A stretch of DNA of 64,000 bases from Lewinellaceae bacterium (lineage in GTDB: Bacteria; Bacteroidota; Bacteroidia; Chitinophagales; Saprospiraceae), in contig JAHELJ010000023.1 of the NCBI GenBank assembly GCA_024644235.1, positions 1 to 64,000 of the forward strand. The letters run 5' to 3'. The notes beneath the pieces are model-generated. The model was not told the DNA's origin and made no database searches. It worked only from the letters and a program-made list of their open reading frames with translations. Both the position numbers and the translations under genes were made by a program. Shown here one piece after another: positions 1-64,000 of this stretch (positions are counted from its first letter, which is position 1; the number at the start of each line of letters is the position of its first letter).

Positions 1-669
1 GGCACATATTCTGACCCTATAACACATAATTTCTTCAACGAGTCGACTTCAGGGCAGACCGGTAAACTAACCTATGTGTCCTGGACGGCCAATAATGGCC
101 AGTGTCAGGGAGGTAGTTGCAGTTCCGGAACATTGGATAATACCTTGCTTCCCATGACGCTGCTTGATTTCGAAGTTGAGGAAGAAAATGGGGTGGTCCG
201 GGTCAAATGGATTACTGCAAATGAAATTAATCACGATCGATATGTGATCGAACGTAGTAATAATCTTATCGATTTTGATGTGGTCGAAGCACTAAGCTCT
301 ACCGGATCAGAGTTTGGCGAAACCCACTATGAGATTGTTGACGAAGACGCCCCAAGCGGGTCTGTGTATTATCGACTCAAATCTGTAGATCTGGATGGAA
401 GTTTTGAGTATTCAGCAGTGGCAAGCATCTTGATAACTGAGGATCAAACAGCACTGTTCCCAAACCCTACAAAGGGAAAAGTATTCTTAGCCATGGCAGC
501 TCTGATCGAAGTAGCTGGTCCGGTCTATTTGATCGATGCCACAGGTCAGAGGATACCTTTGAAAGTGGAAATCATCGAAGGCCAGCTGCAACTAGATCTT
601 ACCCGCTTCAAATCCGGAATCTATATCATCCAAACGCCACTGAGAGCATTCCGGGTCATTCGGTTTTAG
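1..669 (+). CDS. T9SS-sorted surface or secreted protein, C-terminal part (5' end outside window)
   Basis: The reading frame is open from base 1, so this is the last 222 residues of a longer gene; the GTG at 76 is only an internal valine. The visible part holds a fibronectin-III-like stretch (residues about 55-145: NEINHDRYVIERS, then YYRLKSVDLDG, a pattern common just before sorting domains). It then has a type IX sorting domain: FPNPTKGKVFL, a middle beta segment, and the closing GIYII plus a basic tail ending at the stop. Such proteins cross the outer membrane through the Por system and are anchored to A-LPS or released. Nothing visible reveals the N-terminal functional domain. Confidence 0.85.
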   Translation, partial: GTYSDPITHNFFNESTSGQTGKLTYVSWTANNGQCQGGSCSSGTLDNTLLPMTLLDFEVEEENGVVRVKWITANEINHDRYVIERSNNLIDFDVVEALSSTGSEFGETHYEIVDEDAPSGSVYYRLKSVDLDGSFEYSAVASILITEDQTALFPNPTKGKVFLAMAALIEVAGPVYLIDATGQRIPLKVEIIEGQLQLDLTRFKSGIYIIQTPLRAFRVIRF

Positions 670-807
670 ACTTGTACCCAATAAAGGGATTACTCATTTG
701 GGTATCATCTAACTGAGTATCTTACTGTCTCGAACCAGTTAGTAATAATCATAAGGTTAGTTCATTCGATCCGGGCTTGGACGAGATTAGTCTTCTTCAT
801 CTTGACG

Positions 808-1512
808 ATGTCATTTGGCATCTCTCTGTGCATGATCAGTGCACTATTTGGGGGCAAATACCTTCGGCGAAATATGAAGATCAGGCTGTTCTGGATACGA
901 ATTGTCAGCTGGTGGTTGGGGCTCAAGATCCAGAAATCGGGAGAGGTGACGCCGGGCATCTATCTTTTTGTGAGCAATCACCGGTCTTTCATTGATCCGG
1001 TTGTCGCCCTTCATTTTGTCCAAGCTCTGCCGCTAGCCAAAGCAGAGGTAAATGGCTATCCCTTGATAGGATTTGGGGCAAGAATGACTGGAGTGCTTTT
1101 TGTGCAACGTGAGGATGTTGATAGCAGGAGGGGTGCGAGGATTTCGATTCGAAACACTTGGAAACGGGGATATAGTGTCCTTATTTACCCAGAGGGTACT
1201 ACCTTCAACACTCCGCTACCGGGTCCTTTTCGCAAGGGTTCTTTCGAAGTAGCAGCAGAAGCCGGGATACCGGTGATACCCATCGCTATAGAGTTTGAAG
1301 ATGTTCAGGATCATTGGAAGGATCGATCTTTATTGAGTCAGTATTTGTATCAGTTCGGCAAGTCAGAGTGTCGCTGCAAGGTGGCCTTTGGAGATCCGAT
1401 CACAGAACCCAATGCAGATGTACTTCATGATTTGACAAAAAGATGGATTGATCAAAAAGTGAGTAGTTTCCGAAAGGACTGGGATGGAAGGCAGGACAAC
1501 GAAAGCTTATGA
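808..1512 (+). CDS. 1-acyl-sn-glycerol-3-phosphate acyltransferase family protein (PlsC-like)
   Basis: Lysophospholipid acyltransferase of the PlsC (LPLAT) family, which transfers an acyl chain to lysophosphatidic acid or a related lysolipid at the inner membrane. The catalytic motif NHRSFID (NHx4D type) is near residue 58 and the substrate-binding block YPEGTT near residue 127. The 234 aa are close to the family norm. The N-terminal 30 residues are hydrophobic and basic, fitting membrane association. The start is taken at ATG 808, although a TTG six bases upstream is in frame and the frame stays open further up. The 3' end overlaps the converging BFN gene by 6 bp (TTATGA serves both stops). 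The exact substrate cannot be told from sequence; ornithine-lipid acyltransferases share these motifs. Confidence 0.82.
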   Translation: MSFGISLCMISALFGGKYLRRNMKIRLFWIRIVSWWLGLKIQKSGEVTPGIYLFVSNHRSFIDPVVALHFVQALPLAKAEVNGYPLIGFGARMTGVLFVQREDVDSRRGARISIRNTWKRGYSVLIYPEGTTFNTPLPGPFRKGSFEVAAEAGIPVIPIAIEFEDVQDHWKDRSLLSQYLYQFGKSECRCKVAFGDPITEPNADVLHDLTKRWIDQKVSSFRKDWDGRQDNESL

Positions 1513-2130
1513 CTTGTCTCTTCGCCGGTTGATTTCGTCCCGAATTCTTGCCGCTTTCTCATAGTTCTCCTCAGCAAGAACTTCTTCGAGCATTTTCTGA
1601 AGGGCTTCAATTGAATAGCTTGACAGGGGGCCTTTACGTTTACTTCCCTTAGATACCTCTTTTTCCTGAAGTACCGGCTTTTCCCCTTCTTCATCCTCCT
1701 CCTCCTGCGATTCGTCAAGGATGACGCCAGCAGTGTCAAGGATAAATTCGTACGTATAAACCGGGCAATTAAACCTCACGGCCATGGCCAGTGCATCGGA
1801 GGTGCGAGAATCAATTTCGATGATCTCACCCTTTCTGAGGCAGACCAATTTTGCATAAAAGATCCCATCGAGCAGATCGTTGATTATGACTTCCTTCAAG
1901 TCAATATCAAAGGTGTCCAGGGCATTTTTAAAAAGGTCGTGAGTAAGCGGACGGTTAGGGGTCATCCGCTCCATGGCAACTGCTATTGCCTGGGCCTCAA
2001 AACCTCCAATCACGATGGGCAAACGCCTTGATCCATCCTGCTCGCCAAGAACTACTGCATAATTGTGCGACTGTGAAACACTGTGTGATAATGCCACAAT
2101 ATCAAGCTGTATTTTTCGCATGTCGGCCAT
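1507..2130 (-). CDS. Bifunctional nuclease (DUF151/BFN) domain protein with C-terminal UVR motif
   Basis: The N-terminal two thirds (residues 1-145) is the BFN/DUF151 domain, marked by the LPIVIGGFEAQAIAVAME block and the DSRTSDALAMAVR block. After an acidic, serine-rich linker the last 35 residues form a UVR motif (EEVLAEENYEKAARIRDEI), the helical hairpin used by UvrB/UvrC and McsA for protein contacts. BFN proteins in plants have RNase and DNase activity; the bacterial role is uncertain. The start is taken at ATG 2130, with an alternative ATG at 2121. It lies 65 bp behind etfA on the same strand, and a TACATTCG element is at 2161-2168, so it may be read from the etf operon, its own promoter, or both. 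Confidence 0.85.
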   Translation of the reverse strand: MADMRKIQLDIVALSHSVSQSHNYAVVLGEQDGSRRLPIVIGGFEAQAIAVAMERMTPNRPLTHDLFKNALDTFDIDLKEVIINDLLDGIFYAKLVCLRKGEIIEIDSRTSDALAMAVRFNCPVYTYEFILDTAGVILDESQEEEDEEGEKPVLQEKEVSKGSKRKGPLSSYSIEALQKMLEEVLAEENYEKAARIRDEINRRRDKS

Positions 2131-2160
2131 GGACAAATCGTACCTCTATTTCTTCACAAA

Positions 2161-2168
2161 CGAATGTA
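2161..2168 (-). promoter_or_regulatory. Candidate -7 promoter element (TAnnTTCG variant) for the BFN gene
   Basis: On the minus strand the sequence is TACATTCG, one mismatch from TAnnTTTG. It lies about 30 nt upstream of the ATG at 2130. The same TTCG variant recurs before the HtrA gene and the HU/SPOR gene, which supports it slightly. Confidence 0.35.
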
Positions 2169-2201
2169 CTATAAAATATTCGAACGCTGCCAACCAGAGC
2201 T

Positions 2202-3161
2202 TTATTGAGCTTTGAACGCTCGCACAGCTTCTGTCAGTTTAGGAACAACCTCAAACAGGTCTGCCACAACACCATAATCTGCTGCTTTAAAGAAGGGCGC
2301 CTCAGGATCTTTGTTGATTACAACAATCGTCTTAGAATTGTTCACTCCGCCCAGATGTTGAATAGCACCGGAAATCCCGATGGCGATATAGAGATTCGGC
2401 CGAATTGCCACACCTGTTTGACCTACATGCTCATGATGTGGTCTCCATCCACTATCTGCAACTGGTCGGCTACAGGCAGTAGCTGCTCCCAATGCTTTGG
2501 CAAGATCTTCGATAAGACCCCAATTCTCTGGTCCTTTTAGTCCCCTGCCTCCCGAAACCACCAGGTCGGCTTCAGGCAATGGTACCGATCCTTCCACCTT
2601 GGAAACTGATTGTATTTGAATCTTCGAATCCTCAGTCGAAATTTCCAATGACGTCACTTCAACGGCATCGCCGGTCACTACTGGTGAAAACGCGTTTCCC
2701 ATGACAGAAATGATTCGTATCGGCGCAATGATTTTGTAGTCTCCCAATGCCTTGCCAGAGTAAACTGACTTTCTCACTTGCAAACCATCATCACCATTTT
2801 CAGGAAGTGCATTTGCTCCTGACACCAGGCCCGCCTTGAGTCTGATGGCAAGCCGACCAGCCAGTGAACGCCCGGTGGATGAGTGGGAAAGGACCAAAGT
2901 ATCAGCTCCTAATTTTTCTGTTGCTTCAGCAATGATTTTGCTATAAATCGAAGTATCGAGATGCTTCCAGCCAAGGGAAACGTCATGCACTTCATGAGCT
3001 CCATATTTCCCCAACTCAGTTGCATTTTCTGGGCTGGCAATAGTCAAAGCGAGACAATTCGTTCCCAGTTTGGACGCAAGCTTGGCCCCATAAGTGACTG
3101 CTTCGAAAGCAGCTTTTTTACAAACTCCATCGGTGCTCTCTGCAAATACTAATACTGGCAT
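2202..3161 (-). CDS. etfA: Electron transfer flavoprotein subunit alpha
   Basis: Alpha subunit of the soluble ETF heterodimer, which takes electrons from acyl-CoA dehydrogenases and passes them to ETF:quinone oxidoreductase. The 319 aa are typical for the non-bifurcating type. The C-terminal FAD-binding domain is clear: SRPVADSGW (about residue 232), GQTGVAIRPNLYIAIGISG, then GAIQHLGGVNNSK and INKDPEAPFF, all hallmark blocks of EtfA. The N-terminal alpha/beta domain packs against EtfB. It lies 20 bp after etfB on the same strand, so the two are co-transcribed and made in equal amounts. Confidence 0.96.
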   Translation of the reverse strand: MPVLVFAESTDGVCKKAAFEAVTYGAKLASKLGTNCLALTIASPENATELGKYGAHEVHDVSLGWKHLDTSIYSKIIAEATEKLGADTLVLSHSSTGRSLAGRLAIRLKAGLVSGANALPENGDDGLQVRKSVYSGKALGDYKIIAPIRIISVMGNAFSPVVTGDAVEVTSLEISTEDSKIQIQSVSKVEGSVPLPEADLVVSGGRGLKGPENWGLIEDLAKALGAATACSRPVADSGWRPHHEHVGQTGVAIRPNLYIAIGISGAIQHLGGVNNSKTIVVINKDPEAPFFKAADYGVVADLFEVVPKLTEAVRAFKAQ

Positions 3162-3181
3162 AAATGTGTGTTCGTTATTTT

Positions 3182-3922
3182 TTATATCACTTTGGCCTCA
3201 GTATGCAGCAATTCCACTAGCTGCTCCATGTTGTCAGGGTCGATCATCCGGCAAGTCGTTCTTCCCGAGGGTAATTCAAACTGCACCGGAAGCACCGTCT
3301 GTGCCACTTCGAGAGGCTCCACAACTTTAAGAGGCTTCGATTTTGCCATCATTATTCCACGCATATTGGGAATGCGCTGCTCGGCCGTCCCCTTTGCTGC
3401 GCTGACAACAACTGGCAGGGGAATGATAGCGGTTTCCACACCTCCCTCAATATCGCGACTGACTATTGCTTGCTGCCCATTCGATTCCACCTTGTTGGCG
3501 AATCCAACAAAGGGTAACTCGAGCAGTTCAGCCAACATCGGACCTACTTCGGCACTATTATAATCGATCGACTCTTTTCCAAGCAATATCATGTCATACT
3601 CCTGGTCCCGGGCAATCACGGAAATCTGATGGGCGATATCAAATGCGTCGGTAGGCGCCTTGTTGATGCGTATGGCATCGTCGGCTCCAATCGCTAGGGC
3701 TTTTCTAATAATCGTGTCACTATCAGCTGAGCCAACATGCACCGCGGTTACCGTTCCACCGAGCTGCTCTTTTAGTTCCACTGCTCGTACCAAAGCATAC
3801 CACTCATCATAAGGATTCATGATAAACTGAACTCCAGAAGAGTCAAACTTGGTACCATCAGATGTAAATGAAATCCTCGCCGTGGTATCTGGCGTCTTGT
3901 TGATACAGACTAGAAGCTTCAT
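3182..3922 (-). CDS. etfB: Electron transfer flavoprotein subunit beta
   Basis: Beta subunit of ETF, which binds AMP structurally and contacts dehydrogenase partners. The 246 aa match the family. Recognisable blocks are MKLLVCINKTPDT at the N-terminus, the MNPYDEWYALVRAVELKE block, a VHVGSADSDTIIRKALAIGADDA block and LLGKESIDYNSAEVGPMLAE. The leucine-rich partner-recognition region follows near residues 185-215. It is first gene of the etfBA operon; a TATATTTG -7 element stands 32 nt before the ATG, with no Shine-Dalgarno sequence. Confidence 0.96.
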   Translation of the reverse strand: MKLLVCINKTPDTTARISFTSDGTKFDSSGVQFIMNPYDEWYALVRAVELKEQLGGTVTAVHVGSADSDTIIRKALAIGADDAIRINKAPTDAFDIAHQISVIARDQEYDMILLGKESIDYNSAEVGPMLAELLELPFVGFANKVESNGQQAIVSRDIEGGVETAIIPLPVVVSAAKGTAEQRIPNMRGIMMAKSKPLKVVEPLEVAQTVLPVQFELPSGRTTCRMIDPDNMEQLVELLHTEAKVI

Positions 3923-3953
3923 CTTTGTTGCAATTTGTAAGGGTAAAGAGCCA

Positions 3954-3961
3954 CAAATATA
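3954..3961 (-). promoter_or_regulatory. Bacteroidota -7 element TATATTTG driving etfBA
   Basis: The minus strand reads TATATTTG, a perfect TAnnTTTG match, leaving a leader of roughly 27 nt before etfB. No convincing TTTG -33 element was found at the ideal 19-21 bp spacing. Confidence 0.6.
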
Positions 3962-4071
3962 GAAACAAAGACAGCTACTAGGTAATAAAATTAGGGATTT
4001 AATTTGGACCCACTTTGTTCTATAAATAGCTATAAATCACCTAATTAATACTGACTTAAAGTCAAATTATT

Positions 4072-4386
4072 ATGTCAAAATTGACAATACTAGAAGAATA
4101 TTTGAAAGATTCTCCCGATGATCCTTTCCTCCATTTTGCAATTGCCAAAGAACATGAGAAGATGGAGAATTGGGATCAGGCTTTAGATAAATATGCTTAC
4201 CTGGCTGAAAAGCATCCGGATTATGTCGGCACATACTACCATTACGGGTTACTCCGGTTTCGGCTAAACCAGATCCAGCCTGCAAGAGAAATTGTTGAAT
4301 TAGGTATTCAACATGCAACGCAGCAGAAGGATAATCATAGTGCTAACGAACTACGTGATCTACTTCAGCAAATTGAGTTTTCCTGA
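4072..4386 (+). CDS. Small TPR-like protein
   Basis: A 104-residue protein built of helical hairpins resembling about two and a half tetratricopeptide repeats. Residues 15-50 read PDDPFLHFAIAKEHEKMENWDQALDKYAYLAEKHPDY, and the next unit starts VGTYYHYGLLRFRLNQIQPAREIVELGI. It has no signal peptide or membrane segment, so it is a cytosolic adaptor or assembly factor. Its stop codon directly abuts the converging dapF stop, with no gap. Function unknown beyond the fold. Confidence 0.75.
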   Translation: MSKLTILEEYLKDSPDDPFLHFAIAKEHEKMENWDQALDKYAYLAEKHPDYVGTYYHYGLLRFRLNQIQPAREIVELGIQHATQQKDNHSANELRDLLQQIEFS

Positions 4387-5166
4387 TCATTTTTGAATCT
4401 CACCCCGAAAAACAGGTGTAGCAGGACCACATAGCCAAATATTCCGGAACGAACTGTCGGTCTGATCAAATCGGATGATCAGTTCCCCACCTTTAGTTTG
4501 TACTTTAACTATGTTGGTTGAAGTCTGATTTCTAAGAGCAAAGGCGAGTGCCGAAGCGGTCACTCCCGTTCCACAGCTCAGTGTTTCATCTTCCACGCCT
4601 CGTTCATAGGTGCGTACTTCGATATCCTCCCCGTTTGATTCCACGAAGTTTACATTGATACCATCTTCACGAAAGCGATTCGAGTATCGAATAGCTTGTC
4701 CTGTTTGCACAATGTCGAGATCACTCAGGTCTTCGACGAAAGTGACATAATGGGGTGATCCGGTATTCATGATAAAATGGTCAACCCCTTTCTCGATAAA
4801 CTCTACAGGACGCATTTCCAACTCAACATAACCTTCCTGAGCTCTGGCACGGTGGAAACCATCGGCAGCTTCAAACATGCATTCAGAGTCGATGTAGTTA
4901 TTGCGAAACATGTACTCTACAGCGCATCTGCTTCCGTTGCCACACAGAGATCCAATATTTCCATCGGCATTAAAATAATGCATGTAGAAATCGTACTGGT
5001 CCGATGGCGACAACAGGATGAGTCCATCAGCACCAATGCCAAACTTTCGATCACACGCACGTTTGATCCAGTCCTTTTCATCAGCCTGAACGTAAGATGA
5101 CGACATCTGGTCGATGATCACAAAGTCGTTGCCGGTACCCTGGTATTTAGAAAATGGAATCTCCAT
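4387..5166 (-). CDS. dapF: Diaminopimelate epimerase
   Basis: Interconverts LL- and meso-diaminopimelate in lysine and peptidoglycan synthesis, without a cofactor, using two cysteines. Both are visible: LCGNGSRC (about residue 78) and LSCGTGVTASA (about residue 198). The N-terminus KYQGTGNDFVIID is the family signature and 259 aa is normal. It fits with the DNPR-type MurE at 61781. The start overlaps the 3' end of the upstream small membrane gene by 20 bp, so the two are probably translationally coupled. Confidence 0.95.
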   Translation of the reverse strand: MEIPFSKYQGTGNDFVIIDQMSSSYVQADEKDWIKRACDRKFGIGADGLILLSPSDQYDFYMHYFNADGNIGSLCGNGSRCAVEYMFRNNYIDSECMFEAADGFHRARAQEGYVELEMRPVEFIEKGVDHFIMNTGSPHYVTFVEDLSDLDIVQTGQAIRYSNRFREDGINVNFVESNGEDIEVRTYERGVEDETLSCGTGVTASALAFALRNQTSTNIVKVQTKGGELIIRFDQTDSSFRNIWLCGPATPVFRGEIQK

Positions 5167-5332
5167 CAGCCTGTAATTCAGTTGGATCAGCGTATGTTCC
5201 TTGTTGCTTCAGATAACAATATCTCATACCCATCAAAGCAATCATGAACAGGATAAGGGCCAGGGAAAGGAACGATACCTTCCAACCCCAAATATTGCCC
5301 ATGTATTCATCTTCAGATTTTTTATCTTCCAT
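5147..5332 (-). CDS. Small single-pass membrane protein
   Basis: A 61-residue protein: an acidic N-terminus (MEDKKSEDEYMG), one hydrophobic helix at residues 14-34, then a short polar tail (PTELQADGDSIF). A longer frame opens at 5398, but it would run through the promoter and into the divergent GMC gene. The ATG at 5332 lies 20 nt below a TACCTTTG -7 element, so I prefer it. It overlaps the dapF start by 20 bp. No family recognised. Confidence 0.6.
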   Translation of the reverse strand: MEDKKSEDEYMGNIWGWKVSFLSLALILFMIALMGMRYCYLKQQGTYADPTELQADGDSIF

Positions 5333-5351
5333 CTCACCAATCAATTCCTGA

Positions 5352-5359
5352 CAAAGGTA
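5352..5359 (-). promoter_or_regulatory. -7 element TACCTTTG for the small membrane gene and dapF
   Basis: A perfect TAnnTTTG match on the minus strand. It leaves a leader of about 15 nt before the ATG at 5332 and argues against the longer upstream start. It lies in the 57-bp divergent region shared with the GMC oxidoreductase gene. Confidence 0.55.
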
Positions 5360-5389
5360 TAACATTGATCGGTCCCTGTTAATATATGG

Positions 5390-6976
5390 ATGGTGCAAGC
5401 ATATGACTATATCGTCATCGGAGCAGGATCGGCTGGTTGTGTCGTAGCAAACCGGCTGTCTGCTGATGGTGAAAATAGTGTCCTGGTGCTAGAGGCAGGA
5501 GGATGGGATAAGCACCCTAATATTCGCATCCCCGGCGGTGTTCCCAAGCTGCTTAAGACCAGATTTGATTGGGATTTTAGAACCATTCCTCAGCGGCATT
5601 GCAACAACCGGCAGATGTATCTTCCCCGGGGTAAAGTGATTGGTGGTACGAGCAGTATCAATACAATGATCTACATCAGGGGCCATTCATGGGACTATGA
5701 CAATTGGTCCAAGTTGGGCAACGTGGGCTGGTCATATCAAGACGTGTTACCCTATTTTATCAAAATGGAAGACAATCAGCGTATGCGTAATGGGTTTCAC
5801 GGCACGGGAGGCGAACTGAAAGTATCGGATCAAAGGGATCCTCATCCGCTTAGTAAAGTCTTTGTAGAGGCTGCAGTTTCAGCTGGTCTGCCCAGGAATG
5901 ATGACTTTAATGGTTCCTCCCAGCTGGGAGCAGGGCTCTATCAGGTAACTCAATTTGAGGGCTCGAGGTGCAGTGCTTCCGCTGCTTTTGTCCATCCGAT
6001 TTTGTCCCGATCCAATTTAAAGGTAATAACCGGGGCCCTTGTAAATAGAATTGATATCGATCAGGGGCGCGCTGCATCTGTCAGCTATCGGGTGGGCACT
6101 GAAATGTTGCATGCCCAGGCAAAAATGGAAATTGTGCTTTCTGCCGGAGCCTATTGTTCTCCGCAGATCCTGATGCGTTCTGGAGTGGGACCGGGGAAAA
6201 TGTTGCAATCAGCAGGTATTGCCACGATCGTCGACTTGCCCGGAGTGGGAAAGAATTTGCAAGATCACTTTCTTAGCGGAGTCCTCTATCACACTCCCGT
6301 GAAAGATACTTTGGATGCAGCTGAGCGATTTCCAAACGTCATTAAGAATTTGTTTCGTTATCTTTTTCTTAAGAGAGGGCCTTTTACCACCAATATCGCA
6401 GAGGCAGGTGGCTTTGCCAAAACAGACCAATCACTTCCGGCACCCGATATTCAATTTCATTTTGCACCGGGCTATTACCTGGAACATGGATTTTCTAACC
6501 CCACTTCAGGCAATGGATTTGGAATTGGGGTGACTTATCTAAGGTTACAGAGCAGGGGAAGTGTCAAGGTGCGTTCTGCTCAGATAGACGATCCGCCGGT
6601 AATAGATCATAATTACCTGGGTGACGAAAGAGATCTTTCTTATCTGATCAGGGGCTTTCGGATCGGTCAACGTATTGCCAGTAGTGACGAATTTGCTCCC
6701 TATCGCAAATCCGCTTTTATGCCGCCAAAGGAAGAGCTGACTGATGATGAGATTATTGCGTTTTGTCGTGAGTACGGCGAGACGCTTTACCACCCCACCG
6801 GCACATGCAAGATGGGTCGTGATCGGATGGCAGTGGTGGATGATCAACTCAAGGTACATGGTGTTCGAGGTTTGCGTGTTATCGACGCCAGCATTATGCC
6901 GGAGATTATAGGAGGGAATACGAATGCACCCACTATGATGATTGCTGAAAAGGGTGCCGAAATGATGCAAAATTAG
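5390..6976 (+). CDS. GMC-family FAD-dependent oxidoreductase (choline/alcohol dehydrogenase type)
   Basis: Flavoprotein of the glucose-methanol-choline family, which oxidises an alcohol to the aldehyde. The N-terminal dinucleotide fold [18 protein letters not shown] (residues 5-22) and VLEAGG bind FAD. The GMC-1 signature appears as [15 protein letters not shown], and GMC-2 as [19 protein letters not shown]. The C-terminal catalytic region has [10 protein letters not shown] and ends in [14 protein letters not shown]. The 528 aa match choline dehydrogenase BetA and long-chain alcohol dehydrogenase relatives. There is no betaine-aldehyde dehydrogenase or choline transporter beside it, so choline as substrate is only one option. 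Divergent from the dapF unit. Confidence 0.9.
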
Positions 6977-7067
6977 TGAGGTCGTCCTTTACTCAGTTAA
7001 GTTTTCTTTGGTCGACAGATTTCCGAATTCAATAGAATATTAACAAAATTTGGAGCGGTTTTCGTTA

Positions 7068-7075
7068 TATATTCG
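7068..7075 (+). promoter_or_regulatory. Candidate -7 element TATATTCG upstream of the HtrA gene
   Basis: One mismatch from TAnnTTTG. A TTTG lies at 7049-7052, but the 15-bp spacing is shorter than the usual 19-21. The implied leader is about 75 nt. Confidence 0.3.
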
Positions 7076-7154
7076 TTAAAGAGAGAACATGGGCTCAGGT
7101 TCATCGTTTTTGAAAGGACGGCTATGAGACGCGATCACATTAAAAACTAGCAAG

Positions 7155-8579
7155 ATGAAGAACGTAGGATTACTAGCAATCGTCGCCCTATTGAGTTCCA
7201 TTCTGACCGTTGGAGTATTTAAGATCTTCGATGGTCCGGACAAGATCATAATCAGAGAGCCGATCCGATCCTACAAAGCTTCAATGGAAGAGAATCTGTT
7301 TTCCGGTATTAAGCAGAGAGCTTACATTGCCGCTTCACCCAATGATTTTACCGCAGCTGCCAGAGCAGCAATTCCTTCGGTAGTCTACATCCGAACCGTT
7401 CATAAGAACAAACGAGGCTATTGGGAATACAATACTACTGCTTCCTCGGGAAGTGGTGTTATTGTTTCACCGAATGGATATATTGTAACCAATCATCACG
7501 TAGTAGATAATGGTGCTGAAATCCATATCACACTAGATGATAAAAGAGAGTTTGAAGCTGTATTGATCGGCAGTGATCCTTCCACTGATATCGCGCTACT
7601 CAAGATCGAATCCGATGACTTGCCCTTCATGGACTTTGGCAATTCTGATTCATTGATGATTGGGGAATGGGTGATGGCAATTGGAAATCCCTTCCGCCTG
7701 GAATCGACCGTGACGGCGGGAATTGTGAGTGCAAAGTCTCGCAACATCAGTATACTCGAAAATGAAGCCAGTGTAGAATCGTTTATTCAGACGGATGCCG
7801 TGGTCAATCAGGGCAATAGTGGTGGAGCTCTGGTCAATACCAATGGAGAATTGGTGGGAATCAATGCTGCCATCATTACCCAGTCAGGAAAGTATGAAGG
7901 TTACTCCTTTGCCATTCCTTCGAATCTGGCTCAGAAAGTAATTGCGGATCTAAGAGAATACGGGGAAGTAAGACGTGGTCTATTAGGAGTGGTAATAAAG
8001 AATATGACCGATGAGCTCGCTAAGCGTCTTGCCCTTGATGAAGTGCGTGGCGTTTATATTGATTACGTCAATCCAAATAGCGCTGCAAAGAAAGCTGGTC
8101 TTCAGGAGGGTGATGTGATCGTTGGTATAAATCAGACCAATACCAACACTTTTCCTCAATTGCAAGAGATGGTTGCTCGTTTCCGGCCTGGTGACAGACT
8201 GGAAGTGGAATACATCCGAGAAGCAACTGCACACACGACTGATGTCGTCCTGCAACAGAAAATCATCCGTCGTCTCAATCCAACCATGGTCGAATTGGGA
8301 TTTGAACTGAAGGATCTCTCGGAGCCGGAAATAGAGAAGTACGGCGAGGGAGGTGCCAAGGTCAATAGCATCTATAAGGATAGCAAGATCATGGATACGA
8401 ATATGCAGCTCGATTTCATCATTACATCAGTGAATGGTACCAAGGTCAATGACGTTGATGAGACTTTGGAAGCAATCACTTCGATTGATGAAGACATTAT
8501 TGAGCTGGGTGGTTTTTATCCTCAGTTTGAAGGAGAGTACTTCTATGCCTTCCGGCAATATGACGATCTGGAGAAGTAA
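7155..8579 (+). CDS. Do/DegQ-type periplasmic serine protease with two PDZ domains
   Basis: HtrA-family envelope protease/chaperone that degrades or refolds misfolded periplasmic proteins. There is an N-terminal membrane anchor at residues 5-22 without an obvious cleavage site. The trypsin-like domain has catalytic His115 (TNHHVVD), Asp145 (STDIALLKI) and Ser222 (NQGNSGGAL). The first PDZ domain is about residues 275-370 (RRGLLGVVI, then GLQEGDVIVGIN). A second, more divergent PDZ is at about 375-460. The 474 aa agree with DegQ/Do. It stands alone, with stop codons 2 bp from the converging threonine aldolase gene. Confidence 0.93.
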   Translation: MKNVGLLAIVALLSSILTVGVFKIFDGPDKIIIREPIRSYKASMEENLFSGIKQRAYIAASPNDFTAAARAAIPSVVYIRTVHKNKRGYWEYNTTASSGSGVIVSPNGYIVTNHHVVDNGAEIHITLDDKREFEAVLIGSDPSTDIALLKIESDDLPFMDFGNSDSLMIGEWVMAIGNPFRLESTVTAGIVSAKSRNISILENEASVESFIQTDAVVNQGNSGGALVNTNGELVGINAAIITQSGKYEGYSFAIPSNLAQKVIADLREYGEVRRGLLGVVIKNMTDELAKRLALDEVRGVYIDYVNPNSAAKKAGLQEGDVIVGINQTNTNTFPQLQEMVARFRPGDRLEVEYIREATAHTTDVVLQQKIIRRLNPTMVELGFELKDLSEPEIEKYGEGGAKVNSIYKDSKIMDTNMQLDFIITSVNGTKVNDVDETLEAITSIDEDIIELGGFYPQFEGEYFYAFRQYDDLEK

Positions 8580-8581
8580 TT

Positions 8582-9616
8582 CTATTTCGGCTTTGATGGG
8601 TGGTATTGGTAGAGCACCTTCACAGTGTGTTCAATCATATCTGATGTGATATCAAGATGAGTGACCAGACGAATCCGTTTCTGATCTAGTGGCACCCCCA
8701 GCACACCCTGACCAGCTAGATAAGACAGAAAATCACCACTAGTCAACTCGTCGGTCAGCTCAAATATGACGATGTTGGTCATCACTGGATTTACCGATGA
8801 TACATAGGACTGTTCCTCCAGGGCTAGGCCGATTTGCTTGGCGTGGTCATGATCTTCACGTAACCTGGATAGATTATGATCTAGTGCATAGATTCCCGCG
8901 GCAGCGATGATACCGGCCTGACGCATTCCACCTCCCATCACTTTGCGCAACCGACGAGCTTCTCTAATCAGCGATTTGTCTCCGATCAAGACCGATCCCA
9001 CCGGAGCTCCTAAGCCCTTTGACAAACAGATGGAAATGGTTTCAAACCTGCTGCCCCAGAGTGCCGGATCGTCTCCCGTCTCCGCCAGGGCATTGAATAG
9101 TCGTGCTCCATCAAGATGTAGTGTAAGCCCGGTATCAGCAAGCTTATCTCGAATTTGATCCACTTCTGATAAAGTATAGAAAGTGCCACCCCCAGTATTA
9201 CTGGTGTTTTCGATGACGACTACCCTGCTTCTGCTGTACCAGTCATGATCAGGTTTCAACTCAGATATAATCTGATCACCGGTGATTTTACCAAATCTGC
9301 CTGCGATCAAGTTCACAGCCGCCCTGGCGTTATAGGCATATCCTCCCGTTTCGTACTGGTAAACGTGAGCACCTTTCTCACATATGATTGCACCGAGTTG
9401 ACCACAATGAAGTTGCAGAGCAATCTGATTGGTCATGGTTCCGGATGGGCAGTAGAGTGCGGCTTCCCGGCCAAACATATCAGCTACTTTATCCTGCAAG
9501 GCATTTACAGTGGGATCCTGCCCGAAAACATCATCTCCCAGAGGAACATCAAACATAAATGCCTTCATCTTCTCAGAGGGACGGGTGACGGTATCACTCA
9601 TTAAATTCACTTCCAT
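8582..9616 (-). CDS. ltaE: Low-specificity L-threonine aldolase
   Basis: PLP enzyme that splits L-threonine or L-allo-threonine to glycine and acetaldehyde. The start MEVNLMSDTVTRP aligns with the family's usual DLRSDTVTRP opening. PLP-site residues visible are Asp169 and Arg172 in LHLDGARLFNA, and the Schiff-base lysine Lys200 in CLSKGLGAPVGS. The 344 aa are normal. Single gene; its 3' end is 2 bp from the HtrA stop. Confidence 0.93.
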   Translation of the reverse strand: MEVNLMSDTVTRPSEKMKAFMFDVPLGDDVFGQDPTVNALQDKVADMFGREAALYCPSGTMTNQIALQLHCGQLGAIICEKGAHVYQYETGGYAYNARAAVNLIAGRFGKITGDQIISELKPDHDWYSRSRVVVIENTSNTGGGTFYTLSEVDQIRDKLADTGLTLHLDGARLFNALAETGDDPALWGSRFETISICLSKGLGAPVGSVLIGDKSLIREARRLRKVMGGGMRQAGIIAAAGIYALDHNLSRLREDHDHAKQIGLALEEQSYVSSVNPVMTNIVIFELTDELTSGDFLSYLAGQGVLGVPLDQKRIRLVTHLDITSDMIEHTVKVLYQYHPSKPK

Positions 9617-9917
9617 CTGTAAGGATTTTATAGTTGACTGAGCCGAATTCTCATAAACCTATTTCAAAAACTCGATGATTGACTTCTCAAATGATGTTGC
9701 GAAAGAACGCCAAACAATTGACTGGGAAAGATACAGATTAGGTCGAGAAAGCACGGGCACCTTGTGGAGGTGTTATCGATTTATGACCGGAGAAAGTCGA
9801 AAGCATCCTTCCGCCATGTGTTGAAGTAGTTAGTCAGGCTCATGTCGTGAAAGCAGGTAGCGCAAAATTCCCTTTTCCATAGAGTGACTTTACCTGAATC
9901 ATGGGGGGCGAAAAGCG
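9617..9917. other. Divergent intergenic region ltaE-lepA, no convincing gene
   Basis: About 300 bp with no recognised gene or RNA. It holds a 49-codon frame on the plus strand (9675-9824) and a 64-codon frame on the minus strand (9781-9975) that runs into lepA; neither resembles a known family. I could not make out an ltaE promoter. The lepA -7 element is at the right edge. Confidence 0.5.
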
Positions 9918-9925
9918 TATATTTG
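9918..9925 (+). promoter_or_regulatory. -7 element TATATTTG of an apparently leaderless lepA
   Basis: A perfect TAnnTTTG match ends only 5 nt before the lepA ATG at 9931. As the transcription start normally falls 4-6 nt after the element, the mRNA would begin at or next to the start codon. Confidence 0.6.
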
Positions 9926-9930
9926 CCGCC

Positions 9931-11730
9931 ATGCAGCACATCCGCAATTTTTGTGTAATTGCTCATATTGACCACGGTAAGAGCACTTTGTCGGACCGGC
10001 TATTGGAGCACACTAAGGCGATCTCGGAGCGTCAGTTGCAGGCTCAGACACTTGATGATATGGACATTGAACGGGAGCGGGGAATCACCATAAAGAGCCA
10101 TGCTGTTCAACTTTATTACCAACACTCGGACGGAGTGAAATACACCTTCAACCTGATCGATACACCTGGTCATGTTGATTTCAGTTATGAAGTGTCACGT
10201 TCCATCGCGGCTTGTGAAGGTGCTTTGCTTCTGATCGATGCTACCCAGGGTATTCAGGCGCAGACGATCTCAAATCTCTACCTTGCTATAGAGCATGATC
10301 TTGAGATCATTCCGATCCTCAACAAGGTCGATATGGAAAGCGCCATGATCGAGGAAGTGGCTGAGCAGATCATCGACCTGATCGGGTGCGATATGGATGA
10401 GATCATTCTTGCGAGTGGAAAAACAGGAGAAGGAGTTGAAAAAATCCTGGCAGCTATTGTCGAACTCATTCCTCCACCAAAGGGGGATCCTAAAGCTCCA
10501 CTGCAGGCGTTGGTTTTCGACTCGGTCTTTAACCCATTTAGAGGAGTGATCGTCTATTACAAGATTGTGAATGGTACGATTCACAAAGGAGACAGGGTGA
10601 AGTTCATTAACACCGGGAGGGAGTATGACGCCGACGAAATAGGTATTCTTCAGCTGAACCAAATGCCGAAAGACGAACTAAGTGCTGGCAACGTTGGGTA
10701 CCTCATCACTGGTATCAAGACGTCGAAGGAAGTAAAGGTGGGAGATACATTAACACATGTGGAGCGCCCTTGCTCCGACGGGATCAGGGGCTTTGAAGAT
10801 GTGAAGCCGATGGTGTTCGCGGGTATATTTCCAATAGACAACGAAGACTTTGAGGATCTGCGGGAAAGCCTTGAAAAACTGCAACTCAATGATGCTTCGC
10901 TAGTCTTCGAGCCTGAGAGTTCAGCCGCTTTGGGCTTTGGATTCCGTTGTGGTTTCCTGGGTATGCTTCATTTGGAGATCATCCAGGAGAGACTTTCCCG
11001 TGAATTTGACCAGGAAGTGATTACCACCGTTCCGAATGTTTCCTATCGCGCCTATCTGAAGAAAGAACCGGATAATTTAATGGTGATCAATACGCCCAAC
11101 GATATTCCTGACCCTATGTTACTCGACAGGGTTGAAGAACCTTACATCGAGGCCCAGATCATCACCATGCCAGATTACTTTGGTACGATTACGCGTCTTT
11201 GTATGGACAAGAGAGGTGTTATGACCAAACAACTTTACCTCACACCACAGAGAGTCGAGCTTACATTTGAGATGCCTCTAGCAGAGATTGTATTTGATTT
11301 TTATGATCGACTGAAATCTATCAGCCGGGGCTACGCCAGTTTTGACTATACTCCTTTGGATTATAGGGCGTCTGACCTGGTGAAAGTCGACATCCGCCTA
11401 AACGGAGACCCGGTAGACGCACTCTCAGCTTTGGTTCATCGCGAGAAAGCTGAAGGTTTTGGACGGAAGATCTGCAAAAAACTGAAGGAACTATTACCCA
11501 GACAACAATTTGTAATTGCCATTCAGGCAGCAATCGGAGCCAAGATCATCGCCAGGGAAACGATCTCCGCTTTACGAAAGGATGTTACCGCAAAGTGTTA
11601 CGGTGGGGATATCACCCGAAAACGAAAATTGCTAGAAAAGCAGAAGAAAGGGAAGAAGAAAATGAGGCAGATCGGGAATGTGGAAGTGCCTCAAAAGGCA
11701 TTTCTGGAAGTGTTGAAACTCAATGACTAA
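9931..11730 (+). CDS. lepA: Elongation factor 4 (back-translocase LepA)
   Basis: Ribosome-bound GTPase thought to back-translocate or remodel stalled ribosomes and to aid 30S assembly. The G1 motif [10 protein letters not shown] is at residues 10-19, G3 is DTPGHVDF, and G4 is LNKVDM. The LepA-specific C-terminal domain ends in [26 protein letters not shown], which separates it from EF-G. The start is taken at ATG 9931 (599 aa, family length), not at the in-frame ATG at 9901, because homologues begin with MxxIRNFCIIAHIDHG and the promoter lies between the two ATGs. Its TAA overlaps the converging gene's TAG in the shared CTAA. Confidence 0.97.
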
Positions 11731-14144
11731 CGGATAATCAACCGTTTTGTAACATAATTTCCATTCACGGTTACCTTGACCAGGTATATTCCCTGCGTGA
11801 GATTGTTTACATCAAGTTCCATGTCGCGCTGAATGGTCTTGCGTACTCCGAATAATTTCCTTCCCGAAAGATTGTACACATCAATATCGGCCTCTGACCC
11901 CAGATTCTTGGGAAATTCCAACCTGAAGAAGCCAGAAGTGGGATTGGGATTGATCTTCACTTGACGGATATTTGATACTTCAGTTACAGGAGTTGTCAGA
12001 TCGACAGTAACATTAAAAGTGTTGAACTGACATCCATTCGCATCGGTCAAGCGCAAGTTGTAATTTCCAAATTCAAGATTAGTCGGATCCTGCACCATCG
12101 AAGCCGTACCTTCCGGGCCAATCCACTCATATTGATAGGGAGGTGTGCCTCCGAATACGCTAATGAATACGTTACCCTTTCCATCCGGAGCCTTGATGCT
12201 GTCGAGCCTGACAAATATGCCTACGGGCTCACCTACAAAAATGTTGCGAACAAATGTACATTCGGTGGTGTCGGTGACCGTAACAGAGTAATCACCAGGT
12301 GCCAGGTTTACTGCGGACTGAGTAGTTTGTCCGTTGCTCCATTGAAACTGGTAATCTCCTTCTCCATTTTCGATATTCACGGTGGCTGATCCGTTGGCCT
12401 GGCCAGGACATCGCACGTCGTTAACATCCACTGTCGCAGATATCCGTTTCTCGACTGTCACATCAAAGGAGCAAACGGCCTGGTTACCATCATTATCGGT
12501 GTAGGTATAAGTCTCCGTTGAAGTACCCACTGGAAAAACACTTCCTGAACCAAGTCCATTTATTGCTGTAGTACTGCCGTTGGGACAATTGTCTACGATC
12601 TGTGGACGGGTATAATTTACTACCCCGTCGCACGCAGATACGGTAATATCCTCGGTACAATTATAGTAGGGGAGAAGTGTATCCAGAACAGTAATTTCGA
12701 TCTCTCTCGAAGCCAGGTTCAGGTTGTTGTCGATTACTGTGAACTCAATGTACTGCTTACCAATATCAGAGCAATCAAAAACGGTTTGAGTGAGTTGGAT
12801 ATCAAGGATATCACAATTGTCCGAACTGTTTGAATCCACTTGTTCGGGAGTCAATTCAACCACACCTGCTTCGTTTAAGTAAAGTGTCCAGAATTCGTCG
12901 CGAATAATCGGTCGGGGATTGATCTGGTCATCAATATTGACCATCGCTCCGGCTATCGCCATACAATTTTGAGCATCAGTGACCGTCACTTCATAGCCTC
13001 CAGAGGGGACTCCTATTAGATTTTGAGTGGTATCTCCGGTATTCCAAAGAAAGCTTACGGGAGGAGCTGCACCACTTACGAGGATATTAACTTCACCATC
13101 AGCATTTTCATCACAGGAAGTCGGTTCCACATTGATGGATAGAACGAGTGAACAATCAGCTACGAACAATTCGACCTCGCCAGAGGCCTGACAACCATTG
13201 GCATCTATTACCTGGATGGAGTAGGTGCCGACCGGAACATCCTCGATGCTCAACGTCAATCCACCGGTGTTCCAGATATAGGAGTAAGGTTGTGTTCCTC
13301 CCATCACATTTGCAATGATGGAGCCGTCGCTTGCTGTCTCAGAAGATGGTGTGTTAACTATGAACGACACCGTCAGTGTGTCGGGCTCCAATATCATGAA
13401 GGAATCTGTGACATGTTGATTTCCGAGATTGTCTTCGACAGAGCACTGGTAAATGCCAGGTTGTAGATTATTTATTGATGCGGCCGTGTCTCCGTTGTTC
13501 CACTCATATGTATAGGTTGTTCCCGGACCACTGGCAGAGATGGTAATTGAGCCATCATCAAAACCTTTGCACGATACATCCTGTAAGTCCTGAAGAGTAA
13601 CCTGGATCATAGTGTCTGAATGCATGGTATCCGACCCTTCGAAACTTTGTACAAAATCGTACAGCTCGTCCGTAGCGAGTTTGCCGATGTGGTAGATCGT
13701 TCTGTCGGGGTATACCCCATATATGGTGGGTAAGGCGTTTGGTTGATAGTCTCCATTCAATGTCGAATTATCAATGATCGGGTAGGGGGTACCGGTGATC
13801 CAGTCCCCCGCGGTCGCGTTAGTATTTCCCATCAGATCAGCCAACCCCATCACCGCATCTTTCTCGATGAATAATACCATGGCTTCATCAGTCCCATTAG
13901 GACCGTACAAAGTGTAAAAGTCCTTCAATGCGTCAGTGCGGTGATAATTCCAACATAAAGGACACCAGGCAGCGCTGAAATCTATAATTACTGTTTTACC
14001 CTGGCTCAGATAGCTATATAGGTGATGTTGTTTGCCATCAATATCGGTCACGTTAAAATCAGGAGCAATGACCCCGTTTGGAAGCTGGGCTCCTAACGGA
14101 ATCACTAGGATCAGAAGGATAAGGCAAGTAAGTAGTTTCTTCAT
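11727..14144 (-). CDS. Secreted redoxin-domain protein with SprB repeats, HYR domain and T9SS sorting domain
   Basis: An 805-residue exported protein. A signal peptide (residues 1-19) is followed by a TlpA/AhpC-like thioredoxin fold (21-165) with the redox motif AWCPLCW, cysteines 61 and 64. Several SprB-type repeats follow (pattern C..DG.I.I.V.GG..PY.Y.WN.G..T..I..L..G.Y.V.V.D..GC). Next is a HYR-like Ig domain (around [22 protein letters not shown]), two more SprB repeats, and a C-terminal Por sorting domain ([15 protein letters not shown], then GIYLVKV and a basic end). It probably acts on the outer surface. Substrate unknown. A TAAATTTG promoter element sits 40 nt upstream. Confidence 0.88.
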
Positions 14145-14183
14145 CTCTCCATGTTTAGGGTGTGCAATGCATCAAGAATTATC

Positions 14184-14191
14184 CAAATTTA
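14184..14191 (-). promoter_or_regulatory. -7 element TAAATTTG for the redoxin/T9SS gene
   Basis: A perfect TAnnTTTG match on the minus strand, leaving a leader of about 35 nt. Just upstream lies an AT-rich stretch (14240-14320) with three CAATTG words at 14240, 14272 and 14283. Confidence 0.55.
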
Positions 14192-14348
14192 GACGATGCG
14201 CAACCATCCACATTTCCAGGGCGGTTCACAAACCTCAGTCAATTGTAGTATAAAAATATATATTTTCTTAACAATTGGTAATCAATTGATAAAAAATTAC
14301 AATTATTTATAATGTGTAAGTTGGAGAGACAGTAAGTCTTTGTTGTTT

Positions 14349-15332
14349 TTAAGACTCTTGGGAGTTCTGCGTTATACCGCTCTTGAAGAGAGATTCCACG
14401 AAAGCTTTTTTGTTGAATACTTGAAGCTGATCAATTCCTTCGCCGACGCCGATATATTTTATCGGAATTTTGAATTGATCTGAAATACCTATGGCAACTC
14501 CTCCTTTAGCGGTGCCATCCAATTTGGTTAGAGCCAGAGCGGAAACATCGGTTGCCTCCGAGAACTTCTTACATTGTTCGTAAGCATTCTGGCCAGTAGT
14601 AGCATCCAGAACCAGCAAGACCTCATGCGGGGCTCCAGGCATTTTCTTTCCGATGGAATTCCGAATCTTAGTCAATTCCTTCATGAGATTAAGTTTGGTG
14701 TGTAACCGGCCAGCGGTATCAATCAACACAACATCTTTCTCATTATTCAGTGCATACTGCACCGTTTCATAAGCCACAGCGGCAGGGTCAGACTTCATGC
14801 CTTTGCTGAAAAAATCACAGCCAACCCGTTCTGACCAGATCTTCAATTGATCTACCGCAGCCGCCCTAAAGGTGTCGCCTGCTCCAAGAACCACTCGCCA
14901 TCCTCGGTTTTTGTACTGGTGAGCCAATTTACCGATAGTAGTGGTTTTCCCTACTCCGTTTACTCCAACCACTAGCACGACATGAGGGAGTTTGTCTTCG
15001 GCAAACTCAAAGTCATCCAGGTCTTCGGTATTATTTTCAGCGAGCAGACTGATGATCTCATCCTTCAAAATAAAATTGAGCTCCTCTGTCGATACGTACT
15101 TATCTCTCGCTACCCTACCTTCAATACGCTCAATGATTCGAACTGTGGTATCAATCCCTACATCTGCTGCGATGAGGATGCTTTCAAGCTCATCAAGTAC
15201 TTCGTCGTCGACCTTATTCTTTCCGGCTACTGCTCTGGTGATCTTGGAAAAAATACTTGATTTGGTTTTCTCCAAACCCTTGTCCAGATCTTCTTCTCTT
15301 TTCTTGGTAAAAAATTTGTCGAAGAATCCCAT
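14349..15332 (-). CDS. ftsY: Signal recognition particle receptor FtsY
   Basis: SRP-family GTPase that docks the Ffh-ribosome complex at the membrane for co-translational insertion. A short charged N-terminus (residues 1-40, KKREEDLDKGLEKTK) replaces the long acidic A-domain of E. coli. The N-domain follows, then G1 GVNGVGKTTTIGKLA (123-137), the DTAGR G3 motif, and TKLDGTAKGG (G4 plus the SRP GTPase signature). The 327 aa are usual for Bacteroidota. Last gene of the rpmB-rpmG-DUF4295-ftsY run, 107 bp after DUF4295. Confidence 0.96.
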   Translation of the reverse strand: MGFFDKFFTKKREEDLDKGLEKTKSSIFSKITRAVAGKNKVDDEVLDELESILIAADVGIDTTVRIIERIEGRVARDKYVSTEELNFILKDEIISLLAENNTEDLDDFEFAEDKLPHVVLVVGVNGVGKTTTIGKLAHQYKNRGWRVVLGAGDTFRAAAVDQLKIWSERVGCDFFSKGMKSDPAAVAYETVQYALNNEKDVVLIDTAGRLHTKLNLMKELTKIRNSIGKKMPGAPHEVLLVLDATTGQNAYEQCKKFSEATDVSALALTKLDGTAKGGVAIGISDQFKIPIKYIGVGEGIDQLQVFNKKAFVESLFKSGITQNSQES

Positions 15333-15439
15333 GCTTGCTCTGTATTTGATAGATGAATTCTAAACTAAACAAAATAAAAACAGGTAGTTGATTACCTCAA
15401 CTACCCGTGGATCTGCTGAATGTCTTTTAGTTAGAGATC

Positions 15440-15613
15440 TTATTTCTTCGCAAAGAAAGTTTTAGTCTCATCCTTGTGAATCATCATCTCTTTGTATGTG
15501 TACTTGCCGGTCTTAGGATCTTTAACTGGTTTGACTACCTTCACGAAATCCCTGCCAGATCCGGCATTTGCAGATCGCTGTGCAACTCGTGCGTTCTTAC
15601 TTACTTTTGCCAT
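15440..15613 (-). CDS. DUF4295 family small basic protein
   Basis: A 57-residue lysine/arginine-rich protein starting MAKVSKNARVAQRSANAGSG and ending DETKTFFAKK. The central YTYKEMMIHKDE is the DUF4295 hallmark. The family is essentially restricted to Bacteroidota and sits between rpmG and ftsY. Composition and context suggest a ribosome-associated protein; this is an inference. It starts 2 bp after the rpmG stop. Confidence 0.9.
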   Translation of the reverse strand: MAKVSKNARVAQRSANAGSGRDFVKVVKPVKDPKTGKYTYKEMMIHKDETKTFFAKK

Positions 15614-15615
15614 GA

Positions 15616-15804
15616 TTACTTAATTTCTTTGTGAATTGTGTATTTCTTCAAAATGGGATTAAACTTCTTCAATTCCAAACGATCAGGAGTGTTTTTCCGG
15701 TTCTTTTGAGTCACATATCTGCTTGTTCCCGGTTTGCCAGAGGCTTTATGCTCTGTACACTCAAGAATGACCTGGATTCTATTTCCTTTTGCTTTTTTTG
15801 CCAT
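15616..15804 (-). CDS. rpmG: 50S ribosomal protein L33
   Basis: A 62-residue L33, recognised by the start [19 protein letters not shown] and the end [18 protein letters not shown]. It has only one cysteine, so it is the zinc-independent (C-minus) form with no CxxC ribbon. It follows rpmB by 23 bp on the same strand. Confidence 0.96.
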
Positions 15805-15827
15805 GATTCAAAATCTTTTTGGTTGGA

Positions 15828-16079
15828 TCAGCGCAACTTTACTCCTGTACTGACTCCTTTGCGTTCCAGTTTTTTCAAATAGGCATATAAGCCCAATTTA
15901 TTAATTGTGCGCAGTGCCTTGGCACTGATCTTTAGAGTGACCCACCGGTTCAGCTCGGGTATGAAAAAGCGCTTCTTTTGCAGATTGGGTTTAAATACCC
16001 GCTTTGTTCTCCGATTGGAGTGCGAGACATTATTCCCAGAAATCGGACGCTTACCTGTAAGTTGACAAACTCTTGACAT
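15828..16079 (-). CDS. rpmB: 50S ribosomal protein L28
   Basis: An 83-residue L28. The signature [23 protein letters not shown] is at residues 5-27, followed by KPNLQKKRF and the C-terminal [13 protein letters not shown]. It has a single cysteine, so the zinc-free form. First protein gene after the tRNA-Arg gene, 48 bp downstream. Confidence 0.96.
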
Positions 16080-16127
16080 AATCTATTCTATTTACTGGCT
16101 CAGTACTCCTGTCCTCGCCGGTCTCTG

Positions 16128-16201
16128 TGACCACGGAAGGATTCGAACCCTCAACCTCCTGATCCGTAGTCAGGTGCTCTATCCAATTGAGCTACGTGGC
16201 C
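16128..16201 (-). tRNA. tRNA-Arg (anticodon ACG)
   Basis: A 74-nt cloverleaf on the minus strand. The acceptor stem is GGCCACG paired with CGTGGTC (one G-T), with discriminator A. The D-arm is GCTC-AATTGGAT-AGAGC. The anticodon stem-loop is CCTGA-CTACGGA-TCAGG with anticodon ACG, and the T-arm contains GGTTCGAATCC. CCA is not encoded. The wobble A is expected to be edited to inosine to read CGU/CGC/CGA. It lies between a TACATTTG promoter and rpmB. Confidence 0.96.
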
Positions 16202-16276
16202 AGGCGTCTGCATGTTCTCACCTCCTCGAATTGACAAATCGTGTGTGTTTTAAGACCACTTTTGCCAAACAGGTTG

Positions 16277-16284
16277 CAAATGTA
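16277..16284 (-). promoter_or_regulatory. -7 element TACATTTG upstream of tRNA-Arg and the rpmB operon
   Basis: A perfect TAnnTTTG match with a TTTC 19 bp upstream, near the ideal -33 spacing. The transcript would begin about 70 nt before the tRNA. No terminator was seen between the tRNA and rpmB, so the tRNA may be cut from the leader of the ribosomal-protein mRNA. Confidence 0.6.
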
Positions 16285-16401
16285 GTGCTTATTTGCGGTA
16301 ATTGAAAGACCCTGAATCCAAAAAAAAAGTTTGTCCCTCAGGCCACGTTTTGGCATGATCCTGTATCTAGTTATTGAAGCCCATCCAAAATTTGATTCAC
16401 C

Positions 16402-19400
16402 ATGAAGCTAATTTTAACTTTCGGATTACTTGCCATCTTTTTGGGATCACCGTCTTATATCGATGCTCAAAACTGTGCCATCGATGCGGTAGTAGCGGAT
16501 CTGAGTCCATGCGACAATGGACACTTTGTAGCCATTATCAACTTTGCTCACGAGAATACCAGTAATGAGGGATTCTCCGTTACCGGCAATGGAAATGACT
16601 ATGGAAATTTCTCTTATGATCAACTACCTGTGGAAATAGGTCCACTGGCCGGAGATGGCATCACGGACTACGAATTTGTTGTAACCGATCTGGGCGATCC
16701 CCAGTGTAGTGATTTTGTCATTGTGGGGGTTGTGGATTGCCCTCCTCCATGTGCAGTCGAAGGCTTGGTTGTTGACCCCGGAGAATGTACCGCTCCCTCA
16801 ACCTATGCGGCAGTAGTGAACTTTGAAGCGGTAGGATTCACCCATTTTGATCTTTTTGTCAATGGTGAGTTCCACAGCTTTCATGCTGTGAGTGAGCTAC
16901 CTCTGGAACTAAATAATGTCCCGAATGGAGGATCTGGGGTAGATCTGATAAAGATATGTGCAAATGACAATCCGGAATGTTGTAAGGTGGTAGAAGTGTT
17001 GGCTCCGGATTGTGCAGGTATCTGTGAAATTTCGAATTTGGTAGCCACTCCGTTACCCTGTGATGGCGATCAGTTCTCCGTTAAGCTAAACTTCGAATTT
17101 GCCAACAATCCATCAGAGTTTTTTACTGTTCAAGGTAATGGTGTGAATTATGGTGAATTTCCATATAGCCAGCTGCCAATCACCCTGGGACCCTTCCCTG
17201 GAGATGGACAGACCCCTCTGGAATTTCTGGTAAAAGATGCAGCGAATCCCGAGTGTCAGGCTTTCACTGAGTTGGATGCAATCTCTTGTGGTTGTGTCAT
17301 AACAGAACTTGTGGTCGATCCCGGCACTTGTACATCTGATTCAACCTACTCTGCCTTTGTCAACTTCAATGCTCACGGCTTCCAAGCATTTGACCTCTAT
17401 GTTGATGGAGATTTCTTTCACAGCTACCAGGTTGCCCAATTACCACTCGAGTTGGAGCATATCCCGTACAACGGGACCAACTTCGGGGTGATTAAGGTCT
17501 GTGCAAACGACAACCCGGAGTGTTGTAAAAGCAAGGAATATCCGGTGCCGAACTGTCAACCCGGCTGTGAGCTTGGTGTACTTCAACTCACCAGATCAGA
17601 ATGTGATGGACAGGCTTTTAATGTGAAGCTGAATTTTGAATATTCCGGAAATATTTCCGAGACATTTGAAGTGTTTGGCAATGGCGTTCACTACGGCACT
17701 TATGCCTACTCTGCTTTGCCAATCACCATTGGACCGTTGGATGGAAATGGCCAGACCATTTACGAATTTGTTGTGAAGGATTCTGAACATCCCGATTGCC
17801 AGACCGCAGCTGAGCTTGGATCCATTTTTTGTGGTTGCGAGATTGGAGAGCTGTTCGTTGAGACAGGCCAATGCCTCGGAGAAGGAAGCTATCAGGTAGC
17901 TTTAGACTTTGAATCTGCCGGCTTCTCCTCCTTCAATGTTTTTTCCAATGGCCAGCTGGTGGGATCCTGGCATGTCAGTGATCTTCCCATTGTCATCGAG
18001 CAGTTTCCCGCAAGTGGACATCCAACTGACGCACTAAAGGTTTGTGCTCGTAATGTGGATGCTTGCTGCCGAAGCACAGAAGTGGTGGCTCCGGACTGTG
18101 CGGTGCTAGCCTGTGAGATTTTTGAACTGCATGCTGCTCCATTGCCATGTGATGGGGGAGAATTCTTTGTGGAAATAAACTTTGAAACCAGTGGTAATCA
18201 TTCAGAAACATTCAAAGTAGCAGGTAATGGAAAGATTTATGGCACCTATAAGTATAGTGAGCTTCCGATAATCGTAGGTCCACTGAAAGGAGACGGCACT
18301 GTCCCGTACGAATTTATTGTATCAGATACTGAACTGGATGGTTGCTCGGCAGAAACAGTTATCGATCCCATATCGTGTGGATGTGAGGTAGGTCAAATCG
18401 AGTACAATTCAGGTGATTGCACATCTGATTCCACTTACCGCGTCACTATAAATTTTGAGGCCTTTGGATTTGAATCTTTTGACGTGTATGTCAATGATCA
18501 TTTTCTCAAGCATGCCTTGGTGAGTGAGTTGCCACTGACTTTGGAACAATTTCCTGCCAGTGGTCATGCATTTGATGTATTAAAGGTCTGTGCAAATGAT
18601 CAGCCAGACTGTTGCCGGACGGTAGAGATAGCCGCTCCAGACTGTGTGATTGCTCACTGCGAGATCTATGATCTGACAGCCCATCGCACTGATTGTGACT
18701 CTGCTCACTTCTATGTCGAGATAGATTTTGAATACTCAGAACCTAATTCCGGACATTTTCAAGTGACCGGGAACGGTGTCCACTACGGAACCTTTGCCTA
18801 TGAGAACTTGCCCGTGAAGGTAGGCCCATTGCCTGGTGACGGAAAGGCCTACGAGTTTGCCGTGTTTGATCAGCAGTTCGAGGATTGTGGTGCATTCACA
18901 GTCATAGATGGTGTGTTTTGTGGCTGCGAAATCGGAGAGCTACGGGTTGAGACAGGTGAATGTACTTCGGATTCAACCTACATCGTTCATCTCAATTTCG
19001 AATCTCATGGTGTACACTCTTTCGATGTGTTTGCCAATGGAAAGTTCCTGAAGCATGCGTCCATCAACGAACTGCCATTGAAACTTGAAGCATTTCATGC
19101 CAGTGGCAATCCCTTTGATCTGATAGAAGTTTGCGCAAACGACAATGATATCTGCTGTGCAGCTGCAGAGATTGCCGCACCGGATTGTATCCTGGTGCCA
19201 TGTGAAATCTTGGCGCTAGAAGCTGCAGCTACAGATTGCGATAGTGCCGGTCATTATTATGTAAAGCTCAATTTTGATCCGGCCGGTTCCCATTCAGAGT
19301 ATTTTGTGGTCGAGGGCAATGGACATGTCTTTGAATACAAATACGCAGAACTGCCCGTCGAAATAGGACCATTTAAAGGGAATGGAGACCTGCAGAATAA

Positions 19401-20823
19401 ATTTGTGGTGTATGATGCGCATAGAGATGCCTGTCATGCGGCAGTTGAGTTGGGACCAGTCTTTTGTGGTTGTCACATTGGCGATATCAAGACTGAAATT
19501 GGAAATTGCACTTCGGATGCAGCAACCTATGCTGTAGCCTTGAATTTTGAATCCCGGGGTTTTGAAGCTTTTGAGTTATATGTCAATGATGAATTATTTG
19601 AGAAATACGAAGTTTCACAGCTTCCGATTGAAATACCCAATTTCCCGGCTAGTGGTCGGAAAGTTGATGTAATCAAGATCTGTGGGATTGGTACCGATTG
19701 TTGCATCACTAAAGAAATTGAAGCACCTGATTGTGCCGTAATTCCCTGTGAGATTGGAACAGTCCATGCTGAAGTGACCGATTGCGATGATGAAGGACAC
19801 TTTTATGTGTTCCTCAACTTTGAACACAAGGGCACAGGTGAGATGTTTAAGGTGGTCGGAAATGGTAAAGAGTACGGTCAATTCAAGTATACAGATCTGC
19901 CGGTGAAGATCGGACCTCTGGTGGGTAATGGCGATATCTTTTACGAGCTTGGGGTGACTGACCTACATCACGATGGATGTCATGCTGCCGTAGAAATAGG
20001 CAGGGTGATTTGTCCCGTCTTTTGCCAACCCCATGAGATCCTAGCCCAAGCTGGTGAATGTCTGAATAACCGTACATACCTCTTGCATATTGATAATATT
20101 GTAAGTCCGTTTTCCGCCTATGACATTTATGTCAATCATGAATACATGGGATTTTACACGCATGAGAACCTACCGATCCAGTTGGAAGTAGAGGCTTCCG
20201 GATCGGGCTTTGATTTGGTCACTGTGTGTGTAAGCGATAATGAGACTTGTTGTACGACTATTGAAGTAGCGAGTCCCGATTGCACCATCCACGATTGCAA
20301 GCTCACAGATATGGTGCTGGAAACCGATGTTTGTGAAAACGACTCAGTGGCGGTAAAGATGGATTTCCATTATGAACATCAGAGTGATCAGGGATTTTCC
20401 GTGATATCCAATGGCGAGCACATCGGAGACTTCAGATATGAAGACCTTCCGGTCAGCCTCGGCAAATTTGCCGCAGATGGACAGACGGATTACGTAATTC
20501 AAGTTACAGATTTGGTCAACGACCGGTGTGTGCTCAGAGGTGAACTGGCTCCAATTGTATGCCCGACCAGCATACCAGAGAACGAAAAGATCTTAATTGT
20601 TCAGAGTTCCAACCAAAGGATAGCACTTAGAATCCCGGATTTAATCAAGGAGAGAACCAGATTAGAGGTATTTAGTGCCCATGGGTATCCGGTATATGAC
20701 CTGGATTTTTCAAGCCAGTCCGACCATGTATTGTTACAATTGCCCTACTTGCACGAAGGAATCTACTTTGTGAAAATGAAATCAAAACTTGGAGGGCACT
20801 CTACTCGATTTATGATAAGATAA
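16402..20823 (+). CDS. Giant cysteine-rich A/B-module repeat protein with T9SS sorting domain
   Basis: 1473 residues. A signal peptide (1-22, cut after DAQ) is followed by 15 modules of about 91 residues (25-1390) in strict alternation A-B-A-B, eight A and seven B. The last 83 residues look like a Por sorting domain (LEVFSAHGYPVYDLDF, then GIYFVKMKS and RFMIR). A modules carry four cysteines and the core VxGNGxxYGxFxYxxLPVxIGPLxGDG. B modules carry six and the core SFDVYVNGxF, SELPLxLExFPASG, VCANDNPDCC. By counting motifs there are about 74 cysteines, all inside the modules. It is probably a disulfide-stapled stalk or adhesin on the cell surface; no catalytic domain is visible. It stands alone, ending at a terminator. 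No known domain name recognised for the modules. Confidence 0.85.
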   Translation: MKLILTFGLLAIFLGSPSYIDAQNCAIDAVVADLSPCDNGHFVAIINFAHENTSNEGFSVTGNGNDYGNFSYDQLPVEIGPLAGDGITDYEFVVTDLGDPQCSDFVIVGVVDCPPPCAVEGLVVDPGECTAPSTYAAVVNFEAVGFTHFDLFVNGEFHSFHAVSELPLELNNVPNGGSGVDLIKICANDNPECCKVVEVLAPDCAGICEISNLVATPLPCDGDQFSVKLNFEFANNPSEFFTVQGNGVNYGEFPYSQLPITLGPFPGDGQTPLEFLVKDAANPECQAFTELDAISCGCVITELVVDPGTCTSDSTYSAFVNFNAHGFQAFDLYVDGDFFHSYQVAQLPLELEHIPYNGTNFGVIKVCANDNPECCKSKEYPVPNCQPGCELGVLQLTRSECDGQAFNVKLNFEYSGNISETFEVFGNGVHYGTYAYSALPITIGPLDGNGQTIYEFVVKDSEHPDCQTAAELGSIFCGCEIGELFVETGQCLGEGSYQVALDFESAGFSSFNVFSNGQLVGSWHVSDLPIVIEQFPASGHPTDALKVCARNVDACCRSTEVVAPDCAVLACEIFELHAAPLPCDGGEFFVEINFETSGNHSETFKVAGNGKIYGTYKYSELPIIVGPLKGDGTVPYEFIVSDTELDGCSAETVIDPISCGCEVGQIEYNSGDCTSDSTYRVTINFEAFGFESFDVYVNDHFLKHALVSELPLTLEQFPASGHAFDVLKVCANDQPDCCRTVEIAAPDCVIAHCEIYDLTAHRTDCDSAHFYVEIDFEYSEPNSGHFQVTGNGVHYGTFAYENLPVKVGPLPGDGKAYEFAVFDQQFEDCGAFTVIDGVFCGCEIGELRVETGECTSDSTYIVHLNFESHGVHSFDVFANGKFLKHASINELPLKLEAFHASGNPFDLIEVCANDNDICCAAAEIAAPDCILVPCEILALEAAATDCDSAGHYYVKLNFDPAGSHSEYFVVEGNGHVFEYKYAELPVEIGPFKGNGDLQNKFVVYDAHRDACHAAVELGPVFCGCHIGDIKTEIGNCTSDAATYAVALNFESRGFEAFELYVNDELFEKYEVSQLPIEIPNFPASGRKVDVIKICGIGTDCCITKEIEAPDCAVIPCEIGTVHAEVTDCDDEGHFYVFLNFEHKGTGEMFKVVGNGKEYGQFKYTDLPVKIGPLVGNGDIFYELGVTDLHHDGCHAAVEIGRVICPVFCQPHEILAQAGECLNNRTYLLHIDNIVSPFSAYDIYVNHEYMGFYTHENLPIQLEVEASGSGFDLVTVCVSDNETCCTTIEVASPDCTIHDCKLTDMVLETDVCENDSVAVKMDFHYEHQSDQGFSVISNGEHIGDFRYEDLPVSLGKFAADGQTDYVIQVTDLVNDRCVLRGELAPIVCPTSIPENEKILIVQSSNQRIALRIPDLIKERTRLEVFSAHGYPVYDLDFSSQSDHVLLQLPYLHEGIYFVKMKSKLGGHSTRFMIR
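16474..20571 (+). repeat. Tandem repeat array: 15 coding modules of about 273 bp (A/B alternation)
   Basis: In-frame repeats within the giant surface gene. A modules begin at Cys25, Cys208 and Cys389 and B modules at Cys117 and Cys298, so the period of an A+B pair is about 182 residues (546 bp). Modules are diverged in DNA but keep cysteine and glycine positions. Internal B4 and B5 are closest to a consensus; A8 and B7 are most diverged, as expected for an old array that grew from the middle. Confidence 0.85.
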
Positions 20824-20853
20824 GCCTCGTAGTAATCATATTCTTTGTAATGA

Positions 20854-20885
20854 AAGGTTCTGCTTCCAGAAGCGGGACCTTTTTT
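20854..20885 (+). terminator. Intrinsic terminator of the giant repeat gene
   Basis: A 12-bp stem (20854-20865 with 20870-20881, three T-G wobbles) around a CCAG loop, running into a T tract. It lies 31 bp after the stop codon and before the ABC transporter genes. Confidence 0.75.
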
Positions 20886-20941
20886 ATTGCCTTGAAAAAA
20901 AATCGTATCTAAGCGTTTCAAAAATTTCAACTGCTGATCAG

Positions 20942-21577
20942 ATGCTGCTTGCTAGTGGATTAAAATTTGCTTACGATGGTGGAGAGCAGATGTCCTTTCC
21001 CGATATACGCTGCGATAAAGGTGAGCACTGGCTCTTACTTGGCAGTTCAGGAAGCGGCAAGACCACATTACTACATCTGTTGGCCGGTCTGCGTACTCCT
21101 GCAGCGGGCGAAGTGCGGATTGGAGAGACTGAGTTAGGCTCAATGCCGGCCTCGCAACTGGATGTGTTTCGAGGAAGAAATATTGGAATTGTTTTTCAAC
21201 AGCCTCACTTTGTGAGGTCTTTGAATGTTTCGGAAAATCTTTTACTCACCCAATACCTTTCGGGAGTAAAGCCAAATCAGGAACGAATCAGTCAGATGTT
21301 ATACCGTCTGGGTATTCAACACAAGGAGCAGGCACAAACTTCGGAGCTCAGTCAGGGAGAACAGCAGCGACTGGCTCTTGCCAGGGCCCTGATAAATGAC
21401 CCCGCGGTCATCCTCGCCGATGAACCAACCTCTGCGCTGGATGATGGCAACACCGATGCCGTAATCAATCTCCTGGAGGAGCAGGCGGAAAGGTCTGATG
21501 CTACCCTGTTGGTGGTTACACATGATACAAGACTCAAGAGTCGATTCGAAAAGCACATAATCCTGGAGGCTCTATGA
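20942..21577 (+). CDS. ABC transporter ATP-binding protein (LolD/MacB type)
   Basis: A 211-residue nucleotide-binding subunit of the type VII (MacB/LolCDE/FtsEX) ABC class, which powers periplasmic or outer-membrane-directed mechanotransmission rather than classical import. Walker A GSSGSGKT is at 34-41, the Q-loop at FQQPHF, the signature LSQGE at 136-140, Walker B ILADEP at 157-162, and the H-loop at VVTHD. It overlaps the permease gene by 4 bp (ATGA), so they form a coupled pair. Confidence 0.93.
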   Translation: MLLASGLKFAYDGGEQMSFPDIRCDKGEHWLLLGSSGSGKTTLLHLLAGLRTPAAGEVRIGETELGSMPASQLDVFRGRNIGIVFQQPHFVRSLNVSENLLLTQYLSGVKPNQERISQMLYRLGIQHKEQAQTSELSQGEQQRLALARALINDPAVILADEPTSALDDGNTDAVINLLEEQAERSDATLLVVTHDTRLKSRFEKHIILEAL

Positions 21578-22869
21578 ATCTGTTTAAACTGAGTTGGAAA
21601 AATATTCTCTACAAGCCCTGGTCAACACTACTGAGTATTGTTCTCTTTGCTTTGGGTGTAGGTTTGATATCCCTACTCTTTTTATTGGAAAAACAGCTAC
21701 AGGATAATTTCGAAAAAAATCTCGCTGGAGTTGATCTGGTCATTGGCGCTAAGGGAAGTCCCCTGCAGTTGATCTTGAGCAGTATGTATCACATAGATGC
21801 TCCTACCGGAAATATTAGCCTTAAGGAAGCCCGACCCTTCCTCAATCCCCAACATCCACTCATCGAAAAGGCACTCCCGCTCTCTATGGGAGACAACTAC
21901 CGTGGATACCGGATTGTAGGGACATTGCCAGAGATTCTTTCCTGGTACGAAGCAAAGGTAGGCACTGGAAAGGTATGGTCCCGAAACTTTGAAGTCACGC
22001 TGGGATATGGAGTGGCAAAGGATCTCGATCTGGCCATCGGTGATAAGTTCAAAAGCTCCCATGGCCTCATAGAAGACGACCAGTTGGAGCATGATGATGT
22101 GCATCATGATTTCGAAGTAGTGGGGATTCTAAATCCCACCGGATCGGTCCTGGATCAATTGATACTTACCAGTACACAGACATTTTGGATGGTGCATGAT
22201 CATGGCGACGAAGGTACATCCGAGGAGGAAGCTCACGATGATCATGAACATCATGACCACGATCACGATCATACACATGATGATCCCATGATACCTCGTC
22301 CTCTCCTCGAAGAAGATGAAAATCAGGAGATCACTTCACTGCTTTTAAGATTTAGTGGTCGGAATTTTCAGGCCTTAAATATGCAGCGCAACATCAATGA
22401 AAACACCGATCTTCAGGCGGCCACTCCTGCCATTGAGATCAATCGCCTCTTCAATCTGATGGATACCGGAGAGCAAGCTCTGCGGATCCTGGCATTTGTG
22501 ATCATCTTGGTGTCCGGCCTTAGTGTCTTCATTTCCCTGCTGGGTTCTCTCCGGGAGCGACGCTATGAATTGGCCTTGATGCGGGTGATGGGAGGGAGTC
22601 CGAAAACCCTTTTTGTTTTAATTATCCTCGAAGGCCTGCTTTTGGCTGCTATCGGGTTTGTGGTTGGGATTACGTTGAGTCATGTTGGCATGCAAGTGCT
22701 CGGTAGTTCTCTTGAATCCAGTTACCGGTACGACTTTACCGGTCTGATGTTTTTACCCAAAGAGTGGTTCTTGCTGGCGGGTGCTTTGGCAATCGGATTG
22801 GTTGCTGCACTGATACCTGCCTGGCAAGCTTCCAGAACAGATATTTCCGATACGTTGACGGAGGGCTGA
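21574..22869 (+). CDS. FtsX/LolE-like ABC transporter permease with histidine-rich periplasmic loop
   Basis: 431 residues with the type VII permease layout: TM1 at about 18-38, a large periplasmic domain (40-290), then three TM segments near 297-320, 345-370 and 395-415, closing with LIPAWQASRTDISDTL. This matches MacB/LolC/YbbP-type subunits. Between residues 208 and 235 is a segment with ten histidines among aspartates and glutamates (DHEHHDHDHDHTHDD), typical of Zn/Cu/Ni-binding loops and absent from ordinary LolC/E. It is coupled to the ATPase gene and ends 2 bp from the converging subtilase gene. The substrate could be a lipoprotein, a lipid or a metal-linked cargo; undecided. Confidence 0.85.
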   Translation: MNLFKLSWKNILYKPWSTLLSIVLFALGVGLISLLFLLEKQLQDNFEKNLAGVDLVIGAKGSPLQLILSSMYHIDAPTGNISLKEARPFLNPQHPLIEKALPLSMGDNYRGYRIVGTLPEILSWYEAKVGTGKVWSRNFEVTLGYGVAKDLDLAIGDKFKSSHGLIEDDQLEHDDVHHDFEVVGILNPTGSVLDQLILTSTQTFWMVHDHGDEGTSEEEAHDDHEHHDHDHDHTHDDPMIPRPLLEEDENQEITSLLLRFSGRNFQALNMQRNINENTDLQAATPAIEINRLFNLMDTGEQALRILAFVIILVSGLSVFISLLGSLRERRYELALMRVMGGSPKTLFVLIILEGLLLAAIGFVVGITLSHVGMQVLGSSLESSYRYDFTGLMFLPKEWFLLAGALAIGLVAALIPAWQASRTDISDTLTEG

Positions 22870-22871
22870 TC

Positions 22872-24476
22872 CTAGTTTTTGATCAGGATTTTAGATAATA
22901 CACCATTGGAGGTGAGCAGTTCGACTACGTAGGCTCCAGGCTTCCAATCTTCTGCTTTGATGGTGAGCTGATGATCTCCTTTCAAATTATTTGCAGACCA
23001 CATTACTCTCCCCAATATGTCTTTGACAACAATGCGCTGTAAGAACCCGGGTCCCTTGAATTCCAAGACACTTTGTGCGTTGGTAGGATTTGGATAAATT
23101 CTCAGGTCACCAGGATCGGGATCTGCTACAGAGGTGACGATATCATAAGTCTTGTCAAGGTTGAGTCTTCCGCCGGTGACGGTACGATCAAGAGTTGGCA
23201 AAGGTGTCACCCCTTCCATTATAAATCGTTTTACCAAACCTGCAGCTTCCGTCGGACTGACCCGGGCGATATCACATAATGGAACTTCCGAAAGGGCATA
23301 TAATAAGCCTATGGCTCCCGATACATGGGGTGCGGCATAAGAGGTGCCACCATAGGTGCGGTAGCTTTCATTGTCGTCAGCTCCGTAGATTTGCTCCCCG
23401 GGTGCACCCAGGTCTACATTCACCCGCCCGAAGCCGGCAACGGCCAATTCATCGTCTTGATTCGTATTCGTCACCACGATGAGATGATCGCTGGAGCAGT
23501 CGCTTGGAATATCGCCAAAGACATCGGTATTTACCTGATCATTTTCAGTGGCACCCACGCCCAGGATCCCTACTTCTCCCAGCGCATTGAACATGTCGCA
23601 AAGCATTGGAAAGTCCTCCTCAAAAAAGCCTTCAATTCCCCATGAATTATTGATTGCGACGATAAATGCGCCCTCCTCACCATTACTATCATTATATTTC
23701 TTCCGCAGAGAAATCACATAATTAAAGGCCTCCATGACGGTGGCTTCGGTTTTTTCCTCAGAACTGATCATCAACAACTTGACCTGCCAATTGAGTCCGG
23801 CAATACCGAGGGAATTATTCGTGGAGGCGCCGATTACGCTAGCGACACTGGTGCCATGATAGTCCACCGCAATTTCATGCCGGTCATTTCCTGTGTCCAG
23901 GTTGAGACCCAAGACGTCATCGGTATAACCGTTAGCGTCGTCATCAAATGAGTTGTTGGCGATTTCACCAGGATTACGCCACAGATGGGCAGCAACATCG
24001 GGATGAGATGGATCCAGGCCCGAGTCAAATACAGCAATGACAATGGTATCACCACAGGGTGTCACTCCCCCGGTGGTATGCTCCCATAAATCTGGAGCCG
24101 AGATCCGCTCCAGATTCCACTGTTGATTAAAGAGCGGATCATCAGGGGTAGCGGAGGATCTTGATTTGAGCTTGCGATTATACTGCACCGCCTCGACACC
24201 CTCAATATTTTCTAACTGCTTCCTGACGGCTTCAAGGTTATCCTGTGGATCAAATTGCAGCAATTGAATCGTCCTATCCGGGCTTAAGGATTTCTGTGAT
24301 CTAATGTCAATCAGTGCAGATCGGTTGTTTTTTTTGATTTGATCCATCGCAAAACCTGCCTTGAGCCTAAGGATGAGTTGTCCCTCAACGACTTGACCAG
24401 CAAGCGGGAGAGCAGTTAAACCCAAGATGATAGTCGCCACGATCAGAGCCCGATGCAAAGGTTTACATTTTATCAT
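22872..24476 (-). CDS. Secreted S8 family serine peptidase (subtilase) with T9SS sorting domain
   Basis: 534 residues from the ATG at 24476, which places a clean signal peptide (CKPLHRALIVATIILGLTALPLAG) at the N-terminus; an upstream in-frame ATG at 24500 would add eight residues. An inhibitor-like propeptide (30-105) precedes the catalytic domain with Asp151 (VFDSGLDPSHPD), His207 (YHGTS) and Ser379 (GGTSYAAPHVSG). The oxyanion Asn is in NNSWG (276-280). A Por sorting domain with YPNPTNAQS ends the protein. It degrades proteins outside the cell. The gene follows the propeller-like gene by 49 bp. Confidence 0.93.
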   Translation of the reverse strand: MIKCKPLHRALIVATIILGLTALPLAGQVVEGQLILRLKAGFAMDQIKKNNRSALIDIRSQKSLSPDRTIQLLQFDPQDNLEAVRKQLENIEGVEAVQYNRKLKSRSSATPDDPLFNQQWNLERISAPDLWEHTTGGVTPCGDTIVIAVFDSGLDPSHPDVAAHLWRNPGEIANNSFDDDANGYTDDVLGLNLDTGNDRHEIAVDYHGTSVASVIGASTNNSLGIAGLNWQVKLLMISSEEKTEATVMEAFNYVISLRKKYNDSNGEEGAFIVAINNSWGIEGFFEEDFPMLCDMFNALGEVGILGVGATENDQVNTDVFGDIPSDCSSDHLIVVTNTNQDDELAVAGFGRVNVDLGAPGEQIYGADDNESYRTYGGTSYAAPHVSGAIGLLYALSEVPLCDIARVSPTEAAGLVKRFIMEGVTPLPTLDRTVTGGRLNLDKTYDIVTSVADPDPGDLRIYPNPTNAQSVLEFKGPGFLQRIVVKDILGRVMWSANNLKGDHQLTIKAEDWKPGAYVVELLTSNGVLSKILIKN

Positions 24477-24525
24477 ATTTGGATGATTCGGAGATAGCAT
24501 GAATCAAGAGTTAGATCCCGGCAAT

Positions 24526-25401
24526 CTATTGCCTGTCATTCACAACGGCTAAGAGGTTGACTCCATTGTAGGCCAGCCTTGAAATCGCCTGGAGGCCGGC
24601 AGGTTCCAAATCTGCCACTTCGACCCATTGGCTTCCCTCTGACGGCCCAAGGGCATAGATCTTACTTTCCTTAGCCATCAGAATGGTTCCGTCGCGCATG
24701 ACCTCAAAATCTTCAGAACCAGGTAAGGTTTTTTTGACTACATCTATGGAATGGGTCTCCGGATGCACTTTCTTAATAAACCAATATTCTTCTGAAATTT
24801 TATGTACAAATGCCAGGCTTCCATCAGGTAATTTTTTTAGACATCTGCCCACTTTGGAGCTGATGAATTTCTTCGTTCCATCAGCAATATTGCAAATGAA
24901 GAGTTGACTGGGATCACCCACTTCAAATACGGCCACTTGCCTGCGATCGATCCAACAGTAGTAGCCTACCTTGGTGATGTCTTTAAGGATCGCCTTGCCT
25001 CCATGAGATCGATCCAATGGATATGACCAAAGTATTTGCTTTTCCTGGTCATCACCGTCCACCAATACACAACTGACATGGTCGCGGTCAGGACCTGACA
25101 TTGGCGAATATTCGCGGTCTGGTGTTTTCGTGACTCTGATCAATTGATCATTCCTAATGTTTAATTGGTAGATGTCAGTTTCGATGGAGGAGGGAACTCG
25201 ACCGGCAGAAACCACCATGGTGAAAAGATCCAGGAAGTGGGGTTGATTGGTATAGCCACCCGGATTAAAGCCCGACAGCAATCTCGGGTTACTCACATCA
25301 AGGCGATCACTGAATTTATGGATATCAAAAAGGAACAGATCAGATTGTTGAGCAAAGAGCCCAACAGGTATAAGAAAGAGGGTGATAAAAAGCTTCAACA
25401 T
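24526..25401 (-). CDS. Exported TolB-like beta-propeller protein, function unknown
   Basis: 291 residues from ATG 25401; the longer frame uses a TTG and hides the signal peptide MLKLFITLFLIPVGLFAQ. The mature part shows repeated short beta patterns of TolB/WD40-like propellers (DIYQLNIRNDQLIRVTKT, ILWSYPLD, QLFICNIADGTKKFISS, KIYALGPSEG). There are no catalytic motifs. It may read out or bind proteins or sugars in the periplasm. It sits upstream of the secreted subtilase on the same strand, so a joint role is possible but unproven. Confidence 0.65.
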   Translation of the reverse strand: MLKLFITLFLIPVGLFAQQSDLFLFDIHKFSDRLDVSNPRLLSGFNPGGYTNQPHFLDLFTMVVSAGRVPSSIETDIYQLNIRNDQLIRVTKTPDREYSPMSGPDRDHVSCVLVDGDDQEKQILWSYPLDRSHGGKAILKDITKVGYYCWIDRRQVAVFEVGDPSQLFICNIADGTKKFISSKVGRCLKKLPDGSLAFVHKISEEYWFIKKVHPETHSIDVVKKTLPGSEDFEVMRDGTILMAKESKIYALGPSEGSQWVEVADLEPAGLQAISRLAYNGVNLLAVVNDRQ

Positions 25402-25441
25402 TCGATGATAAGGTACAAAGATCAAGTGAATAAATGTTCAC

Positions 25442-26992
25442 TTATGGCTTTCTGGCACCGGTGAAGAGCCGGTTCCAGCGAATACCGTTTGCCATACTAC
25501 CGTCTTTGGTCGAAAACCAGATGAATAGGGGTTTGCCCACCACATGATCTTCGGGTACAAAGCCCCATACTCGGGAATCTTCCGAGTTGTGCCGGTTATC
25601 ACCCATCATCCAGTAATAGTCCATTTTAAAGGTATACTGGCTGGCCTCTGCTCCGTTTATGAAGACCTTACCCTCCCTCACTTGCAGATCATTCTTTTCA
25701 TATTTAGAAATGATACGTTTGTATGGTGCGAGTGTTGAGGTAGAGATTGGTACGGTGACACCTTTTTTCGGGATATAGATCGGTCCATAATTATCAACCG
25801 TCCAGTCCGCATTTATTGTTTGATCATAGGGAAATAGGGGACGGGGTTGCTGAGGCAAGGGATTGACTGTAACATTACCCATGCCTTTTATCTTCTCCAC
25901 CTGTTGTTCGTCGAGCATGAAAATCGGATCCCTGGCATCACTGAGATTGACACCCCACTCCTGGAGCTTTCGAAGGTTCAATGGTCCACCCTGCGACCGC
26001 ACTATGTATGCAAATTGGATATGGGTAGGATTCTGTGCTGGCTCTCCATTGAGGTGGACTTGTCTATCGATAATTTGCAGGCTGTCTCCCGGTAGTCCGA
26101 TGCAGCGCTTGATGTAATGATCCATTTTGTCCATTGGTCGGACGACAATTTCGTCCTTCATGCTGACGGTGCTGGGAACATTACCACGTCTTACATCATA
26201 GACACTGTATGTGCGACCAGGGGTAATAATAACGCTGTCGCCCTCAGGGTAGTTGAAGACGACGGGATCATTGTGATCAATTGATTCGATAGGAGTCAAT
26301 CTGGAGTAATCGAGACTAGGCTTCCGGAAGTATGATTCCGCATCAAAAAAAGGTATCCTATTGTGTAGTAGCGGGATCATCGCGATGGTCATCGGCATAC
26401 GAACGCCATAGTGAGCTTTGCTGACGCAGAGAAAATCTCCAACGAGTAATGAGCCCTCCATTGAGGAGGTGGGAATCTTGTACATCTCGATCAGGAACAT
26501 TCGGATGAAGGCAGCTGCAAAGACCGCAAATATGATAGACTCAGTCCATTCCCGAAGACCGCTCTTATGGAATGGATTGTTTCTGACCAGTTTCTTTAGT
26601 TGATTTTTATTTCCCGCTTTTTGAGCCTTTACGATCTTAGCCTTGTAGTCCCTTTCTGCTGCCATAATTGGCCCTTCATAGGTTGACTCATCTCGAAATC
26701 CGATCAGGAAAAAAGCTACCGGAGCTAATACCACGGCTACTACAGATTGCCAAAATGTATGCTGTCCGAATGATCTCACCAAGTCAATACAGAGAGCCGC
26801 AAAAATGAAAATGTTGACGATGGGAAAAAGTAACCAGGCAGCGTGCCATTTCTTACGACCCACTAATTCTGCCCAGACCACAAAATTCAAACCCGGCACT
26901 AGTGCTTTCCATCCCGGCTGCCCTGCTTTTTCAAACACTTTATAAAGGCTGACACTAACCAGAATGTAGAGGATCAGTAGAAAGATAATCAT
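25442..26992 (-). CDS. lepB: Signal peptidase I with N-terminal membrane domain
   Basis: Removes signal peptides from exported proteins at the outer face of the inner membrane. The first 100 residues carry several membrane segments of the DUF5684 type (LYKVFEKAGQPGWKALVPGLNFVVW), an extension common in Bacteroidota. The S26 protease core has catalytic Ser177 (IPTSSMEGSL), Lys295 (HYIKRCIGLPGD) and the MGDNRHNSEDSRVWGFVP box near the end. At 516 aa it is long, with a large inserted beta domain between the Lys and GDN boxes. Promoter element TATATTTG lies 37 nt upstream. Confidence 0.95.
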   Translation of the reverse strand: MIIFLLILYILVSVSLYKVFEKAGQPGWKALVPGLNFVVWAELVGRKKWHAAWLLFPIVNIFIFAALCIDLVRSFGQHTFWQSVVAVVLAPVAFFLIGFRDESTYEGPIMAAERDYKAKIVKAQKAGNKNQLKKLVRNNPFHKSGLREWTESIIFAVFAAAFIRMFLIEMYKIPTSSMEGSLLVGDFLCVSKAHYGVRMPMTIAMIPLLHNRIPFFDAESYFRKPSLDYSRLTPIESIDHNDPVVFNYPEGDSVIITPGRTYSVYDVRRGNVPSTVSMKDEIVVRPMDKMDHYIKRCIGLPGDSLQIIDRQVHLNGEPAQNPTHIQFAYIVRSQGGPLNLRKLQEWGVNLSDARDPIFMLDEQQVEKIKGMGNVTVNPLPQQPRPLFPYDQTINADWTVDNYGPIYIPKKGVTVPISTSTLAPYKRIISKYEKNDLQVREGKVFINGAEASQYTFKMDYYWMMGDNRHNSEDSRVWGFVPEDHVVGKPLFIWFSTKDGSMANGIRWNRLFTGARKP

Positions 26993-27029
26993 ACGATTGT
27001 TGAGATTTCTCTATTCATCAAAGCGGAGG

Positions 27030-27037
27030 CAAATATA
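27030..27037 (-). promoter_or_regulatory. -7 element TATATTTG for signal peptidase I
   Basis: A perfect TAnnTTTG match on the minus strand with a leader of about 32 nt. It stands downstream of the terminator at 27131, so lepB is its own transcription unit. Confidence 0.6.
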
Positions 27038-27126
27038 ATCCAAAATGGCAGAGAGACTGGGTTACAGTTTCGTTAAATCAGGGTCTTTGCCGGGCTCCAA
27101 TCGACGAATGGGGGATTGTCGTCTAT

Positions 27127-27163
27127 AAAAAAAACTGCACCGCTGAACGGTGCAGTTTTTTTA
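27127..27163 (-). terminator. Strong intrinsic terminator after the coiled-coil gene
   Basis: A perfect 12-bp stem (27131-27142 with 27148-27159) around the 5-nt loop CTGAA, flanked by A and T runs on both sides. It would therefore work in either direction. It lies 25 bp after the stop of the 27188-28168 gene. Confidence 0.9.
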
Positions 27164-27187
27164 GTTTATGTTATGATGTCTTGCTAT

Positions 27188-28168
27188 TCAATTCAACTTG
27201 AACGTGGATTTTCCAGCCAGGTATCCTTTGTTGTAGACTTCCACACCGTAAAGTCCTCTTTCCATTTCTGTTTCAGCCTGCCAGCTCAAACAACTCATGG
27301 CATCAGTTCCGGTGTACATCAATTCTTTAATTTTCGTAAAGCGAATCTCTTCGCTATTATCTGAATTAATCAAGACGCCGGATCCTTTGCTCTCCACAGC
27401 AATGGTTTCTCCTTGGGGTGATATGATACGAATGAAGAATTCCTCATTACCTTCTTCCGCAACGGCATTTTCATTGGCTTTAAAGCAGATCTTAAGAAGT
27501 TCTACATTCTTGGCAGACCCTCTTTTCACCTCTTTACCTGATTCTTTGATTTTATAACCCTGCACATCGATGTCGGTGACATGGATCACAGATGCTCGTG
27601 TTACCTTCTTTGTTAACACGGTCCTCTCCTCGGAAAGTCCTTCATTTTCTTCCATGAGAGCTGCTTTTACCGTCAACAACTCATCATTGACCTGCCTTTC
27701 TTTAGTGATCTCCTCCGTGAGAATATCTTTTTCCTCAGAAAGACGTTCATTGCTGGCAATGAGTCTTTGATTATCATCCCTTAGCTGGCCTAGTTCAGCG
27801 AGATAATCACTCGCCTGGTCTTTCAGTTTCTTGATCTCCTCCCTGGCAAGTGCCAGATCCTTCTTGTTGCGAATAAGAGAGGTAATTTGATCCTTCTGCT
27901 TTTTCAGATCCTCTTTTTGAGTTTCAATCATTGCGTTCAGCTCGGTGTTGTCTCCCCGGAGTTCCTCTAAGTCAGCCAGGGCCTCGTAATACTCCTTTTC
28001 AAGCTCTACTTTTACCTTTTCTGCATCATCCAACTCCACCTGGTGTTTTTCAATCAGTTGCTTTTGCTGCGACTTGTCAAACAGCAGCCATCCGATAACA
28101 CCCAGCAGGGCAAGGATGATCACTGATGCCACGGCAATCAGTTGAGTTTGAGAATTCTTTTGACTCAT
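27188..28168 (-). CDS. Membrane-anchored long coiled-coil protein
   Basis: 326 residues. TM helix at 11-29 (LIAVASVIILALLGVIGWLLF), a continuous heptad coiled coil from about 35 to 195 rich in E/K/L, then a globular beta-rich C-terminal domain (200-326) with WQAETEMERGLYGVEVYNKGYLAGKSTFKLN. This architecture of anchor, rod and head is frequent in Bacteroidota, usually annotated only as hypothetical. The head likely lies in the periplasm. Monocistronic: own -7 element at 28244 and a strong terminator. Confidence 0.75.
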   Translation of the reverse strand: MSQKNSQTQLIAVASVIILALLGVIGWLLFDKSQQKQLIEKHQVELDDAEKVKVELEKEYYEALADLEELRGDNTELNAMIETQKEDLKKQKDQITSLIRNKKDLALAREEIKKLKDQASDYLAELGQLRDDNQRLIASNERLSEEKDILTEEITKERQVNDELLTVKAALMEENEGLSEERTVLTKKVTRASVIHVTDIDVQGYKIKESGKEVKRGSAKNVELLKICFKANENAVAEEGNEEFFIRIISPQGETIAVESKGSGVLINSDNSEEIRFTKIKELMYTGTDAMSCLSWQAETEMERGLYGVEVYNKGYLAGKSTFKLN

Positions 28169-28243
28169 CTTTAATCAATTTTGATGTAATTAAATAAGGC
28201 TCAAAGTTTTGAACGTAACGTAAGGTGGGTACATTGTACCAAA

Positions 28244-28251
28244 CAAATTTA
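28244..28251 (-). promoter_or_regulatory. -7 element TAAATTTG for the coiled-coil gene
   Basis: A perfect TAnnTTTG match on the minus strand, leaving a leader of about 70 nt before the ATG at 28168. Confidence 0.5.
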
Positions 28252-28336
28252 CATAGAATATTGAATTGTTGGACCCCATTTGCCCTTCACTCCTTGAAGT
28301 TGAGTATGTTTATCCACTTATCATGTATCAAATTTT

Positions 28337-29077
28337 ATGCTAGAAAACATCCAAATCTCAAAGGTGCTATTTGTCGATCTCGAGACTGTTTCTGCCACCG
28401 CTGACTTTGAAAATTTGGATGACAGGCTCCGTGACCATTGGCGTAAAAAGAGTCGTTTTGTTCTTAGGGTTGCAGCCGGGGAGGAACTGTCGGAGGATAG
28501 GATTATAAAGTCTTATGAGGAGAAGGCAGCCATCTATGCGGAGTTTGGTAAGATTATTTGCATTTCAGTAGGCTACATCCACAGCAATTCCAAAGAATTG
28601 CGTCTGAAATCGTTTGCCAGCGACAATGAAAAGGACCTGCTTTCTGACTTCGCCGATCTCCTGCATCAGCATTATTCCGATCCAAATGAACATTTGCTTT
28701 GTGGTCACAACATCAAAGAATTCGATATACCATATTTGTGTAGACGCATGATTATTAACAGTGTGGGATTGCCTGCAATGCTCAAACTTTCAGGAAAGAA
28801 ACCCTGGGAGGCAAAACACCTGATCGACACCATGGAGTTGTGGAAATTTGGTGACATAAAAAACTACACTTCATTGGATCTGTTGGCAGCCGTGCTAGAA
28901 GTGGACACTCCGAAAGACGATATCGATGGCAGTCAGGTAGGTCCTATTTTTTGGAAAGAAGGCGACCTTCAGCGCATAGTATCCTATTGCGAGAAGGATG
29001 TTTTAACAGTTGCACAGATTCTCCTCCGATTAAAAGGTCTGCCACTCTTGACCCAACAACAAATCGTATCGGTGTGA
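28337..29077 (+). CDS. PolB-like 3'-5' exonuclease (DEDDy type)
   Basis: A 246-residue stand-alone exonuclease of the RNase H fold, related to the proofreading domain of family B polymerases. Exo I is FVDLET (Asp14, Glu16), Exo II is CGHNIKEFDIPYL (Asp130), and Exo III is YCEKDVLTV (Tyr217, Asp221), giving a full DEDDy set. It removes nucleotides from 3' ends of DNA, possibly in repair. Just upstream of the rpe gene with a 37-bp gap that contains the rpe promoter. Confidence 0.85.
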   Translation: MLENIQISKVLFVDLETVSATADFENLDDRLRDHWRKKSRFVLRVAAGEELSEDRIIKSYEEKAAIYAEFGKIICISVGYIHSNSKELRLKSFASDNEKDLLSDFADLLHQHYSDPNEHLLCGHNIKEFDIPYLCRRMIINSVGLPAMLKLSGKKPWEAKHLIDTMELWKFGDIKNYTSLDLLAAVLEVDTPKDDIDGSQVGPIFWKEGDLQRIVSYCEKDVLTVAQILLRLKGLPLLTQQQIVSV

Positions 29078-29102
29078 ATCCTTGATACGAAGCATTAGTG
29101 TC

Positions 29103-29110
29103 TATATTTG
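29103..29110 (+). promoter_or_regulatory. -7 element TATATTTG of an apparently leaderless rpe
   Basis: A perfect TAnnTTTG match ending 4 nt before the rpe ATG at 29115, with CTTG 18 bp upstream as a possible -33 element. The mRNA would start at the initiation codon. Confidence 0.6.
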
Positions 29111-29114
29111 CATC

Positions 29115-29786
29115 ATGAAACACTTGGTAGCTCCGTCTCTTTTGGCTTCAGATTTTGGCAGGCTCAATGAAGAGATTACATTGATAAATGAAAGTACTGC
29201 CGATTGGCTCCATCTGGATATCATGGATGGAAAATTTGTACCAAATATTTCGTTTGGTTTTCCGGTTCTAAAGGCTGTTCAGAAGATCGTTGAAAAGCCA
29301 ATGGATGTCCATCTGATGATCGTAGAACCAGAACGATACATTGACCGATTCCTTGATATGGGCGCCAGTATGATCACTGTACACTACGAAGTTTGCCCTC
29401 ATCTGCACAGCACCATTAGCCAGATCAAATCATCGGGAGCTGGAGCGGGAGTTGCCCTCAACCCTCATACTCCGGTGGAATCACTGAGAGACATTCTTGC
29501 AGAGTTAGATCTTGTCTGCATTATGTCGGTCAATCCCGGTTTTGGAGGGCAAAAGTTCATTCCTCACACGTTGGAAAAGATCAGGGCCTTGAAGCAAATG
29601 ATTGTCCAGCAAAATGCTTCCTGCCTAATTGAAGTGGATGGAGGGATAACGCTCGAGAACGCTGGGTCGATCTTACGGGCAGGAGTCGATGTGCTGGTAG
29701 CTGGAAGTACAGTGTTTAAATCAGCCAATCCCAAGGATACCGTGTCTAAGCTTAAATCTCTCAGCATGGATACCTTGAAGGTATGA
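29115..29786 (+). CDS. rpe: Ribulose-phosphate 3-epimerase
   Basis: TIM-barrel enzyme interconverting ribulose-5-phosphate and xylulose-5-phosphate in the pentose phosphate pathway. 223 aa from ATG 29115. The signature blocks are LHLDIMDGKFVPNISFG (catalytic Asp and metal ligands), DVHLMI, MSVNPGFGGQKFI and EVDGGI. The longer TTG-start frame from 29082 would include the promoter. It overlaps the TonB receptor gene by 4 bp (ATGA). Confidence 0.95.
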   Translation: MKHLVAPSLLASDFGRLNEEITLINESTADWLHLDIMDGKFVPNISFGFPVLKAVQKIVEKPMDVHLMIVEPERYIDRFLDMGASMITVHYEVCPHLHSTISQIKSSGAGAGVALNPHTPVESLRDILAELDLVCIMSVNPGFGGQKFIPHTLEKIRALKQMIVQQNASCLIEVDGGITLENAGSILRAGVDVLVAGSTVFKSANPKDTVSKLKSLSMDTLKV

Positions 29787-32338
29787 TGAACGTTTTGATG
29801 GATGTGATCTCATCGCCGCGTGCCGCAATCTTATTTTTTTTCCTTGCCTTTGGGCAGGCTTCATTTTCCCAAACAGCAACCGTGCTTGGTACCGTCACCG
29901 ATGTCTCAAATGGAGAAACTGTTGACCTGGTGACGATATATATTGAGGGAACAAGCCGGGCTGTAGAAACCAATTCTCAAGGATATTATCAGATCAGAGT
30001 GCCGGCAAACAGTGCCATCACTCTCAAATTTTCGCGGCTGGGATTCAAAGAAACATCAATACCGATCCCCGCTCTCAATGCTGGAGAGGCTGCCCGATAC
30101 GATATAGCACTAGTCGCGAGTAATGTTGATTTGGAGATCATTGTGCGGGAAAGCCGGATCGAAGACGCTGGTATTATTAAAGAGGATGTCGAAGAGCTGA
30201 AGTTGTTGCCAAGCACTACCGGCAACCTCGAATCAGTTCTGCCGCATATTGCTTTGGGAACCAGCGGAGGCACTGGAGGAGAATTGAGTTCTCAGTATAA
30301 TGTCCGAGGAGGAAATTATGATGAGAATCTGGTGTACGTCAACGATTTCGAAATCTACCGTTCTCAACTGATTCGGGCGGGGCAACAGGAAGGTTTGTCT
30401 TTTCCCAACATCGACCTGATAAGGGATCTTTCATTTTCGTCAGGAGGGTTTCAGGCGGAATATGGAGACAAGTTGTCTTCGGTTCTTGATGTGAAATATA
30501 AGCGTCCTGACTCTACTGCTGCATCAATCGGCATGAGTTTGCTGGGAGGATCGGCGCACCTGGAAGGAAGCCTGGATGCCGGAGGGGAAGATTACCGAAA
30601 ACTACGTTATCTGTTGGGTGCCCGCTATAAGACCAATGCTTATTTGCTTGGTAGCCTCGATACCAAGGGCGAGTATATACCCAATTTCGCTGACCTCCAG
30701 GCTTATCTCACATACGACATTAGTCGTTCTCTTCAAATCGGGCTACTTGGAAACTTTAATCAGAGCATCTATAAATTTCAACCTACAACCAGATCAACAG
30801 CGCTGGGTTTGATTGATTTTGCATTGCAGCTCAACTCCAGTTTTGAGGGCAATGAAATAGATGACTTTACTACCGGAATGGGAGGAGTATCTCTAACCTA
30901 TCTACCTGATCGAAAGAGAAATCCCTTCTTCTTGAAACTGCTGGCATCCCGGTATCAAAGTGAAGAAAATGAGGCTTTTGATATCCGGGGCTTTTACCGA
31001 TTGAGTCAGATAGAAACGAGCTTAGGGAGCGATAATCAAGGAGAGGAAATTTTTGTACTGGGCACAGGGACACAGCATCTGTTTACGAGGAATTTTCTTC
31101 AACTGGATGTGACAAATGTTGAACACAAAGGCGGTTATGAATTGATGTTGAGGGAAGACATGGATCTATCTGTAAGCAATTTCCTTCAATGGAGTGTCAA
31201 GTGGCAACAGGAGGATATTTTGGATAGAATCAATGAATGGGAAAGACTGGATTCGGCGGGTTATTCGCTCAATTTTGATGAAAATCAGGTGCTACTGAAA
31301 AATGTGTTGAAAACCCGAAATAAACTTTTGTCAAACCGTTTTAGCGGTTATGTGCAGAACACCTATACCGTGCTGGAACCCGGCGAAAAGGAGCTGCAAC
31401 TGACAGGAGGAGTTCGGTTCGCATATTGGGATCTAAATCGTGAATTTACGATCTCTCCGAGAGCTCAGTTGCTCTACAAGCCTTTACGGTGGGAAAGTGA
31501 TGCGAGCTTCAGATTGGCGGCGGGCTTTTATGCCCAGCCTCCATTTTATCGGGAGCTTCGAAGACTGGATGGAAGTGTAAATACCGATCTCCAATCTCAG
31601 AAATCCCTTCATGTTGTAGGAGGAATGACGATGGACTTCAATTGGGCTAAGCGGGGCAATGCCAGGTTCAGGTTGATCACCGAGGCCTACTATAAGAAAC
31701 TCTGGGATCTGGTATCATATGATATCGATAACGTCCGGATCAGGTATTCCGGCGAGAACGATGCTTCCGGGTATGTGATGGGCTTGGACATGCGTCTAAA
31801 TGGTGCCTTTGTGAAAGGTGCTGAGTCCTGGATAAATCTGGGTTTTCTGCGTGCCCGCGAATCACTTGATGGTGTGCGACACCTAAGTATAAAGGAAGGC
31901 GGTGAAGACCAGAAAGAGGTGAATGATGTGGCTCGGCCCACTGATCAATTGATGACATTGTCTGTCTTCTTTCAGGATTATCTGCGCCGAAACGAAAATT
32001 TGAAGATGCATTTCAATTTTACTTTTGGCTCCGGTCTGCCATTTGGTGTGCCGGGCAACAACACGGTGATTCGAAATCCCTTCCGGTTTAAAGAATATCA
32101 CCGGGTAGATATTGGTTTTTCTGCCCTGCTCTACAATGAGAGCTGGTCTAGTCGGCGTCCGAACCATTTTCTAGGATTTACCAGCAACACCTGGGTAAGT
32201 TTAGAAGTATTCAACCTGTTGCAAGTGGCCAATGTCGCATCCAATACCTGGATCAAATCAATCTATAACGTGCAGTATGCGGTTAAGAACTTTCTCACCA
32301 GTCGTCGTATCAATGTACGCTTACGGGTAGATTTTTGA
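29783..32338 (+). CDS. TonB-dependent receptor with carboxypeptidase-like regulatory domain
   Basis: An 851-residue outer-membrane beta-barrel for energised uptake. Signal peptide 1-30 ends at ASFSQ. The CarboxypepD_reg-like domain is at 32-115 (VLGTVTDVSNGETVDLVTIYIEGTSRAVETNSQGYYQIRVP), the plug is at 120-230 (YNVRGGNYDENLVYVNDFEI), and the barrel runs to a C-terminal phenylalanine strand RRINVRLRVDF. No SusD partner gene follows, so this is not a standard SusCD glycan system. The start overlaps rpe by 4 bp, implying translational coupling with a cytosolic sugar-phosphate enzyme. Substrate unknown. Confidence 0.9.
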   Translation: MMNVLMDVISSPRAAILFFFLAFGQASFSQTATVLGTVTDVSNGETVDLVTIYIEGTSRAVETNSQGYYQIRVPANSAITLKFSRLGFKETSIPIPALNAGEAARYDIALVASNVDLEIIVRESRIEDAGIIKEDVEELKLLPSTTGNLESVLPHIALGTSGGTGGELSSQYNVRGGNYDENLVYVNDFEIYRSQLIRAGQQEGLSFPNIDLIRDLSFSSGGFQAEYGDKLSSVLDVKYKRPDSTAASIGMSLLGGSAHLEGSLDAGGEDYRKLRYLLGARYKTNAYLLGSLDTKGEYIPNFADLQAYLTYDISRSLQIGLLGNFNQSIYKFQPTTRSTALGLIDFALQLNSSFEGNEIDDFTTGMGGVSLTYLPDRKRNPFFLKLLASRYQSEENEAFDIRGFYRLSQIETSLGSDNQGEEIFVLGTGTQHLFTRNFLQLDVTNVEHKGGYELMLREDMDLSVSNFLQWSVKWQQEDILDRINEWERLDSAGYSLNFDENQVLLKNVLKTRNKLLSNRFSGYVQNTYTVLEPGEKELQLTGGVRFAYWDLNREFTISPRAQLLYKPLRWESDASFRLAAGFYAQPPFYRELRRLDGSVNTDLQSQKSLHVVGGMTMDFNWAKRGNARFRLITEAYYKKLWDLVSYDIDNVRIRYSGENDASGYVMGLDMRLNGAFVKGAESWINLGFLRARESLDGVRHLSIKEGGEDQKEVNDVARPTDQLMTLSVFFQDYLRRNENLKMHFNFTFGSGLPFGVPGNNTVIRNPFRFKEYHRVDIGFSALLYNESWSSRRPNHFLGFTSNTWVSLEVFNLLQVANVASNTWIKSIYNVQYAVKNFLTSRRINVRLRVDF

Positions 32339-32430
32339 GAAGTGCATTGTTAGCAAATTAGCCACTTTTCATTGTTAGACAAAGGGAGCTTGCATTGAAA
32401 GGACAGTTGGATATTGACGCTTTTTTTCTT

Positions 32431-32438
32431 TAGCTTTG
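32431..32438 (+). promoter_or_regulatory. -7 element TAGCTTTG for rpsP
   Basis: A perfect TAnnTTTG match with a TTGG about 21 bp upstream, leaving a leader of about 67 nt before rpsP, long enough for control at the RNA level. Confidence 0.5.
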
Positions 32439-32510
32439 CGGGCCTGTTGGAATCCTGGGTGCCGTTCAGCGGTAGGACCAGGTATGGTTAAACCAAGTAA
32501 ATTTTAACAA

Positions 32511-33290
32511 ATGCCAGTAAAAATCAGACTTCAGCGTCGAGGACGCAAAAAAAGGCCATTTTATCACATCATCATTGCTGATTCTAGAGCTCCTCGTGAT
32601 GGCCGATTCATCGAATCCATTGGTACTTATGATCCCATGACTCGTCCTGCTACGATAAATCTGGATCAAGATAAAGCCTATGATTGGTTGATGAAAGGAG
32701 CTCAACCCACTGAAACCACCCGAGCAATCCTGCGATTTAAAGGCGTTCTCTACAAGAAACACCTGATGAAAGGGGTGCAGAAAGGGGCTATGACTGCTGA
32801 AGAGGCTGAGGCCAAATGGCAAGCATGGAATCAAGATAAGGAGAGCCGGATTCAAAAAAGAAGGGATGAAGCTCTAGCTGACCAAAAAGCATTCCTCGAG
32901 GCTGTCTCAGGCGTAATTCCTCCAGTCAAAGTGAAGGAAGTGGAAGAAGAACCAGCTGAGCCTGAGGCTACAAAGGCCGAAGCAGCAGAAGGAGAGGCTG
33001 AGGCTGCAGCAAACGAGGGTACTGAGACATCAGATGGCGCAGCGGACCAATCCAATGCCGGAGGAAAGAAGGCAGAGACAGCTCCTGCTGAGGAGACAAG
33101 TGCGGTAAAAGTCGAATCAGATGACAAGCCTGAAGAGCCAGTAGCGGAAGCATCCAGTCCCGAAGGCGAGCAAGCAGATGTGCAGGCAGAGGGAGGCGAA
33201 GCTGATGAGACAGTTGACGAGCCAGTAAAAAATTCTCCTGCCGAAACCGAAGAGGTTGCCAAGGCTGCTGGAAGTTCCGAAGAAGAGTAA
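32511..33290 (+). CDS. rpsP: 30S ribosomal protein S16 with long acidic/alanine-rich C-terminal tail
   Basis: Residues 1-85 are a normal S16: PVKIRLQRRGRKKRPFYHIIIADSRAPRDGRFIESIGTYDP and LMKGAQPTETTRAIL. S16 is usually 80-90 residues, or up to about 180 in many Bacteroidota. Here the protein reaches 259. Residues 86-140 form a charged helical extension. The last 120 are low complexity, made almost wholly of E, A, D, P, S and K, with no hydrophobic core, so probably disordered and exposed on the ribosome surface. The S16 core is certain; the role of the tail is not known. Confidence 0.95.
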   Translation: MPVKIRLQRRGRKKRPFYHIIIADSRAPRDGRFIESIGTYDPMTRPATINLDQDKAYDWLMKGAQPTETTRAILRFKGVLYKKHLMKGVQKGAMTAEEAEAKWQAWNQDKESRIQKRRDEALADQKAFLEAVSGVIPPVKVKEVEEEPAEPEATKAEAAEGEAEAAANEGTETSDGAADQSNAGGKKAETAPAEETSAVKVESDDKPEEPVAEASSPEGEQADVQAEGGEADETVDEPVKNSPAETEEVAKAAGSSEEE

Positions 33291-33407
33291 ATAGAAAAGG
33301 CGGGCAATGTGTCGCCTGAGAGATAAGAGCCCAATAGGGTCAAAGATTTGGAGGACCTAGTAGCCTTAGATGCGCTGCTAGGTTCCTATTTATATAAAAC
33401 TAATGAC

Positions 33408-34799
33408 ATGAAACAATTAGATAAGGCTTATCTCGATCAACTGGAGATCGTAAAGCAAGAAATACAGAGCTCTCCCGAACTCGAGAAATACCTGGCGGAC
33501 GAAGAAGATGAAGACTACCAGGCGTTGCAGGAGAAGTTTGAGAAAAAGATCACTGAGATCTATGAGTTGGTAGCAGCCGAAAATCCGCTGCAACTCTTTG
33601 AACTTGAGAAGGTGTTGCTTGATCCGGAATATGAGGGATTGTTCTTGCCTAGGCTTCTGGGATATGCTGTTCTGAGAGGTGAGATCAACGAAGAAATCAA
33701 ATATGTCAGACCGCAGGAGCGCTTCAAGGAGATCCTACTGGCTATTGTGGACTCGTACTACTTTGATATCATTAAACAACGCACTGGTCAGGCAATCCAG
33801 ATTGGATTCGCTTTAAGTAGCGATATCTGGATAACCAATTTGATAGAAGAAATTGAAAACAAGAAAGTTGGCCAGTTTCTGATGACCCAGAAACTTCAAC
33901 GTTACCGGGATATCACGCACCGGAGGAGTGGCTATGAGCGATTTCAACGACAATTCAAGACCACAAATTTCCAGACGACATTATTCCCCTCAAATCCTAC
34001 CGAGATGACTATCCTGTTCGGAGGGTTGCGAAAATTTTTAGAGTATCGTATCGAAACGAAAGCAGACCATAGCAGTTACACGGAGGAGTTGTTGAAAGTA
34101 TTGGAGAACGACGAATTACGAGGAAGTGATCAATATCTTCACCTTTTAGGTCTTGTGGCAAACTTTATTGATCTCTCTGATGGTGATCGAAGCCGCTTGG
34201 CCAATGCTCTGAACAAACTGCGGAGTTCAGATCCCACATTCGGCGAAAGATACTTTCTCTTTCTAAATCGACTTCTGAAGTCGAAACTGGTCTTAGAGCC
34301 AAGCTGTGATCAGCGGATGGCAAATCTTCTGGATCACTCCGTCTCTGACGATCTCACCAACTACTATGACACCATGAACGTAGTGAGTTCCAAAGGATTC
34401 GTCCATACAGATGCACTTGAAGCAGTGCGACAGCTATATGGTCAATACGATGGATTGAGCACTGTGAATGATTGCCTGAGACATAGCATTCTTAGTCAAC
34501 TGATTGCGGTACTTGGGAATTTAACAGCAGCGGAGTATGCAGATTACTTCGAGTTGAATAAAACTTTTGTGGCCTACATGGACATTTTTGAGTTTCAGCA
34601 GTTTAATCAAGTCCTCAAGGAACATAGTGTCACTTATGTGCGCAAGTTGCTAAAGAAATACACCGACAAAAGGGGAAAGGATTATCAGGATATCAAGAAA
34701 TTTGTCATCCCTACTTTCCAAGACTTGGGATTCATGAGAGAGAAGGAAGTTTTGGAACTCTTCAAGACAAGGAGGAAAAAGAAAGCAGCGACTACTTAA
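33408..34799 (+). CDS. Conserved-looking cytosolic protein of unknown family
   Basis: 463 residues from ATG 33408; a TTG at 33348 would add 20. It is strongly helical and charged, with no signal peptide or membrane segment. Landmarks are an acidic N-terminal block (residues 1-60), HRRSGYERFQRQFKTTNFQTTLFPSNPTEM near 185-215, FNQVLKEHSVTYVRKLLKKYTDKRGKDYQDIKKF near 400-440, and a basic tail FKTRRKKKAATT. I do not recognise a fold or catalytic motif. Good codon structure and length make it a real gene. It follows rpsP on the same strand by 117 bp, so it may be read from the rpsP promoter. Confidence 0.7.
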   Translation: MKQLDKAYLDQLEIVKQEIQSSPELEKYLADEEDEDYQALQEKFEKKITEIYELVAAENPLQLFELEKVLLDPEYEGLFLPRLLGYAVLRGEINEEIKYVRPQERFKEILLAIVDSYYFDIIKQRTGQAIQIGFALSSDIWITNLIEEIENKKVGQFLMTQKLQRYRDITHRRSGYERFQRQFKTTNFQTTLFPSNPTEMTILFGGLRKFLEYRIETKADHSSYTEELLKVLENDELRGSDQYLHLLGLVANFIDLSDGDRSRLANALNKLRSSDPTFGERYFLFLNRLLKSKLVLEPSCDQRMANLLDHSVSDDLTNYYDTMNVVSSKGFVHTDALEAVRQLYGQYDGLSTVNDCLRHSILSQLIAVLGNLTAAEYADYFELNKTFVAYMDIFEFQQFNQVLKEHSVTYVRKLLKKYTDKRGKDYQDIKKFVIPTFQDLGFMREKEVLELFKTRRKKKAATT

Positions 34800-34858
34800 T
34801 ATCGCATATTCCTTCGTCGACTATTTCCTGAATATTCTCCAATAGTTGTTGGACCCTT

Positions 34859-34880
34859 GGTGCTGATGCACCTATTTTTA
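34859..34880 (+). terminator. Weak candidate terminator before the EI24 gene
   Basis: The 5-bp stem GGTGC/GCACC with loop TGAT is followed by TATTTTTA. The stem is short, and it ends only 6 bp before the next ATG, so it may instead be a translational element. Confidence 0.3.
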
Positions 34881-34885
34881 AGAAT

Positions 34886-35620
34886 ATGTTATCCGCGTTA
34901 TATAATTATCTGGAAGCCCTGCGCATTTCTTCACGTCTGCGTTTGTGGCGATACTGGATTTTGCCTGGGTTAGTAGCTGTGTTTATTGCCATGGTTATCC
35001 TGGGAGTGGGATTCACTTTGCATGATAATGCCGGAAACTGGCTGGCAGATAAGTATCCTTTTGATTTCGCCAGAGGAGTTGTAAGGGCTGCTGCCCCCTG
35101 GCTCTCGCTGGTACTGATCATTTTGCTGGGGGCCATCCTGTTGAAACACCTCATTATGGTGTTGACAGCACCATTCATGAGTCTTTTGTCGGAAAAAGTG
35201 GAGGCCGCATTTGATCCATATTACCAAGAGAAGCCATTTACTGTTGCTCGTATGCTTAATGAAATGATGCGCGGATTGCGGTTAGCCCTGCGAAATCTTA
35301 TCAGGGAATTATTCTTTGTGTTGATTCTTACCTTGCTGGGATTATTGGGTCCGGTCGGAATCATTTCGACGATATTGATCGTGGGGGTACAGGCTTATTA
35401 TGCAGGCTTTGGAAATCTTGATTTTACCTTAGAACGCCATTTTGGAGTGAGGGATAGTGTGCAATTTGTGAGAAGCAACAAATGGATGGCAATAGGGAAC
35501 GGCCTTCCGTTTCTATTTCTTTTGACTACTGTCGTAGGGATTTTGGTAGCTCCAGCCTGGTCCACAATAGCTGGAACCCTTTCGGTTTTGGCAGAGAAAG
35601 AGAGAATTACTAATCTTTGA
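34886..35620 (+). CDS. EI24/CysZ-like integral membrane protein
   Basis: 244 residues with about five membrane segments (near 27-48, 70-95, 135-165, 205-230) and the EI24-type central block ITAPF-like LTAPFMSLLSEKVEA. The family includes the CysZ sulfate permease of proteobacteria. No cysteine-synthesis genes lie nearby, so sulfate transport is only a possibility. The 3' end overlaps the response-regulator gene on the other strand by 11 bp. Confidence 0.8.
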   Translation: MLSALYNYLEALRISSRLRLWRYWILPGLVAVFIAMVILGVGFTLHDNAGNWLADKYPFDFARGVVRAAAPWLSLVLIILLGAILLKHLIMVLTAPFMSLLSEKVEAAFDPYYQEKPFTVARMLNEMMRGLRLALRNLIRELFFVLILTLLGLLGPVGIISTILIVGVQAYYAGFGNLDFTLERHFGVRDSVQFVRSNKWMAIGNGLPFLFLLTTVVGILVAPAWSTIAGTLSVLAEKERITNL

Positions 35621-36299
35621 ATTCGAACTTGTAGCCGACTCCTCTCACCGATTTGAAATACGAAGGATCTTTGGGATTCCGCTCAAAGTACTTACGGAAA
35701 GAGAGGATGAAGTTATCGATTGTTCTGGTTGACGGGAAAATGTCATAGCCCCAGACCGCCTGCAGAATTTCTTGCCTCGACACAACCTGATTCCTTCTGT
35801 CAATCAATAATTTTAACAACATCACCTCAGTTTTGCTAAGATCGATGTCACCAAGAAGTGTTTTGGCTTTAAAGTCTTGAAAGTCGACCCAGAATTCGCC
35901 AAAATCAAATTTGGTAATCGCACTTTCCACCTCAGACGACGTGCGCTTCAATACATTATGAATCCTAAGGAGCAATTCTTCCAGTTCAAAGGGCTTGTTA
36001 ATATAATCATCACCTCCAATCTTCAGACCTTTGATCCGATCTTTTGGATGGTCCTTGGCGGTGAGGAAAATAATCGGGGTTTTTTGGTCACTGAGCCGGA
36101 TCTGTTCGCAAATTTGAAATCCATCCAGATCAGGTAGCATGATGTCCAGAATCACTAAATCAAAATGTTGAGACGGGAATATTTCTAAAGCTTTTTTACC
36201 ATGATCACAACTAATCACCTCATATCCTTCCAACTCAAGATTGAGTTTGATCATGTCATTAAGTGCGACTTCGTCTTCGACCAGTAGTAACCTCGCCAT
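35610..36299 (-). CDS. OmpR-family response regulator
   Basis: 229 residues. Receiver domain at 1-120 with the acidic pair Glu8/Asp9, phosphoacceptor Asp52 (LVILDIMLPDLDG), Thr80 and Lys82 (FLTAKD). The winged-helix DNA-binding domain is at 130-229 (LSKTEVMLLKLLIDRRNQVVSRQEIL, RTIDNFILSFRKYFE, VRGVGYKF). It starts 1 bp after the kinase gene stop. Third gene of hemL-HK-RR. Target genes are unknown; palindromes upstream of hemL are candidate sites. Confidence 0.94.
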   Translation of the reverse strand: MARLLLVEDEVALNDMIKLNLELEGYEVISCDHGKKALEIFPSQHFDLVILDIMLPDLDGFQICEQIRLSDQKTPIIFLTAKDHPKDRIKGLKIGGDDYINKPFELEELLLRIHNVLKRTSSEVESAITKFDFGEFWVDFQDFKAKTLLGDIDLSKTEVMLLKLLIDRRNQVVSRQEILQAVWGYDIFPSTRTIDNFILSFRKYFERNPKDPSYFKSVRGVGYKFEFKD

Positions 36300-36300
36300 A

Positions 36301-37284
36301 TTATTTTCTCGGTAAACGGACGGTAAAAGTAGTCCCTTTTGGAGAAGTATCAGAAACAGAGATCATGCCATCATGAAGATCAACCAGTTTTTTTACAATA
36401 TATAGACCCAGTCCTGTCCCCTTACTTTTACGTGTTTCTTCATTTCCACCCCGGTAAAACTGCTTGAACAATTCAGCTTTATCTGCATCGGGGATACCTT
36501 CACCAAAGTCGATGACTTTGATCTCAGTATACTTTTGATTCATGGACAGCTTCAATTCAATTGCTTTGGATGACTGACCATACTTGGCTGCATTTTCAAG
36601 TAGATTATACAAAATGGTGTAAATGCCTGTCTCATCAAATTCCCCTTTGAAGGACTTACCGCCAGATACGAAATCATATGCCATCTCGGGATACTTTTGC
36701 TCCAGCTTGGCGATGATTTCCTCAGACATAGCAACCAGATCCAGTGGTACAGGATGAAGGCGGTAGAATTTATCCAATTTTGCGGCTAACAACAGATTTT
36801 CCACCAGATTGGTCAATCGTTCTGTTTCGTTCAATCCGGTATCAGCCACTTTATCTATCTGCTTGTTTTCCAACTTATGTTTTCTCAAAGTTTCTAACAC
36901 AATCTTGATTGAAGCGAGGGGTGATTTTAGCTCATGGGTAATAGCAAGAAGGAAGTTTCGTTTTTGACGGGCCAGGTGGATTTCCCTGCTGTATCCACGA
37001 TTTATAAACCACATTCCCATCAGGAGCGCCAGGGAAAAGACCGCGCCTTCTCCCACAATCATCAATTTTTGACGTTGAAATTCAGCTGATAATGCAGCTT
37101 CTTCGAGTTGAATACGTTGGGGATCTGAAGTCGCGGATAATCGGACTAATTCCTTACGAAGTTCAAACACCTCTCTATTATTTCGCAAAAGTAAGACTGA
37201 CCACCAGATCAAGGCGAGCAGCATGTATATGATTATAATGTATGAAAGGAGGAAGAGTCTTTTTGTTCGTTTCTTAGCACTCAT
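36301..37284 (-). CDS. Membrane sensor histidine kinase
   Basis: 327 residues from the ATG at 37284, which overlaps the hemL stop as ATGA; an earlier ATG at 37311 lies inside hemL. Two TM helices (12-33 and 75-95) enclose a periplasmic loop of only about 40 residues, so the signal is probably sensed in or at the membrane. The HisKA domain has the phosphoacceptor His117 (ITHELKSPLASIK). The HATPase domain shows N (LLENAAKYG), G1 (VIDFGEGIPD) and G2 (GTGLGLYIVKKLV) boxes. It pairs with the regulator 1 bp downstream. Confidence 0.93.
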   Translation of the reverse strand: MSAKKRTKRLFLLSYIIIIYMLLALIWWSVLLLRNNREVFELRKELVRLSATSDPQRIQLEEAALSAEFQRQKLMIVGEGAVFSLALLMGMWFINRGYSREIHLARQKRNFLLAITHELKSPLASIKIVLETLRKHKLENKQIDKVADTGLNETERLTNLVENLLLAAKLDKFYRLHPVPLDLVAMSEEIIAKLEQKYPEMAYDFVSGGKSFKGEFDETGIYTILYNLLENAAKYGQSSKAIELKLSMNQKYTEIKVIDFGEGIPDADKAELFKQFYRGGNEETRKSKGTGLGLYIVKKLVDLHDGMISVSDTSPKGTTFTVRLPRK

Positions 37285-38573
37285 GAAAAAATTTGATCCA
37301 GTGACTGGCAAATGATCTTAGAAGCGTTGGTTAGTTGCAAATGGGTATGAGCAGAAGAGACAAATCCCACTTCGTATCCTGAAGGACCGAGATAGATTCC
37401 GGCAGCCATAAGTATACTATGAAGTTTCTTGAAATGCTCCATACTCTCCGAATTGATTTGATCTGCACGCCTTATCGACTCCCGCGAAAAGCAAATCCAA
37501 AATATCGATCCGATACTTCTAACAGTTACGGGAAATTTGTGCTCTTCAGCATGTGAGTTTATTGGATCGGTGAGCGTTTTTACCTTGGACGCCAGATCCT
37601 GGTAGAAACCTTCTTTCAAAACCTCCTGCAAAGCTGCATAGCCTGCGGCCATAGCCACGGGATTGGCAGACAAAGTGCCAGCTTGATATACGGGCCCTTC
37701 GGGTGCAATGTGCCGCATGATATGCTGAGAACCTGCAAATGCTCCGACTGGTAGGCCTCCACCAATTACCTTGCCGAATGTGATGAGATCCGGCTTTATA
37801 TTGTAAGTGCCTGCGGCCCCTTCAAAACCCACTCGAAATCCCGAGATCACCTCATCAAATATCAATAACACATCATACTGGGTACAGAGATCCCGTACTT
37901 TTCGAAGAAATTCATCCCGTTGTAAGAGGAGTCCGTTGTTGGCTGGTATTGGTTCGATAATTACTGCAGCGAGGTCTTGCTTATGAATGTGAAAGGCCTC
38001 TTCGAGAGCTGGCTCATCGTCAAGTTGCAGCACTATCGTTTCCTTTACAAACGAAGGGGGAATACCGGCGCTACTACCAACACCGAAGGTGGCCAATCCT
38101 GACCCTGCTTTGACCAGTAGTGAGTCTACATGGCCATGGTAACACCCTTCAAATTTGATAATCTTTGATCTACCGGTGTAGCCACGAGCGAGCCGAATGG
38201 CGGACATCACAGCCTCGGTACCGGAGCTGACAAATCTCATTCTCTCAATAAACGAATGGTTGTCGATAATCAGCTTTCCCAACCTATTGCCATGGATCGT
38301 GGGGGTGCCAAATGAAGTGCCAGACTTCACCGTATCGATCACAGCCGCGCGGACAGAGGGATGATCATGTCCTAAGATCAGAGGTCCCCAACTGCAACAG
38401 AAGTCCAGGTATTCATTGTCATCCTCGTCATAGATGTACGGACCACTACCATGTTTGACAAAAACAGGAGGACCGTTCACAGATTTAAATGCTCGTACCG
38501 GAGAATTTACACCCCCGGGGAAATAATTCTTTGCCTCATCAAACAGGCTTTGAGAGCGGCTGCGATCAATCAT
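37281..38573 (-). CDS. hemL: Glutamate-1-semialdehyde 2,1-aminomutase
   Basis: PLP enzyme making 5-aminolevulinate, the first committed tetrapyrrole precursor of the C5 pathway. The start SQSLFDEAKNYFPGGVNSPVRAFKSV and the PLP lysine Lys268 in TFGKVIGGGLPVGAF are diagnostic; GCYHGHVDSLLVKAGSG is also conserved. 430 aa is normal. It leads an operon with a two-component pair. The 114-bp divergent region upstream contains two adjacent palindromes (38602-38635). Confidence 0.96.
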   Translation of the reverse strand: MIDRSRSQSLFDEAKNYFPGGVNSPVRAFKSVNGPPVFVKHGSGPYIYDEDDNEYLDFCCSWGPLILGHDHPSVRAAVIDTVKSGTSFGTPTIHGNRLGKLIIDNHSFIERMRFVSSGTEAVMSAIRLARGYTGRSKIIKFEGCYHGHVDSLLVKAGSGLATFGVGSSAGIPPSFVKETIVLQLDDEPALEEAFHIHKQDLAAVIIEPIPANNGLLLQRDEFLRKVRDLCTQYDVLLIFDEVISGFRVGFEGAAGTYNIKPDLITFGKVIGGGLPVGAFAGSQHIMRHIAPEGPVYQAGTLSANPVAMAAGYAALQEVLKEGFYQDLASKVKTLTDPINSHAEEHKFPVTVRSIGSIFWICFSRESIRRADQINSESMEHFKKLHSILMAAGIYLGPSGYEVGFVSSAHTHLQLTNASKIICQSLDQIFS

Positions 38574-38601
38574 TTTATACGACTAAGATGTTGATAAACA
38601 T

Positions 38602-38635
38602 GTTAAAAGAAAGTTTAACTTAAAAATATTTTTAA
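38602..38635. promoter_or_regulatory. Two adjacent palindromes between hemL and the HU/SPOR gene
   Basis: GTTAAA-N6-TTTAAC (38602-38619) directly abuts a perfect 16-bp palindrome TTAAAAATATTTTTAA (38620-38635). They lie in the divergent promoter region, 29 bp from the hemL ATG, and look like operator half-sites. AT-rich palindromes can also arise by chance in such regions. Confidence 0.4.
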
Positions 38636-38648
38636 TGTAACATTTGGC

Positions 38649-38656
38649 TATATTCG
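38649..38656 (+). promoter_or_regulatory. Candidate -7 element TATATTCG for the HU/SPOR gene
   Basis: One mismatch from TAnnTTTG, about 27 nt of leader before the ATG at 38688. It is the third instance of the TTCG variant in this window. Confidence 0.35.
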
Positions 38657-38687
38657 CCACGGCGTGCGTCCGATTTGATTATACTTA

Positions 38688-39698
38688 ATGAGCCAGACCC
38701 TCAAGTTATACATACCCAAGGTATTAAGCGAAAATAAGGTGGTCTTATTAAAGGGTATTGGGACGCTTAGGCTCAATTATCGATCCGCTGTCGTAGATTC
38801 CGATCTCTCCTTGTTGATACCTCCAAACGAAGAAATCTATTTTGTTCCATCTAATGAAGAACGCCTTGATCCGGTATTGGTTAAGATCGTTGAACTTATC
38901 GCCCGGGTTGACCAACATGAAGCTACTAATCTCGTTCAGACATTCATGTCTGATCTGAAAACAGAACTCAGAGGCAACGGCTTCCTTACCTTTCCTAATG
39001 TTGGTTGGATCAAGCAAGATAACTGGGGGAGCTTATTTTTTGAGCCAGCTGCGGAATATATTGCCGTTAATCGATTTTTTGGACTGGGGAAAGTGGAATT
39101 ACCCAGTGCCTTGTCGCCTGCTGAGCAGGAAGTATTAGCTGATCTTCGTGAAACCGCCGCAGGCAGTTCCAAACAAGCTTTTATTCGATCGCAATCGAAG
39201 GAGAGCAATTGGGGTTTTGTAATTGGAATGTTCATACTTCTGTTGTCACTTATCACCTTGTTTTTTCTCTTAAGGGAAGGGAACAAAGAGACCGGGCCAT
39301 CACTCGATGAGATGAGCATCGTGGAGCATGAAAAGGAATCAATGGAAACCAGTGAAGATACAGGTCAAGCCAACCTTAATATTTCTCCGTACTATGACTT
39401 CATCAAGGACGTGGGTCCAGAGTTTTTACCGCAGGCACCAGATCGTGCAGCCAGAGCTGAACCGGCACGTATCTCAGAGTGTGTGATCATCGTAGGAGCT
39501 TTTGCCAATAGCAACAACGTGACAAGGATGGTGGATAGAATTCAGGGAACCAACTATCAATCTGTCGTCATCAGAGGACCCCGTTTGACAAAAGTCGGAC
39601 TACGCGTGTCATGCAATGATCTGGATAGCGGTCAGGCATTAAACTATGCCCAGCAAGAATTTGATCCTTCAGCCTGGATCTACAAAGGAAACCTTTAG
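38688..39698 (+). CDS. HU-CCDC81 and SPOR domain transmembrane protein
   Basis: 336 residues. Two small N-terminal domains (1-115) match the prokaryotic CCDC81-like HU family (LKLYIPKVLSENKVVLLKGIGTLRLNY, GFLTFPNVGWIKQ). A TM helix is at about 178-200 (NWGFVIGMFILLLSLITLFFLL), then a linker and a C-terminal SPOR domain (260-336, CVIIVGAFANSNNVTRMVDRI). SPOR binds denuded glycan strands at septa. The HU-like part faces the cytosol, where it might meet DNA or a partner. Probably linked to division. kdsA begins 5 bp later. Confidence 0.85.
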   Translation: MSQTLKLYIPKVLSENKVVLLKGIGTLRLNYRSAVVDSDLSLLIPPNEEIYFVPSNEERLDPVLVKIVELIARVDQHEATNLVQTFMSDLKTELRGNGFLTFPNVGWIKQDNWGSLFFEPAAEYIAVNRFFGLGKVELPSALSPAEQEVLADLRETAAGSSKQAFIRSQSKESNWGFVIGMFILLLSLITLFFLLREGNKETGPSLDEMSIVEHEKESMETSEDTGQANLNISPYYDFIKDVGPEFLPQAPDRAARAEPARISECVIIVGAFANSNNVTRMVDRIQGTNYQSVVIRGPRLTKVGLRVSCNDLDSGQALNYAQQEFDPSAWIYKGNL

Positions 39699-39703
39699 CC
39701 CTG

Positions 39704-40519
39704 GTGAAAAGTCTGTCTGATATACCCGGACTTGGTTCCGTTAGGCCAGATCGGTTTCTGCTCATTGCCGGGCCCTGCGCTGTAGAAAATGAAGATGTCT
39801 GCATGGAGATTGCCAGACATCTGGTGCAGCTCTCCCAAGAACTTGAGATCCCTTATGTGTTCAAGGCCTCATTTACCAAAGCTAATCGTAGCCGGCTCGA
39901 TTCCTTTACTGGTATAGGGCACCGAGAAGCTTTGACCATCTTGGCGAAGGTGCGAGACACATTCAATATTCCGGTGATAACGGATATTCACAGCGTGCAT
40001 GATGCCGTCAGATGTAGTGATTTTGTCGATCTTTTGCAGATTCCGGCGTTCCTTTGCAGGCAAACAGAATTGCTGGTTGCCGCAGCTCAAACGGGCAAAT
40101 GGATCAATATCAAGAAGGGCCAGTTCATGAGTCCTGAAGCCATGCAGTTTGCTGTTGATAAGGTTAGATCAGAAGGCAACGATCAAGTCCTCCTCACCGA
40201 AAGAGGCAATTCTTTTGGTTATTCTGACCTTGTAGTTGATATCAGATCGGTACCTATAATGAAGCAATTTGCTCCTGTCATATTGGATTGTACGCATGCA
40301 CTGCAGCAGCCCAATCAGAAAAGTGGAGTAACCGGTGGGCAGCCTGAATTTATTAAGCCTCTGGCTTTGGCCGGAGTGGCAGCCGGTGCCGATGGACTAT
40401 TTATAGAAACCCACCCCAATCCCGCTGAGGCACTTTCAGACGGAGCAAATATGTTGGATCTTGCAAAGATCGAAGGTTTGCTTCGTACTGCGATTGAGGT
40501 GAGGCAGGCCATTAGCTGA
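39704..40519 (+). CDS. kdsA: 3-deoxy-8-phosphooctulonate synthase
   Basis: Condenses arabinose-5-phosphate and phosphoenolpyruvate to Kdo-8-phosphate for the LPS inner core. The 271 aa include the KdsA blocks LIAGPCAVEN, FKASFTKANRSR, SVPIM and the C-terminal IETHPNP. Cys in GPCAVEN and the conserved NxS-type residues suggest possible metal dependence but this was not resolved. A GTG start at 39704 is the only reasonable start, 5 bp behind the SPOR gene. Confidence 0.96.
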   Translation: MKSLSDIPGLGSVRPDRFLLIAGPCAVENEDVCMEIARHLVQLSQELEIPYVFKASFTKANRSRLDSFTGIGHREALTILAKVRDTFNIPVITDIHSVHDAVRCSDFVDLLQIPAFLCRQTELLVAAAQTGKWINIKKGQFMSPEAMQFAVDKVRSEGNDQVLLTERGNSFGYSDLVVDIRSVPIMKQFAPVILDCTHALQQPNQKSGVTGGQPEFIKPLALAGVAAGADGLFIETHPNPAEALSDGANMLDLAKIEGLLRTAIEVRQAIS

Positions 40520-40529
40520 GTTTTTACAT

Positions 40530-42089
40530 ATGAAAAGATTTGTGGACTTATCGGTGCCGCCAGAAATTCACGGGGATCACAATGAGATCAAAAGAAGGGT
40601 GGGAGCTGCCCTGAAGACCGATGAGTCTGGTCTATCGATGAGAATTGTCCGTCGCTCGATCGATGCTCGCCGGCGACCGGTATACCGGTTGAAAATTGAA
40701 GTGGTGTCAGAGCCTGATCAAATGACTTCTTATCCGGTGATCAAAGAGCGATATGGAAGTGTAAATCATGCCGAAGAGGTCGTCATTGTGGGATCAGGTC
40801 CAGCCGGTTACTTTGCTGCGCTAAAGTGTTTGGAGTTGGGAAGACGGCCCATCATCTTGGAGCGTGGTAAAGATGTGCAGGCAAGAAGAAGGGATCTGAA
40901 GAATATTCAACAGGCTTCTATTGTTAATCCCGATTCAAATTATTGCTTCGGAGAAGGAGGGGCAGGGACCTATTCAGATGGTAAATTGTATACCCGATCC
41001 AAGAAGAAGGGCCCGGTACAAGAAGTACTTCAGATACTTGTGGAGCATGGTGCTGACTCTGATATAAGAGTTGATGCTCACCCACACATTGGATCCAATA
41101 AGTTGCCAAAAATAATCAGCAACATCAGAGCAACGATTGAGCACTTTGGTGGGGAGGTGAGATTCAACCATTTAGTTACCGATATCAGTATTAGTAATGG
41201 CAGTATCAAAGGAGTGACGGTGAATGGTAAAGACAGATTAAATTGTAGACACTTGATTTTGGCCACCGGTCATTCTGCTAGAGACATTTTCAGGTTGCTG
41301 CATCGCAAGCAGCTTGCCCTGGAAGCAAAGCCCTTTGCATTGGGGGTGAGGATAGAGCATCCGCAGGCTTTGATCGATGAGGTACAGTACAACCAACGAC
41401 CACGGAGTTCGCATTTGCCTCCTGCTTCATATCGATTGGCCACCGAGGTAAAAGGGAGGGGTGTCTTTTCTTTTTGCATGTGCCCTGGTGGATTGATCGT
41501 GCCCGCAGCTACCTCCCCCGGCGAACTTGTCACAAATGGAATGTCCCTTTCCAGGCGAGATTCGCCTTTTGCCAATGCAGGTTTTGTGGTTGCCGTAGCA
41601 CCTGAACACCTCAATATCATGAAGCATTTTGGTGAATTAGGAGGTCTGGAGTTTCAGAAAAGGGTAGAACAGAACCTGTGGGAAGAGGGGGATGGCAGTC
41701 AGAAGCTCCCGGGTCAGAGGCTGATGGATTTTCTACAGCAAAAAGTCTCAACCGAGCTTCCTGGTTCTTCGTATATTCCCGGTCTGATAAGTTCATCCCT
41801 GCACCAATCTCTACCATCTGATATATATGATCATTTAAACCAGGGCCTCCGACAGTTTGGCAAACAGATGAAAGGATTTCTTACCAATGAAGCAGTGGTG
41901 GTCGCTCCGGAAAGCCGTACGAGCTCACCAGTGCGTATTCCCCGCGATCAAAAAACACTGATGCATCCTCAGGTGCAAGGTCTGTATCCCTGTGGAGAGG
42001 GAGCTGGTTATGCGGGAGGAATCATGTCAGCGGCTTTAGATGGTCAAATGATCGTCAACCGGTTAGTCACGAACACCAGTAATCAGTAA
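40530..42089 (+). CDS. FAD-dependent oxidoreductase of the COG2509 family
   Basis: 519 residues. A small N-terminal alpha/beta domain (1-85) precedes an FAD fold: VVIVGSGPAGYFAALKCLELG (about 88-108), ERGKDVQARRRD, then NYCFGEGGAGTYSDGKLYTR, which is the family hallmark. The C-terminal part has GLYPCGEGAGYAGGIMSAALDG. These are annotated as uncharacterised FAD-dependent dehydrogenases and their substrate is not established. Its stop overlaps the DoxX start (TAATG). Confidence 0.88.
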   Translation: MKRFVDLSVPPEIHGDHNEIKRRVGAALKTDESGLSMRIVRRSIDARRRPVYRLKIEVVSEPDQMTSYPVIKERYGSVNHAEEVVIVGSGPAGYFAALKCLELGRRPIILERGKDVQARRRDLKNIQQASIVNPDSNYCFGEGGAGTYSDGKLYTRSKKKGPVQEVLQILVEHGADSDIRVDAHPHIGSNKLPKIISNIRATIEHFGGEVRFNHLVTDISISNGSIKGVTVNGKDRLNCRHLILATGHSARDIFRLLHRKQLALEAKPFALGVRIEHPQALIDEVQYNQRPRSSHLPPASYRLATEVKGRGVFSFCMCPGGLIVPAATSPGELVTNGMSLSRRDSPFANAGFVVAVAPEHLNIMKHFGELGGLEFQKRVEQNLWEEGDGSQKLPGQRLMDFLQQKVSTELPGSSYIPGLISSSLHQSLPSDIYDHLNQGLRQFGKQMKGFLTNEAVVVAPESRTSSPVRIPRDQKTLMHPQVQGLYPCGEGAGYAGGIMSAALDGQMIVNRLVTNTSNQ

Positions 42090-42514
42090 TGAAAGATATC
42101 GTCGATCTTATTGGCAGGGTCCTTTTGGGCTTTATTTTTATTTATGAAGCTATTGACTCAATACTCTACTTTCGAAAGACCAAGCAACTCATGACTGATT
42201 ACGGTCTCAACTTTCAGCAGGACCTCTTGTTGATTGGCGCCATTTGCATCCTTTTATTGGGTGGCACCTTATTACTAATCGGCTATCGATCTTCATTTGG
42301 TGTAGTCTTGCTATTGTTGTATTGGATACCAATCACCTTCATTGTACATTCCTGGTGGAACGATCCGGTTCCAGAACAAAGATTGGAAGCTATTGCCTTT
42401 ATGAAGAATATGGCCATAGCAGGAGGCTTACTCATGGTCTATGTAAATGGTAGCGGTAAGTACAGCATCAAGACGTTGCTGGCTAATACGCGAGTGCCTA
42501 AGCGTTTTCGGTAG
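42089..42514 (+). CDS. DoxX-family membrane protein
   Basis: 141 residues with four TM helices (5-25, 45-68, 70-90, 103-120) in the DoxX layout, including the opening IGRVLLGFIFIYEAIDSILYF. Members serve in quinone- or thiol-linked redox at the membrane, often uncharacterised. The start overlaps the FAD protein stop by one base, so the two may act together. The 3' end overlaps the channel gene on the other strand by 17 bp. Confidence 0.8.
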   Translation: MKDIVDLIGRVLLGFIFIYEAIDSILYFRKTKQLMTDYGLNFQQDLLLIGAICILLLGGTLLLIGYRSSFGVVLLLLYWIPITFIVHSWWNDPVPEQRLEAIAFMKNMAIAGGLLMVYVNGSGKYSIKTLLANTRVPKRFR

Positions 42515-43352
42515 ATTTTAAAGTGGCGCCGCATTTCTTGCAATAAACTGATGTGACCTCATGATCAACTTCACCGCAGGCTTTGCAGACATCAGTAGAA
42601 AGCGGAATTCGGTCCTTATCTTTCTTGGTGCCTATGAACTCCGCTGATACGATTCCGGTGGGCACGGCAATAACGGCATATCCGAGAATCATGACAATAG
42701 CCGACAGAAACTGACCAACGCTGGTTGCCGGAGTGATGTCGCCATAGCCCACAGTAGTAATGGTCACAATCGCCCAATAAATACTCCGCGGAATAGTATC
42801 AAAGGCTTCGTTGGCATCACCTTCAATCAGGTACATGAGCGAGCCTATGATAGTTACGGCGATTACAATGAAATATAGAAAGATGGTAATCTTATCTCTG
42901 GCATTCCTCATGGCAAGCAAGATCAATGATCCCTGTCGCATGAAGCTGCCCATCTTCAGGATTCTGAATATCCTTAGTAGGCGAAGTGCCCTGATGATCA
43001 TGAGGGATTGGGTGCCGGCAAAGAAAATACTTAGATAGCTGGGAAGGATAGCTAGAAAATCGATAATACCATAAAAGCTAAATGCATACTTGCGGGCACT
43101 AGGGGCGCAATAAAGCCTCAAGGCGTATTCAATCGTAAAGGTGATAGTAAATATCCATTCCAATACGAAAAACCAAAAATGATACTTGGCCTCAATAGGA
43201 TGCACCGTTTCGAGCATCACAACCAGCACACTGGCCAGGATAAGAATCAGCAATATTATATCAAACCTTTTACCCTCCGGAGTTTCAGCCAAAAAGACGG
43301 TTCGATAGATCTGCTTTCTCCGGGCTCTTAGGTGTACGAGTGGATTTCTCAT
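42498..43352 (-). CDS. Voltage-gated-type potassium channel with C-terminal zinc ribbon
   Basis: 284 residues with the six-TM ion-transport architecture. S1 is at about 32-50. S4 RALRLLRIFRILKMG (121-135) has arginines every third residue. The pore helix and selectivity filter TTVGYGD are at 199-205, and S6 is at 213-238. The short cytosolic tail (239-284) lacks an RCK domain and instead carries CKAC-N11-CKKC (Cys256, 259, 271, 274), a zinc-ribbon. K+ selectivity follows from the filter. Gating by a zinc ribbon is inferred only. Confidence 0.9.
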   Translation of the reverse strand: MRNPLVHLRARRKQIYRTVFLAETPEGKRFDIILLILILASVLVVMLETVHPIEAKYHFWFFVLEWIFTITFTIEYALRLYCAPSARKYAFSFYGIIDFLAILPSYLSIFFAGTQSLMIIRALRLLRIFRILKMGSFMRQGSLILLAMRNARDKITIFLYFIVIAVTIIGSLMYLIEGDANEAFDTIPRSIYWAIVTITTVGYGDITPATSVGQFLSAIVMILGYAVIAVPTGIVSAEFIGTKKDKDRIPLSTDVCKACGEVDHEVTSVYCKKCGATLKSTENA

Positions 43353-43438
43353 GCGTTGCAGAAAATTGGTAAAAGTGCGGGAAGAATGCGATGAAAAGGC
43401 GGGAAAAAGAAAGAGAAGAGCGGTACGACTTGTTTCAT
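43349..43438 (-). CDS. Possible 29-residue upstream ORF coupled to the channel gene
   Basis: A short hydrophobic frame, MKQVVPLFSFFFPPFHRILP followed by ALLPIFCNA, whose TGA overlaps the channel ATG (ATGA). It has no recognised family and could be chance. If translated it would couple to the channel gene. Confidence 0.25.
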   Translation of the reverse strand: MKQVVPLFSFFFPPFHRILPALLPIFCNA

Positions 43439-43662
43439 GGGATGGCCTCTTTCACGATTAGCTCTTTTCGTACCCCCTCCTCTTCAAAACTTGGAATTCT
43501 TAAAACAACTCAGAAAAAGACAAATCCCTCATTGTTTTTATAAAAGTAACTGCAATCGAGCAATTAACAAAATTTTCATATGAGAAAAAGCTCAATTCCA
43601 GAAAGTGGTTAAAGATCAATAGGATATACTATGAATAAAGAGCTCAGGATTGCAGAAAATAA
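43439..43662. other. Intergenic region between the channel gene and the 2TM gene
   Basis: About 220 bp (310 bp if the small upstream ORF is not real). It contains an imperfect inverted repeat, GGTACGA near 43421 and TCGTACC near 43469, and AT-rich DNA. No perfect TAnnTTTG element was found for the channel gene. No RNA gene recognised. Confidence 0.4.
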
Positions 43663-44064
43663 TCAAACAAAATCACTGTCTTTCCAGTCCTTTCTAAGTT
43701 GCTTGAAGTCGTCTAATTCCAATAGATCATCTTCCAGATCTTCCTTCTCAGAATCAGACATATGCTCTAGATCAGGTTCTACCGGAGCTTCAAATTCAGC
43801 CATTTTATCCATTTCCTCCTGGATCTTTCTCTCCTCCCAATCAGGATCCATTCCAGGAAACCCAAATACGTCGAAAGCTTCGGCAGCTATTGCCATTCCC
43901 CAGCCTGCCACAACGACCAGGCTAATCCATGGAGGCATTCGCAGTACAAAAAACAGCACCATCAGGAAAATGCTCGTAAACATCCATGTAGATAGATGTT
44001 TGTAGAACCTTTTCATCTTCTCCACTTTTTTTCTTGCTCTTCGGTATCTGTTTTGATCTGCCAT
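43663..44064 (-). CDS. 2TM-domain protein
   Basis: 133 residues from ATG 44064. The basic N-terminus YRRARKKVEKMKRFYKHLS, the two helices (about 27-45 and 50-70), and WEERKIQEEMDKM after the second helix match the bacterial 2TM domain (PF13239), often seen fused to LytTR regulators or alone in Bacteroidota. The last 45 residues are strongly acidic (EHMSDSEKEDLEDDLLELDD). Function unknown. Confidence 0.8.
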   Translation of the reverse strand: MADQNRYRRARKKVEKMKRFYKHLSTWMFTSIFLMVLFFVLRMPPWISLVVVAGWGMAIAAEAFDVFGFPGMDPDWEERKIQEEMDKMAEFEAPVEPDLEHMSDSEKEDLEDDLLELDDFKQLRKDWKDSDFV

Positions 44065-44152
44065 GTACAAGTTTCGTATTACTAGCCTATGTTGTAACGG
44101 TTCAACATGGGGCGTTTGTTCATTTCCTTATCGATTTTTCGATGTTCTTGAT

Positions 44153-44494
44153 CTATTTGTCCCCTCTTGAAATCGCTGAGGCGGTCCAACCAGTCAATAT
44201 GCCTCCGATACCACCCAACAGAGCCGTCAATAAAATCAAGCCTAATGGACTGACTCTTCCAAATAGTTCACCTATCTGAAGACTGAGGATGCTTTCATTA
44301 GCCATATTTTGGACCAATGCATATCCGCCCCAAATTAAAACAAATGCGACCAAACCCATCCACCAATTGGCTTTACCATGCTTCCCTAGCCACAATACGA
44401 AAAAGCCTGCGATGAAACCTACCAGCCAATGGAGAAGATGCGATGCAGCGAATCCAATGGCGATCAATAGTATTATAGTGGTCAACTTTCTCAT
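44153..44494 (-). CDS. Small multi-pass membrane protein
   Basis: 113 residues with about four hydrophobic helices (5-22, 24-40, 46-63, 82-106) and no polar domain. Family not recognised. Its ATG overlaps the stop of the penicillin acylase gene by 4 bp, so it is translationally coupled to it and possibly assists that enzyme in the envelope. Confidence 0.65.
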   Translation of the reverse strand: MRKLTTIILLIAIGFAASHLLHWLVGFIAGFFVLWLGKHGKANWWMGLVAFVLIWGGYALVQNMANESILSLQIGELFGRVSPLGLILLTALLGGIGGILTGWTASAISRGDK

Positions 44495-46896
44495 GGAATC
44501 AATTTCATTTCATGCAACTGCTGATCCTTGAGGTCTCCAGGACTTTTGACGAATAGCAAAGGATAATATTTTCCTTCTTGCCAGTCCGGGATCATGTGTG
44601 AGTAATAGTGGCTCCCCGGGTTTCCAGACTGTCCACCAGGATAGATACCCCAGGCTTGTACCGGGTTTGAAAGCTCAACAATCATTCGCCATGATGGGCC
44701 ATGGGTAGTGGTGATAGCGTTGAGTGTCGTTCCGGCGCCACCAACTGGTATGCTGTCGACCGAAAAGGCTGGTATCCGGCTGAGGTGCAGTATCCGAACG
44801 TTTTTATATTGCTGCCAATTCAGATTAGCACCCATCTCTCTGTAAGATTCATAAGCATCAGCAAATGCCATAGACACGATATCGGTGGCACTTTCAACCT
44901 CTTCGGTAGATTCGAGATCAAAGAATGGGCTTTGAGGGTCCATTTCCAGAAGTTCGATGGTTCGCCATCTGCGGGGGCGGTAATAATCTCCTTCCTGATC
45001 CTCTGATCTCATTTCATCCCAAACCAGATCATATAAAGATTCCTTCCATTTCTCAAAAAAGACGGGATATGGAGATTCTCCATTATAGCGGTAGTCCCAT
45101 TTTGAAAGCTCGCTGACCAACATTCGTTGATCCTCACTAAGTGGAGTGGAATCCATATTGCTAATCAATAATGGAAGCAGATCGGCAGCCATCTGGTTGT
45201 AAGTGCTCTTTTGCAGGTTCATCATATCCTCAACCTCGATCGAGTGCATACTGTCGAGAGCGCTATTAAGCGTACGACTGCGATAGTGCTGAAAGTCACC
45301 ATGGTAAGGGTAGGGATAGGATGGGTCAGTGGAATGCTGGTTGGCACTTGATACAAAGCCTCTTAGGGGATTCTTGACAAAAGGGGTTTGCTCGTAAGGG
45401 ATAAAGCCTCGCCATGCATTGCTGGTAGAGGCTCCGCTTTGAATAAACTTTCCCTGATTTTTCTGGCGAACCGGAAACTTCCCCTGCACTTTCATTGCGA
45501 TATCACCTTCCTGGCTGGCAAATACAAAGTTCTGGGGAGGACTTTCAAACGACCTGAGCGCATCCCAGTAGTCGGAAAAATTTTCACCTTCTGAGAGATT
45601 TAGAAATGTATTGATTGCGCAATCGCTCATATGCTCGTTTGGCAACCAATGCATGGCTATTGCACTGGTTTCTTCGTTGACAATAGGACCCCAATAGGTA
45701 TAGATAATGGTGTCGCAAATTGATGTGCCACCTTTTACTTCAACACATTCAATTCGCTTTTCCGGTGACTGGGGACGGCCGTCAATCAAATAGTTGTCTT
45801 TAGTGTCATTCTCCCATTCGATTTGGTAGAAGTCAAGAACATCTTGACCAACATTCGTCATACCCCATGCAATCTTTTCATTGAAGCCTATAGTGATATG
45901 GGGAATACCGGGAATAGAGACTCCATAGGCATTGATCTCATCAGTGCACACGTGCATTTCATACCAAATGGAAGGAAGGGTGAGATTGAGATGAGGATCA
46001 TTGCAAAGTATGGGGTGACCACTTTTTGTTCTGGCACCAGACACAGCCCAATTGTTGCTACCCACAAAAGCAGGGTGCATATTTTGATAAGGCTCCTGAA
46101 AATGCCCGATTGAAGTAGTATCATAAGTCTGCCCTCCCAGATCGGCCACAAAGTCCCATTTTATATCTATGGGAATGACTGGGGATTGTCTTGGGTCCCA
46201 ATCGGGAAACAATAGATGATAAAGAGAGTCTCCCATTGATTCCCGGGCCATACTTGCTTGCATATCCCAAGCTCTGGCACATAGCACCAGGTTCATCGAC
46301 ATTGTTACTAAGGCCGTTTTTAACTCAGACCAAGGTTCGACCTGATAGTTAAAAAGCTTGAATTCAATAGGTGTTGATTTTTTACCCAGATGATTAATAT
46401 AGTGATTAACCCCTGCCACATAAGCCTGAAGAAATGGATAAGAAGGGCATTCTTTCCACAAAACCACCAGGTTCTCTGCTGCTTTGGTGATACCCATTCG
46501 CCGCATCCGCCGGTCATTCTCTACCGTGCGGTCGCCAAATACCTCTGACAATCTTCCCCCAGCACTTCTTGAAGAAATGTCCATCTGCCAAAGACGGTTT
46601 TGAGCGTGCAGGTACCCTTCAGCATAGGCAAGATCAATATCACTCTGGGCAAATATGTGCGGAACCAGTCGACGGTCATAGATAATCTCGACCGGATTAT
46701 TCAAATCTCTTATTTGAATCTTAGATTGTTCGAAAGGAATTTTCTTTTCCACATTCTGCCAAAATCCATTGAAAGGATTGATAAAAGACCCAAGTGGGGG
46801 TAAGGTATTATCGCCTCGCTGTAGTGGAGTCAGCAAGAAGATGAAATAACCTGTGGAAAGCAGGACCGGCAAAATCAGTGAGATGATTTTCTTCAT
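44491..46896 (-). CDS. Penicillin acylase family protein (Ntn hydrolase)
   Basis: 801 residues. Signal or anchor helix at 1-22, then an alpha-chain region, a spacer, and the nucleophile Ser280 in FVGSNNWAVSGARTKSG, where self-cleavage would expose the beta chain. The block ILCNDPHLNLTLPSIWYEMHV is characteristic. Other landmarks are FASQEGDIAMKVQGKFP and the closing GGQSGNPGSHYY near residue 755. Family members hydrolyse amides such as penicillins, acyl-homoserine lactones or acyl-amino acids. The natural substrate here is unknown. It is coupled to a small membrane gene downstream and divergent from the sulfatase. Confidence 0.92.
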   Translation of the reverse strand: MKKIISLILPVLLSTGYFIFLLTPLQRGDNTLPPLGSFINPFNGFWQNVEKKIPFEQSKIQIRDLNNPVEIIYDRRLVPHIFAQSDIDLAYAEGYLHAQNRLWQMDISSRSAGGRLSEVFGDRTVENDRRMRRMGITKAAENLVVLWKECPSYPFLQAYVAGVNHYINHLGKKSTPIEFKLFNYQVEPWSELKTALVTMSMNLVLCARAWDMQASMARESMGDSLYHLLFPDWDPRQSPVIPIDIKWDFVADLGGQTYDTTSIGHFQEPYQNMHPAFVGSNNWAVSGARTKSGHPILCNDPHLNLTLPSIWYEMHVCTDEINAYGVSIPGIPHITIGFNEKIAWGMTNVGQDVLDFYQIEWENDTKDNYLIDGRPQSPEKRIECVEVKGGTSICDTIIYTYWGPIVNEETSAIAMHWLPNEHMSDCAINTFLNLSEGENFSDYWDALRSFESPPQNFVFASQEGDIAMKVQGKFPVRQKNQGKFIQSGASTSNAWRGFIPYEQTPFVKNPLRGFVSSANQHSTDPSYPYPYHGDFQHYRSRTLNSALDSMHSIEVEDMMNLQKSTYNQMAADLLPLLISNMDSTPLSEDQRMLVSELSKWDYRYNGESPYPVFFEKWKESLYDLVWDEMRSEDQEGDYYRPRRWRTIELLEMDPQSPFFDLESTEEVESATDIVSMAFADAYESYREMGANLNWQQYKNVRILHLSRIPAFSVDSIPVGGAGTTLNAITTTHGPSWRMIVELSNPVQAWGIYPGGQSGNPGSHYYSHMIPDWQEGKYYPLLFVKSPGDLKDQQLHEMKLIP

Positions 46897-47005
46897 GTAT
46901 CGAGCGTCTTACCATGTAAAAATAACACTATCATTTGCCACTCACATTTCCAAAGTTGATATCCCGCTCACCTTAAGTCTTTTCTTTTTTGTAAACTCAA
47001 TTATT

Positions 47006-48445
47006 ATGAATGTTACCATCAGGTTTTCCCCGACGCTGATACTGCTCTTATGGGTTTTCTGCTCCGGGTGCCAAAGTAGTCAAACCGGCGCTATCAAGGT
47101 CGATTATCCCAATATCATCTTTATTCTGGCTGACGACCTCGGATACAGTGATTTGAGTTGTTATGGCCAGTCGAAGTTTCAAACTCCGAACATCGATGCA
47201 TTGGCAAGAGCCGGAATGCGATTTACCCAACATTATTCAGGATCCACAGTTTGTGCGCCATCCCGAAGTGTGTTGATGACCGGACTGCATAGTGGAAACA
47301 CATCGATCCGGGGTAATAAGGAAGTACAACCAGAAGGACAACATCCGTTGGAGAGTAGTGTAGTTACCCTCGCAGAACTTTTAAAAGAACGGGGGTATGC
47401 TACTGGCGCCTTTGGCAAATGGGGACTTGGTTTTCCCGGGTCACAGGGCGATCCACTCAAACAGGGCTTCGATGAGTTTTTTGGGTACAACTGCCAACGG
47501 ATTGGCCATAATTATTACCCATACTCACTGTGGCAGAACGACCAGGTGGTAGTGCTTGAGGAAAATGCCGGTGACCAGGAAGGATTGTATGCTCCCGAAC
47601 TGATACATAAGCGGACTTTGGAATTCATTGAAACGAATAAGTCGGAGCCTTTCTTTGCATTTGTGCCTTCGATCATACCACATGCAGAGTTGAAGGCTCC
47701 GGACCGATACATGGAAAAGTACCGTGGTAAGTTCGAACCCGAACTGGAATATGATGGGTGCGATCCAGGCTGTGAGTCGTACAAGATCGGAGGATATGGA
47801 TCGCAGAAGGAATCCCATGCGGCTTTTGTGGCAATGATTGATATCCTTGATGAACAAGTCGGAGAAATTGTGAGCAAGGTGAATGATTTGGGTATAGCAG
47901 ATAACACCATAATCATCTTCACCTCAGACAACGGTCCGCATCGGGAAGGAGGAGCTGACCCTGATTATTTCGACAGCAATGCCGAGCTGAGAGGCTACAA
48001 GAGGGATCTATATGAAGGAGGGATTAGAGTGCCTTTTATTGCTGTTTGGCCCGATAGGATTGAAGCTTCCACCACTTCGGATCATATTTCAGCATTCTGG
48101 GACATTTACCCGACAGTTGCCGAATTGGTTGACCTTCCCGTATCGAATCAAATAGATGGGATTTCTTTGCTGCCAACTCTTCTTGGGAATGAGCAGCAGA
48201 CCCATGAATACCTGTACTGGGAATTTCATGAAAGGGGAGGTAGGAGAGCTGTGCGCCAAGGTAATTGGAAACTGGTCCAATATGATGTTAAGGCTGAAAA
48301 CCCTGGCCCTATGGAGCTCTATGATTTAAGCACCGATTTATCAGAGCAGTATGACAGATCAGATGAGATGCCTGAGTTAGTGGAAGAGCTGAGAGCACTC
48401 TTCGACAGGCGAACTATTTCTCCTGTAGAAGCCTGGAACTTCTAA
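47006..48445 (+). CDS. Sulfatase of the arylsulfatase type (lipoprotein)
   Basis: 479 residues from ATG 47006, which opens a lipoprotein signal (MNVTIRFSPTLILLLWVFCSGC). The longer frame from 46853 would run into the divergent acylase gene. Metal-binding Asp-Asp is in ILADDLGYSD (43-44), and the formylglycine site is Cys83 in STVCAPSRSVLMTG (CxPSR, the cysteine type matured by anaerobic SME or FGE). Later blocks are GKWGLG, HAELKAP and TSDNGPHREGG. Sulfatases of this type desulfate polysaccharides. No glycan-uptake genes are beside it, so it is not in a normal PUL here. Confidence 0.93.
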   Translation: MNVTIRFSPTLILLLWVFCSGCQSSQTGAIKVDYPNIIFILADDLGYSDLSCYGQSKFQTPNIDALARAGMRFTQHYSGSTVCAPSRSVLMTGLHSGNTSIRGNKEVQPEGQHPLESSVVTLAELLKERGYATGAFGKWGLGFPGSQGDPLKQGFDEFFGYNCQRIGHNYYPYSLWQNDQVVVLEENAGDQEGLYAPELIHKRTLEFIETNKSEPFFAFVPSIIPHAELKAPDRYMEKYRGKFEPELEYDGCDPGCESYKIGGYGSQKESHAAFVAMIDILDEQVGEIVSKVNDLGIADNTIIIFTSDNGPHREGGADPDYFDSNAELRGYKRDLYEGGIRVPFIAVWPDRIEASTTSDHISAFWDIYPTVAELVDLPVSNQIDGISLLPTLLGNEQQTHEYLYWEFHERGGRRAVRQGNWKLVQYDVKAENPGPMELYDLSTDLSEQYDRSDEMPELVEELRALFDRRTISPVEAWNF

Positions 48446-48453
48446 TGCTCTGA

Positions 48454-49827
48454 CTACAATGCAATACTTGGATTGGCATATACTCGGTACTCCCAGGGCT
48501 GAAGTTCGATCACTAGTTCACGATGCAGGAGTTGATCTCCACCAGTGAATAGTTCGCTCAGATTCCTAGAATCCATATCCAAATTTGCTTCCTGTGGCTC
48601 ACCCGAACAATTGACCACAGTTACGATAGACTGTCCGGATTGGTCTCGGCGAAATGCAAGAACCTGTTCATGATCAGTAAGCCACTTCAACGACCCTCCG
48701 TGAATGCCGTTCCATAGGGCTTCATTGTATTGCTTCAGCTGTAGAAGTCGGAGAAAGAAATTTGTGTCGAGTTCTCCTTGTCGTAAAGGATGGTGTTGCT
48801 CGGCTGGTAGGTTGAACATATTAATGCCTGGCAGGGTTGCATTCACTGTATACATTGCTGAGATTGAATTGGCTGACAGGCCCTTTTGGTCAGCGGCATC
48901 CAGATCGAAGAAGTTTACCGGATATGAAGTGCGACTTGATCTCCGCGACTGCTCCTCAATGTGTTGTCTTATCTGCTCAGCCGGGGTTGGACTCTGATTA
49001 ATTGAAGCCAGCAGTTGAGACCACTCCTCGTCTAAAAACCCTTGAAAGCAGCTGCCCATTGTTGCACTGGAAATGGGAGTCTTTGTTACCAGCAAAACCG
49101 GTTTTATCTCGTCCAGAGCCGGACGTAGCTCCATCCAAAAATCCTCCGGCACCAGATCGGCATGCGAGATCAGAAATCCGTCGATATTACTCGACCGGAT
49201 CCAGAATCGCAGGGCTTCGATCATCATACTCCGAAGCGAGCTCTGCGAGTAATCAAGTTCAGCCACATCCCTCATATCAGTGTGATTGCCCTGTGCATCC
49301 ATGGCATGGGTAATCGTATCAGCAATATGGACATACCATTCCGGATTGGAAATAAGCCATGAATGATCCCATGATGTATGATTTGGCTCCCATTCGATCA
49401 GCAGGTGCATCCGTAAATCGCGAATCTCCTGAGTCAGTTTCCTGAAATCTTCAAATGTTCCGTATTCCGGATTTACTTTTGTGAAATCTGAAACGGCCGA
49501 AGGATTAGCAGAGGGTTCGCCATTACGGTCAAAACCGACCGGACAGATTTGCTTTAACACAAGAGTTTGGACACCCATCTTTTTAAGATCGGGCAGGTGT
49601 TTGACGAAATCTCCGAAGGTACCCTGTGGGGTGTAGGTGGCAATATCAACTAAGAACAGATCAGTACTCCGCTCCCAAAGAGGAGATCTTGGAACATATG
49701 CAGCGGTAGTTTGGTCAGAGCTTCCAATTTCTTCCTGGTTTTCTCCGGATTGACAGCCTAGCAGTAGAATGCAGGGAACCAGCAGAAATAATTTGACAAG
49801 ATGATAATTTCCAGATCGAGCGATCAT
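48454..49827 (-). CDS. GH13-like lipoprotein with apparently lost catalytic residues
   Basis: 457 residues. Lipobox LLLGCQ (Cys25) predicts an outer-membrane lipoprotein. The body (50-400) aligns by motif with GH13 alpha-amylase: LIEWEPNHTSWDH (region I, His150), ELDYSQSSLRSMM, DGFLISHADLV (region II, where GFRxD is expected). Region III should end in a Glu but reads LLVTKT, and the region IV block reads FFDLDAAD instead of NHD. So the nucleophile Asp is Ser221, Arg is Leu219, and the acid Glu is absent. It may bind oligosaccharides rather than cut them. It is coupled to the GH65 gene by a 4-bp overlap. Confidence 0.8.
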   Translation of the reverse strand: MIARSGNYHLVKLFLLVPCILLLGCQSGENQEEIGSSDQTTAAYVPRSPLWERSTDLFLVDIATYTPQGTFGDFVKHLPDLKKMGVQTLVLKQICPVGFDRNGEPSANPSAVSDFTKVNPEYGTFEDFRKLTQEIRDLRMHLLIEWEPNHTSWDHSWLISNPEWYVHIADTITHAMDAQGNHTDMRDVAELDYSQSSLRSMMIEALRFWIRSSNIDGFLISHADLVPEDFWMELRPALDEIKPVLLVTKTPISSATMGSCFQGFLDEEWSQLLASINQSPTPAEQIRQHIEEQSRRSSRTSYPVNFFDLDAADQKGLSANSISAMYTVNATLPGINMFNLPAEQHHPLRQGELDTNFFLRLLQLKQYNEALWNGIHGGSLKWLTDHEQVLAFRRDQSGQSIVTVVNCSGEPQEANLDMDSRNLSELFTGGDQLLHRELVIELQPWEYRVYANPSIAL

Positions 49828-52121
49828 AAAGGTATGTTTTGAGTTTGATCTTGCGGAATACGGTACTTGCTGTCATTCAGGAGCATTTCGAAGGCGGGAC
49901 CCTGGTTTCGGATTGTAATCTTATTTTGATCAACATGTATATCCAGGAGTTGTTCCCGCCAGCGAATCTGAAAGTTGTAGCCCTCCCAATTTTTCGGGCA
50001 AAACGGTTTGAAAGAGAGTCTGCCCTTTTTCATTCGCATCCCGGCAAAGCCTTTTACAATGGCCAGCCAGGTGCCAGCCATACTGGTAATGTGGCAGCCA
50101 TCTTCAGTGTCGTTATTGTAGTCGTCTAAATCCAGGCGGGCCGTCCGCAGATACATCTCGTAAGCTTTGTCACGCATGCCCAGGGATGAAGCTAGTATGC
50201 TGTGTACACATGGTGAAAGTGAGGATTCGTGAACCGTAAGTGGTTCGTAGAATTCGAAATTGCGCCGTATGGTGTCAGGTTCAAAATGGTGTTCGAAAAA
50301 ATAAAGTCCTTGCAAAACATCTGCCTGTTTGATGTAACACGAACGTAGTATGCGGTCCCAACTCCAATGCTGATTGATCGGGCGTTCTGAGTGAGGGATT
50401 TCTGTTACCGGCAGTATCTCTTTATCAAGGTACCCCTCTTGTTGGAGGATCAGCCGGGTTTCTTCATCAACCGGAAGGTAGATTTGTTCCCCTATCTTCC
50501 GCCATCCGGTCCACTCTTCTGGCGATATGTTTGTCAAAGCTTTCAGGCGACCGAGGTCTCCTTCACCTCGGGAAATTCGGTCCAGCACATCTGCAGAATA
50601 CGACAGGCACCAACGGGCAATGTAGTTTGTATACCAGTTATTGTTGATGTTATTTTCATATTCATTGGGACCGGTTACCCCATGCATGACGTAGCATTCT
50701 TTGGGTTTCGACCAGTGAACCCTCTGAACCCAGAACCTTGCTATTGCAATGAGAACTTCTATTCCCTTCGACAGCAGGTATTCCTGATCACCGGTGTATT
50801 CCGTGTAATCATAGATCGCATAAGCAATAGCTCCGTTCCGATGGATCTCTTCAAATGTAATCTCCCATTCATTATGGCACTCCTCACCGTTCATGGTTAC
50901 CATTGGATACAGAGCAGCACCATTCTTAAAGCCAAGTTTCTCGGCATTCTCTATGGCTTTTTCGAGATGCTGGTGACGATAGACGAGCAAATTTCGCCCT
51001 ACTTCTGCCCCGGCAGTAGACAGGTAGAATGGGAGGCAATACGCTTCTGTATCCCAGTAGGTGCTTCCACCATACTTTTCTCCAGTAAAACCCTTTGGCC
51101 CGATGTTAAGTCGTGGATCATCACCGGAGTAGGTCTGATGAAGCTGAAAGATATTAAATCGAATACCTTGCTGAGCCTTGTCGTCTCCTTTTATCACAAT
51201 GTCCGAACCCGCCCAATTATCTGACCAGGTTTGACTGTGCTCCTTTGCAAGTGTATCGAATCCGGAAGAGTCTGCTTGTTGCGCTTCGGCAAGGGCCTCT
51301 GTGATGATATCATTTTCGGCAACATATCTGCTCGATTTAATGCCAACATATTTCTCGATTACAATCCGGTCGCCATCCTTGACTGCCAGGCTAACCAATT
51401 GTCCGGCTCGCTTGATATCAATATCGTCTACCAGGTCTTTAATAGCTCTATTGTTAATACTGATCCGGTTCCGCAGTGCATATCCAACGCGAAATCCAGT
51501 CTTCTTCGTCGAAGCTGCCAGGTAGGGTGAATCATTCTTGATGCCGGTCTCATAGCCTTCCCAAAATTGCTCATCATAATTCGCATCATCATTGGTCACG
51601 TCACCTTCGAGGTAGCTGCTGATCTTCAGGTTTTTGATTCCCTTTCCGATTTCGATAACGTATTGAAGAGCTCCCAAGTCTTTCCTATTCTTGTGGCACA
51701 TCCTCTGCGAGCTGATCGACAAACTGCCACCAGACGAGTGTGAGACCTTCGCCTGGCGGTGTAAGATCCCAGCTTGCATGTCGAGTACACGGCGAAATCT
51801 TTCAATGTTCCAGTGATTGAGATCGAGTACAACTCCATCTGCCTCGATTTTGAGTGCTATCCAATCGGGGGCATTTAGCACCTTGGCAAAATAATCAGGA
51901 TAGCCGTTCTTCCACCAACCTACTCTTGTCTTGTCGGGATAGTAGACACCAGCGATATAGTTGCCTGGGAGTGTCGGCCCTGTAAATGTTTCTTCAAAAT
52001 TTGCCCGCTGTCCAAACCTTCCATTTCCAATACTAAACAGACTCTCACTGATCTTCTGAAAGGCAGCTTCGTAGGCCGGTTCAATTACTTTCCAGGGATC
52101 TGCCTTAATATATGTCTTCAT
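49824..52121 (-). CDS. Family 65 glycoside phosphorylase, probably maltose phosphorylase
   Basis: Cleaves maltose with phosphate to beta-glucose-1-phosphate and glucose. 765 residues, with no signal peptide so it is cytosolic. The general acid Glu487 sits in VTGPNEYENNINNNWYTN, the same position as in characterised lactobacillus maltose phosphorylase. The substrate loop GPKGFTGEKYGGSTYWDTEA resembles maltose rather than kojibiose or trehalose phosphorylase, whose loop usually reads HIFWDTE; this assignment is from motif memory. The product is handled by the pgmB gene upstream with a 4-bp overlap. Confidence 0.9.
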   Translation of the reverse strand: MKTYIKADPWKVIEPAYEAAFQKISESLFSIGNGRFGQRANFEETFTGPTLPGNYIAGVYYPDKTRVGWWKNGYPDYFAKVLNAPDWIALKIEADGVVLDLNHWNIERFRRVLDMQAGILHRQAKVSHSSGGSLSISSQRMCHKNRKDLGALQYVIEIGKGIKNLKISSYLEGDVTNDDANYDEQFWEGYETGIKNDSPYLAASTKKTGFRVGYALRNRISINNRAIKDLVDDIDIKRAGQLVSLAVKDGDRIVIEKYVGIKSSRYVAENDIITEALAEAQQADSSGFDTLAKEHSQTWSDNWAGSDIVIKGDDKAQQGIRFNIFQLHQTYSGDDPRLNIGPKGFTGEKYGGSTYWDTEAYCLPFYLSTAGAEVGRNLLVYRHQHLEKAIENAEKLGFKNGAALYPMVTMNGEECHNEWEITFEEIHRNGAIAYAIYDYTEYTGDQEYLLSKGIEVLIAIARFWVQRVHWSKPKECYVMHGVTGPNEYENNINNNWYTNYIARWCLSYSADVLDRISRGEGDLGRLKALTNISPEEWTGWRKIGEQIYLPVDEETRLILQQEGYLDKEILPVTEIPHSERPINQHWSWDRILRSCYIKQADVLQGLYFFEHHFEPDTIRRNFEFYEPLTVHESSLSPCVHSILASSLGMRDKAYEMYLRTARLDLDDYNNDTEDGCHITSMAGTWLAIVKGFAGMRMKKGRLSFKPFCPKNWEGYNFQIRWREQLLDIHVDQNKITIRNQGPAFEMLLNDSKYRIPQDQTQNIPL

Positions 52122-52795
52122 GGATCCTGCTTTGATGCCAATATTTTTGATTTTATGGATCGCCAGGTAAGCTGGTTGAAGGTGGAGATTACTAAGTCCG
52201 CCTCATGCAAAATTTTCCGATCTCCCACTCCTACAGTATACATACCTGCTGCCTTGGCTGCCTCAATCCCTTTTTCTGCATCCTCAAACACCAGGCATTC
52301 CTCTGTCTTTACTTTAAGAGCTTTGGCAGCCTTGATAAATACCTCCGGATCCGGTTTGCCCTTGCTTATGTTGGTACCATCTACTATGGCATCAAAGAGA
52401 TGGATCATTTTGATTTGCTTAAGGATAGTCCTGGCATTTTTACTTGCAGATCCCAACGCTATCTTCTTGTTCCGACGTCGTAAATTGCGGATAAATCTAT
52501 TTACGCCGGGAAGGGCATTGTCTTTTGTCATGCCCTGAATAAGCTCCCGGTACCATTCATTTTTTTGGGCACACATGATCTCTTTCTCGGCAGCAGACCG
52601 CTTTTCTCCGGCTAGTCTAAGGATGATCTCGAGTGATTGCATCCGGCTCACCCCCTTCAAAGCTTCGTTGTCTTGCTTTCTAAAATGGTATCCAAAAGTT
52701 TTGGCCAGCCTCACCCACGACTGATAGTGGTACTTTGCAGTATCGACTATTACTCCGTCTAGATCAAATATAAATCCTCGAATTTCCCCTTTCAT
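52118..52795 (-). CDS. pgmB: Beta-phosphoglucomutase
   Basis: HAD-superfamily enzyme turning beta-glucose-1-phosphate into glucose-6-phosphate. The 225 aa show motif 1 FIFDLDGVIVDT with nucleophile Asp11 and acid/base Asp13, the cap domain (16-90), motif 2 LGSASKN, motif 3 Lys in KGKPDPEVF, and motif 4 VFEDAEKGIEAAK. First gene of the pgmB-GH65-GH13-like operon; together they take maltose to glycolysis while saving one ATP per maltose. Its ATG lies 8 nt after a TACATTTG -7 element. Confidence 0.94.
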   Translation of the reverse strand: MKGEIRGFIFDLDGVIVDTAKYHYQSWVRLAKTFGYHFRKQDNEALKGVSRMQSLEIILRLAGEKRSAAEKEIMCAQKNEWYRELIQGMTKDNALPGVNRFIRNLRRRNKKIALGSASKNARTILKQIKMIHLFDAIVDGTNISKGKPDPEVFIKAAKALKVKTEECLVFEDAEKGIEAAKAAGMYTVGVGDRKILHEADLVISTFNQLTWRSIKSKILASKQDP

Positions 52796-52803
52796 TGAAT
52801 CGG

Positions 52804-52811
52804 CAAATGTA
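52804..52811 (-). promoter_or_regulatory. -7 element TACATTTG for the pgmB operon
   Basis: A perfect TAnnTTTG match on the minus strand, ending 8 nt before the pgmB ATG, so the leader would be 2-4 nt at most. It lies in the 62-bp gap to yaaA. Confidence 0.6.
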
Positions 52812-52857
52812 CGTATCCAACGGGACTGGAGGAAACAGGTACAAGTCGATTGTTAAT

Positions 52858-53619
52858 CTACCGCGTGAATGTCCAAGAAGAATCGGAAGATAGTTCTTCA
52901 TTGAAAGTGTAACCTTCGAGATTGAAGCCTTTCACTTTTTCCGGGTTCGTGATTTTATTCTTCACGATATAATGCGTCATAAAACCTCTTGCTTTCTTAG
53001 CATTGAAGGAGATGAACTTAAATTTCCCGTCCCGCCACTCTCTGAAATCGATATCGTAGACCTTCGCATCGAGAACCTCCGGCTTGATTACCTTATAATA
53101 TTCTTGGGAGGCTAGGTTGATCACTACTTTTGTCGGACTATTCTTAAGGTCTTTGTTGATTAACTTCGTCACAGATTCCCCCCAGAAGTCATATAGATCT
53201 TTCCCTTTGTCAGTTTTGAGTTTGGTCCCCATTTCGAGCCGATAGGGTTGGATCACGTCTAGGGGCCTAAGTGCTCCATAAAGACCAGATAAGATCCTCA
53301 CGTGGTTCTGGGCAAACTCTAAATCTCTCTTTGTGAACTTATCGGCCCGAAGTCCTTGATATACATCACCGGTAAAAGCAAAAATGGCTTGTTTCGAATT
53401 GTCACGATTGTGACTTTTTGTGAAGGCGTGATAGCGGGCTACATTCAGGTCGGCCAACTTTTGACTGATGCTCATCATATCATGAAGGTCCTTCGCTTTT
53501 TTCGTCTTCATTTTCGAAGCAAGGTTCCAAGTTTCATTCTTAAACCGAGGCTGGGAACGAGTCGCTTTTACATCAGGTTCAAAATTTAGGGACTTGGCAG
53601 GAGAAAGTAAGACGATCAT
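52858..53619 (-). CDS. yaaA: Peroxide stress protein YaaA
   Basis: 253 residues of the YaaA/DUF328 family, which lowers free iron and protects DNA from peroxide in E. coli. The start MIVLLSPAKSLNFEP and the blocks AIFAFTGDVYQGLRA, LSGLYGALRPLD, INLASQEYYK and SFNAKKARGFM are family hallmarks. Length is normal. It has its own TATTTTTG element 26 nt upstream and follows a terminator. Confidence 0.94.
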   Translation of the reverse strand: MIVLLSPAKSLNFEPDVKATRSQPRFKNETWNLASKMKTKKAKDLHDMMSISQKLADLNVARYHAFTKSHNRDNSKQAIFAFTGDVYQGLRADKFTKRDLEFAQNHVRILSGLYGALRPLDVIQPYRLEMGTKLKTDKGKDLYDFWGESVTKLINKDLKNSPTKVVINLASQEYYKVIKPEVLDAKVYDIDFREWRDGKFKFISFNAKKARGFMTHYIVKNKITNPEKVKGFNLEGYTFNEELSSDSSWTFTR

Positions 53620-53644
53620 TTCTATTGCTTTGTATTATATGTCG

Positions 53645-53652
53645 CAAAAATA
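53645..53652 (-). promoter_or_regulatory. -7 element TATTTTTG for yaaA
   Basis: A perfect TAnnTTTG match on the minus strand with about 20 nt of leader. Confidence 0.55.
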
Positions 53653-53673
53653 AGATAAATCAATACTCAAATT

Positions 53674-53712
53674 AAAAGCCCTGTCCGATCATACCGGACA
53701 GGGCTTTTTTGC
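53674..53712 (-). terminator. Strong intrinsic terminator after the DUF1573 gene
   Basis: A perfect 14-bp stem (53674-53687 with 53695-53708) around a 7-nt loop, with A/T runs at both edges. It lies 20 bp after the DUF1573 stop and before the yaaA promoter. Confidence 0.9.
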
Positions 53713-53728
53713 ACAAAAATTGAATCTT

Positions 53729-54217
53729 CTAAAAGATAGATTTCTCTTTTGCCGGGACGCTTTCTTCTTTCGGCGGCATATTGACTTTTCCTTTGATGGT
53801 TAAGACAACCTTTTCTTCCCCCATGTTGGTGGTTAAGGTTATTGTCTTGGTAAAAGGACCTACCCGGTTGGTATCGTAGCGAACATCGATCGCTGAGCTC
53901 TCACCAGGCATGATAGGCTCTTTTGGGTAGTCTGGAACCGTACAGCCACAGCTACCTTTGGCCTGCTTGATCACGAGTGGTTCAGTACCCAGGTTAGTGA
54001 AGTGAAACTTCCGCAGGGGATCTGAGCCCTTGTCAACTTCACCGTAATCGACGACCAATTCCTCAAACACCATTTGAGGACCATTGACATTCTGGATTTC
54101 TTGAACTTCAGTGTCAACTTGTTTTTTAGTTTCCTTAGCTTCTTTCTTGGCTGTTTGGGCATAGCTAAAAGCGGATACCACCAACAGAAGAATCAATGTG
54201 TGCAAGATCTTTTTCAT
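53729..54217 (-). CDS. DUF1573 exported protein
   Basis: 162 residues. Signal peptide 1-21 (MKKILHTLILLLVVSAFSYAQ), then a lysine/glutamate linker, then the DUF1573 Ig-like domain (50-145) with its LGTEPLVIKQAKGSCGCTVPDYPKEPIMPGE core holding the conserved CGC. The tail is KEESVPAKEKSIF. The family is abundant in Bacteroidota periplasm; function is not established. TACATTTG promoter 20 nt upstream and a strong terminator downstream make it monocistronic. Confidence 0.9.
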   Translation of the reverse strand: MKKILHTLILLLVVSAFSYAQTAKKEAKETKKQVDTEVQEIQNVNGPQMVFEELVVDYGEVDKGSDPLRKFHFTNLGTEPLVIKQAKGSCGCTVPDYPKEPIMPGESSAIDVRYDTNRVGPFTKTITLTTNMGEEKVVLTIKGKVNMPPKEESVPAKEKSIF

Positions 54218-54236
54218 GATTATTCTTTTACAATAG

Positions 54237-54244
54237 CAAATGTA
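54237..54244 (-). promoter_or_regulatory. -7 element TACATTTG for the DUF1573 gene
   Basis: A perfect TAnnTTTG match on the minus strand with TTTTC about 19-20 bp upstream as a -33-like partner. The leader is about 14 nt. Confidence 0.55.
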
Positions 54245-54489
54245 TCACTTATGACACGATTTTGAAAAGAAGTCACCAGCCAATCCCGTTAAATTTTGTT
54301 AAAGGGGTTCGCGCAGCTTTATTACTTTTTATAACGAAAACTGTTCCACAATCTTGCCCTGACCTTGATCTTATAGGATAGATTGATCCCTGGTAGGGAA
54401 GAAAGGCTTCCTGTAGGAAAATTTTATCTTTATGCCCAGACCAATTCCACGTCCATAACCCTTTTTTGAAACAAAGCATGATGGCTTAG

Positions 54490-56904
54490 ATGGAGCAACT
54501 TTCGTTTAAACCCTTTCCAGCCGGCGACTTCGATCAGGACACTTCTGATTCAGTATTCCGGCAAGAGGTGTTAAACGACTTTTACTTGTGTTGCGTAAGC
54601 AGAGAAGCTTCGGTAATCGCCCGAAAGGAAGTGCTCACCGGTAAAGCCAAATTTGGAATAACCGGAGATGGCAAAGAGCTTGCTCAGGTAGCCTTGGCTA
54701 AGGCATTCCGGAAGGGTGACTTTCGGGCTGGATACTATCGAGATCAAACACTACTATTTGCTCTGGGTGAAGCCACCGTAGAGGATTATTTCTCCCAGCT
54801 CTACGCCGATGTGGATCATGACCCTTTCTCTGCAGGCAGGCAGATGATGTCGCATTTCGCATCGCCTTTGATCAAGGAACAGGGTGAATGGTCAAACCAT
54901 TTGGGACAGTACAACAGCTCAGCTGATGTTTCATGCACAGCTGGACAAATGGGCAGAGCTGTCGGCCTGGCTTTGGCCTCAAAAAAATACCGGGAGTGCT
55001 CGGACCTGGCATCTGATGGGTTTTCAGAAAGAGGGGGAGAAGTGGTGTTCTGCACCATAGGCGATGGTAGTACATCTGAAGGGGTGTTCTGGGAGTCAGT
55101 CAATGCTTCTGCGGTGATGAAGATACCGATTGCCTTCTGCGTATGGGACGACGGATATGCCATCTCGGTACCCACCCACTATCAGACCGTCAAACGAAGT
55201 ATATCCAAGGCTATGGAAGGCTTCCTGATAGATGAGAGTGGGGAAGGTATACGAATCTATACGGCCAAAGCTTGGGACTACCCCAGCCTTTGTGACATGT
55301 TTGCCCAGGCTATTCCCAAGATCAGGCGCTCTCATATACCAGCTCTTTTCCATGTCCATGAAGTGACTCAACCCTTGGGACACTCGACATCTGGTTCACA
55401 CGAACGCTACAAAAGCGAAGAAAGATTGGCATGGGAAGAGGAGTATGATTGCATCGAACAATTCAAGAAATGGATCATCTCATCCGGATTGGCTGAGGAT
55501 GGCCAATTGGAGGAGATCAGGAATCATGCAATTAGCTATGCTCGTGAATGTAAGCGCAAATCCTGGAACAGGTATTATGAACCTATCAGCAAGCTCAGGG
55601 AGGATTTGAAATCTGAGCTGCAGCTGTACATTCCCAAGTATCCGGCCCTCAAACATTATTTGAATCAACTCAATAAACTGGTTAATCCGGTAAAGAGCGA
55701 AATGCTGGCTATTGCCCGACAGGCTTTTTACGAATTGCTACCGGAAGAAGGGGAGGAAATCGGTTTTTTCCGTAAATGGGTGTCAGATCACAAAAGGGAG
55801 CTGGATGAAAAATATGGATCTCATCTATACACAGAAGGGAAGGGATCGGCACTTTATGTGCCTGTAGTAAAGCCGGAGTATGGGGATAAAGAAGAGCGCA
55901 TCAATGGCTATCAGATCCTCAATCGTTTTTTTGATAAAGCATTTGCGAAACATCCAAATCTCTTTGCTTTCGGGGAAGATGTGGGCAAACTCGGTGATGT
56001 GAACCAGGGCATGAAAGGCTTGCAAGCGAAGTACGGAGAGGAACGGGTGTTCGACACGGGAATCCGTGAATGGACAATTGTGGGCCAGGCGATAGGCATG
56101 GCCATGCGGGGACTCAGACCCATCGGGGAAATTCAATATTTGGATTATCTGATCTATGGAATGGAGCCTCTGGTGGATGACCTGGCTACCCTCAGCTACC
56201 GGTCTGCCGGTATTCAAAAGGCTCCTGCCATCATACGTACCCGGGGCCATCGTCTCGAAGGGATTTGGCATGCAGGTTCACCAATGGGAATGCTGATAAA
56301 CTCGCTTCGGGGTATCTATATCCTGGTGCCACGTAATATGGTTCAAGCTGCAGGTATGTATAATACCATGCTTCAATCATTGGATCCGGCTATCATCGTT
56401 GAGTGCCTGAATGGTTACCGGCTTAAGGAGGCACTGCCCGAAAATATCGGTGAATATACCGTCCCTCTGGGAGTGCCCGAGGTACTACACCAGGGAAGCG
56501 ATGTCACCTTGGTCACTTACGGTTCCTGTGTAAGAATTGCCCAAGAGGCCATAAAACGTTTAGAACGATTCGATATCGAAGTTGAACTTATCGATGTACA
56601 AACCCTCATCCCCTTTGATACCGAGCGGGTTATCCTTGAATCCTTGAAGAAGACCAATCGAATCATCTTCCTTGATGAAGATGTACCAGGTGGAGCAACT
56701 GCATTTATGATGCAGGAGGTGATCGAGGACCAAGGTGGCTTCAAGTACCTTGAAATCGCGCCAAAAACTGTGACAGCATCGGCTCATCGTCCACCGTATG
56801 GTACGGAAGGTGATTATTTCTCTAAGCCCAGCTCAGAAGATGTATTTGAAGCAGTCTATATCTTGATGCATGAGTTGGATCCGGAAATGTACCCGTTGCC
56901 ATAA
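54490..56904 (+). CDS. Fused alpha-beta 2-oxoacid dehydrogenase E1 component
   Basis: 804 residues joining both E1 subunits in one chain. The alpha part (1-340) carries the thiamine-diphosphate motif GDGSTSEG at 191-198 and YRDQTLLFALG. The beta part (about 460-804) has FGEDVGKLGDVNQGMKGL, FDTGIREWTIVGQAIGMAM and a transketolase C-terminal domain (VTLVTYGSCVRIAQEA). Bacteroidota use this fused form for branched-chain 2-oxoacid dehydrogenase, and less often for pyruvate. E2 and E3 genes are not nearby. The TTCCT-GT-AGGAA inverted repeat at 54408 is in the 5' gap. Confidence 0.9.
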   Translation: MEQLSFKPFPAGDFDQDTSDSVFRQEVLNDFYLCCVSREASVIARKEVLTGKAKFGITGDGKELAQVALAKAFRKGDFRAGYYRDQTLLFALGEATVEDYFSQLYADVDHDPFSAGRQMMSHFASPLIKEQGEWSNHLGQYNSSADVSCTAGQMGRAVGLALASKKYRECSDLASDGFSERGGEVVFCTIGDGSTSEGVFWESVNASAVMKIPIAFCVWDDGYAISVPTHYQTVKRSISKAMEGFLIDESGEGIRIYTAKAWDYPSLCDMFAQAIPKIRRSHIPALFHVHEVTQPLGHSTSGSHERYKSEERLAWEEEYDCIEQFKKWIISSGLAEDGQLEEIRNHAISYARECKRKSWNRYYEPISKLREDLKSELQLYIPKYPALKHYLNQLNKLVNPVKSEMLAIARQAFYELLPEEGEEIGFFRKWVSDHKRELDEKYGSHLYTEGKGSALYVPVVKPEYGDKEERINGYQILNRFFDKAFAKHPNLFAFGEDVGKLGDVNQGMKGLQAKYGEERVFDTGIREWTIVGQAIGMAMRGLRPIGEIQYLDYLIYGMEPLVDDLATLSYRSAGIQKAPAIIRTRGHRLEGIWHAGSPMGMLINSLRGIYILVPRNMVQAAGMYNTMLQSLDPAIIVECLNGYRLKEALPENIGEYTVPLGVPEVLHQGSDVTLVTYGSCVRIAQEAIKRLERFDIEVELIDVQTLIPFDTERVILESLKKTNRIIFLDEDVPGGATAFMMQEVIEDQGGFKYLEIAPKTVTASAHRPPYGTEGDYFSKPSSEDVFEAVYILMHELDPEMYPLP

Positions 56905-56970
56905 AAACTGGACTGATAATTGATGATGTTAAGAAAAAATCTAATATCTCTTTAATCATCCAGGACATCC

Positions 56971-57708
56971 GTGACAAAAGGCCTAGTCATCATACCGACC
57001 TTCAATGAGAAGGAGAACATCGCGAAAATCGTAGCAGCTGTATTCACACAGCCAACTCCGTTTCATGTATTGGTGGTAGATGACAACTCGCCGGATGGAA
57101 CCGCCGAAATTGTGAAAAAGCAGCAACAAAACTATTCTGGACGACTGCATTTGCTGGAGCGTCAGGGAAAGCAGGGACTGGGCACGGCCTATCTGGCAGG
57201 TTTCAAATGGGGACTGGAAAAAGGGTATGAATACCTATACGAGATGGACGCCGACTTTTCGCATAACCCGGCCGATCTCAATCGAATGCAGACCGAATTG
57301 GAGTCCGATCAATGCGACTTAGTGGTAGGTTCGCGGTATGTCCAAGGTGGTAAAGTTATGAATTGGCCATGGGACCGCATTATTCTATCGTATGGAGCAT
57401 CACTGTACGTTAGACTGATCACTTGGATGCCGGTCAAAGATCCTACGGCTGGATTCATTGGATATCACCGCAAAGTTTTGGAAAGTATTCCACTTGACAG
57501 CATTCGCTTTGTGGGGTATGCCTTCCAGATTGAAATGAAGTACTCAGCTTATCAGCGAAAATTTCGCATCAAAGAGATTCCTATCACTTTTGTCGACAGG
57601 GTAGAAGGCACATCCAAGCTTTCCACAGGGATAGTTCACGAGGCAGTTTTTGGTGTGTTATCCATGAGGTGGAAACACTTGATTGGTGCAAGCCCTCTTC
57701 CATCATAG
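56971..57708 (+). CDS. Polyprenol monophosphomannose synthase-like glycosyltransferase
   Basis: 245-residue GT2 enzyme of the DPM1 type, which loads mannose or another sugar onto polyprenyl phosphate for use outside the membrane. Motifs: VIIPTFNEKENI (7-18), VVDDNSPDGT (31-40), MDADFSHNP (DxD-type, about 91-99) and VGSRYVQGG. It has no C-terminal membrane segments. A GTG start at 56971 is the best start. It follows the E1 gene by 66 bp. Confidence 0.9.
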   Translation: MTKGLVIIPTFNEKENIAKIVAAVFTQPTPFHVLVVDDNSPDGTAEIVKKQQQNYSGRLHLLERQGKQGLGTAYLAGFKWGLEKGYEYLYEMDADFSHNPADLNRMQTELESDQCDLVVGSRYVQGGKVMNWPWDRIILSYGASLYVRLITWMPVKDPTAGFIGYHRKVLESIPLDSIRFVGYAFQIEMKYSAYQRKFRIKEIPITFVDRVEGTSKLSTGIVHEAVFGVLSMRWKHLIGASPLPS

Positions 57709-57891
57709 AATCTCTCCCACAGATCCACACTAGTTGTGGTAATAGACTTTAGTTCTACTCCTGATATTATATTAATCACTAAATCAAGTAATAAGAGTTT
57801 AGGGTATTGTATAATATATCAGAGAACGATGCTTTTACCGGTCATTTCTCTGGGCTTTTTCAGTTCAGATTTCAAGAAAAAAATAAATATC

Positions 57892-57921
57892 GTGGGTAAT
57901 TGTGGTAAAAAGTGGTAAAAT
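57892..57921 (+). promoter_or_regulatory. MraZ box: three 10-bp direct repeats GTGG
   Basis: GTGGGTAATT, GTGGTAAAAA and GTGGTAAAAT stand head to tail with exact 10-bp spacing (57892, 57902, 57912). This is the known architecture of MraZ operators, repeats of about GTGG(G/T) separated by 5 bp. They end 3 bp before the -7 element, so bound MraZ would cover the -33 region of its own promoter and repress the dcw cluster. Confidence 0.8.
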
Positions 57922-57924
57922 TTT

Positions 57925-57932
57925 TATTTTTG
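57925..57932 (+). promoter_or_regulatory. -7 element TATTTTTG of the mraZ/dcw promoter
   Basis: A perfect TAnnTTTG match. A TTG at 57900-57902 lies 22 bp upstream as the -33 candidate and falls inside the MraZ repeats. Leader about 32 nt to ATG 57969. Confidence 0.6.
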
Positions 57933-57968
57933 ATAAGTCATTAAGACTTGCTAGCAAAAACCAAAGCG

Positions 57969-58427
57969 ATGCCCCAGTTGCATGGAGAATACATTTGCAA
58001 AATGGATTCGAAGGGCCGGATACGGCTTCCTTCTCTCTTGTTGCGACAGCTCGGAGGTTCAGGTCCATTTCGATTTTTCATAAACCGGGGCTTCGAAAAA
58101 TGTCTAATGATCTATCCCGAAAAAGTTTGGGAAAGTAATCTTGAAAGGATTAGTAAGCTCAATGTTTATCGAACGCAGGACAGGAACTTCATACGATATT
58201 TTTATCGTGGAGTCACAGATGTTACTACAGACAGCGCTGATCGGATTCTGATTAACAAGGGGTTGCTAGAGTACGCCGGAGCAGAAAAGGAAATTGTCCT
58301 TTTCGCCTATCTAGACAGAATAGAACTCTGGGACAAAGGTACTTACGACAACTGGTTGAATCAGGAACCCTCGGACTTTGCAGATTTGGCTGAGCAGGTA
58401 TTGGGAAAGCTTCATGAAGCCGAATGA
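57969..58427 (+). CDS. mraZ: Transcriptional regulator MraZ
   Basis: 152 residues from ATG 57969; a TTG at 57948 is in frame but less likely. MraZ is a ring-forming AbrB-like DNA binder that controls the division/cell-wall cluster. Two tandem SpoVT-AbrB repeats: DSKGRIRLP at about 13-21 and the more diverged DSADRILINKGLLEYAG at about 88. Its operator lies right upstream. The 3' end overlaps rsmH by 14 bp. Confidence 0.95.
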   Translation: MPQLHGEYICKMDSKGRIRLPSLLLRQLGGSGPFRFFINRGFEKCLMIYPEKVWESNLERISKLNVYRTQDRNFIRYFYRGVTDVTTDSADRILINKGLLEYAGAEKEIVLFAYLDRIELWDKGTYDNWLNQEPSDFADLAEQVLGKLHEAE

Positions 58428-59316
58428 TGCCTTCCACAAGCCGGTTTTGCTGGATCAGGCAGTTGAAGGCCTGATCTCGGATCGAGATGGACTTTACGTA
58501 GATGCCACCTTTGGCGGAGGCGGACATGCCAAAGCTATCTTAGATAATCTGTCGCCGAAAGGTCGTTTGTTTGCTTTCGATCAGGACAAGGATGCTTTGG
58601 CAAACAAGCTCCATGATGATCGATGCACTTTGATTCATAGTAACTTTCGGTTTATTCGAAACTTTCTGCGCTATCACGGAGTAGAGAAAGTTCATGGAAT
58701 TCTTGCCGACCTTGGGGTCTCTTCGTTCCAGCTCGATGAGTTAAGCAAAGGTTTTTCATTTGATTCTGAGGACCTGGATATGCGAATGAATCCTGCTTCA
58801 CCTATTTCTGCAGCTGATTTGATCAATCAGCTTTCTGAAATAGAACTTTTGAAAATACTCAGTGAGTATGGGGAAGTGCGAAATGCGAAAACATTGGCAA
58901 GGGCGATTGTACAAGCCAGACTATCAGCTCCGATTAAAAACACCCAGAATCTGATTCAAGCTATCGAGCCCGTCATAATGGGACATCGAACACGCTACTT
59001 AGCCCAGGTTTTTCAGGCTATTCGAATTAAGGTCAATGATGAGATCGGAGCACTCAAAGAGTTGCTCACTACAAGCATCGATATTCTGGCTCCCAGGGGC
59101 CGTTTGGTGATCATCACCTACCATTCAGTCGAAGACAGGGTGGTGAAACACTTCATGAAATCAGGAACTTTTGGCCCCGATATCTCCCTATTTAATCCTT
59201 CTCATGATTGGATACTGAAGACAATCAATAAAAAGCCAATCCGGCCAGATGCAGATGAAATCCGTCGCAATCGCAGGTCGAGAAGTGCTAAACTGAGAAT
59301 TGCTGAGCGCATATAG
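58414..59316 (+). CDS. rsmH: 16S rRNA (cytosine1402-N4)-methyltransferase
   Basis: Methylates C1402 in the ribosomal decoding centre. 300 residues from ATG 58414; the frame begins earlier inside mraZ, but homologues start with HKPVLLDQAVEGL a few residues in. SAM site VDATFGGGGHAKAIL (about 30-44), FDQDKDAL, LADLGVSSFQLDE and the C-terminal RRNRRSRSAKLR block identify it. Confidence 0.96.
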   Translation: MKPNDAFHKPVLLDQAVEGLISDRDGLYVDATFGGGGHAKAILDNLSPKGRLFAFDQDKDALANKLHDDRCTLIHSNFRFIRNFLRYHGVEKVHGILADLGVSSFQLDELSKGFSFDSEDLDMRMNPASPISAADLINQLSEIELLKILSEYGEVRNAKTLARAIVQARLSAPIKNTQNLIQAIEPVIMGHRTRYLAQVFQAIRIKVNDEIGALKELLTTSIDILAPRGRLVIITYHSVEDRVVKHFMKSGTFGPDISLFNPSHDWILKTINKKPIRPDADEIRRNRRSRSAKLRIAERI

Positions 59317-59318
59317 CT

Positions 59319-59654
59319 ATGAAAAGAGACCACTTGAACATCAACGGATCTGACAAGCGCCGGGAACTGCGCATGTTTGGATCCAAATGGATTGCCAAAA
59401 ATCTAGTCTATCTCTACTTCCTAATTTTCCTGGCTATGCTCTACATCGCCAACGCACACTATACCGAGAAGAAAGTGCGTAAGATAGATAACCTATCCAA
59501 AGAACTTCGTGAATTAAACTGGCAATACATGTCGCTAAAATCCGAAGTAATTCATCAAGGTACCTACACGAGAATGAGCAGAGATGTTGCTCTTTATCAA
59601 TTGACAAACAGCGGAAAGCCTCCTCGCTTTATCTCCGGAAGCAAGAAGAAGTAA
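59319..59654 (+). CDS. ftsL: FtsL-like divisome protein
   Basis: 111 residues. A basic cytosolic N-terminus, one TM helix (29-47, NLVYLYFLIFLAMLYIANA), then a periplasmic coiled coil (KVRKIDNLSKELRELNWQYMSLKSEVIHQ) ending in a basic tail. This topology and its place between rsmH and ftsI identify it as FtsL, which links FtsB/FtsQ to FtsW-FtsI. The sequence itself diverges from E. coli FtsL, as usual in this phylum. It starts 2 bp after rsmH. Confidence 0.85.
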   Translation: MKRDHLNINGSDKRRELRMFGSKWIAKNLVYLYFLIFLAMLYIANAHYTEKKVRKIDNLSKELRELNWQYMSLKSEVIHQGTYTRMSRDVALYQLTNSGKPPRFISGSKKK

Positions 59655-59664
59655 TCGGAATCTT

Positions 59665-61770
59665 ATGAATCGTAAGAGAGAACTACTGATCCGCGCCTAT
59701 CTCGTTCTGGGAGGCCTAATTCTCGCGGCGATTATTCTGATAGCCAGTACCGTCAAGATCAGTGTGATCGAAGCCGGGCAGTGGCGGGAAAGAGGTGATA
59801 GCACCAAATTAAGGTTTGTCGATATTGCTCCCGACAGAGGAAACATTTATTCCGCTGATGGTCATCTGTTGGCCACATCGGTTCCCTACTTCGACATCCA
59901 CATGGACCTAAATTCTGAGCCCATGTCTGATGCCATTTTTTACACACATTTGGATTCCCTGTCATGGTATCTTTCCCGACATGTTTTCACTGATCAATCT
60001 TCCGATGTCATCAAGCGTCGGTTGATTCGTCAGCGCAATGCCGGAAACCGGTACTTCCCGATTAAGAAGCGGGCCACCTATGAAGAGCTGGAACTTATCC
60101 GGTCATTTCCCCTGATTCGCCTCGGTAAGTACAAAGGCGGATTGGTGGTGGAACAAGAATCTAAAAGGTTAAAACCCTTTCAAAACTTGGGGCACAGGAC
60201 CATTGGAATGCACCGGGATGAGGCACCTTCGGTCGGTCTGGAAGCTTATTTCGATGAACAACTCCGCGGTGTTGCTGGCAAAAGGCTGATGCAAAAAATA
60301 GGGAATCAGGTGTGGGTGCCAGTGGATGATTTATCCGAGATCAAACCCGAGCGAGGCAGTGATATTATCACAACGCTAGATATGCGAATGCAGGATATCT
60401 GCCATCACGCTTTGCAGGAAGGCTTGGAAAAGCATGATGCGGATTTTGGCTTGGCCATCATCATGGAAGTAGAATCTGGCGCCATCAAAGCCATCGCCAA
60501 TTTGGATAAGCTGCCGAAAGGAGGCTGGTGGGAAGGATATAACCACGCCGTGGGTGACGCTACGGAACCAGGATCGACCTTCAAATTGGCCTCGATGCTC
60601 GCTCTGCTAGAAGACTTTGGATTGAATGTCTACGACACCATCGATATCAATTTTGGGTATGCTCGATTTGGCAGGAATGAAATGCGCGATGCTGAACCCC
60701 ACAAAAGTTCGAGAGTTACCATCAAGCATGCATTCGAACTCTCGTCGAATGTCGGGATTGCCAAAATTGTGAATCAATATTATAATAAAGACAAGAATGC
60801 CGAACTCTACATCGAGAAGTTACGGCAATTCGGGCTGGACAAACCGACGGGAGTGGAGATACCGGGAGAAGCCAATCCCATAATCAATGAAGCATATGGG
60901 AAGGGCTGGAGTAATGTCACTTCACTGCCTTGGATGTCGCATGGTTACGAACTGAAACTGACGGCTCTGCAAACGCTTGCTTTCTACAATGGAGTAGCGA
61001 ACAATGGGGTTAAAATGAAACCCTACCTGGTTGATCAGATTGCAACGCAAGGATCAGCAAAGAAGATCAAACCGAAAGTACTGGTGAAACAGATGGCCTC
61101 GAAAGAGAACATTCGAATCGCTCAAGAACTCCTGAAGGGAGTGGTGCTATATGGAACGGGCAAAGCACTCCGCACCAGTAAATACGACTATGCCGGTAAG
61201 TCAGGAACCACCAAACTGAACTATTGGAAAGGCACAAATGATGAATACCAGGCGAGTTTCGTAGGTTATTGGCCTTTACAGGATCCCATTTACTCCTGCA
61301 TCGTGCTGGTCAACAAACCCAAAAGGAAGGGCTACTATGGTGGCACCGTAGCAGGAAGGATCTTTCGAAGCATTGCTGATCAATGCATGACCACCGACTT
61401 AAGACTGATCAAAGCATCGAGTGCAGAGATTGAGAAAGAAGATGTGCAAAAACTAGCTCCGACGTATCAAGCTGGGTATGCTCCTGATCTCAAGAAAGTC
61501 GCAAACTGGATTCCATTGGAATACAATGATCAGGCGGAAAGCGAATGGTCAATTTTTATTCCGGAAAAAGACAGCATCAAACTGCAAAATCGCATACTCA
61601 AACCCGGACAGGTGCCTAATGTGTTGGGAATGGGATTGAGGGATGCCCTCTTTATTCTGGAGAACCGGGGCATGGAGGTAAAGGTAAATGGTTATGGCAG
61701 GGTGATGAAGCAATCCATCGAACCAGGAGCAAAATTGAACGGACAGAAGATAATGTTATTCCTTGGATGA
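59665..61770 (+). CDS. ftsI: Peptidoglycan transpeptidase FtsI (PBP3) with C-terminal PASTA domain
   Basis: Septal D,D-transpeptidase crosslinking stem peptides at the division site. 701 residues: TM anchor 10-30, N-terminal pedestal (40-230), transpeptidase with Ser304-x-x-Lys307 (GSTFK), SSN at 360-362, and KSGTT starting at Lys512. Residues 635-701 (PNVLGMGLRDALFILENRGMEVKVNG) form a PASTA domain, a wall-binding module found on FtsI in many Bacteroidota but not in E. coli. It starts 10 bp after ftsL. Confidence 0.95.
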   Translation: MNRKRELLIRAYLVLGGLILAAIILIASTVKISVIEAGQWRERGDSTKLRFVDIAPDRGNIYSADGHLLATSVPYFDIHMDLNSEPMSDAIFYTHLDSLSWYLSRHVFTDQSSDVIKRRLIRQRNAGNRYFPIKKRATYEELELIRSFPLIRLGKYKGGLVVEQESKRLKPFQNLGHRTIGMHRDEAPSVGLEAYFDEQLRGVAGKRLMQKIGNQVWVPVDDLSEIKPERGSDIITTLDMRMQDICHHALQEGLEKHDADFGLAIIMEVESGAIKAIANLDKLPKGGWWEGYNHAVGDATEPGSTFKLASMLALLEDFGLNVYDTIDINFGYARFGRNEMRDAEPHKSSRVTIKHAFELSSNVGIAKIVNQYYNKDKNAELYIEKLRQFGLDKPTGVEIPGEANPIINEAYGKGWSNVTSLPWMSHGYELKLTALQTLAFYNGVANNGVKMKPYLVDQIATQGSAKKIKPKVLVKQMASKENIRIAQELLKGVVLYGTGKALRTSKYDYAGKSGTTKLNYWKGTNDEYQASFVGYWPLQDPIYSCIVLVNKPKRKGYYGGTVAGRIFRSIADQCMTTDLRLIKASSAEIEKEDVQKLAPTYQAGYAPDLKKVANWIPLEYNDQAESEWSIFIPEKDSIKLQNRILKPGQVPNVLGMGLRDALFILENRGMEVKVNGYGRVMKQSIEPGAKLNGQKIMLFLG

Positions 61771-61780
61771 GTAGAATGCA

Positions 61781-63244
61781 TTGAAACACCTCGATCAAAT
61801 ATTGGCGGATGTGACCTTTGAATGGTTGAGTAAGCCGGGGTCTGTCGCCATCAACAGTATCGAGATCGACTCTCGTCAGGTCAGGGAGGGAAGTCTTTTT
61901 ATAGCAGTGAAAGGGCATCGCGTCGATGGACACGATTTTATTGATAGCGCTATTAAGAATGGTGCCGCTGCGATCTTGGTCGAAACAGTCCCGGAGAACT
62001 TGCCCAAAGCCGATGTTCTGATTATCCGGGTGGAAAACAGTCGAAAGATCACAGGTGCGATAGCTGCCGCCTTCTACGACCATCCAAGTTCCCGATTGAC
62101 ATTGATAGGAGTGACAGGCACTAATGGTAAAACTAGTGTAGCCACGATGTTACATCAGCTGTTGGGCCTGGAAAGCCACACGGCTGGATTGATATCAACG
62201 ATCGAAAACAAGATCGGAGACCAGGTGTTACCTTCGAGCCTGACAACCCCTGATCCGATTTCCCTCCAGCGGCTGCTTGCCGAAATGGTGCAAAATGATT
62301 GTAGCAGTGCTGTCATGGAAGTCAGCTCGCATGCGCTTGATCAACATCGCACTTCCGGCTGCGATTTTAAACTGGCCATTTTCACAAACATCACTCACGA
62401 CCATTTGGATTATCACGGCACTTTCGATGCCTACCTGGGGGCTAAGAAGAGCTTTTTTGATGGACTGGGACCAGAATCCTCGGCATTAATAAATCTTGAC
62501 GATAGGAATGGCAAGGTCCTTATCCAAAACACCCGTGCCACGGTGCACACCTACGCGTTGAAAAAACCAGCGGACTTTAAGGCCCGAATACTCGATAGCA
62601 GTGTGTCTGGTTTGCAGTTGGATTTGGAAGGTTGGGAAGTGCATTGTCGTCTGATCGGAAGGTTTAATGCTTACAATCTCCTCGCAGTTTACTCGGCAGC
62701 AAGATTGCTGGGGGTTGACAAGACGGTGGCTTTGCAGCATCTCAGTCAGGTGCAGGCACCCAGGGGCCGGTTTCAGACTATCCGCGGCACAGGAAAGGAA
62801 GTCACCGGTGTAGTTGACTATGCACATACTCCCGATGCTTTAAAGAATGTATTACAGACCCTTCAACAAATCAAACCGAAAGATTCGAGGATAATCACGT
62901 TAGTGGGGTGTGGAGGTGACAGAGACCGGCGGAAAAGACCCAAAATGGCACAGATCGCGGAAGCATACAGTGATCTGGTTATTCTTACATCGGATAATCC
63001 CAGGAGCGAAAATCCGGAATCAATTCTGAGAGACATGCTTGAAGGATTGGATCAGCAAAAGCGAAAGAAAGTAATCTCGATCGCGGATCGAAGGGAAGCC
63101 ATGAAGACTTCATATCAGCTCGCCCACAACAAGGATGTGATTTTGGTTGCCGGTAAAGGACATGAACCATACCAGGAGATTAACGGAAACCGGATCCCCT
63201 TCGATGATGCAAGGGAGATAAAACAAATCATGGATGAAACGTAG
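61781..63244 (+). CDS. murE: UDP-MurNAc-tripeptide synthetase (meso-DAP adding)
   Basis: Adds meso-diaminopimelate to UDP-MurNAc-L-Ala-D-Glu. 487 residues. The P-loop GVTGTNGKTSVA is at 110-121, the Mur ligase core contains FTNITHDHLDYHG, and DNPR at 405-408 is the DAP-selecting motif (lysine-adding enzymes have DNPA or similar). TTG at 61781 is the only start in reach, since an in-frame stop lies 9 bp upstream and no ATG follows soon. The following gap to mraY holds a hairpin. Confidence 0.95.
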   Translation: MKHLDQILADVTFEWLSKPGSVAINSIEIDSRQVREGSLFIAVKGHRVDGHDFIDSAIKNGAAAILVETVPENLPKADVLIIRVENSRKITGAIAAAFYDHPSSRLTLIGVTGTNGKTSVATMLHQLLGLESHTAGLISTIENKIGDQVLPSSLTTPDPISLQRLLAEMVQNDCSSAVMEVSSHALDQHRTSGCDFKLAIFTNITHDHLDYHGTFDAYLGAKKSFFDGLGPESSALINLDDRNGKVLIQNTRATVHTYALKKPADFKARILDSSVSGLQLDLEGWEVHCRLIGRFNAYNLLAVYSAARLLGVDKTVALQHLSQVQAPRGRFQTIRGTGKEVTGVVDYAHTPDALKNVLQTLQQIKPKDSRIITLVGCGGDRDRRKRPKMAQIAEAYSDLVILTSDNPRSENPESILRDMLEGLDQQKRKKVISIADRREAMKTSYQLAHNKDVILVAGKGHEPYQEINGNRIPFDDAREIKQIMDET

Positions 63245-63290
63245 AATGGAAAAGACTAAGATCAGTTATCATTCTCAGGTTGGTTTTTGT

Positions 63291-63316
63291 GTTGCAGCGG
63301 GGCCACCCGCTGCAAC
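63291..63316 (+). other. Perfect 10-bp stem-loop in the murE-mraY gap
   Basis: GTTGCAGCGG pairs perfectly with CCGCTGCAAC around a 6-nt loop (GGCCAC). It is followed by a TTCTCTTTCC pyrimidine stretch rather than a clean T run. It lies 46 bp after the murE stop and 43 bp before the mraY ATG. It may be an attenuator, a processing or stability element; not a strong terminator. Confidence 0.5.
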
Positions 63317-63359
63317 TTCTCTTTCCTGCTCAGAAACCCGTTTCAAAATCCATTAATCT

Positions 63360-64000
63360 ATGCTCTATCATTTATTCGAGTATCTGGAGCGAACACACGA
63401 CATCCCTGGAGCAGGTCTATTTCAATACATCTCTTTCCGGGCAGGTGCAGCCATTTTGCTGTCGCTTTTCATCTCCATGTTGATCGGAAACAGGATCATT
63501 AAATGGCTCCGGAAAATGCAGGTAGGTGAATCGGTAAGGGAACTAGGCCTTTCCGGTCAGAAAGAGAAGGAAGGTACTCCCACTATGGGAGGAATCATCA
63601 TTATTCTGGCTACAGTGGTACCCTGCCTTTTATTTGCCCGGTTGGATAACATCTATATCGTATTGATGCTGATCGTCACCGGTTGGATGGCGATCATTGG
63701 TTTTGCAGATGACTACATTAAAGTATTTCGGCAAAATAAGAAGGGACTGAAGGGAAGGTTTAAGATCGTCGGGCAGGTTGTGTTGGGCTTGATTGTGGGA
63801 CTAGTGATGCTGATGAGTGAAGATGTGGTGGTGAGGGTGACTCCTGATGTAGCGGAGGAAAACGGATACGAAGTCATCGAACGTGTTACTGCCGTGAACC
63901 CAAGGGGAGTGGAGCGGGAAATGGTGCATGTAAAAACCACCCTCACTAACATCCCTTTTATGAAACGAAACAGGTTGGACTATGAGTATTTCGTTGGCTT
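63360..64000 (+). CDS. mraY: Phospho-N-acetylmuramoyl-pentapeptide transferase, 5' part
   Basis: Makes lipid I on undecaprenyl phosphate at the inner membrane. The visible 213 residues include the TM1 region, GTPTMGGIIII (about 75-85), and the catalytic acidic motif GFADDYIKV (about 118-126). The loop after TM4 (about 155-205, ending VHVKTTLTNIPFMKRNRLDYEYF) is longer than in E. coli, a normal Bacteroidota feature. The gene continues past the window end. Confidence 0.95.
   Translation, partial: MLYHLFEYLERTHDIPGAGLFQYISFRAGAAILLSLFISMLIGNRIIKWLRKMQVGESVRELGLSGQKEKEGTPTMGGIIIILATVVPCLLFARLDNIYIVLMLIVTGWMAIIGFADDYIKVFRQNKKGLKGRFKIVGQVVLGLIVGLVMLMSEDVVVRVTPDVAEENGYEVIERVTAVNPRGVEREMVHVKTTLTNIPFMKRNRLDYEYFVG

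Follow-up and report, generated by a model that had tools for sequence, protein, structure and literature searches.

The window analysed here is a stretch of 64,000 nucleotides (positions 1 to 64,000 of contig JAHELJ010000023.1, forward strand) from a Lewinellaceae bacterium of the family Saprospiraceae. It contains a conserved gene block at positions 14349-28168, ftsY-rpmB-subtilase-299 aa gene-lepB, which recurs in the family. The subtilase, a T9SS protein with Peptidase_S8 and Por_Secre_tail, is encoded on the minus strand (22872-24500); for the product of the 299-residue gene, Pfam returned nothing at E <= 0.001. The gene studied here, the array gene (16402-20823, plus strand), lies between rpmB and the subtilase. 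It is convergent with the subtilase, and an ABC transporter pair (20942-22869) is located between the two.

The array gene is an ORF of 1473 residues, its coordinates and length being exact. The encoded protein begins with a probable Sec signal peptide read by eye (residues 1-23, 16402-16470) and consists of modules and tail only. The 15 modules are arranged in the order (AB)7A (ABABABABABABABA), and the tail (residues 1388-1473, 20563-20820) comprises a linker and a probable T9SS type A C-terminal signal recognised by profile scores. Numbered along the protein, the A modules are encoded at 16471-16740 (module 1), 17020-17289 (3), 17563-17832 (5), 18109-18378 (7), 18655-18921 (9), 19198-19467 (11), 19744-20013 (13) and 20293-20562 (15), and the B modules at 16747-17013 (2), 17290-17556 (4), 17833-18099 (6), 18379-18645 (8), 18922-19188 (10), 19468-19734 (12) and 20020-20283 (14), all on the plus strand. 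The protein contains exactly 74 Cys (8x4 in A plus 7x6 in B), confined to residues 25-1387, and the motif C-x11-C is present in 15 of 15 modules. The Cys spacing is 11/64/10 in A (with 63 as middle value in module 9) and 11/56/6/0/9 in B (with 57/5 in module 12 and 55/6 in module 14), and from the last Cys of one module to the first Cys of the next there are linkers of one, three or four residues. When the protein is compared with itself, the peaks fall at 181-182 and 363 residues. Eight A and seven B modules can be ordered in 6435 ways, of which one alternates strictly. The first-pass annotation had described such an ORF with 15 strictly alternating modules, four Cys in A and six in B, and about 74 Cys, an even number and all within modules; the exact ORF, the Cys count and the module cut agree with it. 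It had also given the gene its own terminator, and 3′ of the stop codon there is indeed an intrinsic-terminator-like hairpin with a T run (20847-20890, plus strand), found by folding of this stretch. Of 200 shuffled versions of this stretch, three folded equally well, and a simple consensus scan did not list the hairpin.

Searches of Pfam, NCBIfam and PDB with the array protein returned no named family for the module, which upholds the earlier statement that no known domain name fits. When 89 pairs and 150 modules taken singly were searched against Pfam and PDB, the matches were all weak and scattered. The most frequent weak Pfam match was STIV_turret_2nd (7 of the 89 pairs and 2 of the 150 single modules), and BetaGal_ABD2 was matched by two pairs and two single modules. 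PDB sequence hits to a fucose-binding lectin (E 0.019) and a galectin (E 0.13) were taken as chance. A literature search at title and abstract level found no description of the module. A viral origin is not supported: none of the four viral loci (L031, L151-L153) has two or more modules, and in L031 the match covers 40 query residues at 41%. No relative turned up in a second viral scan, and PHROGs yielded only two families, with one member each, among the 89 pair sequences.

Altogether, 988 module copies were counted in 121 of the 153 loci examined (among the matches listed), counting only hits of at least 10 bits in ORFs that have two modules or more. At the core columns 2, 14, 80 and 91, Cys accounts for 96-100% of the residues present. 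Of 941 distinct modules, 174 are gapped in one of the core Cys columns and were set aside, which leaves 767 complete modules. In 226 of them columns 73 and 81 are both Cys, which corresponds to type B, and in four only one of the two is. A third cysteine type, D, has an extra pair different from that of B. In 69 of the 767 modules Cys occupies both column 64 and column 90, in eight only column 90, and in 38 only column 64, most of these 38 being clipped one residue before the terminal CC. After correction for this clipping, the 988 modules, duplicates included, divide into 558 A, 290 B, 115 D, 7 d and 18 others. Cys is missing from the second core column in 18 modules; six of these have a Cys within residues 9-18, and the other 12 have none there and therefore have an unpaired core Cys.

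That A and B come from one ancestor, as proposed in the first-pass annotation, is borne out by profile comparison. Profiles of A and B from the array gene alone matched at 97.6% over 88 columns, and profiles of 217 A and 101 B modules, taken from pattern-scan loci and retained at <55% identity, at 99.8% (E 1.3e-27) over all 91 columns. The corresponding values are 99.9% for A and D and 99.5% for B and D. In the alignment, Cys4 of A is equivalent to Cys6 of B, and Cys3 of A to the first residue of the CC pair of B. On these alignments we regard A and B as homologous; the same comparisons, together with the common AlphaFold2 fold described below, rule out that they are unrelated modules. A tree of 94 modules from nine proteins, in which few columns carry the support and the bootstrap has not settled, contains one branch (99/97) that splits A and D from B; module L063_2, scored as A, falls in the B part. 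Because this single branch is well supported, the A/B split appears to be older than the divergence of these proteins. The tree also joins module 14 with the second-last modules of L063, L068 and L003 (100/98) and module 12 with the fourth-last modules of L063 and L068 (97/86); the fourth-last module of L003, on a long branch, is placed elsewhere.

The further proposal that the modules multiplied as AB pairs finds support in some relatives and not in the array gene itself. L132 contains near-identical AB pairs (96-100%), and in L002 the AB pairs are closer than average, with modules 1-6 being 59-83% identical at distance two. In the array gene, however, similarities among A modules and among the B modules following them are uncorrelated (r = -0.05, p = 0.56), and for B and the following A the values are r = 0.58 and p = 0.13, which leaves pair-wise co-duplication within this gene unsupported. 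Its mean identities are 42% for A-A, 43% for B-B and 24% for A-B; the first two make a recent multiplication unlikely. For modules in one-type runs whose closest partner reaches >=60% identity, this partner is two modules off in 25 of 53 cases, against 11.3 expected for a random partner; a few loci dominate the count.

The AlphaFold2 model of modules 7 and 8 (A7-B8) has a mean pLDDT of 95.8 and a pTM of 0.69; seven strands occupy equivalent positions in the two modules. Its input consisted of 89 natural AB pairs, seven of them from the array gene; pairs other than A-then-B, pairs outside 165-215 residues, duplicates and pairs outside L032-L150 were left out. A second model comprised modules 13 to 15 and the tail (A13-B14-A15 plus tail) and was based on a 31-row alignment without tails outside 70-100 residues. 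It reached a pLDDT of 89.0 and a pTM of 0.49 and shows a seven-strand tail domain after a low-confidence linker. With Foldseek the A7-B8 model matched Ig and Fn3 sandwiches (best E 2.3e-5, the RIM-BP Fn3 array), and with VIA the best match was fibronectin (Z 10.8, rmsd 4.1 over 160 residues). According to the models, the module is thus an ordinary seven-strand Ig/Fn3-like sandwich of about 90 residues. The expected novel Ig-like fold was not obtained, since the model falls among known sandwiches, and the possibility that A and B are unrelated folds was settled in the negative by the same seven-strand sandwich predicted for both.

From the paired occurrence of the extra Cys and from the predicted strand order we infer that disulphides form and which Cys pair. 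Judging from the strand order, each of the extra pairs would be found at a common end of the sandwich, and so would Cys1-Cys3 and Cys2-Cys4. The source genome contains two DSBA-family matches (45-46 bits) and no VKOR match.

For the tail, curated sorting-signal models gave 14.3-14.7 bits in the context of the whole protein and 20.7 bits for the tail alone, which is below the cut-off of 23. A profile built from the tails of 73 relatives gave 32.1 bits, with a maximum of 7.1 bits in 500 shuffles, and on this basis the T9SS sorting signal named in the first-pass annotation is probable. Tails qualified if 60 residues or more follow the last module and the ORF is complete at the 3′ end; in the resulting 74-row alignment, from which L052 was left out as a copy of L015, 73 of the 74 tails, with the array tail among the 74, match TIGR04183 at E <= 0.1. 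The source genome has 128 sorting-signal matches, among which the array tail is not found, and it encodes the T9SS translocon and sortase, namely SprA (in two contig-end pieces) and PorU (1220 bits).

We consider it fairly probable that the array protein is a T9SS-exported, disulphide-stiffened surface rod, serving as a stiff adhesin or spacer; export, bonds, rod shape and binding would all be part of this reading. The signal peptide would direct the protein to the periplasm, where the modules of about 90 residues would each fold as an Ig/Fn3-like sandwich, pinned by two predicted disulphides in A and three in B. Cys1-Cys3 and Cys2-Cys4, the constant bonds, most probably fasten strands A and G to each other at either end of the sandwich, and the extra bond of B would tie the F-G hairpin. 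The T9SS would then export the protein and anchor it outside the cell. The linkers of 1-4 residues could restrict bending of the rod, and its reach would be set by the module number, which varies among the orthologues recovered. The predicted fold, the paired extra Cys, the tail profile, the TIGR04183 matches of 73 tails, the presence of SprA, PorU and 128 sorting-signal matches in the genome and the varying module number of the orthologues argue for this reading. Against it stand the pTM values of the pair model and the four-domain model, the tail score below the cut-off and the absence of the array tail from the 128 matches, the lack of a VKOR match beside only two DSBA-family matches, and the 12 modules with an unpaired core Cys. 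A dedicated surface fibre or receptor, as suggested in the first-pass annotation, is likewise putative.

The rod might instead bind carbohydrates, with lectin-like modules whose array gives avidity for polysaccharides. STIV_turret_2nd and BetaGal_ABD2 represent a weak galactose-binding-like resemblance, but each was matched by only two of the 150 single modules. Single modules also superpose on glycoside hydrolase domains with 2.1-2.3 A over 86-87 residues, although such superposition is common among Ig/Fn3 sandwiches. In five relatives (L036, L044, L123, L035 and L028), with C-terminal regions of about 330-510 residues, inspection by eye showed a dockerin-like region after the array and ahead of the sorting signal, and L036 has a sub-threshold cohesin match (20 bits, cut-off 24.1); both would suit a carbohydrate-binding rod, whereas the array protein itself has no dockerin-like region. 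Overall, we regard this reading as tentative and rather doubtful. Three of these relatives (L044, L123 and L035) have in addition a second repeated domain of about 180 residues, which is located N-terminally or as a spacer, before or between the modules, and ends in GGQE(F/L)xxDN(I/L)C-like motifs.

A kinship with the grappling-hook protein GhpA of Aureispira, a member of the Saprospiraceae, would make the array protein a device for catching prey or particles. Foldseek matched GhpA fragments (9flw with E 2.9e-4, 15% identity and TM 0.36; 9flp with E 3.4e-3), yet unrelated Fn3 chains score equally and Ig-like sandwiches are very common. Module profiles retrieved no GhpA chain at E <= 10 from a PDB copy that may lack GhpA chains. 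We therefore consider a relationship to GhpA highly improbable, and the stiff adhesin or spacer rod is preferred.

The module is a frequent, unnamed building block of Saprospiraceae. Among 100 related genomes, source included, 42 contain module matches, namely 36 of the 61 genomes that share the source's family code, f1, and 6 of the 39 from elsewhere in the order. In a 395-genome sample of the phylum, again with the source, seven genomes match; four belong to the source's family, and the remaining three are marginal (E 2.8e-4 to 8.4e-4, 53-56 of 91 positions) and are not counted as members. A pattern scan of named genomes found at least 119 loci, at least 91 of them with two or more modules, most of these multi-module loci coming from Saprospiraceae or, more broadly, Bacteroidetes/Chitinophagales. 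L137 and L142 contain short arrays of two and four A modules, respectively, with similar tails; L137, listed as Chlorobiota, may fall outside Saprospiraceae. Arrays are also present in the cultured relatives Portibacter and Lewinella cohaerens (loci L134, L095 and L092). The source genome has one array gene. Its only other module is a divergent one (25.1 bits, E 1.1e-4) in a metalloprotease protein (L162:187-2526, contig C143) with a HEIGHNFDCSHD metalloprotease motif recognised by eye, which speaks against recent paralogues of the array gene. On the evidence of this protein, secreted peptidases may carry single copies of the module as well.

Module orders are mixed. In 119 arrays (125 ORFs minus six overlaps), the numbers of neighbours are close to random for A and B, the observed/expected values being 256/231 for AA, 128/131 for AB, 139/132 for BA and 59/75 for BB, and D stands beside B above expectation (DB 40 versus 21, BD 29 versus 17), the expected frequencies having been counted before the correction for D/d (terminal CC). 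Strict alternation was found in 5 of 94 arrays of at least five modules: in the array gene, L002, L051 (where some modules are separated by spaces), L014 and L116. The longest array found, in frame +2 of L079, has 28 A modules in a 2633-residue ORF that runs off the stretch. Long one-type arrays such as this one, and the composition of the array protein, would also suit a structural envelope or matrix protein (a sheath or S-layer-like) that binds mainly itself and not a foreign surface. A single array gene in the source genome and the patchy occurrence within the source's family count against an envelope component, and we judge this role to be unlikely for the array protein, for which a stiff adhesin or spacer rod remains our preferred reading.

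The gene block around the array was surveyed by means of the 299-residue gene, which is present in 66 of 119 genomes (source and G038 included). The neighbourhood was examined in 40 further genomes of the 66, the remaining 24 being left out. None of the 40 stretches contains an array, and in seven of the 40 L28 and the subtilase are both visible and adjacent with no array between them. On these two results the array has the appearance of an insertion, specific to a lineage, that separates rpmB from the subtilase; the alternative is a loss elsewhere. Positional orthologues of the array gene are L063, L068 and L164 (in G038). All three lie beside a subtilase in convergent order, and these subtilases are 52-55% identical to that of the window. 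In addition, L28 and FtsY are present in L063, part of LepB in L068, and LepB together with a 326-residue gene in L164; an ABC transporter pair between array and subtilase was found in the window and not in these three loci. The number of modules is 15 in the array gene, 10 in L063, at least 8 in L068 and at least 5 in L164, the latter two ending at contig ends. The best similarity match of the array gene, L002, is located in a different neighbourhood. The order kept in the three orthologues could indicate that the array protein works with the neighbouring T9SS subtilase or is its substrate, being a pro-protein, inhibitor or scaffold. However, in the seven relatives with L28 and subtilase adjacent the subtilase exists without an array, and since relatives carry the conserved block without it, a functional unit of array and subtilase is weakened. 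We find such a partnership improbable and retain the exported rod.

The module is thus widespread, with mixed orders and a third cysteine type, and goes beyond what a single gene would suggest. The analysis defines an unnamed domain family, a candidate for a library such as Pfam. It covers many large surface proteins that curated models recognise mainly via their sorting signal. Modules of the same frame with alternative extra predicted disulphides, which occur naturally in rows of as many as 28, offer a test of how bond placement and order set the stiffness of bacterial surface rods. Some bacteria of the Saprospiraceae group are predators. It is conceivable, though speculative and quite unlikely, that the family possesses a private kit of one four-Cys Ig-like bead in three makes (without extra bond, F-G and loop-to-G), which would be strung in orders and lengths that differ by lineage, so that type and number of the beads tune stiffness and reach of a surface rod for holding prey or particles.

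Among known systems, tandem Fn3/Ig arrays (fibronectin 9p6s, RIM-BP 6q9m and the CbhA Fn3 structure 3pdd) resemble the array protein in their succession of seven-strand sandwiches, but identity is only 7-13%, the array protein has no match to Pfam fn3 (PF00041) at E <= 10, and each of its modules has 4-6 conserved Cys. GhpA of Aureispira (9flw, 9flp) comes from the same bacterial family and has Ig-like modules by structure match, but the array module profiles gave no sequence match to it at E <= 10 in the PDB copy searched. SprB-repeat proteins (PF13573), such as the neighbour encoded at 11727-14144, likewise combine repeated secreted modules with a T9SS tail, although PF13573 has no match at E <= 10 in the array protein. 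Compared with T9SS type A cargo (TIGR04183/PF18962), the array tail lacks an NP motif that is common in the relatives, and its score remains below the cut-off. The overall layout of a likely signal peptide, body and C-terminal signal is nevertheless the same, and the seven strands predicted for the array tail correspond to those of the solved C-terminal tail of RgpB, which has an Ig-like fold (PMC4804311).
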